From: Flectobacillus sp. | Lineage (GTDB): Bacteria > Bacteroidota > Bacteroidia > Cytophagales > Spirosomataceae | Length of the DNA stretch: 40,446 nt | Assembly: GCA_023255485.1 (NCBI GenBank) | Contig: JALRIJ010000001.1 | Coordinates: 1 to 40,446, forward strand | Reading direction: 5' to 3' | Part shown: positions 1-40,446 of the stretch, one piece after another | How positions within the stretch are numbered: the first letter of the stretch is position 1 | How the letters are laid out: each line of letters opens with the position of its first letter | Program-made: the position numbers and the translations under genes | Notes under the pieces: model-generated | Seen by the model: the letters and a program-made list of their open reading frames with translations, nothing else | Told to the model about the DNA's origin: nothing | The model's database searches: none

Positions 1-1
1 A

Positions 2-382
2 AATTCGTGGGCTTTGTTTGCCTTTATTTTCTTCTTGTTTTTGTTTGCAGGAAAGCTATTACTGGGAAATTTAACCCTGCTTAAAGACGATTTGACGATT
101 TACCAAAAACGGAATCAGCTAGAAAAAGATAAGGTTAAAAAAGTAAAAGAATGGGAGGAGGAAATCGGAAAGCATAAAGGAGAAATTGATAAATTTAGAA
201 AAGAAAAATACGAGATTTTACCTGTGTTGACGAAAGCAATTGCCGAACGAACTCGTCATCATGCACAACGAGATATGCTCATTAAAATTTTTGAAAGTGA
301 GTACTCCTTAGCGGTTAAGTATCGGAGTAGGCTAGGAGCAAAGGATTTAGAAATGTTGCAGGTAATAAAAGGAGAGGAGTAG
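2..382 (+). CDS. Partial membrane-anchored coiled-coil protein (5' end outside window)
   Basis: The reading frame is open to the left edge, so the true start lies upstream. The visible 127 codons begin NSWALFAFIFF, a hydrophobic helix of about 20 residues. A highly charged Lys/Glu-rich segment follows that should form a coiled coil. The frame stops 21 nt before the next gene on the same strand, so the two are probably co-transcribed. The helix start (NSWAL) resembles the last membrane helix of that neighbour (NSPWAL), also followed by a charged helical stretch, which hints at paralogy. I recognise no family. Being a real gene is likely; its function is unknown. Confidence 0.6.
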   Translation, partial: NSWALFAFIFFLFLFAGKLLLGNLTLLKDDLTIYQKRNQLEKDKVKKVKEWEEEIGKHKGEIDKFRKEKYEILPVLTKAIAERTRHHAQRDMLIKIFESEYSLAVKYRSRLGAKDLEMLQVIKGEE

Positions 383-403
383 TCAATACTGTCATTAAGT
401 TTT

Positions 404-1801
404 ATGGAAAATCAAGAAAAAAAACATACTGAATTTAACGATTTCCAACACGGTTATACAAGTGGTTTGGAAGACGTTAAAAAAGAAAACTACGAAGGTT
501 ATGTTCGTAGTCAGGTAAAATTTGAATGGCTTGGACGTTTACTTGACGAAAAGAAAGGGGAACTTTCGGAAGTGAAAAACCTCATTGAATGGGTGAAAGG
601 GCAACAAAAATCATCGTTTGATGCCCTTCAAACACGTTTAGGAAACTTTGAAATTGCTCAAAAAAATAAGCAACGGCTTGACGAGCAAGTGGCCGATTTT
701 CAAGAAAAAATTACGTATCTGAACGAAAAACGGAAAACTACTGCTCAGAAGTATTCACTTCTGGCAGGAATCATCTATTTCTTTGCGGGTATTGCCTTTG
801 TGGCTGGCGATTTAATCATTTCACATGAAATTGTAGCGTATGCCTTGAATATTCGTAACGATGTAGAATCGTGGTCATTTGCCGTAGGATTAGCCATGAT
901 TTCAGTCTTGTTAAAACCTGCTTACGAACGCTTGATCGAAAGCCCTTATGCTGAAAATCCAAGTCCTCGTTCTAAAAAAGTATATGCTTGGTTTAAAGGA
1001 ACAATGGTACTGTTTGCTACCTTGACCTTATTCATTTTGGGCTGGTTCCGTTATGAAGCCTACAAAACGGAAAAAATGAAAGAGGCAATTAATAAGTCGA
1101 TTAAGAATATTCAGAACGAAGCTTTTGATCCGCTTAATCCGACTGCTCCTCAATCGCCACAAGTGACCCAGCAAATTGATGCTAAATTGAAAACCTTCGA
1201 CGGACTTACGCTTGATTTGGTTAATAGCCCTTGGGCTTTGGCTTCTTTTGTGTTATCGGGTATTTTGTTTGCCCTTGCTGGAGCGGTGTGTTTAGGGATT
1301 TCGTTTCCGATTTTGCAAGCATATTGGTCTCGCTGGGTGCAGATTGACCCACGTATTAAGCGATATGCCAAAGCAAAAAGTAAATTAACGCCTGCTTTAG
1401 AAGAAGCAGAAAAGGCATTTTCTGACCAGTTAACACAGAAAACAGTCTTGGAAAATGAAATAAAGTTATTACCTCCTTTGACCGATTTAGAAGAGCAAAA
1501 ACACTATCTACTAAAAGAAATTGAAGCGATTCAAGAAGAAATGTTACTTGCTGAAACCGATGCCAGAACAAAGGCATTTAAGGACGGATATAGCAAAGGA
1601 GAAGTAGTGAAAAATGTGATGGAAAAAGACGAGCTTAATCAGTTTGTACGAGATACTTATTTTACAAGTTCGTCCTTAGCTGCTAAAGCAAACGGCTCTT
1701 CTGCGGATAAATCCATATCAAGTAAACGCCCGCCTTTACGCCCTTATCAACAGCTTCGGAAATTAATTTCTGAGGATTTTGAAGGGGGGAAAGAAGTATA
1801 A
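404..1801 (+). CDS. Four-helix membrane protein with coiled coils, unknown function
   Basis: This 465-residue protein starts at ATG (MENQEKK). It has a charged N-terminal region with a long coiled coil (about 45-115). Hydrophobic segments follow near 117-139, 158-172, 198-216 and 277-303. A second coiled coil spans about 330-390, and the tail is Ser/Lys/Arg-rich. There is no signal peptide, so it is probably an inner-membrane protein with cytoplasmic helical arms. No enzyme motif is visible. It follows a similar coiled-coil membrane gene by 21 nt and ends inside a perfect bidirectional terminator. The layout could suit a scaffold or mechanosensing role, but nothing in the sequence proves either. 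Confidence 0.65.
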   Translation: MENQEKKHTEFNDFQHGYTSGLEDVKKENYEGYVRSQVKFEWLGRLLDEKKGELSEVKNLIEWVKGQQKSSFDALQTRLGNFEIAQKNKQRLDEQVADFQEKITYLNEKRKTTAQKYSLLAGIIYFFAGIAFVAGDLIISHEIVAYALNIRNDVESWSFAVGLAMISVLLKPAYERLIESPYAENPSPRSKKVYAWFKGTMVLFATLTLFILGWFRYEAYKTEKMKEAINKSIKNIQNEAFDPLNPTAPQSPQVTQQIDAKLKTFDGLTLDLVNSPWALASFVLSGILFALAGAVCLGISFPILQAYWSRWVQIDPRIKRYAKAKSKLTPALEEAEKAFSDQLTQKTVLENEIKLLPPLTDLEEQKHYLLKEIEAIQEEMLLAETDARTKAFKDGYSKGEVVKNVMEKDELNQFVRDTYFTSSSLAAKANGSSADKSISSKRPPLRPYQQLRKLISEDFEGGKEV

Positions 1802-1846
1802 ATTGTCCCCCTGAAAGTGGTCAACGACCCTGTCAGGGGGACAATT
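1801..1846. terminator. Bidirectional intrinsic terminator
   Basis: A perfect 14-bp inverted repeat (1801-1814 with 1833-1846) has a run of five C opposite five G and A/T-rich ends. Its loop contains a small secondary hairpin (GGTC/GACC). It lies between the convergent genes ending at 1801 and 1857 and overlaps the last base of the first stop codon. Confidence 0.85.
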
Positions 1847-1856
1847 TACTATAGTT

Positions 1857-2603
1857 CTATTCCTTAACAAAGTTATTTACATTAATCCAAGAAGATTTTT
1901 TTAGAAAATGTTTCTCGTAAAAAGGTTGATAGCTAAGTTCGGCTTTTAAACCAGAGGCATTTACCGTCAAGCAAGCCGATATAGGGCGAATCTGTATAGC
2001 TCCATAAGCTGTTATGAGGGTTTGAGTATCGTCTTCAGAGATACTCTGTACAATATGAAATACTTTTACATTAATCACCCAGTCTTTATTGGTGCTAGTA
2101 TATACTAAAGTATCTTTTTTATTTTTATCTGATGACGCTGGAAGACAGGTAATACGATTATCAACTTTTTGAGTCTTAATTTTAGCGTTAAATTTTAAGA
2201 CTAAATCTTGTTTTTTATCCACTATAAATGGAAGCGTAATCTCCAAGGTATTGGGGCTATTAGTCTTTCTTATTTCAACACCAAGTGAATCGAATATCAT
2301 TTTGTCTCCCTCCAGAATGGATTTACTATATGCATCTAAATCATTAATTAATTGTTGTTTAGCCTTTTCCATCGCTTTCAGTAGCTGACAGTATTTATCT
2401 TCATTAGCACAACTATCAGTAGTGTTTTTTAAGTTTTTCAAAGGACGATAACTCTGAATATTGAAAGCTTGAGGATTATTCCTTAATACGTTTATGTTAC
2501 TGTTACTACCTGTTTTTGTTAAAACTCTATCAACGGTAGTGGGAGATTTAGCATGGCTACACGTAGCTAGTAAAAATAGCAGCATAATAGGCGTTTTTTT
2601 CAT
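1857..2603 (-). CDS. Secreted hypothetical protein
   Basis: This 248-residue protein begins MKKTPIMLLFLLATCSHA, a typical signal peptide probably cut after SHA. A lipoprotein cut at the Cys of LATC is less likely because Thr precedes the Cys. The mature part has four further Cys residues (two in CANEDKYC, one in ITCLP, one in SACL), which could form two disulfides in the periplasm. The C-terminal half is predicted beta-rich. I recognise no family. It lies 65 nt downstream of a LysE-type exporter on the same strand and may share its transcript, although a functional link is not obvious. Confidence 0.6.
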   Translation of the reverse strand: MKKTPIMLLFLLATCSHAKSPTTVDRVLTKTGSNSNINVLRNNPQAFNIQSYRPLKNLKNTTDSCANEDKYCQLLKAMEKAKQQLINDLDAYSKSILEGDKMIFDSLGVEIRKTNSPNTLEITLPFIVDKKQDLVLKFNAKIKTQKVDNRITCLPASSDKNKKDTLVYTSTNKDWVINVKVFHIVQSISEDDTQTLITAYGAIQIRPISACLTVNASGLKAELSYQPFYEKHFLKKSSWINVNNFVKE

Positions 2604-2668
2604 AGTAATATTTAGTTAAATTAACGAAAATAGTATTAATACTGATGCAGGTTTAGATGCAGGAGTTT

Positions 2669-3307
2669 TCATCTCCTCTCACTAAACGCTACTTTTATCC
2701 CTAGTCCAATCAAAGCTGTACCACAAAGCTTATGTAAGTAGCTAGAAAATCGGGGATTTTGGTTTAATTTGGCGAAGAAGGCTGCTGAAAAACTAACCAA
2801 GATAAAAGACCAAATCGTTGCTGTGGTAATAAAGGTTGTACCTAGAGCTAAAAAAGGAAGTACCGAATCTTGCTTGGAAGAATCAATAAATTGAGGAAGA
2901 AAAGCGATGAAAAAAAGCGCAACTTTCGGGTTTAGTACATTCGTCAAAATCCCATCTCTATAAATTTTCCAGTAATTGACTATTTGTTTTGTCTCCTTCG
3001 TCTGCGAAGTAGCTAACTGAGATTTGTCGGTTAGCATTTGATAGCCCATATAAAGTAAGTACACTGCCCCGACGTACTTGATGACATTGAAAAGGATAAT
3101 CGACTTCGCTATGATAATAGAAAGTCCGAACGCCGCCAAAAGCGTATGAATTACGCTGCCTGTACTGATTCCTAAGGTCGAAATAATACCTGCTTTTTTC
3201 CCTTGTCCAATACTTTTGGTTAAGATAAAAATAGTATCGTTGCCTGGGGTGAGATTCAATAGAATGCCTGTTAGTAAAAACGTCTCAAAGTGAATGATTC
3301 CTTGCAT
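2669..3307 (-). CDS. LysE/RhtB family amino-acid exporter
   Basis: A 212-residue inner-membrane protein with about six hydrophobic helices. The N-terminal motif LLNLTPGNDTIFIL is the hallmark of the LysE/RhtB (threonine/homoserine-lactone efflux) family, and VGAVYLLYMGYQML and NPKVALFF also match it. The family exports amino acids or related small molecules by proton exchange; the substrate cannot be read from sequence. I chose the ATG at 3305-3307 (MQGIIHFE) because the family starts about 15 residues before the LTPG motif. An ATG-type start at 3343 would add 12 polar residues. Confidence 0.85.
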   Translation of the reverse strand: MQGIIHFETFLLTGILLNLTPGNDTIFILTKSIGQGKKAGIISTLGISTGSVIHTLLAAFGLSIIIAKSIILFNVIKYVGAVYLLYMGYQMLTDKSQLATSQTKETKQIVNYWKIYRDGILTNVLNPKVALFFIAFLPQFIDSSKQDSVLPFLALGTTFITTATIWSFILVSFSAAFFAKLNQNPRFSSYLHKLCGTALIGLGIKVAFSERR

Positions 3308-3352
3308 CGTAGTCGGGGATAATTGTTTTTCTTCTTTAAGCAAACTACCTAT

Positions 3353-3387
3353 TTTACCCTAAAATTCCAACTTATTTTTAGGGTAAA
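3353..3387. terminator. Hairpin, probable terminator of a decayed minus-strand gene
   Basis: A perfect 12-bp inverted repeat (3353-3364 with 3376-3387, core ACCCT/AGGGT flanked by A/T) has an 11-nt loop. It overlaps the stop codon (3378-3380) of a short open frame on the minus strand and sits between that frame and the LysE-type gene. This is the position expected for that lost gene's terminator. Confidence 0.55.
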
Positions 3388-3542
3388 CATTTTCCTAATT
3401 CTTTTAGAAATTCAATATGTAAGGTTGGATGTGCCATAATCCAGCGGTAAATCATTTTGTCAGAAGCCTTTTTTGAAAATGCGTGACAATTGGTTTTTAA
3501 AATTAATATGTAGATAATTTTTGGGTAACGAATTGCTCTCTG
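3378..3542 (-). pseudogene. 3' remnant of an unidentified gene
   Basis: On the minus strand a 54-codon frame with no usable 5' start ends in a protein-like tail (KMIYRWIMAHPTLHIEF, then LKELGKCLP and stop). It runs straight into a terminator-like hairpin. The composition looks coding, and the next in-frame stop upstream (3543-3545) cuts it off. The simplest reading is the end of a truncated gene. A 25-residue small protein starting at the internal Met is the alternative. I cannot name the family. Confidence 0.35.
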
Positions 3543-3596
3543 TTAATTAAGGATTTATACTTAATTAAACCCAATTTAATAACGAAATAGTGATTA

Positions 3597-3638
3597 ATGT
3601 TAACAAATTATCTCCAATGTTAAGTAGATGTTAACAAA
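3597..3638 (+). promoter_or_regulatory. Repeated ATGTTAACAAA boxes, candidate operator
   Basis: The 11-mer ATGTTAACAAA occurs twice (3597-3607 and 3628-3638), 31 bp apart, which is about three helical turns. A related half-copy, AATGTTAAG, lies between them (3616-3624). GTTAAC is itself palindromic. The boxes lie 60-100 bp upstream of the TonB-receptor -7 element. That spacing suits an activator or repressor, but A/T-rich DNA produces such repeats easily. Confidence 0.35.
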
Positions 3639-3698
3639 ATGGAAGTATTGTTAATACTCTGTTCACTTTATGGGAATGATTAGATAATATTCGGATAA

Positions 3699-3706
3699 TA
3701 CCTTTG
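3699..3706 (+). promoter_or_regulatory. Bacteroidota -7 promoter element (TACCTTTG)
   Basis: TACCTTTG fits the TAnnTTTG consensus exactly and lies 41 nt before the ATG of the TonB-receptor gene. No clear TTTG box is found about 20 nt upstream, so the promoter may need an activator. Confidence 0.5.
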
Positions 3707-3746
3707 CAAAGTCAAGTTTAGAGACAGTTTATCAAAGAATAACACT

Positions 3747-6563
3747 ATGCAACGCAATTATCTATTCAGTATTTTATTTCTTCTCCTTACTTCATTTGTG
3801 AGCTTCTCGCAAACAGGTAGTATTCAAGGTACCTTGGTGGATGCCAAAACAAATGAGCCAATGTTAGGAACGGCGGTTCGTATTAAAGGCCTTCAAATCG
3901 GTACACAAACAGATGTATCAGGTAACTTTATTCTTGCAAGAGTTCCAGCGGGTGTACATACGCTTGTATTCAGTTTTGTAGGTTATACTTCAAAAGAAAT
4001 TCCGAATGTTCGAGTAGAAGCTGGTAAAACCTCCATCGTTAGCACAAGTATTCAAGAAGCCAATACGACCTTAGATGCTGTTGTGGTGAAAGGATACAAA
4101 AACAAAGGAACAGAAGTCTCTGTTATTACGGAGGTTAAAAAAGTAGAGCAGATTGCGGTGGGTATTTCTTCGCAACAAATTCAAAAAACACAAGATCGTG
4201 ATGCTTCGGCAGTGGTTCGTCGTGTTCCAGGTGTTTCTATTCAAGACGATCGTTTTGTGATTGTTCGTGGTTTAAATGAACGTTACAATACAGTAATGTT
4301 AAACGATGCCATTACTCCTTCTACAGAAGTAGATACAAAAGCATTCTCTTTCGATTTGATTCCTTCCTCAGCGATTGACCGTATGTTAATTTTCAAATAA
4401 GGCTCAGCCGATCTTCCTGGTGAGTTTGGTAGAGGTGTAATTAAAATTTACACAAAAACGATTCCTGATGCCAACTCGTTTACTGCTGGTTTTTCAGTAG
4501 GATATAGAGATAATACAACCTTCCAATCAGCTACTAATTATAAAGGAAGTTCAACAGATATGTTGGGTTTTGATAATGGTAATCGTTCGTTACCAGCTGG
4601 AATTCCTTCTACAAGCACCATTCTTTCTGGAGCGAATACAAGTGCTGTCGTGAATGCTTTTAAGGCAATGCCTACCTACTATAGCTTAAGTAACTTATCG
4701 GTTTTACCAGATTTTAGAGCAAATCTTGGACTTAACCGTCGTTTTACTGTTGGCGGAATTGAAATTGCGACTATCAACTCAGTCAATTATAGTTTCACAC
4801 ATCAACGCACCCCTAACATAGAATTCTATCGTTATGCGTTCAATGCCGATGCAGCTACTAACAAAAGTGAGAAAGAGTTTGCTTATACTGATAATGGATA
4901 CAGCGAAAATGTTCGTGTAGGTGCAATGTCTAACTGGGCATTTATCTTGAGTCCAGCTCATAAAATAGAATTCCGTAATCTATTTAACCAATTAGGTTCT
5001 AAAGAAACGGTATTAAGAACAGGTTATAACAATAACAACGTCGAATTGAAAAACTATTCAATGACTTACGAACAGAAAAGTATTTATTCTGGTCAATTGA
5101 GTGGTACACATGAGTTGGCTGAACGTTCAAAGTTAACTTGGACAACAGGTTATGGTTATACGAATCGTCAAGAACCTGATAACCGTCGTTTTACATCAAG
5201 CCGTACCTTGGGTTCAACGGATGCCTTTGTGATTAATGTTCAGCAATCGCAAAGTCCAACTTTACAGCAAGCAGCTCGTTTTTATTCGTCATTAACTGAA
5301 AATGTAATCTCTGGTAAAATTGACTTTGAACAAAAACTAGGTAAAGCGGATGCAGAAGATGCTGAATTAATCAAGCTACGTGCAGGAACTTATTTAGAGA
5401 AGAAAGATCGTAGTTTTGCTGCTCGTTGGTTTGGTATTGTAAATGCAAATAACGTAGGAGAAGCAATTTTGACGGCAGCTCCAGAGGCATTTTTTGATGT
5501 ATCTAACTTGTCTCCAACGGGGTTATTTTATAACGAAGGAACAGGCTATGAAGATTCATACAAAGCTCGTAATGAGTTATATGCAGGTTATGTAAACGCT
5601 TTTGTACCATTTACGAAGAAATTCAATGCCTCATTTGGTTTGAGAACGGAAAGTAACCGCCAGCAATTAGTAACGTTAAAGCGTGGTAGTGGTGAGCGAT
5701 TAAGTGTAGATAGACCTTTAGTAAGTTGGTTACCTTCAGCTACGTTGTCATACAAGTTGAACGAAAAAAATCAGATTCGTGCCGCTTATAGCCAGACTGT
5801 TAACCGTCCAGAGTTTAGAGAATTAGCACCTTTCCCTTATTATGACTTTAACTATGATGTTACAAGAGTGGGTAATGCTGACTTAAAAACGGCTTCTATC
5901 GCTAATTATGACTTACGTTATGAGTTTTACCCTTCAGAAAGCGAAATTATCTCGATTTCAGGTTTCTATAAACAATTCACTAATCCGATTGAAGCAAGAA
6001 TCTTAAATGCAGGTTCAGGGATTGCTTTTGGAGTTGGAAATGCTGAGTCAGCATTTAGCCGTGGAATTGAATTGGAAATGCGTAAATCGTTGAAAGGACT
6101 TACAAACATGAAAGCAATTGATAATTTAACCTTATTGTTGAATGCTTCTATTATTGACTCTGACGTAAAAACAGGCTTCTCTGGACAATCATCAGACAGT
6201 CGATTCTTACAAGGACAGTCTCCTTATTTGATTAACGCTGGATTATATTACAATGACGCTGATCGTGACTTCTCTGTTAATATTTTGTATAACGTAGTAG
6301 GACAACGTATTTTCTTGGTAGGTGATGGCGTAGTATTCCCGACCGTGTATGAATTGCCACGTAACGTGATTGATTTGAATTTAACAAAAGCAATTGGTTC
6401 GCATTTAGAATTGAAAGTAGGTATTCAAGATTTGTTAAATCAACCATTCCGTTTCTATAATGATACGAATAACGATAAGTCAATTGATACAAATGTGGAT
6501 GATCTTTTCAGAACATACAAACGTGGAACATCATCTACCATCGGTATTAACTACAAATTCTAA
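3747..6563 (+). pseudogene. TonB-dependent receptor interrupted by an in-frame TAA
   Basis: One frame of 938 codons encodes a complete TonB-dependent outer-membrane receptor except for a TAA at codon 218 (4398-4400). Before it are a signal peptide (to about residue 21), a CarboxypepD_reg-like domain (GSIQGTLVDAKTNEPMLG) and most of the plug (VPGVSIQDDRFVIVRGL, FDLIPSSAIDRM). After it the plug continues (GSADLPGEFGRGVIKIYTK), and the beta-barrel runs to a terminal Phe (GINYKF). Related receptors usually have Ser at the stop position (FKSG), so TCA to TAA would be a single change. An internal ATG at 4560 would yield a barrel without its plug. No SusD-like gene follows; a lipoprotein gene does. 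The stop may be a real nonsense mutation, a recoding site or a sequencing error. Confidence 0.85.
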
Positions 6564-6585
6564 TAGCATAAAATGATTTTACGGT

Positions 6586-6615
6586 GTATTTCTGGAAGTT
6601 TCCTTCTAGAAATAC
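6586..6615 (+). other. Intergenic hairpin between receptor and lipoprotein genes
   Basis: A 13-bp stem (6586-6598 with 6603-6615, one G-U pair) closes on a TTTC tetraloop. It lies in the 71-nt gap before the lipoprotein ATG. No T-run follows, so it is more likely an mRNA-stabilising or attenuating hairpin than a terminator. Confidence 0.6.
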
Positions 6616-6634
6616 CCATAACAATAACATTAAA

Positions 6635-7957
6635 ATGAAGACATTACATAAACTATTCATTCTTTCAGCATTAACATTCGGTACGGTTGCTTGCGGAAAA
6701 TTAGAAAATGATTTTCAAGAACCTACTCCAGTTTCTAGCCGTGAATCGGTCGTAATTAGTGGATCAATTTCTCAAAATACGACTTGGACTGCGGATAAAA
6801 AATATTTGTTAAGTGGTTTTGTATATGTAGAAGCAGGTGCAACACTTACGATTCAGCCAGGAACAATTATTAAAGGAGATTTACCTACAAAAGGCTCGTT
6901 AATCATCAAGCCTGGTGCAAAAATTATTGCAGAAGGTACAGCAGACAAACCAATTATTTTCACCTCTAACCAAGCAGTAGGAAACCGCAAAGCAGGTGAC
7001 TGGGGCGGATTGGTGATTTTGGGTAAAGCAAAAGTAAACAAGACCCCAATTACGATTGAAGGCGAAAATACCACCACTTTTGGAGGAGATAACGATGCTG
7101 ATAACTCTGGAATTTTAAAATACGTACGCATTGAATTTGCTGGTGTAGCCTTTGAGACAGATAAAGAAATCAATGGATTGACCTTAGGAGCAGTAGGTTC
7201 GGGAACTAAAATTGATTACGTGCAAATTTCTTATTCAGGTGATGATGCCTTCGAGTGGTTTGGTGGAGCAGTAAATGCAAAACACTTAATTTCATACAGA
7301 ACTCTTGATGATGATTTTGATACGGATAACGGGTTCTCTGGGAAGGTACAATTTGCTGTAGCATTGCGTGACCCATCGGTTGCAGATCAGTGTAGTTGTT
7401 CTGATTCAAATGGTTTTGAGTCTGATAATGACGGTTCTGGATCAACAGCACTACCTCAGACTTCTGCCCAATTTGCAAACGTAAGTTTGTTTATTGCCCC
7501 AGGGACAATCGACAAGAAATATCGTTCAGCTTTTAGAATTAGAAGAAATTCCGCTTTAAGTATTTTCAACGCTGTTGTAAATGGTGCTTATCCTAAAGCA
7601 GGTCTTGAATTGGAGGGTACAGCTTCTCAGTCTAACTTTACTTCGGGTAAGGCTGACTATAAAGGTTTGATATTGACAGGATTGACTACTGCGAGTTTAA
7701 ATGTAAATCAACCATTATTTACAAATGAAGCTCGTAAAAATGTGGTTTCTTGGAATGTTACTGATTTAGGATTTCATTCAAGCTTTAATGCGTTGAATAG
7801 CCCTGTATTTACTCCAACAAAAACTTCAAAAGTATTAACCAATGGAGTTGTATTACCAACTGGATTTGATACTGCTACTTATAATGGTGCTTTTGATGGC
7901 ACAACAGATTGGACTGCTAAGTGGACTAACTTTAATCCGCAAACTACTGAGTATTAA
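6635..7957 (+). CDS. Beta-helix-like surface or periplasmic lipoprotein
   Basis: The start is the ATG at 6635 (MKTLHKLF), because it gives a lipoprotein signal peptide ending TVAC with Cys20. An upstream frame extension has no signal character. The 440-residue product has short beta-strand repeats such as GATLTIQPGTIIKGD, GSLIIKPGAKIIAEG and DWGGLVILGKAKV, typical of a right-handed parallel beta-helix, followed by an Asp/Gly-rich middle. Similar lipoproteins commonly follow TonB-dependent receptors in Bacteroidota and probably help capture or anchor the receptor's ligand; the ligand is unknown. It is likely co-transcribed with the interrupted receptor gene 71 nt upstream, so its expression may suffer polar effects. 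Confidence 0.75.
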   Translation: MKTLHKLFILSALTFGTVACGKLENDFQEPTPVSSRESVVISGSISQNTTWTADKKYLLSGFVYVEAGATLTIQPGTIIKGDLPTKGSLIIKPGAKIIAEGTADKPIIFTSNQAVGNRKAGDWGGLVILGKAKVNKTPITIEGENTTTFGGDNDADNSGILKYVRIEFAGVAFETDKEINGLTLGAVGSGTKIDYVQISYSGDDAFEWFGGAVNAKHLISYRTLDDDFDTDNGFSGKVQFAVALRDPSVADQCSCSDSNGFESDNDGSGSTALPQTSAQFANVSLFIAPGTIDKKYRSAFRIRRNSALSIFNAVVNGAYPKAGLELEGTASQSNFTSGKADYKGLILTGLTTASLNVNQPLFTNEARKNVVSWNVTDLGFHSSFNALNSPVFTPTKTSKVLTNGVVLPTGFDTATYNGAFDGTTDWTAKWTNFNPQTTEY

Positions 7958-7968
7958 TAAAATAAAAG

Positions 7969-7998
7969 CTTCTTCTCTTTCTTCGGGAAGAGAAGAAG
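7969..7998 (+). terminator. Hairpin with TTCG tetraloop after lipoprotein gene
   Basis: A 13-bp stem with one G-U pair (7969-7981 with 7986-7998) closes on C(TTCG)G, the very stable UUCG tetraloop. It begins 12 nt after the stop codon. It lacks a T-run, so it may protect the 3' end or act together with the next hairpin. Confidence 0.6.
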
Positions 7999-8032
7999 AG
8001 TCCGAAAGGATTTTTCATATTGGTGTAGTTAG

Positions 8033-8064
8033 AAAAGGTCAATGGCGCTGCTATTGACCTTTTT
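8033..8064. terminator. Bidirectional intrinsic terminator
   Basis: An 11-bp stem (8033-8043 with 8053-8063, AAAAGGTCAAT/ATTGACCTTTT) is followed by a T-run. It lies between the convergent lipoprotein and SGNH-hydrolase genes. Confidence 0.8.
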
Positions 8065-8104
8065 ACTGTTTTAACGTCATTATCCTTTTAGAAGCTGGGT
8101 CTGG

Positions 8105-8749
8105 TTAGCGTAAATGTCGTCTTACCTCCTTTGCCCATACCATATAACTTCTTGATTTTAAGTGAATACTATCTCTAGCGAAAGTGGGATTTAATCCTTT
8201 TTGTTTCGTCGAAAATAAAGAATTAATATCAATAAACGTGCAGTTTTTTTGCTCAGAATAGGCTTTTAATTGCTGATTTAAGGCTAAAATCGTTTGATTG
8301 AGTCTTGAATTATTAGTCGTCGTCAAGATGCTGTTAATGATAATTTGCACTTGCTTTTCCTGCAAAAGAGCGATGATTTGTTGATAGTTTTGGAAGATTC
8401 GTTGCGGAGGTATGCCCGAAAGTAGGTCGTTAATTCCACCATTGAGGATACAGATTTTAGGGGGATTGTTCAATTCTCCTCGTTGCAGATTCCAAAGAAG
8501 GTGTTGGGTAATTGCACCGCCAAAGGCATGGTTGCTAAGGTCATTGCGGTGGAGTAGGAGTGACCAATTTTCTTGAGCAAGCATGGAGTCGCCAAGTACT
8601 AAAATGGTCGTGTTTTCAGAAGGGAAGAAACGCTCGTATATTCGGTTACGAAAAGAATAGACGAGCGTTCCGCCTAATAATAGTAAGAGGATGTTTAGAC
8701 CTACAGAAAGACCTAACATCCAATGAGTTTTTGAGGAAAACTTACGCAT
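8105..8749 (-). CDS. Membrane-anchored SGNH/GDSL-family hydrolase
   Basis: This 214-residue protein has one N-terminal membrane helix (about 11-31) and then an SGNH hydrolase domain facing the periplasm. All four blocks are visible: GDSM with catalytic Ser55, Gly78 in AFGG, Asn107 in GGIND, and the Asp193/His196 pair in DSIH. The family hydrolyses esters, often acetyl or acyl groups on lipids or glycans; the substrate is unknown. The gene begins 2 nt after the PlsC-like acyltransferase stop, so the two are surely one operon. This may point to lipid or cell-envelope acyl metabolism. Confidence 0.85.
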   Translation of the reverse strand: MRKFSSKTHWMLGLSVGLNILLLLLGGTLVYSFRNRIYERFFPSENTTILVLGDSMLAQENWSLLLHRNDLSNHAFGGAITQHLLWNLQRGELNNPPKICILNGGINDLLSGIPPQRIFQNYQQIIALLQEKQVQIIINSILTTTNNSRLNQTILALNQQLKAYSEQKNCTFIDINSLFSTKQKGLNPTFARDSIHLKSRSYMVWAKEVRRHLR

Positions 8750-8751
8750 AC

Positions 8752-9486
8752 TTATGCTTGTCCCATTTCAGAGGCAATCGCTGTTCTTGCAAGAGCAACA
8801 ACTTCTTCCGCCGTTTTTCCTTTGGGTTCAATCGGTTCTAAGCTTGTCCATGATAGAGCCTTGAAGGTACGTAGTGGGAATGGTTTGCCATTAATGTCAG
8901 AATTTCCTTGAATCGCAACGGGAACAACCAACGCACTAGGACTACGTTTAAGTAGGGTTGCAACGCCACCGATGGCAAAGTCTTTAAGTTGTCCTGTTTT
9001 TGAACGAGTTCCTTCAGGAAAAATAACAGCCGAATACTTTGTTGTTTCAATGTGTTTTGCCAAACGGGCAATTTCAGTTACGGCTTGTTTTCCATCTTTA
9101 CGGTCAATCAAGGCTGCCCCACTTTTTTGTAAGTTATACGAAATCGAAGGATAGCCTTTTGCTAGTTCAATTTTAGAGATAAAAATGGGTGTATTTTTAT
9201 GAAAAAACCAAGTTAATCCTAAAATATCAAACATACTTTGGTGATTTGCTACGAAAATAACAGGTCTATTCGTCGGAATAGTGGCTTTGCTAATAAAGCG
9301 AGGGAAAATGCCTAAAACCCACATTCCATACAACAACGCTGCATTTAAGTAATGTGAGGTAATTAATTGTGCTCTTTTTCCAAACACATTAAAAGCAATT
9401 ACTTGAGCTACATGAAATATCAGTAGCATTAGTCCAAAATAGAGGTAATAAATGGCACTAAGGATATAGTCAAGAATTATTTTCAT
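8752..9486 (-). CDS. plsC: 1-acyl-sn-glycerol-3-phosphate acyltransferase (PlsC-like)
   Basis: A 244-residue inner-membrane enzyme that should add the second acyl chain to lysophosphatidic acid to give phosphatidic acid, a core phospholipid step. It has N-terminal hydrophobic helices (about 8-32 and 48-62). The acyltransferase motifs follow in order: NHQSMFD (81-87, the HX4D catalytic pair), GAALIDR (123-129) and FPEGTRS (156-162). It is first in an operon with an SGNH hydrolase. The genome may hold several PlsC paralogues, so acylation of another lipid is possible. Confidence 0.85.
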   Translation of the reverse strand: MKIILDYILSAIYYLYFGLMLLIFHVAQVIAFNVFGKRAQLITSHYLNAALLYGMWVLGIFPRFISKATIPTNRPVIFVANHQSMFDILGLTWFFHKNTPIFISKIELAKGYPSISYNLQKSGAALIDRKDGKQAVTEIARLAKHIETTKYSAVIFPEGTRSKTGQLKDFAIGGVATLLKRSPSALVVPVAIQGNSDINGKPFPLRTFKALSWTSLEPIEPKGKTAEEVVALARTAIASEMGQA

Positions 9487-9522
9487 CCGATTGTATGTTT
9501 TATTGTCGAAGGTATCAGAAGG

Positions 9523-9567
9523 AACGCCTAAGACTGACGTTGACTGTCAGGCTATTATGATGGCGTT
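9523..9567 (-). other. Structured intergenic element upstream of plsC-like gene
   Basis: Outer arms AACGCC/GGCGTT (9523-9528 with 9562-9567) enclose an inner 8-bp near-perfect stem (9531-9538 with 9546-9553, one mismatch). There is no T-run. It lies in the gap between proS and the plsC-like gene and could be a leader structure or a chance fold. Confidence 0.3.
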
Positions 9568-9592
9568 TCATAGATAAAATGATGGTTAAATC

Positions 9593-9621
9593 AAGAAGGC
9601 CTCGTTGAACGAAGCCTTCTT
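9593..9621. terminator. Terminator-like hairpin after proS
   Basis: An 8-bp stem (AAGAAGGC at 9593-9600 with GCCTTCTT at 9614-9621) plus an inner 5-bp pairing lies just after the proS stop. The T-run is on the plus-strand side, so termination of proS itself may be partial and allow readthrough into the plsC-like gene. Confidence 0.55.
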
Positions 9622-9628
9622 TTTACTA

Positions 9629-11107
9629 TTAATATGCTCTTGCAAAAATCACACGGCGACTTGAAGGGTTTCCTGTAAGAATACATTTACCTTCTTCTTC
9701 CACAGCATCCAATGGAATACAACGGATTGTTGCTTTGGTTAATTCTTTAATTTTTTCTTCTGTTTCTGGCGAACCATCCCAGTGAGCTGAGATAAAGCCA
9801 GGTTGTTCGTCAAGCGTTTTTACGAAATCCTCCCATGTATCAATTACGTGTGTATTGGCTGCACGGAAATTGAATGCACGTTGATAAATATTTTCTTGAA
9901 TTTCGTCCAATAAGTTGCTAATCGTTTCTACAACTCCTTCCAATGGATAGGTTTGTTTTACTTTCGTATCACGACGAGCAATTTCTACCGTGCCATTTCC
10001 TAAATCTCTCGCACCGATAGCTAAACGAACAGGTACGCCTTTTAATTCGTATTCCGCAAATTTGAAACCAGGAGATTGTTTATCCGACGTATCGAATTTA
10101 ACAGAAATACCTCTTTTCTTCAATTCTTTTACGATTGGATTAATCGTTTCAGAAATCAAGGCTAGTTGCTCTGCACCTTTGAAAATCGGTACAATTACCA
10201 CTTGAATTGGTGCTAACTTTGGAGGAAGTACTAATCCTTCATCATCCGAGTGAGCCATAATTAACGCTCCCATCAAACGGGTTGAAACACCCCAAGAAGT
10301 ACCCCAAACATAATCTTGTTGGTTTTCTTTATTAGTAAATTTCACGTCAAAAGCTTTTGCAAAATTTTGACCCAAGAAGTGCGAAGTACCTGCCTGTAAT
10401 GCTTTTCCATCTTGCATCATTGCCTCAATACAGTAAGTATCATCAGCTCCTGCAAAACGTTCGTTAGCCGTTTTCTTACCACGAATTACAGGGACAGCCA
10501 TAAATTCTTCGGCAAATGTTCCGTATACATGAAGCATTTGTTCGGTTTCTTCGATGGCCTCTTCTTTGGTTGCATGAGCTGTGTGCCCTTCTTGCCATAG
10601 GAATTCGGCAGTACGAAGGAACAAACGAGTACGCATTTCCCAACGAACTACGTTAGCCCATTGGTTAATCAATAATGGAAGGTCACGGTGCGACTGAACC
10701 CAATTGCGATAGGTATTCCAGATAATGGCTTCACTAGTAGGACGAACGATTAATTCTTCCTCAAGTTTTGCATTGGGGTCAACGATTAATTTACCTTTAT
10801 GGTCAGGGTCATTTTTTAAACGATAGTGCGTTACTACAGCACATTCTTTTGCAAAGCCCTCAGCATTAGTTTCTTCTGCTTCAAACAAACTTTTAGGCAC
10901 AAAAAGAGGGAAATACGCATTTGAATGTCCTGTTTCTTTGAACATATCATCCAAAGCACGTTGCATTTTTTCCCAGATAGAATAGCCATAAGGTTTGATA
11001 ATCATACAACCTCGTACGGCTGAATTTTCGGCTAAATCTGCTCTCTTTACTAATTCATTATACCACTCTGAATAGTTTTCGCTACGTTTTGGTAGGCTCT
11101 TGCTCAT
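9629..11107 (-). CDS. proS: Prolyl-tRNA synthetase (eukaryote/archaeal-like type)
   Basis: A 492-residue cytoplasmic class II aminoacyl-tRNA synthetase that charges tRNA-Pro with proline. Visible are the motif 1 region ([15 protein letters not shown], 32-46), the substrate loop RPTSEAII (122-129), motif 2 ([14 protein letters not shown], 165-178) and motif 3 with its Arg ([20 protein letters not shown]). An anticodon-binding domain follows, then a C-terminal domain ending in the conserved Tyr (FARAY). The length and the missing editing insertion place it in the short ProRS class typical of Bacteroidota. It starts at ATG ([16 protein letters not shown]) with its own promoter 38-69 nt upstream. 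Confidence 0.97.
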
Positions 11108-11144
11108 ATCTTGATTTTATTATTTCCGTATGCCTTGTAAACTC

Positions 11145-11176
11145 CAAAATTACGCTCGTTTTGACACAAATACAAA
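11145..11176 (-). promoter_or_regulatory. proS promoter (TTTG-20 nt-TAATTTTG)
   Basis: On the minus strand a -33 box TTTG (11173-11176) is separated by exactly 20 nt from a -7 box TAATTTTG (11145-11152). This is a full match to the Bacteroidota promoter layout. It would give a leader of roughly 30 nt before the proS ATG. Confidence 0.65.
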
Positions 11177-11424
11177 ACAAATTTTAGAAGTAGTCGCTAT
11201 TTACTTAGTTCTGAAAATAGGGGGATTTCTTCAGAAGGGTGTCTTAGCGATATATGAGGATAAATGAATAATTAGAAAAATGTGGGAACAAACTTCCAAT
11301 ACTCGCTGGTGTTCTGGGGTGTTAGCCGATAGAATGTTACACACATTATGTAGCGTTTATAACATTTGTTGCACTTTTTTCGTTAATAATATGTTAATTC
11401 AAATAGGTTATCGTTTATTTTATT

Positions 11425-11432
11425 TAAGTTTG
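11425..11432 (+). promoter_or_regulatory. Candidate -7 element TAAGTTTG
   Basis: This is an exact TAnnTTTG match reading toward the low-complexity lipoprotein gene. No good -33 box is seen. It implies a long leader of about 170 nt. Confidence 0.35.
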
Positions 11433-11606
11433 TTTTGTACTTCTAAGTAGCTCTGTTATCGGCTCTTTTGCTCAGAAAATCCGTGTACCTAGATGGTTTT
11501 TGACGGTTCAGCAGTGTCATAGTTAGTATCAAATAGGCAAATGAAAAAAGCTCTAAAGCCTACGAGCTAGTTAATGCTTAATAAATCACCTTTAATTTCA
11601 ACAAAC

Positions 11607-12680
11607 ATGAACGTCCAACAATCAATCAAACTTTTTTCGGCTGCGTTGCTGATGGGTATTGTTTGGGGATGCAGCCCTTCGGCACAAGTTGCTAAGAAAA
11701 CGTCAACGAGTGAAGTTTATGACGATTTATACGCATCTGCTGATGAAATACGTTCGGCGAATTTAGCAGAACGTCCTGTGATTCAATATGATAACGGTTA
11801 CCAAAATGGTAATTCAGATTATTATTCAAATCAGTCTCAGCAAAATACGGCCACTGATGAATATTATTCACAGAATTGGGTTAACTCTCGTCAAGCATAT
11901 CAAAATAACTATTCATCTAATTATGCGTCCAGCTATTATAGCCCTTACAGTAGTGTTAATACATGGTATAACAATCCTGGTATAACCTTTGGATATGGTT
12001 ATTCTCCTTGGGGAGGTTATAGTGCTTATAATAGTTATGGTTATTATGATCCATTTGCATGGGGTGGTAGTCGTTGGTCTTACGGCAGTGGTTTCAATTT
12101 GGGTTGGAATAATTATGGATACAGCTCATTCTATAGTCCTTGGGGGTATAGTGCGTATTCATATAACCCATGGGGATATTCGAATTATTATGATCCTTGG
12201 GGACGCTATTCGTCTTATTATGGCTATGGCAATACGTATGTGTACAATAACTATTCTAGTGCAGTAACAGGAGCGAATAAGCGTTATAGTTGGTCAAATG
12301 TAGATGCAAATAGAAGCTACCGTTCACAATCTACCTATAACGGAGATTACAATTCAGCGAGCCGTCCTTCAAGAGGAACAACAACAGGAAGTCGTCAGGG
12401 TGCTAGCTCATCTCAAAATTCGAATAACAATACTTATTACAGTCGTCCACAGCGAGATGGAAGTAGTTCGTATAGCAGACCTGCTACAACAACGACTTCG
12501 AGCAATAGCAACTCGAATAACAATGCTTGGGACTGGTCAAGAGGAGGAAACTCTTCTAGTTCATCTCAAGGTCGTTCTACTTCGTCTTACAGCAGTGGTT
12601 CATCTGGTGGTAGCTCAAGTGGTTCATCAGGTGGCGGAAGTAGTGGTGGCGACGGTGGACGCTCAAGAGGCTCACGTTAG
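11607..12680 (+). CDS. Tyr/Ser/Gly/Asn-rich low-complexity lipoprotein
   Basis: I start it at the ATG at 11607 (MNVQQSIKLF), giving a signal peptide ending VWGC with lipidated Cys22; the first 11 codons of the longer frame add nothing. After a short charged region, about residues 60-210 are dominated by Tyr, Ser, Asn, Gly and Trp, with loose repeats such as YSPWGGY, YNPWGYSNYYDPWG and SYYGYGN. The rest is Ser/Asn/Gly-rich and ends in Gly-Ser runs and Arg. There is no enzyme motif. The composition resembles prion-like or adhesive disordered proteins, so a surface or periplasmic sticky role is plausible but unproven. A terminator and a FadL-type porin follow. Confidence 0.75.
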   Translation: MNVQQSIKLFSAALLMGIVWGCSPSAQVAKKTSTSEVYDDLYASADEIRSANLAERPVIQYDNGYQNGNSDYYSNQSQQNTATDEYYSQNWVNSRQAYQNNYSSNYASSYYSPYSSVNTWYNNPGITFGYGYSPWGGYSAYNSYGYYDPFAWGGSRWSYGSGFNLGWNNYGYSSFYSPWGYSAYSYNPWGYSNYYDPWGRYSSYYGYGNTYVYNNYSSAVTGANKRYSWSNVDANRSYRSQSTYNGDYNSASRPSRGTTTGSRQGASSSQNSNNNTYYSRPQRDGSSSYSRPATTTTSSNSNSNNNAWDWSRGGNSSSSSQGRSTSSYSSGSSGGSSSGSSGGGSSGGDGGRSRGSR

Positions 12681-12701
12681 TACCATTAACAGAATATTAA
12701 C

Positions 12702-12735
12702 ACGAAAAACCTCGCTATTAGTGGGGTTTTTTCGT
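12702..12735 (+). terminator. Intrinsic terminator after low-complexity lipoprotein gene
   Basis: A stem pairs ACGAAAAACCTC (12702-12713) with GGGGTTTTTTCGT (12723-12735), with one bulged T and one G-U pair, and contains a T-run. A second 6-bp hairpin (12734-12739 with 12749-12754) overlaps its end. Confidence 0.75.
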
Positions 12736-12776
12736 CTAACGATTGTCATTAGACAAAATCTTTAATATTGATTCTT

Positions 12777-14432
12777 ATGAAACTTAATCGCTTTTTATGT
12801 TTGTCACTCCTGTTCTTTGGCGTATCACAGGTACAAGCACAAGACAACGGATATGAGTCTCTTGCAAAAATGTTTGCTCAGACTGGGCCAACAGGGTCGG
12901 CTCGATTTATCGGAATAGGAGGACAGTATTCCTCTCTAGGCGGTGATGTTTCGTCTATTTCGGGTAATCCCGCAGGTTTAGGTTTTTATACCCGTTCCGA
13001 ATTTAGCTTTAGTCCAGGGGTATCGTTAGGAGCTACCTCTTCTACATTTGGAGGAGGAAGTGCAACGACTTCTAGCGTTAGTAATTTTAATTTAGCAAAT
13101 TTGAGCATTGTGTTTGCAGGAAATGAACCACAATACAAAGGAGCATGGCGTGGTAGTTTTGGAATAGGTTATACCCGAAATAGTTCGTTAGGGAATAGCG
13201 TTGCCTTTAGTGGTAACTCAGGTAGCTCAATTACGGATTCCTTTGCAGAGCGGGCAACATCGGAGCAGATTTCGCCCGATGACCTACAAGATGGCTTATT
13301 CATTGATGCTCCTAACTATTATTACTCTTCGGATGCTTACTATTGGTCTTTTTTACTTCAACCAAGAATTGGCACATCGCCTTTGCAGTTTGATGGAGTA
13401 GAAGCAACCAAATTAGCTCCTACACAAAACTATTTATTCTCTTCAACTGGAAGAACGAGTCAATGGACGTTATCTTATGGGGGAACAGCCAATGAAAAAC
13501 TGTATTTAGGTTTCTCTTTAGGCATTCCTTCTTTTAGTTACGAAACAAAAAGTACGCTGAAGGAGAATGTCACCAATTACGATGCAATTTCTTCGGTAGA
13601 GTATTCTAAAATTTTGAGTACCTCTGGTTCGGGGTTAAACTTGACAGGAGGGTTCGTCTATCGTCCCAATGAAACCATTCGTTTTGGCGGTTCAATTACG
13701 ACACCAACGTGGTACAGTGTAGATGGTACTTACTCTTCTTCCGTATTAACTACCATTGACGCTTCTAAAATAGGAGGTATTCCCTTGAGCAACTATTTTG
13801 CTACAACACAAACCAATATTTTGAGTAAGCTTTCGAACTTAGGGTATGGTATTGTGCAGAAAAATGGAGCCTATTATGCTACGAAAGCCCCTCGAGTAAA
13901 TATTGCAGAGAACGTTGAAAATTACAATATGACGAACCCTTTTAAAGCTAATTTAGGAGCGTCTATCTTTTTTGGTAAAAAAGGGTTTATTTCAGCCGAT
14001 GCCGAATATGTAAATTATAGAGGTATTCGCTTTTATACAGATATGGATGACCAAGGGTTAATTTCAAATCTAAAAGGAGCAGAAGCAGAGGTGAAAAGTA
14101 TTTACCAGAATGTTTGGAATTTGAAACTTGGGGGCGAGTTTAGAGCTACTCAACATGTATCATTGAGAGCGGGTTATGGTTATTATGGTAGCCCTTATAA
14201 CGAAACAAAAATTTTCTCAGGCTCTTCTAAACCTAACGTAAATTTAGGTACTCAGAGTCTTTCGGCTGGTATTGGCTACAAAAACAATAGCTTTCACTTA
14301 GATTTGGGCTTCGTGCATAGTACAACTGACCAGATTTATACTCCCTATTTCTTAAATGATAATAGCCAAGCTTCGGCAATTATTAAAAAGACACAAGATA
14401 ATATCGTGGCGAGTGTAGGTATTTATTTCTGA
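12777..14432 (+). CDS. FadL/OMPP1/TodX-family outer-membrane transport protein
   Basis: A 551-residue outer-membrane beta-barrel that should let hydrophobic molecules pass the outer membrane. The ATG at 12777 (MKLNRFLCLSLLFFG) gives a clean signal peptide cut after VQA; the TTG nine bases earlier is unlikely. The mature N-terminus has the family signature: ARFIGIGGQYSSLGGDVSSI, then NPAGLGFY. The barrel has alternating strands and ends in an aromatic residue (VGIYF). It follows the low-complexity lipoprotein gene, but a terminator separates them. The substrate is unknown; the family includes fatty-acid and aromatic transporters, and old annotations call members hemin receptors. Confidence 0.85.
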   Translation: MKLNRFLCLSLLFFGVSQVQAQDNGYESLAKMFAQTGPTGSARFIGIGGQYSSLGGDVSSISGNPAGLGFYTRSEFSFSPGVSLGATSSTFGGGSATTSSVSNFNLANLSIVFAGNEPQYKGAWRGSFGIGYTRNSSLGNSVAFSGNSGSSITDSFAERATSEQISPDDLQDGLFIDAPNYYYSSDAYYWSFLLQPRIGTSPLQFDGVEATKLAPTQNYLFSSTGRTSQWTLSYGGTANEKLYLGFSLGIPSFSYETKSTLKENVTNYDAISSVEYSKILSTSGSGLNLTGGFVYRPNETIRFGGSITTPTWYSVDGTYSSSVLTTIDASKIGGIPLSNYFATTQTNILSKLSNLGYGIVQKNGAYYATKAPRVNIAENVENYNMTNPFKANLGASIFFGKKGFISADAEYVNYRGIRFYTDMDDQGLISNLKGAEAEVKSIYQNVWNLKLGGEFRATQHVSLRAGYGYYGSPYNETKIFSGSSKPNVNLGTQSLSAGIGYKNNSFHLDLGFVHSTTDQIYTPYFLNDNSQASAIIKKTQDNIVASVGIYF

Positions 14433-14453
14433 TATAAAATGCTTTGTCATAAC

Positions 14454-14492
14454 AAAAAGAGGGTCTTCATATTATACGAAGACCCTCTTTTT
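14454..14492. terminator. Strong bidirectional intrinsic terminator
   Basis: A perfect 15-bp stem (14454-14468 with 14478-14492) carries GAGGGTCTTC/GAAGACCCTC flanked by A- and T-runs. It lies between the convergent porin and pheA genes. Confidence 0.9.
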
Positions 14493-14509
14493 TGTAAATA
14501 TAGTAGTGC

Positions 14510-15586
14510 TTAAAGCATCTTGACATAACTTCCTAGCCACTTGACTTCTGACTTGTGTTTTTCCATTACAACCTGAATATTTTCATCCAAGAAATAACCT
14601 TCAAACTCCATTAAGAACCAGAAGTTGAAGCTATCTCCTTCTTTTACAGGACGACTTTCAATTTTGATTAAATTAATGTTTTGACTTTCAAACTCTTGCA
14701 AGAAACGAACGAGTGTTCCTGGTTTGCCATCATCTGGTAATTTTGCGATAATGGTTGTTTTATCATTCCCACTACGTTGGTTAACAAAGTCTTTGGCAAT
14801 GATAAAAAAGCGAGTTCTATTTTGAGAAGAATCTTGAATGTTATCAAACAAGATAGGTACATCAAATAGTTTGGCTGCAATATGCGAGCAGATGGCAGCA
14901 GTACTAGCATCGGCACTAGCTAATTTTGCTGCTTTTGAAGTAGAGTCCACTTCGGTAAAGAAATCTTCTGATTTTCCTCCAAAGTATTCATCAATGAACT
15001 TCTCACACTGACCAAAAGCGATGTCCTTTGAGTAAATCGTTTTAATATCAGAAAGCTTATCTGCTTTTGTTGCAAAGGTGAAATGCACAGGGATTACGAT
15101 TTCCGCTACGATTTTTAAATCGGTTTCATTCAATAAGTCAATCGTCTCTTTGACAATCCCTTCTAAGTTGTTTTCGATAGGAACAATTCCAAATCGAGCT
15201 CTACGAGTGTCCACACTTTCAAATACAGAACGGATATTAGGAAGAGCTAGATAGTCGCTCATGGCTCCAAATCTACTTTCCGCAGCTTGGTGTGTAAAGC
15301 TACCTTCTGGCCCTAAATAAGCGATACGCTCGGGTAATTCTAAGTTTCTAGAAACAGCAAAAATTTCTAAAAAAATAGCCTCAATCGCCGCACGATTCAA
15401 CAAGCCCTCATTATTAGCAGAAAGTCTGTCGATGATTTGTTTTTCTCTTTCGGGACGATAAATAACCGTTTGAGTAGTTTTTTTAAATTCCCCAACCTGC
15501 TTCACTACTTCCATTCGCTTGTTTAGTGTCTCAAGCAATTGGTCATCAAGTGAGTCAATTTGTTGTCTAAGCTCTTCTAATGTCAT
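14510..15586 (-). CDS. pheA: Bifunctional chorismate mutase / prephenate dehydratase
   Basis: A 358-residue cytoplasmic enzyme of phenylalanine synthesis: chorismate to prephenate, then prephenate to phenylpyruvate. I start at the ATG at 15586 (MTLEELRQQIDSLD), the usual N-terminus of AroQ chorismate mutase; an upstream extension is hydrophobic and atypical. Residues 1-80 are the AroQ domain (LRQQIDSLDDQLLETLNKR). About 86-270 is prephenate dehydratase (YLGPEGSFTHQAA at 90-102, catalytic TRF at 258-260). About 277-358 is the ACT domain with the Phe-binding ESRP (310-313), so feedback inhibition by phenylalanine is expected. The parE gene lies upstream on the same strand, 148 nt away. Confidence 0.95.
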   Translation of the reverse strand: MTLEELRQQIDSLDDQLLETLNKRMEVVKQVGEFKKTTQTVIYRPEREKQIIDRLSANNEGLLNRAAIEAIFLEIFAVSRNLELPERIAYLGPEGSFTHQAAESRFGAMSDYLALPNIRSVFESVDTRRARFGIVPIENNLEGIVKETIDLLNETDLKIVAEIVIPVHFTFATKADKLSDIKTIYSKDIAFGQCEKFIDEYFGGKSEDFFTEVDSTSKAAKLASADASTAAICSHIAAKLFDVPILFDNIQDSSQNRTRFFIIAKDFVNQRSGNDKTTIIAKLPDDGKPGTLVRFLQEFESQNINLIKIESRPVKEGDSFNFWFLMEFEGYFLDENIQVVMEKHKSEVKWLGSYVKML

Positions 15587-15734
15587 GGGTAAAAAAGAGG
15601 GTGTGTAAAAGTATAGAGTTAAAAGTAAGTAATAATGCAAAACTATTGCTTTACATATCTGTTAAGATTTTTTAGCAGAGCGACGATTACTACTCATAAA
15701 CTGTTAACTTTTCACACAACCCAGGGTTTGAATG

Positions 15735-17609
15735 TTATGCTGCAAATTCAGCAGGGTCTTTTTCAATAATTAGATTTTCAATAATGAATTTTTGACGGTC
15801 TGGGGTATTTTTGCCCATGTAATAATTCAAAATCTTCGGAATGGTTGTATCTTTTTCAAGAATAACAGGTTCAAGACGAATATTGTCGCCAATAAACTTG
15901 CCGAACTCTTCTGGAGAAATTTCTCCTAATCCCTTAAAGCGAGTAATTTCAGGTTTTGGACCCAAATCCTTAATTGCTTTTTGACGTTCTTCATCCGAAT
16001 AGCAATAACGAGTTTCTTTCTTATTTCTGACACGGAAAAGAGGTGTTTCGAGGATATATAGATGTCCATTTCTCACCAAATCAGGGAAAAATTGTAAGAA
16101 AAAGGTCATCATCAATAAACGAATGTGCATTCCATCGACATCGGCATCCGTAGAGATAATGATTTTTTCGTATCGTAATCCGTCTAACCCATCTTCAATA
16201 TTTAAAGCGTGTTGAAGTAGGTTGAACTCTTCATTTTCATAAACAATTTTCTTGGTCAAGCCAAAACAGTTGAGGGGTTTTCCCCGTAAACTAAATACTG
16301 CTTGAGTTTGAACATTACGAGATTTAGTAATCGAACCACTAGCAGAATCCCCTTCAGTAATAAACAACATAGAGCTGTAACGGTCGTCTGATTTTTCATC
16401 TGTACGATGGATACGGCAATCTCTTAGTTTCTTATTGTGAAGGTTGGCTTTTTTAGCACGGTCATTTGCTAGTTTCTTGATACCTGCAATATCCTTTCGT
16501 TCTCTTTCAGATTGCTCGATACGCTTTTTAATAGCTTCGGCAACTACGGGATTCTTGTGCAAGAAATTGTCTAGCTCCGTTTTAATGAAGTCCCCAATAA
16601 AGCTTCTTACGGTTTGCGAAGAGCTGTCTGGAGACATGGTATTTGAGCCCAATTTAGTTTTTGTTTGTGATTCAAAAACAGGCTCTTGAACTCTAATTGC
16701 AACCGCAGCGACAATACTTGAGCGTACATCTTCGGGAGCATAATCTTTCTTGTAAAAATCACGTACTGTACGAACTAGTGCTTCTCTGAAGGCTTGTAAG
16801 TGAGTTCCTCCTTGGGTCGTATTTTGGCCATTTACAAAAGAATAATACTCTTCTCCATATTGATTACCATGAGTCATGGCAATTTCAATATCATTTCCTC
16901 TTAAATGGATAATTGGATAACGATTTTCTTCTTCGTTCGTTTTTTTACTCAGTAAATCATGTAATCCTTTCTGAGAAAAATACTTTTGTCCGTTGAAATT
17001 AATAGACAAACCCGCATTTAGATAGGCATAATTCCAGAATAAATTATCTAAATATTGTGGGATAAAATGATAGTTTTTAAAAATGGTATTGTCTGGTTCA
17101 AAGGCAATATGCGTTCCATTTTTAGCATTCGTACTTTCACCATCTACGGATTCGGCAGTAAGTTCCCCTTGTTTAAACTCTGCCCATTTTGTTTTTCCAT
17201 CACGGAATGACTGTACTTTAAAATAATTAGACAGGGCATTCGTCGCCTTCGTACCAACTCCGTTCAAACCAACGGACTTTTGGAATGCTCCAGAGTCGTA
17301 TTTACCCCCTGTATTAATTTTAGAAACACAGTCGATGACTTTACCAAGAGGGATTCCTCTACCATAATCACGAACTTCGACACGGTGATCTGAGATTTTA
17401 ATATCAATAGCTTTTCCATGCCCCATCATGTGTTCATCGATGGAGTTGTCCATGATTTCCTTTACTAAAACATAAATTCCATCATCCGCAGAAGAACCGT
17501 CGCCGAGTTTACCAATATACATCCCTGGACGCAGACGAATATGTTCTTTCCAGTCGAGCGAGCGAATATTGTCTTCTGTGTATTGAACATTGTTTGGAGT
17601 TTCCGACAT
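15735..17609 (-). CDS. parE: DNA topoisomerase IV subunit B
   Basis: This 624-residue protein is the ATPase subunit of the type II topoisomerase that separates daughter chromosomes. GHKL ATPase motifs are [16 protein letters not shown] and [14 protein letters not shown]; the QTK switch lysine lies in SQTKTKLG. The TOPRIM domain has EGDSASG and DADVDG, and the C-terminus has [13 protein letters not shown]. The length matches Bacteroidota ParE better than GyrB: there is no large insertion and it lacks the GyrB-type ending. The usual partner parC is not next to it here; pheA follows instead. The divergent polysaccharide locus begins 333 nt away. Confidence 0.92.
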
Positions 17610-17942
17610 AATCGTGTGGGTAATTTAATAAACAGATAACACTTAGTTAGTATAGTAATCTGCTTCCTTGTAAAAACTTAATCAGATAATTAGCAAAACT
17701 ACAAAAAACATACAAATTTTATGAATTTACAAGGGTTTAATTGCCTCTCGATGAATTTATCTAGTCATTGAAGCTTAGAATTAGGTAAAAGTTCATTTAC
17801 TTTGCATTCGCTTTGGTATAGCTACTGGAGTGTCTAAATAAAAATAATTCCTTTATTCCATCAAGGGGCGAGCACTATGTTTAAAAATATGTTTTTACGC
17901 ACATCTTCGTTTTCAAGTAAATCATCCCATAAGACCGAAACA
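17610..17942. other. Divergent promoter interval, parE / polysaccharide locus
   Basis: This A/T-rich interval has a leftward -7 element (17694-17701) and a near-match to a rightward -7 element, TTACTTTG (17797-17804), ahead of the polysaccharide export gene. A longer start for that gene at 17877 is possible. I see no RNA gene. Confidence 0.45.
17694..17701 (-). promoter_or_regulatory. Candidate parE -7 element TAGTTTTG
   Basis: This is an exact TAnnTTTG match on the minus strand, 85 nt before the parE ATG. No well-spaced TTTG box was found. Confidence 0.4.
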
Positions 17943-20435
17943 ATGCCATTCTCATCTTTTCTTAAAAAAACCATTGTAAGCATTTTTTGCTTAGGTTTTT
18001 TACTTACGACCAATTCGCTTGTCGCTCAAATTAGTCCTTATAATTTATCCTCATTACAGTCTGCAGCCTCAATGCTACAAGGTGGTTCATCTGTGAGTGC
18101 ATCAAGTATCAAAGGAGATTCAAAAGGCTCGGGAGTACGTTCCGTTAAGACTACATCAAAAGAAACGAATGTAGCTGATTCGCTTAGAGCAGCAACAGAG
18201 GTTAAGAAAGCATCTTCAGGAGATTCTGCCACATTAGCGTATCGTAAAAAACTCTTTGGTTATTCTATTTTTAATAATGATAGAGCGTTTACGGCAAATG
18301 TTGAACGTATGGCTACTCCTAAGAACTATGTTTTAGGGCCAGACGATGAAATTATTATTGATATTACAGGTTACTCTGAAGCTCACTATACGCTTCCTGT
18401 AACTCCAGACGGATATATTAAAGTAGAAAAAGTAGGAGCTATTCCTGTCAATGGATTAACCATTGAAGAGGCTAAGCACCGTATTGTTAATCGTCTATCT
18501 CAAATTTTTGTAGGATTAAAGTCTTACAATGGCTATCCTGCAAATACGAGTGCAACGGTTTCGTTAGGAAGTATCAGGACTATTAAAGTAAGTGTAATTG
18601 GTGAGGTAATTGCTCCAGGTACGTACTCAATGCCATCTTTAGGCGATGTAATGGTTGCATTACGCTTGTCAGGTGGTCCAAATGAAAATGGTACATTCAG
18701 AGATATTCGAGTAATCAGAGGGAAAAAATTAGTGGCTCAGGTCGATTTATACGATTTATTGACTACAGGTAACTTACGTCAAAATATTACTTTAAAAGAC
18801 CAAGATATTGTACAGGTTGGATACTATAAAAATAGAGTAGAGATTACAGGAAATGTAAAGAAGCCTGCCATTTTTGAAGTTCATGGTCATGAAAGTTTAG
18901 AGCGTATCATTGCTGATTATGCAGGTGGATTTAAACCAGAAGCATACCGTGAAATCTTGAAAGTACAACGTTTTACAGATAAAGAGATGAAGTTAATCGA
19001 CTTAAATGGCGATTTATTATCTTCTTTCTATCCTAAGCCTGGTGATGTTATTAATGTAGAAAAAGTGTTAACGACTCGTTTTGAAAATCTTATCAAACTA
19101 TCGGGTTCAGTTTTCAGACCAGGTACTTACTCGGTTACGGATAACCCTACCTTAACGAAATTGATTAAGAGAGCTGATGGTTTTACAGAGGATGCTTTCT
19201 TATCTAGAATTGAAATTATTCGTATCAATGATGACTTATCGAAAACTAGTATGGCTATTAATTATAAAGATTTAGTAGCTGGAAAAGTGGAAGATGTTGT
19301 CTTGAAACGTCAGGATGAAGTAATGGTTTATTCGAGTCATGAATTAATCGAAAGTCAGGTCGTTCGTATTCAAGGTGAAATCAACCTGAAAGTTACAGCA
19401 CCTACTACTAGCGATGTAAGCACGTTAGGTGCTGCTCCTGTTAACGCTGACGCAAAACAGAATGGTGTGTTCCCGTATTTGAAAAATATGACCGTTGAAG
19501 ATTTGATTATTAAAGCAGGAGGCTTAAAAGAATCAGCTGCAACAGGAAGAGTAGAAGTAATTAGAAGAAAGAAAAATATTGGGAAAGATGATCCTACACA
19601 GATTACCCCTGTAATTGGAGAGCGTTTCCAATTTGCTATTAATGCAGATTTGTCCTTGAATGAGACAGCATCTAAGTTTATCTTAGAACCTTACGATGAA
19701 GTCTTTGTTCGTTCATCTCCTAATTATGAAAAACAGCAGTTTGTTTCAGTAGAAGGACAGGTAGTGTTTCCTAGTACTTATGGTTTAGAGCGTAAGGATG
19801 AGAAAATTTATGATATCGTTAAGCGTGCAGGAGGGTTAAATAACCAAGCATACCCGAAAGGTGCTACGTTAATTCGTCAGGTAAAAATCCCTGCTGCAGA
19901 AGTAGAACGTAGAAGAAAAGTAGCCCAAGACTTAGCAGATGCTCGTACTGACGAAGTGGTGAAGGTGGAAGAAGTGAAAGAGTTCTCACAAGAGTCAATC
20001 GGGATTGATTTAGTAGAAGCATTAGACAATCCAGCAAGTGATGCCAATATGATTTTACAAGATGGCGATATTTTACGTATTCCGAAAGAACCTCAAACGG
20101 TACGTTTACAGGGTGAATTATTGTACCCAACTTCTACTCGTTTTATGAAAGGTATGCCATTTAAGCACTATATCTCAGAAGCAGGTGGTTTCACCGAATT
20201 ATCATCTCGTAAACGTGCTTATATCATTTATGCCAATGGTTCTGTAGATAGAACTCGTAAAGTACTAGGATTAGTGAATGTCTATCCAAAAGTAGAGCCA
20301 GGTTCGGAAATTATCGTTCCTAAATTGAATTTGAAAACAGGAGCAACTCAGCAGTTATTATCTGTAATATCAACTGTGTCAGCTTCATTATCAGGAATTG
20401 TTGGTATTGTCGCTCTTATTCGTACTTTACAATAA
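17943..20435 (+). CDS. Polysaccharide export protein with six SLBB domains (Wza/OPX-like)
   Basis: This is the outer-membrane/periplasmic export component of a capsule or O-polysaccharide system. The ATG at 17943 (MPFSSFLKK) gives a signal peptide ending SLVAQ and an 830-residue product; an ATG at 17877 would put 22 residues before it. After a low-complexity linker comes the Poly_export domain (YVLGPDDEIIIDITGYSE, VTPDGYIKV). Six SLBB-type repeats follow, each with a GxVxxPGTY-like strand and an AGGF/AGGL-like turn, starting near IKVSVIGEVIAPG, RVEITGNVKKPA, IKLSGSVFRPG, VVRIQGEI, FVSVEGQVVFPS and VRLQGELLYPT. The end is a hydrophobic helix (ISTVSASLSGIVGIVALI). E. coli Wza is less than half as long. 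Confidence 0.88.
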   Translation: MPFSSFLKKTIVSIFCLGFLLTTNSLVAQISPYNLSSLQSAASMLQGGSSVSASSIKGDSKGSGVRSVKTTSKETNVADSLRAATEVKKASSGDSATLAYRKKLFGYSIFNNDRAFTANVERMATPKNYVLGPDDEIIIDITGYSEAHYTLPVTPDGYIKVEKVGAIPVNGLTIEEAKHRIVNRLSQIFVGLKSYNGYPANTSATVSLGSIRTIKVSVIGEVIAPGTYSMPSLGDVMVALRLSGGPNENGTFRDIRVIRGKKLVAQVDLYDLLTTGNLRQNITLKDQDIVQVGYYKNRVEITGNVKKPAIFEVHGHESLERIIADYAGGFKPEAYREILKVQRFTDKEMKLIDLNGDLLSSFYPKPGDVINVEKVLTTRFENLIKLSGSVFRPGTYSVTDNPTLTKLIKRADGFTEDAFLSRIEIIRINDDLSKTSMAINYKDLVAGKVEDVVLKRQDEVMVYSSHELIESQVVRIQGEINLKVTAPTTSDVSTLGAAPVNADAKQNGVFPYLKNMTVEDLIIKAGGLKESAATGRVEVIRRKKNIGKDDPTQITPVIGERFQFAINADLSLNETASKFILEPYDEVFVRSSPNYEKQQFVSVEGQVVFPSTYGLERKDEKIYDIVKRAGGLNNQAYPKGATLIRQVKIPAAEVERRRKVAQDLADARTDEVVKVEEVKEFSQESIGIDLVEALDNPASDANMILQDGDILRIPKEPQTVRLQGELLYPTSTRFMKGMPFKHYISEAGGFTELSSRKRAYIIYANGSVDRTRKVLGLVNVYPKVEPGSEIIVPKLNLKTGATQQLLSVISTVSASLSGIVGIVALIRTLQ

Positions 20436-20476
20436 GCACATATCATATAAGAACAACATATCTATAAAATTATACT

Positions 20477-21565
20477 ATGTCAGAAATAAAACCCTTATCA
20501 CCAGAAGAACAGTTTACGCTAAAGGATATAGTCGTAAAGTTAGTAAAGTTTAAAAATTTAGTTGTTCGTAATTGGAAAGTGCTCCTTATTGCTGCGGTAG
20601 TGGGTTCACTTTTGGGTACAGCCTTTGACTTTTTTACTAAAAAAGAGCCACTTTATACAGCCAATATTCTATTTAATATGGAAAATGGAGCTGTCTCAGG
20701 AGAAGGAGGCTTAGCCGAAATTGCAAGTGCCTTTGGTATGGGCGGAGGCGGAGCTGGCAATGCCAATTTGTTTAGTGGCGATAACTTCATGGAGTTAGTG
20801 AAAACGCATAATATCTACAATAGAGCTCTGTTGAAAATGGTTGATTACAAGGGACAAAAAGTAATTTTTGCAAACTTATTTTTAGCTAAAAGTGGAGCAA
20901 TCGAAGATGATTGGAAGAAAGATGAAAGCTTCAAAAACTTTAGATATAAGCACAATAACTACGCTAAATTTACGGTAGAAGAACGAAATAAATTACGTTC
21001 AATACAGGTATTCTTAGACCCTATTACGTCGATTAAGCCTGCTAATACACTTAATAAAAAGTCAACATTTTTGACCTTGTCAGTGAAAACTCGTAATGAT
21101 ACGCTTTCTCATATCTGGGCGGAAACCTTTTTAGAAACAGTAACAGAGTTTTATATCGAAACGAAAACTAAAAAGACGAGAGAGTTATTGACGATTGTAG
21201 ATAGAAGAGTTGACTCATTAAAAAATCAGCTATATGGAACACAACGTCGTTATGCTCAGTTGATGGACAGAAATCAGCAAGTGATTATGCAACAGGGCTT
21301 GCTAGAACAACAACGATTGAGTGCAAGCAGCAGTCAGTTACAGGGGATGTATTTTGATGCAGTAAGAAGTTTAGACCAGTTGAAGTTTTCAATGGTGAAA
21401 GAGTCTCCTTTGTTAACGATCTTGGACGATTCAGAATTACCAATTGGTGCTGACTTTGCAGGTATTAATAAAGGACGTTACGTGGGTGCATTCGTAGGGT
21501 TTGTATTAATGTTACTTTATGTAGCCATTAAAAAGGTACTGGAAGAAGTTAAGCAGGACATTTAA
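20477..21565 (+). CDS. Wzz-type polysaccharide co-polymerase without kinase
   Basis: A 362-residue inner-membrane protein with helices near both ends (WKVLLIAAVVGSLLGTAF near 35-53; YVGAFVGFVLMLLYVAI near 335-351) and a large periplasmic coiled-coil part between. This is the Wzz/chain-length-determinant layout. A Gly-rich segment (AFGMGGGGAGNA) lies early in the periplasmic domain. There is no C-terminal tyrosine-kinase (BY-kinase) domain. It is 41 nt after the SLBB export gene and 28 nt before the ABC permease gene, so it probably bridges the inner-membrane exporter to the outer-membrane protein. Confidence 0.82.
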   Translation: MSEIKPLSPEEQFTLKDIVVKLVKFKNLVVRNWKVLLIAAVVGSLLGTAFDFFTKKEPLYTANILFNMENGAVSGEGGLAEIASAFGMGGGGAGNANLFSGDNFMELVKTHNIYNRALLKMVDYKGQKVIFANLFLAKSGAIEDDWKKDESFKNFRYKHNNYAKFTVEERNKLRSIQVFLDPITSIKPANTLNKKSTFLTLSVKTRNDTLSHIWAETFLETVTEFYIETKTKKTRELLTIVDRRVDSLKNQLYGTQRRYAQLMDRNQQVIMQQGLLEQQRLSASSSQLQGMYFDAVRSLDQLKFSMVKESPLLTILDDSELPIGADFAGINKGRYVGAFVGFVLMLLYVAIKKVLEEVKQDI

Positions 21566-21593
21566 TTTGTAACATCTATTTTATCAAATAATA

Positions 21594-22421
21594 ATGCAAG
21601 AAACAATTATTGAGGCAGGACGATCAGAAAGGTATTATTGGCGAGATTTATGGAAATTCAAAGAATTACTGTATATCTTGGCTAAAAGAGATGTCACGGT
21701 TCGCTATAAACAAACATTTGTAGGTGTCGCTTGGGCGGTAGTTCGTCCAGTAATGACGGTATTGGCATTCGTATTTGCCTTCCATAAAGTTGCTAAAATT
21801 GAAGATAAATCAAATATTGATTTTGGATTGATTGTTTTTTCTGGAGTTATTTTCTGGAATTTCTTTGCTTCTTCTTTTCAACAAGTGAGTAATAGTATTA
21901 CAGGAAATGCCAATCTGGTATCGAAGGTGTATTTTCCTCGACTGCTAATGCCTTTGAGTGCAGCAGCAGTACCTTTATTAGACTTTTTTGTAGGCTTTGC
22001 GATTCTACTTCCTTTTTTACTTTTTAAAGGAGTAATTCCAAACTGGCATCTGGTTTTAGTGCCTCTTTTCTTATTATTAGGTTATTTAGCCGCTCTTAGC
22101 CTTGGAGTTATTTTTGCTGCATTAAATGTACAATTTAGGGATTTTCAGCAGCTTGTACCTCTCATTGTGCAGTACGGTTTCTTTGTGTGTCCTGTAGCTT
22201 ATTCCGTTGCGACCATTCAAGGCTTATCTTGGTTTAAGTATTACTATTGGATTAATCCATTAGCAGGAATTATAGAGGGATTCAGATGGAGTATTCTACC
22301 TGACTATCCTTATTTTGACTGGAGTAGCTTTATTCCATCGTTAATTTTCATTGTTATTACTACCATAATCGCAGTCTATTTCTTCCGTAAAAAAGAAAAT
22401 TCATTTGTTGATTATATTTAA
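21594..22421 (+). CDS. ABC-2 polysaccharide exporter permease (Wzm/KpsM-like)
   Basis: A 275-residue inner-membrane protein with about six helices and the ABC-2 layout. The N-terminal amphipathic stretch is YYWRDLWKFKELLYILAKRD, followed by VRYKQTFVGVAWAVVRPVM, the classic start of polysaccharide and teichoic-acid export permeases. QFRDFQQLVPLIVQYGFFV and WINPLAGIIEGFRW are also typical. It pairs with the ATPase encoded 8 nt downstream. Together they should flip a completed lipid-linked polysaccharide across the inner membrane. Confidence 0.93.
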   Translation: MQETIIEAGRSERYYWRDLWKFKELLYILAKRDVTVRYKQTFVGVAWAVVRPVMTVLAFVFAFHKVAKIEDKSNIDFGLIVFSGVIFWNFFASSFQQVSNSITGNANLVSKVYFPRLLMPLSAAAVPLLDFFVGFAILLPFLLFKGVIPNWHLVLVPLFLLLGYLAALSLGVIFAALNVQFRDFQQLVPLIVQYGFFVCPVAYSVATIQGLSWFKYYYWINPLAGIIEGFRWSILPDYPYFDWSSFIPSLIFIVITTIIAVYFFRKKENSFVDYI

Positions 22422-22429
22422 GAGATTGC

Positions 22430-23689
22430 ATGATGACCGTTATTGAAGCACAAAATATCAGCAAACGCTATATTATAGACCACAAAAAAGGAAATACCAA
22501 AGACACCTTTAGAGAGTTAGTAACCGATAGCATTAAGAATATTTTTTCTGGAAAGAAAAATGAGGACGAAATTGCTCACGAAGATTTTTGGGCATTGAAA
22601 GATGTAAGTTTTAAAATTGACCAAGGAGATAGAGTAGGAGTGATTGGCTCTAATGGAGCAGGAAAATCTACTTTATTGAAAGTATTGAGTCGAATTACGG
22701 AACCTACTCATGGAAGTGTTAAAATTAGTGGACGAGTAGCGAGCTTACTTGAAGTAGGTACTGGTTTCCATCCAGAACTTTCTGGTAGAGAGAATATTTT
22801 CTTAAACGGAGCTATTCTTGGAATGAAACGAGATGAAATCAAACGCCACTTTGATGCCATTGTTGACTTCGCAGGGGTCGAAAAGTTCTTGGATACTCCC
22901 GTAAAACGTTATTCATCTGGAATGTATGTTCGTCTGGGTTTTGCAATTTCAGCTCACTTAGAACCAGAAATCATGATTGTTGATGAGGTGCTAGCTGTAG
23001 GGGATGCCGAATTTCAACGTAAATGCCTTGGCAAAATGAAAGATGCTTCCGTTTCTGGTAGAACCATTCTTTTTGTTAGTCATAACTTAACTGCTGTTCA
23101 AGGACTTTGTAACAAGTCGATGTTTATGCAAAAAGGACAGTTGATTGAAATGGGTGAAACGTCTCAGGTACTTGCTACTTATTTGAGTCATGTGCAGAAA
23201 ACAGAGTTAGAAGCCGTTTATACTTCGCCAGAGGAAGCTCCAGGGAATGACAAAATTCGCTTGAAAAGTATTCGTATTATTCCAAATTATGTGGATAGCC
23301 AACGACACCTAGATATTCGTACTAGCTTTAAAGTGAAAATCGAATTCTGGAATATGCTAGATGAAGCTAATTTGAACATTAGTTTACACCTGAATTCATT
23401 AACAGGAGAGTGTATCTTTAATATTGGTACAGAGTCTAAAGCTTTCAAAAAAGGGATTATAACAGCCGAATGTGATATACCGAACAATTTCTTAAATGAT
23501 GGGTCTTATTCAATTTCATTTATGGTTGTGAAAGATACAGCACTTCCGCTCTTTAATTTTGAAGAGGCGTTAATTTTTGAAATTGAAGATTACCGTGAAG
23601 GAATGGCTTGGTATGGCAAATGGCCAGGTTATATTCGTCCCAAAATCGATTTCCCTATTACCCAACTTGAATTTAATAATTTTAGTTAA
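22430..23689 (+). CDS. ABC polysaccharide exporter ATPase with C-terminal Wzt domain
   Basis: A 419-residue cytoplasmic ATPase. Walker A is GSNGAGKST (73-81), the signature region YSSGM (161-165), Walker B IMIVDE (181-186) and the switch His is His218. Residues from about 270 form an extra beta-rich domain like that of Wzt proteins, which in O-antigen systems recognises the chain end before export. The start is ATG-ATG (22430 or 22433). It is 8 nt from the permease gene. The extra domain suggests export depends on glycan structure; the ligand cannot be read from sequence. Confidence 0.92.
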   Translation: MMTVIEAQNISKRYIIDHKKGNTKDTFRELVTDSIKNIFSGKKNEDEIAHEDFWALKDVSFKIDQGDRVGVIGSNGAGKSTLLKVLSRITEPTHGSVKISGRVASLLEVGTGFHPELSGRENIFLNGAILGMKRDEIKRHFDAIVDFAGVEKFLDTPVKRYSSGMYVRLGFAISAHLEPEIMIVDEVLAVGDAEFQRKCLGKMKDASVSGRTILFVSHNLTAVQGLCNKSMFMQKGQLIEMGETSQVLATYLSHVQKTELEAVYTSPEEAPGNDKIRLKSIRIIPNYVDSQRHLDIRTSFKVKIEFWNMLDEANLNISLHLNSLTGECIFNIGTESKAFKKGIITAECDIPNNFLNDGSYSISFMVVKDTALPLFNFEEALIFEIEDYREGMAWYGKWPGYIRPKIDFPITQLEFNNFS

Positions 23690-23758
23690 TGGAGAAATTG
23701 AAGTGTTGTCAAAACAAACGCTTCTGTTGTGATTGACAGTTTTTAATGATTAACTAAA

Positions 23759-24838
23759 ATGATAAACGTAACAAAAACATTTTTACCTCCATTAGAAGAG
23801 TACCAGCAATATGTGCAGGGGATTTGGGAGCGAAATCAACTAACCAATAATGGGCCGTTGGTGCAAGAGTTAGAAAAGCAACTGCGGGAATACTTGGGAG
23901 TGAAACACTGTTTGTTCGTTTCAAATGGTACAATAGCAATTCAGTTGGCATTGAAAGCTTTGAACATAACGAAAGAGGTTATTACAACTCCTTTTTCTTA
24001 TTGTGCTACCTCTCATGCCATCATCTGGGAAAATTGCGTACCTGTCTTTGCCGATATTTTAGAAAGTGATTACTGTGTTGACCCTGCTAAAGTGGAAGCA
24101 GCTATCACAGAAAATACAGAAGCAATTTTGGTAACACACGTCTATGGTAATCCTTGTGATGTGGATGCCCTACAAGCAATCGCTGATAAGTATCAGTTAA
24201 AGCTAATTTATGATGCGGCTCATGCTTTTGGAGTAAAAGTAGACGGTAAGTCGCTACTTTCTTTTGGTGATATCAGTACTTGCAGTTTTCACTCAACGAA
24301 AGTGTTTCACTCAATCGAAGGTGGTGCTGTTATTACTGATAATGATGAATATGCTTGGCTACTCGATCGTTATCGTAGCTTTGGACATAAAGGAGATGAC
24401 TATTTTACCATTGGGATTAATGGTAAAAACTCTGAGTTTCATGCAGCAATGGGCTTATGTAATTTACCAAGAGTGCCGCAGATTATTGAGGCGAGAAAAG
24501 CAATTGTGGATTTATATGAAGCAGGCTTAGACTGGTCTAAAATTTCACAACCTATTGTAACGAAAGGAGTCGTAGAGCGTAATTATGCTTATTTTCCTAT
24601 CTTACTACCTTCTGAAGCAATTCTATTGAAAGTTCGTGCCGCACTGGAAGCGGAAAATATATTCCCACGACGCTATTTCTATCCGTCGTTGAGCTCGCTT
24701 TCTTTTGTGACTAGTACCAGTAATTGCCCTATCTCGGATGACTACGCCCTGAGAGCTCTGGCATTACCACTTTACTATGATTTAGCTCATGCAGACGTAG
24801 TCAGAATCTGCCAGATTGTTAACACTTCTTTAGCATAA
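23759..24838 (+). CDS. DegT/DnrJ/EryC1/StrS-family sugar aminotransferase
   Basis: A 359-residue cytoplasmic PLP enzyme that should transaminate a keto group on a nucleotide sugar to give an aminosugar. PLP-site residues are visible: NGTIA (56-60), Asp152 in DAAHAFG, and Schiff-base Lys181 in SFHSTKVFH. The typical FGHKG motif follows. It sits 69 nt after the ABC ATPase gene, a gap holding an 8-bp hairpin (23700-23707 with 23717-23724), and 10 nt before the GT-C gene. Members of this family make 3- or 4-amino sugars. Which position is aminated is open, since no dehydratase or epimerase partner lies in the window. Confidence 0.9.
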   Translation: MINVTKTFLPPLEEYQQYVQGIWERNQLTNNGPLVQELEKQLREYLGVKHCLFVSNGTIAIQLALKALNITKEVITTPFSYCATSHAIIWENCVPVFADILESDYCVDPAKVEAAITENTEAILVTHVYGNPCDVDALQAIADKYQLKLIYDAAHAFGVKVDGKSLLSFGDISTCSFHSTKVFHSIEGGAVITDNDEYAWLLDRYRSFGHKGDDYFTIGINGKNSEFHAAMGLCNLPRVPQIIEARKAIVDLYEAGLDWSKISQPIVTKGVVERNYAYFPILLPSEAILLKVRAALEAENIFPRRYFYPSLSSLSFVTSTSNCPISDDYALRALALPLYYDLAHADVVRICQIVNTSLA

Positions 24839-24848
24839 TTTTATCACT

Positions 24849-26912
24849 ATGACTTTTTTATATCTTACCCTATATCTTGTCTTTATTGGCTTCGTATTTA
24901 GAGTGGCCTCAAGGGTTAGTAGAAAATCCTTGATAGATATAATTCTGACAGCTCATATCTTATTTTGTGCCAGTGTAATCGGAACGGGCTTTGTGCTATC
25001 TGCGATTGATCGAACCGATGACAGACGTTTTTGGGCAATAGGAGTATTTGTTCCAGTTATCTTTTTTTACACCATCTTCAAAAAAGTCTTTCACCAAGAA
25101 GAAGTAGAACGATTTACTATTTTTGAATTAATTGGTAGCCGTATTCAACTCGTTTGGAATTGGTTTGGAGGTTTATCATTGCTTCTTAAGTATATTTTTG
25201 GAGGTCTTTTAGCGACTTTTGCTATTGTTGAGATTACCAATTTATTACTTATTTGTTTTACTCCTCCTAATGAATGGGATAGTATGACAGGGCATTTGAA
25301 TCGTTTGTTGTATTATTTACAGCATCACACAATGGCTCATTTTGGAGGAACAAACTGGAATATGGATACCTATCCTAAAAGTATTTGTACCCTTCAGATA
25401 TATCATTACCTCATGTCTGGCAAGGTAGAAAACTTTTTTAAAGCGATTCATCATGCCTCTTATCTCATTTTGGGGCTATCGATGTTTGGAACAGTTCGGA
25501 ATTTAACGAATAACTTTACAGCGAGTGTTTTTTGCGGTTTAATCATCTGGTTATTACCTGATGTATTAATGCAATCAATTACGACAGAAACGGATGTGGT
25601 GTTAGCTGCCTATTTGAGCTGTTTTGTCTATTTTCTATTTTCGTTCAATACGACCAAACTTATACGCTATTTATACCTCGCAGGAATTACCTTTGGGATT
25701 ACGTTAGGGCATAAAATTACCTTTGTGTTCTCTTTACCTCCTTTGTTTTTTATTATTCTTTATACCGTTTTTTATGACGATGGAGGTTTGCTTCAGACCC
25801 TAAAAGAATGGTTCGCTTTAGCTTGGTTACGTTTCAAACATTTTGCTTTTGCCATCTTTATTGGTTTATGCTTTTTTACTTTTCCAACGGGCTATATTAA
25901 AAACATTCAAGTCTTTCATCATCCTATTGGTCCTCCGACGGCTTTATATCACCAATCTATCGAGCGAGCAGGTACTAAAAAGAACTTACTTATTCAAGGC
26001 TCACGTAATATCATTCGCTATTCGATTGATTTGATTAATATGGATGGTTTACGTAACTGGACTGTAGGAGAAAAGATTAATCAAGAAATGAAGAAGCCTA
26101 TTATTTGGCTTGAAAAGAAAAGTCCACTTCGTTTGGAAGAAAAGACGGATTATACGATTATCCCTTTTACCTATAATAGACGATTTGAATTTTTCAATTG
26201 TAATCCCTACTGGGGCATTTTTGGGTTTGGTCTTATTTTACCTCTTTTTGTACTGACAATGCTCGGCATGTTAAGAGTCAAGAAAGCGTATTATTGTTTT
26301 GGAATAGCATTCATTTTACATTTCTTAGCTCTATCTTTTACTGCTGCTTATGACCCTTGGAAAGGCCGATACATGATAAGCAGTGCCGTATATGCTGTAC
26401 CATTTTTGGCATTACTTTTTACTGAACCATGGGGATTATTGGCTAAAAAGGCATTTATCCTAAAAACATATACTTCTATCGTAGTGCTTATAGGTTTGGT
26501 GTCAGCAATTCTGGCAGTTTATCTTAACGAAAGAGCCTTACCAATTGCCGCATTGGGGCGACCTTCTGCTTTCGATACCGAACGGGTAGCTTTCCAGACA
26601 TGGGCAAGACCAGATATTACAACTCCTTATCAAAAGTTTAATGAGTTAGTGCCTCAAAATGCTTCTGTCGCTCTAGGAACTATTAACGATGACTACGAAT
26701 ATCCGTTATGGGGTGATAAACTTACAAGAAAGTTGTTTGTCTTGAACCCGTTTGGAGAGGGATTACGCCCAATTCCGAAAGAAGCACAGTATTTGTTTTT
26801 TGCCAAAAGTGTTATTCAACCACAGGCTGGAGATATTCGGCTGGGTACAGATACTACGATGAAGGACGTTATTACTAGAGGAGAGGATTATTATTTACGA
26901 AAATTAAAATAA
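24849..26912 (+). CDS. Multispanning GT-C-type glycosyltransferase
   Basis: A 687-residue protein with about eleven or more hydrophobic helices and a short soluble C-terminal tail. After the first helices a periplasmic loop contains NEWDSMTGHLNRLLYYLQH, with an acidic residue placed like the catalytic Asp of ArnT/PMT-type GT-C enzymes. These enzymes transfer a sugar from a polyprenyl-phosphate donor outside the membrane. It has tight operon spacing on both sides (10 and 16 nt). The acceptor is probably the polysaccharide or its lipid carrier. I am fairly sure of the class but not of the donor; a Wzy-like polymerase is the main alternative. Confidence 0.65.
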   Translation: MTFLYLTLYLVFIGFVFRVASRVSRKSLIDIILTAHILFCASVIGTGFVLSAIDRTDDRRFWAIGVFVPVIFFYTIFKKVFHQEEVERFTIFELIGSRIQLVWNWFGGLSLLLKYIFGGLLATFAIVEITNLLLICFTPPNEWDSMTGHLNRLLYYLQHHTMAHFGGTNWNMDTYPKSICTLQIYHYLMSGKVENFFKAIHHASYLILGLSMFGTVRNLTNNFTASVFCGLIIWLLPDVLMQSITTETDVVLAAYLSCFVYFLFSFNTTKLIRYLYLAGITFGITLGHKITFVFSLPPLFFIILYTVFYDDGGLLQTLKEWFALAWLRFKHFAFAIFIGLCFFTFPTGYIKNIQVFHHPIGPPTALYHQSIERAGTKKNLLIQGSRNIIRYSIDLINMDGLRNWTVGEKINQEMKKPIIWLEKKSPLRLEEKTDYTIIPFTYNRRFEFFNCNPYWGIFGFGLILPLFVLTMLGMLRVKKAYYCFGIAFILHFLALSFTAAYDPWKGRYMISSAVYAVPFLALLFTEPWGLLAKKAFILKTYTSIVVLIGLVSAILAVYLNERALPIAALGRPSAFDTERVAFQTWARPDITTPYQKFNELVPQNASVALGTINDDYEYPLWGDKLTRKLFVLNPFGEGLRPIPKEAQYLFFAKSVIQPQAGDIRLGTDTTMKDVITRGEDYYLRKLK

Positions 26913-26928
26913 ACCCCAACATTATCGA

Positions 26929-27627
26929 ATGAAAATCGCCATCATGCAACCCTATATTTTGCCCTACATTGGTTATTTTCAATTGATTAAGGCAGTAGAT
27001 AAATTCATTATTTATGATGATGTAAATTTCATTAATCGAGGGTGGATTAACCGAAATCGTTTATTAGTAGGAGGAAAAGATAGTCTTTTTACCATTCCGC
27101 TCAAGGAAGCAAGTCAAAATAAATTAATTGATGAAATTGCGGTCAACTGGGATAGTTCTTGGAAAAATAAGTTTCTCAAAACACTTGAACAGAGTTATAA
27201 AAAAGCCCCTTATTATGAAGCTGTATTGCCCTTAATTCAAGCATCTTTCGCATTGGATAATGTGCCTATTTCGGAAGTGGTTGTCGAAAATTTACGTATC
27301 TTGTGTAAGTACTTGGAGATAGATACAGAAATTGTAGCCTCTTCTCGCATTTATCAAAATCAACATTTAAAGGCTCAAGAGCGTATATTAGATATCTGTT
27401 TGCAGGAAAAAGCGGCTCATTATATTAACCCAATCGGGGGAATAGAACTGTACGATAAGGCTTTTTTTGAAAAACAGGGTATTCGATTGAATTTTATTAA
27501 AGCAAAGCCAATCGTGTATCCGCAGTTTAAAAACGAGTTTGTGCCTTGGCTGTCGATACTAGATGTGTTAATGTTTAATTCTGTAGCTCAAATACAGTCC
27601 TTTTTAGAGGAATATGAGTTGGTATAA
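26929..27627 (+). CDS. WbqC family protein
   Basis: A 232-residue cytoplasmic protein with the hallmark start of the WbqC-like family: MKIAIMQPYILPYIGYFQLI, then DKFIIYDDVNF and WINRNRLL. The family occurs in O-antigen and capsule clusters, often beside aminotransferases and acyltransferases; I know of no proven reaction that I would assign here. Conserved Tyr/Asp/Asn patterns suggest an enzyme working on a modified sugar. It is 16 nt after the GT-C gene and 39 nt before the acyltransferase gene. Confidence 0.85.
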   Translation: MKIAIMQPYILPYIGYFQLIKAVDKFIIYDDVNFINRGWINRNRLLVGGKDSLFTIPLKEASQNKLIDEIAVNWDSSWKNKFLKTLEQSYKKAPYYEAVLPLIQASFALDNVPISEVVVENLRILCKYLEIDTEIVASSRIYQNQHLKAQERILDICLQEKAAHYINPIGGIELYDKAFFEKQGIRLNFIKAKPIVYPQFKNEFVPWLSILDVLMFNSVAQIQSFLEEYELV

Positions 27628-27666
27628 ATCTGTTTAATATAAATGTCCTAGCATAGGATTTTAAAT

Positions 27667-28326
27667 ATGGCAAAAGTAGTGGTTTTCGGAACAGAGTTGG
27701 TGGCAGAATTAGCTCATTATTATCTTACCAACGACTCAGAACATGAGATTGTAGCCTTTACTGTCAATCAAGAGTACATTAAAGAGCCTACTTTTTGTGG
27801 TTTACCCGTTGTTCCTTTCGAAGAGGTAACCACCTTATATCCGCCTCTGGAATATAAATTTTTTGCTCCTCTTTCTGAACGAATGATGAATCAAGTGCGA
27901 GCAAAAGTATATCAGGAAGCGAAAGATAAGGGCTATGAGTTTATTTCTTATATCAGTTCAAAAGCAACGGTATTGACGGATAAGATAGGAGAAAATTGCT
28001 TTATCTTAGAAGATAATACCATTCAGCCTTTCGTGACGATTGGGAATGATGTGGTGTTATGGTCAGGTAATCATATTGGACATCATAGTGTGATCAAAGA
28101 CCATGTGTATTTCACCTCTCACATTGTGCTCTCTGGACGTTGTGTGGTCGAACCCTATTGTTTCTTAGGAGTGAATGCAACTATCCGTGACGGCGTGCAT
28201 TTAGGAGAAGGCACACTGATTGCGATGGGGACTAATTTTACAGGAAAAAGAACCGAAGAGTGGAGTATCTATAAAGGAAATCCTGCAGAAAAAGCTAAAA
28301 TTTCAAGCAAAGACATCAAGCTTTAA
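27667..28326 (+). CDS. NeuD/PglD-like sugar acyltransferase
   Basis: A 219-residue cytoplasmic enzyme. The N-terminal part (VVVFGTELVAELAHYYL) is the nucleotide-sugar-binding domain of the NeuD/PglD family. From about residue 95 a left-handed beta-helix of hexapeptide repeats follows, with a His-rich active-site loop (SGNHIGHHSVI). Such enzymes add acetyl or similar groups from an acyl-CoA to an amino or hydroxyl group of a sugar. Next to the DegT aminotransferase and WbqC genes, it probably acylates the new amino group. Confidence 0.82.
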   Translation: MAKVVVFGTELVAELAHYYLTNDSEHEIVAFTVNQEYIKEPTFCGLPVVPFEEVTTLYPPLEYKFFAPLSERMMNQVRAKVYQEAKDKGYEFISYISSKATVLTDKIGENCFILEDNTIQPFVTIGNDVVLWSGNHIGHHSVIKDHVYFTSHIVLSGRCVVEPYCFLGVNATIRDGVHLGEGTLIAMGTNFTGKRTEEWSIYKGNPAEKAKISSKDIKL

Positions 28327-28425
28327 GAAGTATTCATACGAAACTATTTTTAGTTGAAGTAATTAATTCATAGTGAGTACTTTAATTTCAAAACAAAGCT
28401 TTCAAAATTCATTATCATTACCTAT

Positions 28426-29355
28426 ATGAATTGGCATAAATTAGGTTGGGTTTTTAAACCAACAGCTGAATATGAGTGGAGTAAAACCCACGCTCAAGTA
28501 CCCTTTGCATTTCCGTTAGGAGATGATAAAATTAGGGTGTTTTTTTCTACCCGTGATGCTTCGAGTCGTTCGAGTGTGTCGTTTGTCGATATTGATGCAA
28601 ATAATCCTACAGAGGTATTATATGTACATGATAAACCTTGTTATCAGGCTGGAAAGTTAGGCTATTTTGATGACTCAGGTACGATGCCTTCTTGGTTTAT
28701 TGAACAAGACGGAAAAATTTTGTTGTACTACACGGGATGGAATACCAGTAAAACGGCTTCTTACCGATTAGGGATTGGGCTCGCAGAAAGTATTGATGGA
28801 GGGCTAACCTTCAATCGGGTATATGAAGGCCCTTTGATGGATAGAAGTATTTATGACCCTATTTGGGTTGGCCAGCCTTGTGTACTGAAGCATGAGGGAA
28901 TCTGGAAAATGTGGTATTTATCATGTGTGAAAATCGAATATATTGATAACCACCCAGAGCCTTTTTATGATGTGAAATATGCTACTTCCGAAGATGGTAT
29001 TCACTGGAATCGTACAGGAGATGTATGTATTGGTTTGGATGATTTTACGGATGCAGTGGGTCGCCCTTCTGTGATTATCGAAGATGGAAAATACATTATG
29101 TATTATTCATATCGCAATGCAAAGGGCTATCGTGCCGACAAAGGAACGAGCTACCGTTTAGGTTTTGCAGAATCAGAGGATGGAATTCATTGGACTCGTA
29201 GAGATGCTGAAATAGGAATAGATAAGTCGGCCGAAGGCTGGGATTCTGAAATGATTACCTATCCGCATGCTATCAAACATAATGGTAAAACGATGATGTT
29301 CTTCAATGGTAACGGCTTCGGAGCTTCAGGCTTTGGTGTAGCGATTGAGGAATAA
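28426..29355 (+). CDS. Glycosidase-like beta-propeller protein
   Basis: A 309-residue protein without a signal peptide. It has repeated strand patterns ending in KMWY, IMYYS or MMFFNG and paired segments YATSEDGIHW and FAESEDGIHW. This is typical of five-bladed beta-propeller glycosidase-like proteins (GH43/GH32/GH130-type folds). Acidic residues such as DDSGT and YDP could serve catalysis or binding. Because it is apparently cytoplasmic and in a biosynthetic locus, it may act on a precursor or be a phosphorylase or transferase. It is followed by a strong terminator. Confidence 0.65.
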   Translation: MNWHKLGWVFKPTAEYEWSKTHAQVPFAFPLGDDKIRVFFSTRDASSRSSVSFVDIDANNPTEVLYVHDKPCYQAGKLGYFDDSGTMPSWFIEQDGKILLYYTGWNTSKTASYRLGIGLAESIDGGLTFNRVYEGPLMDRSIYDPIWVGQPCVLKHEGIWKMWYLSCVKIEYIDNHPEPFYDVKYATSEDGIHWNRTGDVCIGLDDFTDAVGRPSVIIEDGKYIMYYSYRNAKGYRADKGTSYRLGFAESEDGIHWTRRDAEIGIDKSAEGWDSEMITYPHAIKHNGKTMMFFNGNGFGASGFGVAIEE

Positions 29356-29375
29356 GCTTGTTTTATCTATACTGA

Positions 29376-29418
29376 AATAACCAATGTTCGGGGAAATTCC
29401 TGAATATTGGTTATTTTT
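29376..29418 (+). terminator. Strong terminator inside the polysaccharide locus
   Basis: A 17-bp stem with two G-U pairs (29376-29392 with 29399-29415) and a 6-nt loop is followed by T5. It separates the genes from 17943 to 29355 from the GT2 gene that starts 36 nt later. Confidence 0.88.
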
Positions 29419-29454
29419 GTTCGTGCCTCCTGAGTATCTGGACAAAAATAAACA

Positions 29455-30435
29455 ATGATGAGTACACAACCCAAAGTTTCTATCTTAGTGGTTTGCTTCA
29501 ACCACGCCAAGTTTTTGCGTCAATGCCTTGATAGTGTTATTGCTCAAAAAACAAATCATCCCTTTGAAATCTTAATTGCTGACGATGCTTCGACTGATGG
29601 TACACAAGACATCATTAAGGAATATCATGCACGTTATCCAGACTTAATTACGACTGTTTTATTACATGAAAAAGGATATGGAGATTATGGAAAAAGTAAT
29701 TGTATCAGTATTGAAAAAGAGGCAAGAGGGACGTATTTGAATATCTTAGAAGGAGATGACTATTGGATAGACGAGAACAAACTCCAGCTTCAGATAGATT
29801 TATTGGATCAACATCCAGAAACGGTATTATGCTTTCATAATGCGTTGATTACCTATGACGATGGTAGTTTACCTTCGCATGAAGTAAACCCAATAGATCA
29901 AAAAGACCACTTAACTGCTGCTGATTTGATTAGCGAAACAGAAGTGTGGTTTATGGCTACCACGAGCGTAATGTATCGAAATGGTATTTTGTATCCTTTC
30001 CCTGACTGGTTTTATAAATCTAAAAGTGGGGATATTCCTCGTTATATCTTGCTTACAAAGCGAGGAGATATTCGTTATCTCAACCGAACGATGTCAGTGT
30101 ATCGTAGGCATTCCGCAGGGGTGAGTTATACCGACCATAAGCACGATGCGGGTTTTCTTTGGAATCGTATTGAAATGTATGAAAACATTGATAAAGAATT
30201 AAACTTCGTTTATCATGCCAAAATTCAAAAGAATATTGCCCGTTACTATCTGATGATGGCCAATTCAAAGCAATATAATGGACATTGGTATTGGGAACGT
30301 TATTATGCCCTGAAGTCTTTGCAATTATCGAAACCCAATAGCAAAGAGCATATAAAAGAGGTAGTCGCTGCTCATATTATTCCTCATAGTATCATGAAAC
30401 GATATGCTTTTATTAAAGGGAAAATTCTTGGCTAA
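29455..30435 (+). CDS. Family 2 glycosyltransferase
   Basis: A 326-residue cytoplasmic GT-A enzyme. The start PKVSILVVCFNHAKFLRQCL, nucleotide-binding DDASTDGT (43-50) and the metal-binding segment LEGDDYW (98-104) define GT2. It transfers a sugar from a nucleotide sugar to the growing polysaccharide or its lipid carrier; donor and acceptor are unknown. The start is one of two adjacent ATGs. It lies just behind a strong terminator and I see no clear promoter, so it may depend on readthrough. The basic C-terminus could bind the membrane. Confidence 0.9.
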   Translation: MMSTQPKVSILVVCFNHAKFLRQCLDSVIAQKTNHPFEILIADDASTDGTQDIIKEYHARYPDLITTVLLHEKGYGDYGKSNCISIEKEARGTYLNILEGDDYWIDENKLQLQIDLLDQHPETVLCFHNALITYDDGSLPSHEVNPIDQKDHLTAADLISETEVWFMATTSVMYRNGILYPFPDWFYKSKSGDIPRYILLTKRGDIRYLNRTMSVYRRHSAGVSYTDHKHDAGFLWNRIEMYENIDKELNFVYHAKIQKNIARYYLMMANSKQYNGHWYWERYYALKSLQLSKPNSKEHIKEVVAAHIIPHSIMKRYAFIKGKILG

Positions 30436-30506
30436 GTGAGAAAATTAAAAACATAAAAGCTAAATCTTCGTTTTAAAAGAAGATAGGATAATTAACAATT
30501 ATATGT

Positions 30507-31286
30507 ATGAATGCGAAACTAGAACAGTTAAAAGAGCGAATAGAGCCCCTTCGTCAGCAGCTCATTAATCATGAATTATATCAAGAAATGAAAACCATTG
30601 ATGACCTAAGGGTTTTTATGGAACATCATATCTTCGCTGTTTGGGACTTCATGTCATTACTGAAGTCGTTACAACAAGAATTGACTTGTGTAAGTATTCC
30701 TTGGGTGCCTAAAGGAAACCCGAATGCTCGTTACTTAATCAACGAAATCGTAACAGGAGAAGAAAGTGACGTAGATGGGCAAGGAATTCGTAAAAGTCAT
30801 TTTGAACTATATGTAGAAGCTATGACTCAGGCTGGTTGTAATGTGGATGGAATAAACCAATTTATGACAGCCTTGTCACAGGGGAAACAGGTAAGTGAAG
30901 CCTTTGAGGGGGCTAACATACCTAGTACGATGAGTGCTTTCGTAGAGGATACATTCCAGATTATTGCCACGAAAGAAACTCATAAAATTGCTGCTGCTTT
31001 TACATTTGGACGAGAAGATTTAATTCCTGCAATGTTTTTGAGTATCATCAAAGAGCTTAAAAAGCAGTTCCCAGAAAAGGTTGAAATCTTACATTACTAT
31101 ATTGAACGTCATATCGAAGTTGATGGTGGACATCATTCGCATCTTGGATATCAAATGGTAGAGGAATTGTGCGGGCAAGATGAAACGAAATGGAATGAAG
31201 CTTCTGATACTGTAGTTGAAGCCCTACAATCACGCATTCGCTTATGGGATAATATCTTACAAGCGGTAAGATGCGAAGTCGTTTAG
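30507..31286 (+). CDS. DUF3050 family, haem-oxygenase-like helical protein
   Basis: A 259-residue, mostly helical protein that I recognise as DUF3050. Potential metal-ligand motifs resemble the haem-oxygenase-like diiron oxidase/oxygenase fold: [12 protein letters not shown] (38-49), SHFELY (97-102), FTFGRED (165-171) and [12 protein letters not shown] (200-211). A non-haem iron or manganese enzyme is therefore plausible but unproven. It is 71 nt after the GT2 gene, with a weak 6-bp hairpin between (30464-30469 with 30479-30484). It may be unrelated to the polysaccharide locus. A perfect 21-bp terminator follows. Confidence 0.82.
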
Positions 31287-31336
31287 CTATCAATACTAGT
31301 AAACTTTCCATTTATGGAATAATCAAGAATAATTGG

Positions 31337-31383
31337 TAATGAAAAAAGTCCTTGTATCGTGCATACAAGGACTTTTTTCATTA
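31337..31383. terminator. Perfect 21-bp bidirectional terminator
   Basis: The arms 31337-31357 and 31363-31383 pair without a mismatch around a 5-nt loop (CGTGC). Runs of six A and six T lie inside the stem, so it works in both directions. It lies between the convergent DUF3050 and TPR genes. Confidence 0.92.
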
Positions 31384-31387
31384 TGAA

Positions 31388-32794
31388 TTATTTGTGCTTA
31401 TACTGGTCAATAATTCGATAAATTGCTTTTTGTGCTTCTAAATCGGGGAAGTACTCAAACATAATTTCATGTAAGTCGTAATTGACTGTTAGCCCTGTCT
31501 CAAGATAGGTGAAAGCTTCTTTATACTTTCCTGCTTTAATCAAATAAATGGCTGCTCGGTAGTATAATTCAGCTTCCTCTGGCATTTGTTCGAGTGCCGA
31601 CAACACGATACTGGCGGCAGAGTCAAAATCGCCTTGTTCATGATTCAAAACAGACCACTTTACCCATGCTTCCATATTGGTATCGTCATATTCTGCGGCT
31701 AGTTGGTACGCTTCCATCGCAGAGATGAGATTTCCTACATTGGCTTCCGCATCCGCTAAAGCGAGCCAGTGATACGAATTATTTTCGCTCAGAGAAGTTG
31801 CTTTTTTTAAGAAATGCAAAGCCTCAAACCATTTTTCCATTTCCGATAAGCAAATGCCAACTCCAAGATAACCATCTTCCCAAAGAGGGTCGAGGCGGAT
31901 AGAATCTTTGTAGTAATGAATGGCTTCTTCGTAACGTTCTTGGCGTTCAATACTTGCTCCTAAGCAGCAATAAACCTCTGGCGAAATTTCTTCATGTTCA
32001 AGACAATAACGGTAGGCTTCTTCTGCTTTTGCCCAATTGCTTAGGTTCATATAAGCATTCCCTAAGTTAAAATGAGCCGATGAAAAATCCTCTTTAATCG
32101 CTACAGCATATTCATAAGCGTTGGCAGCTTCTTCAAAGCGAGCCATCTTAGAGTAAGCAATACCGATGTTGTACCAAGCATTATGCGAAAAAGGGTCATT
32201 GTCAATAAACTTCTCATAAAAAGGTAAGCTTTCTTCAAGACAACCGATTTCGTCTAAGCTGTTTGCTAGTTCGTAAAGGGCATTTTCATTATTCATATTT
32301 ACTTCTATGGCCTGTTTAAAGGCTTCGACAGCATTATGATGTTTTTCCCAGCTTTGATAAGCTAGTCCAATGTGGAAATAAACTTCATCTTTTTCTTCCG
32401 AAAAATCAAGCATCTCCGTAAGCACTTCAATCGCTGATTGAAAATCGCCTTTTAGGTTAAAAATAGTACTTTTAAGGTAGATAATATCGGTGTCAGCAGG
32501 GTTAAAGGTTTCTGCTTTGTCGAGAATTTCTAAGGCTTCATCAAACTTATTATCATTCGAATACAGCTCTGCCTTACAAAGCATCATTTCGAGGGCGAAA
32601 GGATATTGTTCTAGTGCAATTTCACAAGCCCTCATTGCCGCCTCAATCTTACCTTCGTCCATATAGTGTTCCACTATTTGTTCGTAGGTCTCAAGGTCGA
32701 AGAATGAACTCTCTCGTTGTTCGAGCATTGTTTCAAAACGCCTTACAGAATGGAGAACATCTTCTTGTTGATCTTCAAAATCTTGTTCCATCAT
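31388..32794 (-). CDS. TPR-repeat protein
   Basis: This 468-residue protein is almost entirely tetratricopeptide repeats, about 11-12 of them. Recurrent patterns include YYHIGLAYQSWEKHHNAVEAF-like helices, AWYNIGIAYSKMARFEEA and AHFNLGNAYMNLSNWAKA. It has no signal peptide or membrane helix, so it is probably a cytoplasmic scaffold for protein-protein contacts. The N-terminus (MMEQDFEDQQED) is acidic. Partners are unknown. The large GAF-domain gene lies 226 nt upstream on the same strand. Confidence 0.9.
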   Translation of the reverse strand: MMEQDFEDQQEDVLHSVRRFETMLEQRESSFFDLETYEQIVEHYMDEGKIEAAMRACEIALEQYPFALEMMLCKAELYSNDNKFDEALEILDKAETFNPADTDIIYLKSTIFNLKGDFQSAIEVLTEMLDFSEEKDEVYFHIGLAYQSWEKHHNAVEAFKQAIEVNMNNENALYELANSLDEIGCLEESLPFYEKFIDNDPFSHNAWYNIGIAYSKMARFEEAANAYEYAVAIKEDFSSAHFNLGNAYMNLSNWAKAEEAYRYCLEHEEISPEVYCCLGASIERQERYEEAIHYYKDSIRLDPLWEDGYLGVGICLSEMEKWFEALHFLKKATSLSENNSYHWLALADAEANVGNLISAMEAYQLAAEYDDTNMEAWVKWSVLNHEQGDFDSAASIVLSALEQMPEEAELYYRAAIYLIKAGKYKEAFTYLETGLTVNYDLHEIMFEYFPDLEAQKAIYRIIDQYKHK

Positions 32795-33020
32795 TGCTTT
32801 TCCTAGGTAAGGTGGTGATTCACAAAATCTTTACATACGCTTCTTTTTAGCACACCTTTGAAACACCAAAATGAAGTTCCTTTCAAAACGCTTGAAAGAA
32901 ATGTATTACTGCCAAGATAATAAAAAACTTTGTTTTTTCCAAAAAAATGCCCGTCATTAAGAATGCCGAAAACGCTTGTTGTAAGGGCTTTATTAGGGTA
33001 AAAAGTCATCCCTTATCCCG

Positions 33021-35354
33021 TTACAGTACCGTTACTCTAATAGCTTTTAACCCATAGACTCCCTGCATTTCTTCTAATTCAAGGTACTCAATTTGATTTG
33101 AAATTAACTGTTTGCTATGCAAGTATTCAATATAACCAAGGTATTCTTCGAGGTCTTTGACATTTCCATAGACCAAGGCAATTTTCCCTGGTTGGGTCAG
33201 GCGTTCTTCCGTTCCTTTAAGCAGAGCCTTATCAATCCGTTTCTTCATGATTTCATAACGCAAGTTATAAGCTCCTTCTGTATCAAAGCGACGCTCGTCT
33301 CTTCTAAAGCTGATGTCAATGGCATTACTATGAATCAAAATTAACTGTGTCGTCTCTAATTTAATCGGTAACGTGTCGTGCAGTTCTCTCGTAACTTTTG
33401 TAATCTCAGCCATAGAATGTAGTTGCCACAAACGCAGGTTTCGCAAATACATTGGATTGTAAGGCTCATTAGGACAAATACTCTGACCAATATAAATATT
33501 GTACTCAACACCATCGGTTTTGTATTTCTCAAAATAATTAGGGTAGGCCGCTTGTATAATTTCCCGTTCTTTTTCGAGGTAATTACTTACGGTCGTATTG
33601 ATGGCATTCAGACTATCTTCAAAGGCTTTGCGGTATTCATAAACATGACCGTGATTTTCTTCCGTTACTACAAAGTAATAAGATAGAGCGGTATAGTCAG
33701 CTCCTTTTAATTCGAGCAAATGCCTAAAAATAGGCTCTATTTCTTCTGCAAAAAAGTAGTTTAAATGGATTTCATCATCGGGTGAAATACCGTCTTGAAT
33801 ACGAGCTAAAAACTGCTTGTTCTTAAAAGCCAATTCCTCTAAAATGGGTAAATCATGGACTAAACTAACTTCTTGTAGTGTTTGGTCGATAATATGAAGT
33901 TGAGTCTCAAAATCTCTTAAAAGGGCTTTGTTTCGCTCAATAGATGAGTTTCGTATATCGACAGCTCCGTATAATGGATAAACCTCTTTGAAAATGATAT
34001 TTTTCATTTGGTTATTTTTGGAGCTTTTGTTCTTCATAAAATCCCAAGCTACTTCATTGAATTTCCATTCTACAGCAGGCTGTAAAGAGGTAAATTTCTC
34101 TTTAATTAATTGCTCTATTTTATTCTCGAAGTTTTCAATATAGTGATTGATTGCTTGTTCCAGAATCGGGAGGGCTAAGTTGATTTTATTCATCTCTTCT
34201 GGCCCTAGTTGATTGGGCAGGCTACTTGCCACTTCTAATACGCCTATCAATTTACCTTGATTGCTAATCGGCATCATCAGATAACCTTGATATTGCTTTT
34301 CTAGCAATCCTTTGAACATTTCCCTATCTTTTAGGCCTGAATCCTGTAAATTAGGCACTAAAATCGTATGAGGATTTTGTTCGTACTTTTTCCATACTTC
34401 GCCAAAAATGCTATGTTGTTTATCCCTTTCAGACGGAATAATCAGCATGGTTTTACGGTTGTATTCTTCCGAAATGACGTAACTATTATTGACCTGTAAT
34501 AAGGGGAATATATTGACCTTAATCTCTTTAATACCTAATAATACCTTGATGGATTCCTCTAACGCAGTGTAGGTATGTCCATCGTTTGCATTGAGTTTTA
34601 GCCCAATGTTTTTCATTTCATTGAGAGCTGCTTCCTGTGTTACATCTCTGATACTGACAACACTAAAGCCTTCAAATAAGAAATCCTTTAAGGGAACATT
34701 TGCTAGTAAAGTTTTGACATCAATAATTTGGTTAGATTCGTTACAAATGATTCCTTTTTCGAGAGCAGGGAGGGGGTGCTCACCTGTATAGGTAATGTTT
34801 ATAAAACGGTTATCAGCATTGATACGGTAATATTTTAACAAGCCACTTTTGTTGTTTTTGAAAGAATAAGTGACTTCTTCGTTGATATCGATTTCAATCC
34901 CGTAGTACTTTTCTAATATCCATTTATAGGCAAATTGACATTTAGTGTCGGTAATTTCAGCGATGTTGACGGTACTATTGAGCGTAAGTAGGCCTTTTTC
35001 TAGGTCGATGAAAGCATCTTCAAACGCTTTTGAATAGTAAAAAACTCGCAAATAGAAAGGAAGGCTAAGGGCATAAAGTTGCTTATCGCTTTCAGAAACC
35101 AAGGGAAATAATACAAGGTTAAGTAACTCGACGAGCTTTTCCTGTAAATGAAATAAATCGGGGTCGTCAAAGGGTTCTAGTAATTCAGGATGTTCTTCAA
35201 ACTGTTCAATAATATACTGATATATTTTTGCTTGTAAGCCGTGTTGTTCTTGGGCTTTTTGACGTAAAAAGGCAACAAAAGGGCCGAATGAAAGCTTACT
35301 CTGAACATACCCCGTTAGCGTCAATGTTTCTGTATCGGGTGTAATTGTTTTCAT
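33021..35354 (-). CDS. Large GAF-domain protein
   Basis: I start at the ATG at 35354 (MKTITPDTETL), giving 777 residues. An earlier TTG lies inside a 19-bp hairpin and would add an unlikely N-terminus. The middle (about 265-435 of the product) looks like a GAF sensor domain, with segments TMLIIPSERD, ILVPNLQDS and GYLMMPISNQGKLIGVLEVAS. The flanking parts are helical and unfamiliar. There is no kinase, cyclase or DNA-binding domain, so it is probably a cytoplasmic sensor or scaffold working through partners. The conserved upstream gene encodes an outer-membrane phosphatase fusion. Confidence 0.72.
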   Translation of the reverse strand: MKTITPDTETLTLTGYVQSKLSFGPFVAFLRQKAQEQHGLQAKIYQYIIEQFEEHPELLEPFDDPDLFHLQEKLVELLNLVLFPLVSESDKQLYALSLPFYLRVFYYSKAFEDAFIDLEKGLLTLNSTVNIAEITDTKCQFAYKWILEKYYGIEIDINEEVTYSFKNNKSGLLKYYRINADNRFINITYTGEHPLPALEKGIICNESNQIIDVKTLLANVPLKDFLFEGFSVVSIRDVTQEAALNEMKNIGLKLNANDGHTYTALEESIKVLLGIKEIKVNIFPLLQVNNSYVISEEYNRKTMLIIPSERDKQHSIFGEVWKKYEQNPHTILVPNLQDSGLKDREMFKGLLEKQYQGYLMMPISNQGKLIGVLEVASSLPNQLGPEEMNKINLALPILEQAINHYIENFENKIEQLIKEKFTSLQPAVEWKFNEVAWDFMKNKSSKNNQMKNIIFKEVYPLYGAVDIRNSSIERNKALLRDFETQLHIIDQTLQEVSLVHDLPILEELAFKNKQFLARIQDGISPDDEIHLNYFFAEEIEPIFRHLLELKGADYTALSYYFVVTEENHGHVYEYRKAFEDSLNAINTTVSNYLEKEREIIQAAYPNYFEKYKTDGVEYNIYIGQSICPNEPYNPMYLRNLRLWQLHSMAEITKVTRELHDTLPIKLETTQLILIHSNAIDISFRRDERRFDTEGAYNLRYEIMKKRIDKALLKGTEERLTQPGKIALVYGNVKDLEEYLGYIEYLHSKQLISNQIEYLELEEMQGVYGLKAIRVTVL

Positions 35355-35370
35355 GTAATGCAATGTTGAT

Positions 35371-35418
35371 GTTGTTGTGTCTGATACAAAGCTTAAACCT
35401 TGTATCAGATACAACAAC
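35371..35418 (-). promoter_or_regulatory. 19-bp inverted repeat just before the GAF-gene start
   Basis: The arms 35371-35389 and 35400-35418 pair over 19 bp with one G-U pair around a 10-nt loop. The 3' end of the hairpin is 16 nt before the ATG. No T-run follows on either strand, so it is not a standard terminator. It could be a leader control hairpin or an operator, and it also makes the longer start codon unlikely. Confidence 0.65.
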
Positions 35419-35461
35419 GAGCTTGAACAGATAAGTTTCCGTTGAACCGAAATATCTTTAG

Positions 35462-38400
35462 TTAAAAGAAAAATCCAAGTTTTAGGTTGAATAATTGGTC
35501 GTCTTCGGATACGCTATAAGTACCTGTGATGACAGCTAAATTGAAGGGAGATACCCAAACGCCACCACCATAACCATGGTGCCATTTATTGGATTTTTCG
35601 CCTACATTCCAAACTCTTCCTACATCGCTGAAGCCCAAAATGCCGATATGAAGTGGAAATAAATAGCTTTTGAGACTCATCAGTTTAGCTCTGATTTCGG
35701 TGTTGTTATAAAAGGATTGTTGCCCCGAAAAACGGTTGTCTCTAAATCCTCTTAAATTGCTTAACCCTCCTAGCGTATTAGCTTGATAAAACTCATAGTT
35801 ACCCACGTTGAATGCTCCCCCAAAGCGGGTGGCAAAGGTTAAGCTTGCGGGGAGTTTAAAGGTATGATAAAAGGAAATAGCGGTTTTGAAGGTCATAATT
35901 TCATCGTCAATACTGGTAAGAATACCGTGCTGATAAGTCGCATTGACATCCAATAACATCCCTTGGGTAGTAAGAGCAACGTTATTACGAGTGTCTAACG
36001 TTACCCCTACACGAGTTCCTAGATAGTCTCGCTCTTGGTAGAGACTAGAGCCAATAGGGGCATACTCGTTGATGAAACGACTCGCATTGGGTTTTACATT
36101 ATAACCTGAATAGACGATTCCATAGTAGAAAACGGCTTTATCGACGTGATTACGGAAAATAAGACTGTTCTCGTAATTGCTTAGTTTTGTCCGATAATAT
36201 TGAATGCCTCTGCCTTTTTCTTTTAAGTAAACGGATTCGTTACTCATTCCAAAAAAGTTATTAACGAGTCCTTCTTGTTGTAGGGTTAACTTGACTTGTA
36301 GGTCGGTTTTCCCAATTAAATCAATGAAGTTACCTGTATAATAAAGGTTAAACGCATTGGTTGAAAAGGCATAATTACCCGTTAGACTATGTTCTGAAGC
36401 GTATGGTGTTTTTCGAAAAGAGTTTTTACGAAATTGAATACCTCCACCAATAAAAAGTCCATCGTCGGCATTGTAAGCAAAGGATGCCAAGGGGGCAAGT
36501 CGATTATAATTGAAAACCGATGTGCTTAAATTGTTGGCACTGGCTTTATTATCCGTTGTTTTATCGACGGTTTCTTCTCCTGCTTGCAGGATAGTATTTT
36601 TGATTTTATCATACACAATCGTTTTCTTTGAACCAAGCTCTACCGCCGAGCTGTCGTAAAACGCATCTTTTCCTTTTCCGCCAATTAAGCGTACTCGAAT
36701 ACCTCGGTGGGCGTTTCCTTTAACCTCAAAACGGTCTTCGCCATCGAGTCCCCAAATACGAATTTCTTTTGTTTCTTTAGGGTCAAAAAGGCGATGATAA
36801 ATACGATTACTTTTTTGCTCTTTTTTGTTTAAATCATAAACACTTACGTCTGTTTTGCCATCTTCTTGTCGAATTACTTCAATTAGTTCATCTTTATCAG
36901 AAGCCATCACATCGACTTCTTTGGCAAGAAAACGGTAATAGGTTCGAGCGTATTCCATTAAATCGGTTCTACGCTGTTGAAGCTTTGCCGCAATTTCAGT
37001 TTTGTGTTCGTCGGGTTCAGGCATTTTTGCCAGTGCTTCCGTGATGACACTGTCTGTTACCTGTTGTTGAATGGCTTGTGCTGCGGTTAACCAATCCTCT
37101 TGAGAAAGGGCTGTCAAGAAAGAATGATCGACTTCGTTCGCATTGGCATTGAAGGTATTGACATCCCTAATGGTGTAGCCGAACCCTTGTACCTTAGGGA
37201 GTATCCATTTTCTTGAAACAATTTTTGGGAGAATACCTTGGCTCACAAAAAAAGCTTGGTCACGGTCACGAGGAATAGGTCTAAATACCGTCTCTTTTCC
37301 TTCTTCGTAGGCTGCCCAACGCCATTGGTCTTCATGACGATCCCAATCGCCAATGAGTATATCCAGTAAGCGAGCCTTGACAAAAGCCTTTTGGTCAACA
37401 GTATTTTTATTATCTTTTTCTAACTTCTCTCGCAGTTTACTGGTCGAATAAATCTTTTTAGCTCCAGCAAAGCCTTCATCGGGGCGTTCTTCAAAAATGG
37501 CTAATTGATTGGCAAAAAGTCGTTGATATTTTCCTAAGGTGGTATTGTTTTCGAGCGTGACTAATTTGGGGTTGGTATGCAAAACGCCTACCGCTTCGGC
37601 TAAGGTAGGTATTGCCAAGGCTGCAAAAGGATGTGAAGCCGAAATTTGATCACCTACGACTTCAACAGTAAACCGACTACGAATTGCAGCAGGCACGGCA
37701 CTTTCAGGATATTTTTCAACCGAACGAGTTACAAATTCTTTGCCATTAGAAGCTTTATAACGGAGAGAGAGGGTCTGTTGCCCACCGCCTCGTTGGATGA
37801 TGCTCAGCCCTTGTTGTTCTTCCTTTAAATGAAGAATAGGCGTAACAAGAGGCTTTGTCCAAATGTCTCGATAGTTTGCTCCCAAGAGCCATTTTTTGAA
37901 AGCATTTGCTTTAAAAGCTGGATTCGGGATGGTACTTGCATGAGCTCGGTCTTGAATGGTCAAGGGAGGCAAGGGCTTTTTAGTAATGAGTGCTTGTTCG
38001 AGTAGCACGCTGTTGTCACTTTTTATGAATTTTAACCGTAAACTATTGTCTGTCAAGAGTTCAATGACGGCAAATCCTTTTGATTCGGAGGTAAACAACG
38101 CATCTTTAGCTTTCCTGACGGGGGTACTCTTTGACCCCGAACCCGCTGTAATATAGTTGATAGAATCCCGCACAATCCACTGCATGGTATGCTCATGTCC
38201 GTTGGCATAGACGACATTGGGGTATTGCTTGAAAATATCGGTAAGTCCATCCCGCATTTCTTTGTAAGTCGGGTTCTGAATGTCTTGAATATCACCAATT
38301 AGCGAACGATACAAAGGGTAGATACTGCCAATTACGGGCAGAGGAATGTTTACGCCAAGTTCGTGTAAGGGTAATAAATGGTCTTTAAGGGTAAAATAGC

Positions 38401-39061
38401 CCCCGTGTGTCCCGTGCGAGTACATAGGATGATGCCCCAACACGACCACTTTTTGGTCCTGATTTCGGTATAAAATATCATCTACTGCTGTGAGCATAGC
38501 GGGCAAGGTCTTGATCTCACAGTCGCTATGTTCCGCAGGTTTATCCCAAGGGTGCAAAGGCCATTGGGTATCAAGCAAAACGAGGGTAAGGGTTGGCGAA
38601 AGGTGGATTTCTTGTGGGGTAGGGCATCCTCCTTTTGGGAAAAATACGTCATTCTTCTGTAGGTATTCTGTCACAAAAGCCTCTTGATTTTTGATGTATT
38701 GAAGCCCATGTTTACCTCCCTGTTCCCAATCATGATTCCCTGGAATTACGTAACCCAAACCTGCATGCTCTTTAATGACATCGAGTTGAGTTGCTAACTT
38801 ATGTTCATCGCTTTTGCGGTTAGGGTCGTCCACATTACGAAGACCTCTAGGGTAAATATTATCTCCTAAAAAAACGACAGTACTGTTTTTTCCTGCTTGA
38901 GCTAAGTGCTTTTTTAGGCTGTTCAATACAGGGTCTGTACCATCGGTTTGTGGCTCACCTGCATCTCCAATCAAAAAAAGGCGGTAGCTTACTTGTTGTT
39001 CTTGAGCCATCAAAAGAAATGTACCACAAGATAAGATGAGCGTGAGTAAAAATGTTTTCAT
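35462..39061 (-). CDS. Metallophosphoesterase / kinase-like module / Omp85 barrel fusion
   Basis: A 1199-residue outer-membrane protein with a signal peptide (cut after about LLMAQ). Residues 25-350 are a calcineurin-like metallophosphoesterase with all metal motifs: GDAG (32-35), GDN (66-68), GNHD (108-111), GHH (209-211) and GHEH (288-291). Residues about 395-640 contain a Gly-rich turn and strand (QRGGGQQTLSLRY, EFVTRSVEK), then LLDILIGDWDRHEDQW (565-580) and PIPRDRDQAF (595-604); this looks like a kinase-type fold (inference). From about 860 a beta-barrel carries the Omp85 signature LRGF (GGLSNLRGFRDNRF) and ends in FFF. Phosphoesterase-Omp85 fusions are known in Bacteroidota. The phosphatase should face the periplasm; its substrate is unknown. 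Confidence 0.88.
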   Translation of the reverse strand: MKTFLLTLILSCGTFLLMAQEQQVSYRLFLIGDAGEPQTDGTDPVLNSLKKHLAQAGKNSTVVFLGDNIYPRGLRNVDDPNRKSDEHKLATQLDVIKEHAGLGYVIPGNHDWEQGGKHGLQYIKNQEAFVTEYLQKNDVFFPKGGCPTPQEIHLSPTLTLVLLDTQWPLHPWDKPAEHSDCEIKTLPAMLTAVDDILYRNQDQKVVVLGHHPMYSHGTHGGYFTLKDHLLPLHELGVNIPLPVIGSIYPLYRSLIGDIQDIQNPTYKEMRDGLTDIFKQYPNVVYANGHEHTMQWIVRDSINYITAGSGSKSTPVRKAKDALFTSESKGFAVIELLTDNSLRLKFIKSDNSVLLEQALITKKPLPPLTIQDRAHASTIPNPAFKANAFKKWLLGANYRDIWTKPLVTPILHLKEEQQGLSIIQRGGGQQTLSLRYKASNGKEFVTRSVEKYPESAVPAAIRSRFTVEVVGDQISASHPFAALAIPTLAEAVGVLHTNPKLVTLENNTTLGKYQRLFANQLAIFEERPDEGFAGAKKIYSTSKLREKLEKDNKNTVDQKAFVKARLLDILIGDWDRHEDQWRWAAYEEGKETVFRPIPRDRDQAFFVSQGILPKIVSRKWILPKVQGFGYTIRDVNTFNANANEVDHSFLTALSQEDWLTAAQAIQQQVTDSVITEALAKMPEPDEHKTEIAAKLQQRRTDLMEYARTYYRFLAKEVDVMASDKDELIEVIRQEDGKTDVSVYDLNKKEQKSNRIYHRLFDPKETKEIRIWGLDGEDRFEVKGNAHRGIRVRLIGGKGKDAFYDSSAVELGSKKTIVYDKIKNTILQAGEETVDKTTDNKASANNLSTSVFNYNRLAPLASFAYNADDGLFIGGGIQFRKNSFRKTPYASEHSLTGNYAFSTNAFNLYYTGNFIDLIGKTDLQVKLTLQQEGLVNNFFGMSNESVYLKEKGRGIQYYRTKLSNYENSLIFRNHVDKAVFYYGIVYSGYNVKPNASRFINEYAPIGSSLYQERDYLGTRVGVTLDTRNNVALTTQGMLLDVNATYQHGILTSIDDEIMTFKTAISFYHTFKLPASLTFATRFGGAFNVGNYEFYQANTLGGLSNLRGFRDNRFSGQQSFYNNTEIRAKLMSLKSYLFPLHIGILGFSDVGRVWNVGEKSNKWHHGYGGGVWVSPFNLAVITGTYSVSEDDQLFNLKLGFFF

Positions 39062-39085
39062 GGTGTTTAAGCGTAATAATGGGAA

Positions 39086-40267
39086 TTATTTTTGTAAAGC
39101 AGCCGCAATGCCAAAAGCGATAATAGAGGCAGCAAAACCGTACATGAAAATGCTATAAGAGATACGGAGCATTTTGTATTTTTTACCCAAAACTTTCCCT
39201 AAATAATAAATGTCACGAGTCATCGACGAATACAAGAAATCAGAATCTTTCATCATCTCTTGGATACCTGCTTCATAATCAGCTAATTCCATTTTATAGA
39301 AGTTGCCAAAAAAAAGTAAATTAGCTGTTTTGTTTTGAATATCTTCTGGTGATACTTTGCCCTTCGTCACGTTAGGAATCGTGGCTAAAATAGCGAAAAT
39401 CGTTGCTAATAGACAAACCGTTGTCAGCATTGCCGTCGGGATTGTCAGGTAAGCATTGTCTTCTAGTTTTCGCAGTAAAATGCTTACAATCAGTGAGATA
39501 ACAATAGTGTTGACCGAAATCATAATATTGGCCTTATTGTCAGCCATCGCAGATAACTGAAAGTGATTGGACGAGGTCGTTCTAAACATCGTTTCAATAC
39601 CTCTATCTGGACGTTTGTCTTTCACTCCGTTGTTTTTTTCTTCTAGTTCTTTACTCTCTTTCTTCTCTGTCTTTTTGATTTCCTTCAAACGGTCTTTTAT
39701 TTTTTGTTGGTTAATAGCTTTCAAAGGACTAAATACTTGGCGGGCGTAACTCGTAAAATAGTGGTGATTTTCAAAAAGGGTATAAGTTCCTTGTAACCAA
39801 TCTTTTTCAGAAATTTCTTTCCCACTAGCGGAGAGTTCTTTACGGAGATTTTCGGATTTTTCAAAGAAATCACTAGCAGCACAATGGTAAAAATCCGCAT
39901 CACAGAGTACCATTTGTTTTTCATTTTTAGGGCTCTGTGGCATTCGAGTGGCTTCGATGTACTCCGCAATTTTTTCAATCCGTTTAGCAGGAAAATGGAT
40001 TGACTCTAAAAAGGTTCTTGCCATTTCGATACTCACTGTTTCGTGGTCAGTGGTACTGTGGGCATAGCCAAGGTCGTGCATCCATGCTGCAATCAGTAAG
40101 TTTTCAGTTACTTTTTCAGATAAGCCCATTTCAGAAGCAATAGTCCAGGTTGCGTCCACTACATAGGCTGTATGACTATAGTTATGATAGCAGTAATGAG
40201 GAGGTAGATTCTCTAAAACCTCTTTGGCATATTCTTTTACGCTCGTAAGTATTTCGGATTCCAACAT
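39086..40267 (-). CDS. HD-domain hydrolase fused to a PycTM (Pycsar effector) membrane domain
   Basis: I start at the ATG at 40267 (MLESEILTSVKEYA), giving 393 residues. Residues about 25-185 are an HD phosphohydrolase domain with metal ligands His32, His64-Asp65 (AAWMHDLGYAH) and Asp124 (LCDADFYH). A Lys/Glu-rich coiled linker (186-222) follows. The C-terminal part has the segment MFRTTSSNHFQLSAMADNKA (227-246) and three membrane helices (about 246-265, 274-298, 370-390), the pattern of the PycTM/DUF5706 family used as membrane-killing effector in Pycsar phage defence. No cyclase gene is adjacent inside the window. It may be a nucleotide-controlled membrane effector or a housekeeping relative. 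Confidence 0.85.
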   Translation of the reverse strand: MLESEILTSVKEYAKEVLENLPPHYCYHNYSHTAYVVDATWTIASEMGLSEKVTENLLIAAWMHDLGYAHSTTDHETVSIEMARTFLESIHFPAKRIEKIAEYIEATRMPQSPKNEKQMVLCDADFYHCAASDFFEKSENLRKELSASGKEISEKDWLQGTYTLFENHHYFTSYARQVFSPLKAINQQKIKDRLKEIKKTEKKESKELEEKNNGVKDKRPDRGIETMFRTTSSNHFQLSAMADNKANIMISVNTIVISLIVSILLRKLEDNAYLTIPTAMLTTVCLLATIFAILATIPNVTKGKVSPEDIQNKTANLLFFGNFYKMELADYEAGIQEMMKDSDFLYSSMTRDIYYLGKVLGKKYKMLRISYSIFMYGFAASIIAFGIAAALQK

Positions 40268-40294
40268 AAGGAAGACTTTGGGGGATAATGACAC

Positions 40295-40446
40295 TAAATT
40301 AACAGAGATATGAATTCAACACTCACTAGGCGTATTTCGTTCTAAACAGATAGTAGAAAAGTGCCTATTTCACAACTAAAATAAGATAATCTACGCTTGT
40401 TTTAAGATTTTATGGAAAATAAAATGGGCTAAAGGTCATTACTCAT
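40295..40446. other. Upstream region of the HD-PycTM gene
   Basis: This A/T-rich sequence runs to the window edge. I find no full TAnnTTTG promoter and no coding frame. A 7-bp A/T hairpin lies near 40405-40425. Confidence 0.3.

Follow-up and report, generated by a model that had tools for sequence, protein, structure and literature searches.

A TonB-dependent receptor gene in a draft genome of Flectobacillus sp. is interrupted by a single in-frame TAA. This stop is very probably a nonsense change, isolated and very recent, in an ordinary receptor gene whose code is read normally, be it an artefact or variant of the assembly or a null allele. The window, i.e., the whole 40,446-nt stretch of DNA which was analysed, is contig C111 of a draft of 703 contigs (3.72 Mb, 88.76% complete, 2.17% contaminated). 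The genome was taken for a metagenome-assembled draft and is the one genome of its genus in the comparison.

The receptor gene and its in-frame stop codon

The gene is composed of the following parts:
3747..6563, plus strand: TonB-dependent receptor gene, interrupted once, 82-83% identical to Flectobacillus-like homologues throughout its length
3747..4400, plus strand: upstream open part (217 aa) with a signal peptide (by inspection), a CarboxypepD_reg-like domain and most of the plug
4398..4400, plus strand: in-frame TAA at residue 218, inside the plug domain
4431..4433, plus strand: Arg codon at residue 229; Gly in 61/61 aligned distinct homologues
4401..6560, plus strand: downstream open part (720 codons) with the end of the plug and the beta-barrel; its earliest start codon is ATG 4560

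The TAA at 4398-4400 lies in the frame that starts with ATG 3747 and runs through the barrel to the TAA 6561-6563. This frame comprises 938 codons and contains neither a second stop nor a frameshift. The sequence-only reading, according to which a single in-frame TAA splits an otherwise complete receptor, was confirmed in that the barrel is open in the same frame and the domains are intact; the C-terminal Phe it had described was present as well.

When X was placed at the stop, the 938-residue product matched CarbopepD_reg_2 (26-114), CarboxypepD_reg (25-99), Plug (135-223) and TonB_dep_Rec_b-barrel (426-894), every match being above the Pfam cut-offs. Plug and beta-barrel are thereby joined in one protein. 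As written, they are divided between two open frames, each of which retained its own domains when scored separately, and a single uninterrupted frame is not present (stop at residue 218). The model for SusC/RagA proper (TIGR04056) was matched by the 217-aa part alone and below the cut-off (59.2 vs 368.25 bits), and the top model of the read-through protein was TIGR01782 with 188.6 bits, under the cut-off of 310. Among solved structures, the receptor was matched by one short SusC-homologue domain.

As written, the TAA would inactivate the receptor, translation ending within the plug. The barrel part, which has no signal peptide, would not be delivered to the outer membrane, as the architecture of such receptors suggests.

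Comparison with homologues

For the comparison, 67 homologue loci were gathered, of which 62 are distinct; 61 of the distinct ones could be aligned at residues 218 and 229. None of the 62 contains an internal stop in its best match, and the comparison with orthologues proposed in the sequence-only reading thus confines the stop, among the genomes compared, to that of the window. The Ser which was said to be usual at this position was indeed found in 55/61 aligned distinct homologues (Thr in 5, Ala in 1). A search of 222 genomes of the family, in which few candidates were scored per genome, gave a match at E 1e-150 in 197 genomes, and among the matches listed only the window's own entry carried the stop.

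The closest homologues (82-83% identity, for which "Flectobacillus-like" is used as a label here) were L034 and L036, both from records titled Flectobacillus, and L035, from a record titled Cellulophaga, along with homologues from genomes that belong to a single further genus of the family. The receptor of the Cellulophaga record (Cellulophaga sp. BC115SP) is 83% identical to that of the window, which matches the closeness of the Flectobacillus records, and its title may be a misnaming.

At 149 near-invariant positions (conserved to at least 95%), the receptor of the window retains 148 residues, the sole violation being Gly229 to Arg, 11 codons past the stop. The underlying alignment took only homologues with a near-full-length open frame and was itself unable to reveal stops, which the best-match comparison and the family search could do. 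Between residues 188 and 241, the stop and Arg229 are the only deviations from the residues common to four Flectobacillus-like homologues.

In domain order, full length and lipoprotein partner, the locus is like other Bacteroidota TonB-dependent receptors that carry a CarboxypepD_reg-like domain at the N-terminus (PF13715, PF07715, PF00593). Stop-free homologues of such receptors occur in Flectobacillus and Aquirufa records and in other genomes of the family, with 82-83% identity for the Flectobacillus-like ones, whereas the in-frame TAA and the changed invariant Gly are confined to the genome of the window among the genomes compared.

A split of the gene into two separately translated functional proteins was also considered and is exceedingly unlikely. 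The downstream frame does offer an ATG at 4560, as such a split would need; however, this codon lies 53 codons past the stop within conserved sequence, such that the end of the plug would be lost, the product starting there has no signal peptide (by inspection), and none of the 62 distinct homologues is split. The two-product gene was rejected due to the position of the ATG and the unsplit homologues.

Another copy of the receptor region was not found in the draft at the thresholds used. A receptor paralogue of about 40% identity is present in L108 (6115-8580; G000:C36); it has no stop and is truncated by the contig end. The plasmid comparison gave 91 matching records, every one of them below 60% identity, the best among the matches listed having 41%. 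Literature on a premature stop codon in a Bacteroidetes TonB-dependent receptor, or on premature stops, pseudogenes or sequencing error in metagenome-assembled genomes, was not found; for this receptor locus, titles and the beginnings of abstracts yielded nothing either.

Age of the stop codon

The ratio dN/dS was calculated pairwise according to Nei-Gojobori for the parts before and after the stop; dS was high, hence, the ratios are rough. For the window, dN/dS before and after the stop was 0.102 and 0.048 with L034, 0.095 and 0.044 with L035, and 0.042 and 0.045 with L036. The comparison with L005 gave 0.053 before the stop; after the stop, dS was saturated and gave no ratio. Among the homologues themselves, L005 vs L034-L036 gave 0.056-0.076 before the position of the stop and 0.046-0.049 after it, and L034 vs L035 and L036 gave 0.128 and 0.028 before and 0.024 after. 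The dN/dS of the receptor after the stop is not clearly above that before.

The 149 near-invariant codons represent about 348 non-synonymous sites. With one violation, a Poisson bound places the neutral divergence since inactivation probably below about 1.4%, against a near-saturated synonymous divergence between window and homologues. The stop appears to be very young, because purifying selection past the stop is strong and one of 149 near-invariant residues is changed. As expected for a recent pseudogene, the disabling change is missing from the orthologues, all 62 distinct homologues being free of stops in their best match.

That the receptor is an old, fixed pseudogene of the lineage is extremely improbable. 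The invariant Gly changed near the stop would fit such a gene, but one stop only and no frameshift were found across 938 codons, 148 of the 149 near-invariant residues are retained, the neutral divergence derived from them is probably below about 1.4%, and dN/dS past the stop is not clearly raised. Old age was rejected on the conserved residues and dN/dS.

Readthrough

The sequence-only reading had also allowed that the stop is tolerated by readthrough. Reading of the TAA at a useful level by a near-cognate or suppressor tRNA, resulting in a full-length receptor, is very unlikely. The low dN/dS and the intact residues past the stop would be expected in this case. In addition, the excerpted text of a survey (PMC7918605) argues that in-frame stops are widespread in prokaryotic genes and subject to purifying selection in many cases; it also suggests that readthrough is frequent. 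The same text, however, calls many such events short-lived and assumes that the majority are not functional recoding. With the stops described in that excerpt the window shares a single stop in an otherwise conserved frame of low dN/dS; in contrast, its stop is unshared and comes from one draft genome, which makes it a candidate allele only.

Several results stand against readthrough. Conservation of the stop among orthologues, by which programmed readthrough or recoding is recognised, was seen in 0/62 distinct homologues. TAA terminates 22 of the 27 genes of the window including the receptor, and an Rfam search of the window gave no family. ARAGORN found a tRNA-Arg(cct) and a tRNA-Ala(ggc) in 40 further stretches of the draft and none in the window; a suppressor tRNA for TAA was not seen in 454 kb of 3.72 Mb, i.e., about 12% of the genome. 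Since the stop is unshared by the 62 distinct homologues, the low dN/dS along the long branch mostly represents the time before the stop. It therefore describes the gene as it was then and is no evidence for readthrough. Accordingly, this part of the sequence-only reading was left unsupported. Highly improbable, too, is a variant in which partial readthrough lets the population tolerate the TAA, a phosphate-stress receptor being made at a low and tunable level and Arg229 belonging to the same adaptive change.

Frequency of internal stops in the draft genome

The draft was sampled over 454 kb, made up of the window plus 40 other stretches, and 1.6 Mb of genome G001 (about a quarter of it) were used for comparison. 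Runs of 10 N occur in 5 of the 41 draft stretches (L074, L091, L092, L095 and L098), in L092 and L095 inside genes; the G001 stretches contain 5,000 N. When 1003 open frames of G001 (≥ 150 codons) were compared with the 454 kb, 56 orthologue-like matches covering 22,466 codons were obtained. Among these, four draft genes were flagged for internal stops, and two were left after inspection: the receptor and a gene in L081, in which a single in-frame TAG (about 2511-2513, minus strand) interrupts an otherwise matching gene, presumably for a PLP-dependent deaminase-like enzyme. The other two were set aside, L092 due to a break and frame change at a run of N and L073 due to a poorly aligned 5' end. 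In L095, a run of N coincides with a frame change but not with a stop. The reverse comparison gave 0/54 with a stop; it is biased toward intact genes, as the queries are open frames. A raised error rate in the draft is possible; the base rate is drawn from two cases, and one of these, the receptor, had prompted the comparison.

Additionally, an intrinsic scan for codon usage was applied. In the 454 kb of the draft it gave 4 candidate internal stops, with the window site highest (0.31); two of the others are in L105 and look by eye like ordinary gene junctions, and one is in L090. Applied to the 1.6 Mb of G001, the scan yielded 13 candidates, all ≤ 0.26. The window site was thus the top of all 17 candidates, most of which resemble gene junctions by eye, and the stop in L081 was missed. 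Candidate densities are alike in both genomes; therefore, the scan shows that the window site stands out but not that stops are enriched in the draft.

Origin of the stop codon

Within the preferred reading, a recent nonsense change in a normally decoded gene, two origins were weighed. A consensus error or a minority strain variant in the draft assembly has about an even chance of being correct; for a young null allele that is truly present in the sampled cells, the chance is put somewhat short of even. We lean slightly toward the former, because Gly229Arg, which is seen in no homologue, lies 11 codons away in an otherwise undeviating block. The argument from this clustering is weak, as 7 of the 149 near-invariant positions are within 11 residues of the stop and chance alone would place a violation among them in about 5% of cases. 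In favour of a real allele, long contigs like this one of 40 kb usually contain few base errors.

The interpretation given in the sequence-only reading is thus upheld in part. Its proposal of a recent event or a sequencing error agrees with dN/dS of 0.044-0.048 after the stop, with one altered residue in 149, with the gapped draft and with one further single-stop gene in 56 comparisons; its proposal of tolerance by readthrough does not stand.

The lipoprotein partner and the upstream repeat

The following features flank the receptor gene:
6635..7957, plus strand: intact lipoprotein gene (440 aa, lipobox by inspection), partner of the receptor
6583..6617, plus strand: strong predicted RNA hairpin (-19.1 kcal/mol, z -5.67) in the gap between the receptor gene and that of the lipoprotein
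3618..3634, plus strand: direct repeat TGTTAA-N5-TGTTAA upstream of the receptor, with Pho-box-like spacing

The lipoprotein matched neither Pfam nor NCBIfam at the limits used, nor any solved structure. According to the sequence-only reading, its gene may be affected if the stop is real; the gene itself is intact. Of 68 loci, counting duplicates, 64 encode a homologue of the lipoprotein immediately past the receptor in the same orientation, the two matched stretches being separated by 34-510 bases. Two of the remaining four loci are truncated by a contig end; in a third, the lipoprotein lies upstream, and the fourth lacks it within 2991 bases. Receptor and lipoprotein are a conserved pair.

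The hairpin is not followed by a T-run, and no terminator-like site was called at 6583-6617. In L005, an inverted repeat of different sequence is seen at the corresponding intergenic place, as read from the letters. The gap between the two genes is longer in L034-L036 (184-185 bases), and a comparable inverted repeat was not noted in the part of it that was examined.

Allowing 2 mismatches and either orientation, the upstream repeat was present in 45 of 62 upstream regions of 200 bases, against 5.1 expected from mononucleotide shuffles; the motif was picked from the window (44/61 without it), and the upstream regions are related to one another. When regions of 400 bases were taken, 4 of 63 contained the exact form, and the window has further, looser copies at 11381 and 12686. 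We take the 11-base period of the repeat to recall the PhoB box.

For Flavobacterium johnsoniae, the excerpted text of PMC8115612 describes gene pairs induced by low phosphate, each combining a TonB receptor with a hypothetical lipoprotein (Fjoh_3857/3856 and Fjoh_0545/0546). As far as that excerpt goes, in both systems a TonB receptor having pf07715 and pf13715 is encoded next to a lipoprotein that matches no Pfam family. The likeness is one of domain content and gene neighbourhood, and in the window a Pho-box-like repeat lies upstream. By analogy with these excerpted data, the pair of the window may belong with the low-phosphate pairs, which is offered as a lead; phosphate control would be what we infer from it.

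Other genes in the window

Same-strand genes at 17877-30435 belong to polysaccharide export, ABC-2 transporter, DegT-type aminotransferase, WbqC-like, hexapeptide transferase and glycosyltransferase families, a run that resembles a surface polysaccharide cluster. On the minus strand, 35462-39061 encodes a single protein of 1199 aa in which a calcineurin-like phosphoesterase domain precedes an Omp85 domain, and 39086-40294 encodes an HD domain fused to a PycTM (Pycsar effector-like) domain.

Meaning of the finding

On its own, the stop in the receptor is of little importance and represents another case of a gene disrupted by one stop codon. Two cautions follow from it: a low dN/dS past a stop reflects the long history of a gene rather than its condition after the stop arose, and a single stop in a draft genome calls for support by reads. 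The more useful by-product is the receptor-lipoprotein pair together with the repeat upstream of it.

Follow-up and report, generated by a model that had tools for sequence, protein, structure and literature searches.

The window analysed here is a 40,446-nt stretch of DNA from Flectobacillus sp. (GCA_023255485.1 JALRIJ010000001.1:1-40446). It holds a minus-strand open reading frame with an ATG start that encodes a 1199-aa protein, in which a metallophosphoesterase, a kinase-like domain and a beta domain precede an Omp85 barrel (Table 1). The two flanking genes lie on the same strand, separated by gaps of 24 bp (upstream) and 44 bp (downstream), so an operon with the HD-PycTM and GAF-like genes is likely. 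Promoter and terminator scans at the gene stayed at background level, and repeats near it were short and unremarkable.

Table 1 Genes, domains and motifs at the locus, with positions counted along the window and residues along the 1199-aa protein.
Feature	Position	Strand	Basis
Upstream neighbour, HD domain and PycTM	39086..40294	-	
Downstream neighbour, 798 aa, faint GAF match	33021..35417	-	
Whole gene, 1199 aa: metallophosphoesterase, kinase-like domain, beta domain, Omp85 barrel	35462..39061	-	
Signal peptide, residues 1-19, MKTFLLTLILSCGTFLLMA	39005..39061	-	Sequence; presumed cleavage site
Metallophosphoesterase domain, residues ~22-360	37982..38998	-	PF00149 E 8.5e-9; Foldseek GAP50/purple acid phosphatases; ligands intact
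Metallophosphoesterase motifs: GDAG (32-35), GDN (66-68), GNHD (108-111), GHHP (209-212), GHEH (288-291)			
Protein-kinase-like domain, residues ~374-713, ~340 residues	36923..37942	-	Fold, conservation, CotH profile
RGGGQQT, residues 424-430, glycine-rich loop joining beta1 and beta2	37772..37792	-	Conservation, strands
RSVEK, residues 446-450: R446 apparently in the beta3 Lys position, K450 just after	37712..37726	-	Putative role
E524, end of hinge strand	37490..37492	-	Conservation and strand 520-525; putative role
GDWDRHEDQW, residues 571-580, catalytic-loop equivalent with D574 as putative base	37322..37351	-	Conservation, hhalign
PRDRDQ, residues 597-602, putative DFG-equivalent metal motif (D599, D601)	37256..37273	-	Conservation, CotH alignment
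Beta-rich linker domain, residues ~715-833, at the junction of kinase-like domain and barrel	36563..36919	-	Model strands
16-strand Omp85 barrel, residues ~854-1199, without POTRA, LRGFR in loop 6	35465..36502	-	PF01103 E 1.5e-11; model

Pfam recognised two domains in the 1199-aa protein, Metallophos (residues 27-227) and Omp85 (residues 900-1184), and none between them; an NCBIfam scan of the middle domain gave no convincing match. A full-length model (pLDDT 86, pTM 0.70) comprised the phosphatase, the kinase-like domain, the beta-rich domain and a 16-strand barrel starting at residue 854, with the signal-peptide region appearing as a low-confidence N-terminal helix. Foldseek matched the phosphatase domain to GAP50 and purple acid phosphatases, and all eight phosphatase ligands are intact here (D33, D67, N68, N109, H110, H210, H289 and H291). 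The barrel domain was matched to BamA/TamA and carries the Omp85 loop-6 motif (NLRGFR), and no POTRA domain was found in the protein by Pfam or in the full-length model.

The initial annotation had placed several kinase-like motifs between a metallophosphoesterase and an Omp85 barrel in a single protein, an observation that the open reading frame and the Pfam matches confirm. The residue numbers it assigned (D572, D574, R575, H576, D599 and D601) are correct, since RGGGQQ starts at residue 424, GDWDRHEDQW at 571 and IPRDRDQAF at 596; the spacing between D574 and D599 is 25 residues. The middle region it described is present but had been sized at about 240 residues, whereas the kinase-like domain is about 100 residues longer and is followed by a separate beta domain.

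We modelled residues 370-760 with AlphaFold2 from an 86-sequence alignment (pLDDT 94.5 and pTM 0.92 for the middle domain). The predicted elements follow the order of a kinase: first, strands 419-425 and 432-437 flank the GGG loop and strand 442-447 ends near R446; next come helix 463-474, a hinge strand (520-525) ending at E524 and helix 557-570; and last are the GDWDRHEDQW loop, strands 580-587 and 590-597, and then PRDRDQ. A Foldseek search against the PDB ranked seven CtkA chains at the top (E 9e-7 to 1e-5), followed by HipA, HipT, CotH (E 7.4e-5) and PI4KII. TM-scores to single kinases were moderate (0.3-0.55, over long gapped alignments). The fold had been set beforehand as the check on the kinase reading, with HipA, PI4K and FAM20/CotH named as kinases that share such a catalytic loop; a bilobal kinase fold is what the model contains, all 21 matches at E<=0.001 are CtkA, HipA/HipT-type, CotH or PI4KII kinases, and the same families recur among the Foldseek matches, CotH also by profile.

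Sequence profiles were compared with families compiled in this analysis. Alignment to CotH with hhalign gave a score of 54, a probability of 83% and an E-value of 9.7e-6 that refers to one comparison rather than a database search; 16 unrelated families scored 12-23, and the reversed query 16. GDWD faces GNWD in this alignment, gaps follow the first Asp, and PRDRD faces PYDYD. The sole match of a PDB profile search was CtkA (E 0.31). HipA was rejected as the sequence-level parent family, as HipA_C gave no HMM match and the HipA set stayed at background in profile comparison. The CotH family PF08757 gave no Pfam match for the 1199-aa protein up to E 10 and is absent from the 25 families listed in a Pfam scan of 86 members, and a PADLOC match to PDC-M03A (E 0.002, residues 534-595, the catalytic-loop region) was too weak for use. 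Model and profiles support assigning the middle domain to the HipA/CtkA/CotH/PI4KII group of protein-kinase-like (PKL) domains, and it founds a family that is absent from Pfam and NCBIfam. Its newness is judged against these two collections; the available part of the KINtaro paper gives 72 PKL families (PMC10870513), and an entry for this one there is possible.

Conservation of the Asp and His residues among homologues had likewise been proposed as a check, and motif residues proved 92-99% identical among 140 homologues; together with 27 invariant columns in the 86-sequence modelling alignment, this means that the motifs are not due to chance. Near-invariant among the 140 relatives are G425, G426 and G427 (131-133 each), R446 (132), K450 (134), D471, E524 (137), D567, D572 (137), D574 (131), R575, H576 (129), Q579, D599 (135) and D601 (132), and W580 is kept in 137; the invariant columns include G425-427, R446, K450, D471, E524, D567, D572, D599 and D601. 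All eleven key residues are kept in 127 of the 140, and the remaining 13 include a few near members with GDWSRRED (L033 and L034) and several divergent, degenerate ones (L041-L047). The loss of the site in a few divergent relatives means that the fold can serve without catalysis. The kinase elements are present in order (glycine-rich loop G425-427, D574, D599/D601), R446 appears to occupy the beta3 Lys position with K450 nearby, and Q579 appears to replace the catalytic-loop Asn. The kinase interpretation is thus supported by model and alignment as to both fold and site.

The CtkA and HipA/HipT kinases are cytoplasmic toxins or injected effectors. They provide the best fold match (PDB 3akj, 4pu5 and 7ab3; PF07804; E 9e-7 for CtkA), and CtkA has a DRHxxxW catalytic loop. 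A DRH-type catalytic loop is also known from FAM20C and PI4KII, and FAM20C works in a secretory compartment; FAM20C/Golgi casein kinase (PDB 4kqa) is a weak fold match (Foldseek E 1.6e-3), and PI4KII is a fold match as well. CotH kinases (PF08757; PDB 5jd9/5jda) share the PKL fold and, as would the present domain, act outside the usual cytoplasmic setting, but the 1199-aa protein differs from them in its DRHEDQW and GGGxQT loops, its Omp85 barrel and the phosphatase that often accompanies the domain in relatives. In Bacillus CotH, D228 and D251 are required for activity (PMC7821199).

Of 296 Bacteroidota genomes sampled and searched with the middle region, 112 contain it. The 138 matches, classed by open-frame length, comprised 81 long, 43 middle and 13 short forms and 1 fragment: the long class has the phosphatase-kinase-barrel architecture, the middle class is mostly kinase-barrel (~860-960 aa), and the short forms are of two kinds, membrane-anchored at the N terminus (~430 aa) or mostly lipoproteins (500-580 aa). 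Beta-domain-like sequence also trails the kinase-like domain in short lipoprotein forms (for example, L011). A scan of GTDB genome contigs returned 548 related stretches, and the best 80 of these are all Bacteroidota by title, with Flectobacillus, Pseudarcicella and Arcicella nearest among them.

Many relatives carry no phosphatase domain and some no barrel. Where degenerate is defined as two or more of the eight ligands changed, the phosphatase is degenerate in 12 of 58 long proteins; D574 is kept in 11 of these 12, and all 14 kinase positions in 10. A tree built from 109 kinase-like domains requires a minimum of 8 changes in phosphatase state and, once cut-off loci are left out, a minimum of 10 in architecture (12 with them). 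The tree gives no direction, and ligand loss is the natural reading of the changes in phosphatase state. As the phosphatase site decays repeatedly and the kinase site stays mostly intact, the kinase-like domain is the conserved core, and it is the constant element within searches that used it as the query. The initial annotation had further imagined a self-contained phosphate-signalling device. This is possible where both sites are intact, as here, but the pairing of phosphatase and kinase is not obligatory, because the phosphatase site is degenerate in those 12 of 58 relatives.

Neighbouring genes were counted at the best 80 of the 548 related loci and reflect proximity alone. HD-PycTM lies near 33 of the 80 (19 genus-level labels), the GAF-like protein family near 29, an SdiA-regulated-like protein near 21, polyphosphate kinase 1 near 11 (five genus-level labels) and a class III cyclase near 10, in nine cases together with HD-PycTM; a histidine phosphatase is also recurrent. 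We rejected the neighbourhood as a guide to the substrate, as polyphosphate kinase, HD-PycTM, class III cyclase and histidine phosphatase disagree on a pathway. The short single-domain forms had no obvious shared neighbour.

The architecture itself has a precedent. According to the available part of their paper, Heinz and Lithgow in 2014 divided Omp85 proteins into ten subfamilies, including 'Metallo' (PF00149 plus barrel), accepted POTRA-less members and called PF00149 a metalloprotease domain (PMC4104836). PF00149 is the calcineurin-like phosphoesterase family in Pfam, not a protease, and the published metalloprotease reading of the subfamily is corrected here. An N-terminal PF00149 domain and a POTRA-less Omp85 barrel are what the 1199-aa protein has too, and as far as the accessible text describes it, 'Metallo' very probably consists of the same proteins as the phosphatase-kinase-barrel form. 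The word kinase does not occur in that portion of the text (PMC4104836). The 'noNterm' group, whose barrels are likened there to those of 'Metallo' (PMC4104836), may correspond to the kinase-barrel form.

Sequence reading shows a signal peptide, lipobox or signal anchor on the short forms, and on the long forms a signal peptide together with a barrel; on these grounds the kinase-like domain is predicted to lie outside the cytoplasm; Cys146 and Cys181, conserved in the phosphatase domain, count in favour of this placement. Hanson and colleagues found that PlpD, another Omp85 protein, keeps its enzyme domain in the periplasm (PMC11116518), which offers a precedent for the placement of the kinase-like domain. 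PlpD, a patatin-Omp85 protein (type Vd), resembles the 1199-aa protein in having a periplasmic enzyme domain on an Omp85 barrel but differs in its patatin-like phospholipase and POTRA, in place of which a phosphatase and a PKL domain without POTRA are present here; the type Vd layout of patatin, POTRA and barrel was not found in the 1199-aa protein by Pfam or in the model.

Given the computed domain order, fold and site conservation, and the repeated decay of the phosphatase against rare decay of the kinase site, we consider it fairly probable that the protein is a PKL kinase tethered in the periplasm to the outer membrane, where it transfers phosphate and is optionally opposed by a phosphatase. 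Anchored by the POTRA-less 16-strand barrel, the kinase-like domain would face the periplasm from the inner side of the outer membrane. Its most likely action there would be to phosphorylate, with a nucleotide as donor, a protein or lipid that this membrane presents, the modified molecule being located at the inner leaflet. D574 would act as the base and D599/D601 as metal ligands, after the manner of CotH and FAM20C. An intact metallophosphoesterase, as here, would most likely strip phosphate off the substrate of the kinase-like domain or a related one. What we infer here is catalysis, the nature of donor and substrate, and an antagonism between phosphatase and kinase-like domain. A more elaborate version appears very doubtful: one chain would run a full cycle of kinase and opposing phosphatase in the periplasm of Bacteroidota, on the outer-membrane wall, would draw on polyphosphate or an extracellular nucleotide instead of cytoplasmic ATP, and would govern outer-membrane lipids or the Omp85 barrel.

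ATP is normally scarce in the periplasm, which makes the donor the main difficulty of the kinase reading, and a pseudokinase or different PKL chemistry is conceivable given the apparent Gln in the catalytic-loop Asn position and the Arg close to that of the beta3 Lys. A pseudokinase would bind or regulate, as a platform for the phosphatase or the barrel, and would transfer no phosphate. Both apparent substitutions, a periplasm without obvious ATP and the plain loss of the site in several relatives (the GDWSRRED and divergent members above) are consistent with this, but the base and the metal-binding acids are strongly conserved across deep divergence and three architectures, including phosphatase-free proteins, and the part that decays is the phosphatase; we regard a pure scaffold as unlikely.

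Other chemistry or another donor is a further explanation, in favour of which the scarcity of periplasmic ATP can be counted: the domain might transfer AMP, glutamate or another group, or might use polyphosphate or a nucleotide released outside. PKL folds can AMPylate or glutamylate, according to the part of the KINtaro paper available (PMC10870513), and polyphosphate kinase 1 adjoins some loci, but that link is one of proximity within five genus-level labels, and we judge this explanation quite unlikely. The protein might instead be an Omp85 assembly or translocation factor whose soluble domains merely regulate the barrel, as its full 16-strand barrel with the loop-6 motif could suggest; for 'Metallo', the accessible text of Heinz and Lithgow proposed periplasmic proteolysis or a secreted virulence domain (PMC4104836). 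Against such a role are the identity of PF00149 as a metallophosphoesterase rather than a protease, the lack of POTRA domains and the case of PlpD, in which an Omp85 barrel anchors an enzyme (PMC11116518). Barrel-free forms exist, so the barrel is not the essential part, and an assembly role seems most improbable.

The domain is thus a new protein-kinase-like family inside a known Omp85 subfamily, and its most likely identity is a kinase held at the outer membrane on the periplasmic side. More than one-third of the sampled Bacteroidota genomes carry this kinase fold with its conserved active site. Were it active, a major phylum would have phosphotransfer at its outer membrane, and the question of the phosphate donor would arise. 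To our knowledge, almost no phosphotransfer at the outer membrane has been described. These results suggest that the use of Omp85 barrels to anchor envelope enzymes goes beyond PlpD, and that phosphate chemistry takes place on the periplasmic side of the outer membrane in Bacteroidota carrying the kinase-like domain. Two papers from 2025 on Bacteroidota outer-membrane biogenesis mention neither phosphatase nor kinase. A Riemerella metallophosphoesterase is given in a review as a type IX secretion effector (PMC10202324), so the same architecture is disfavoured for it. The phosphatase domain resembles purple acid phosphatase/GAP50 but is here part of a fusion, with ligands that are degenerate in about one-fifth of relatives. 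In annotated plasmid records, the product is labelled 'hypothetical protein'.

The HD-domain gene beside the kinase-like gene also encodes PycTM, a Pycsar effector module, and this fusion is kept next to the kinase-like family in many genera. At nine of the loci both genes are accompanied by a class III nucleotide cyclase, and the neighbourhood looks like a chromosomal signalling set rather than a mobile defence island. On the other side lies a gene for a 798-aa protein without a Pfam family of its own, in which a GAF signal was found only below threshold; its family is conserved next to the kinase-like family in 29 of 80 loci (the best 80 of 548 related stretches). Within the same 80, polyphosphate kinase 1 is encoded no more than a few genes away in 11.

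Features and loci of the kinase-like family and its neighbours (L, related loci in Bacteroidota)
Feature	Location	Remark
HD domain-PycTM fusion gene	window 39086-40294	adjoins kinase-like gene
HD-PycTM/class III cyclase observation	L055, L089, L091, L116, L118, L120, L123, L125, L126	besides window
798-aa protein gene	window 33021-35417	adjoins kinase-like gene
Polyphosphate kinase 1 near kinase-like gene	L070, L071, L081, L084, L085, L061, L064, L086, L089, L101, L106	
Kinase-like lipoprotein clusters	L033:1435-4775; L034:1628-6648	
Single-domain membrane-anchored kinase-like forms	L035-L039	ORFs about 430 aa
Divergent relatives	L043, L044, L045, L046, L052, L041, L042	kinase site degenerate

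Among the relatives, each lipoprotein cluster holds two or three kinase-like copies, some divergent. One copy reads GDWSRREDQW, having lost the base Asp and the His, and neighbouring copies retain the DRH site (GDWDRHEGQW, GDWDRHAGQW); judged by these motifs, the clusters are putative active/pseudokinase sets. In the divergent relatives, most of which have lengths compatible with an Omp85 barrel, the fold may persist without catalysis. The single-domain forms end C-terminally in a conserved CFEC/CFDC motif.
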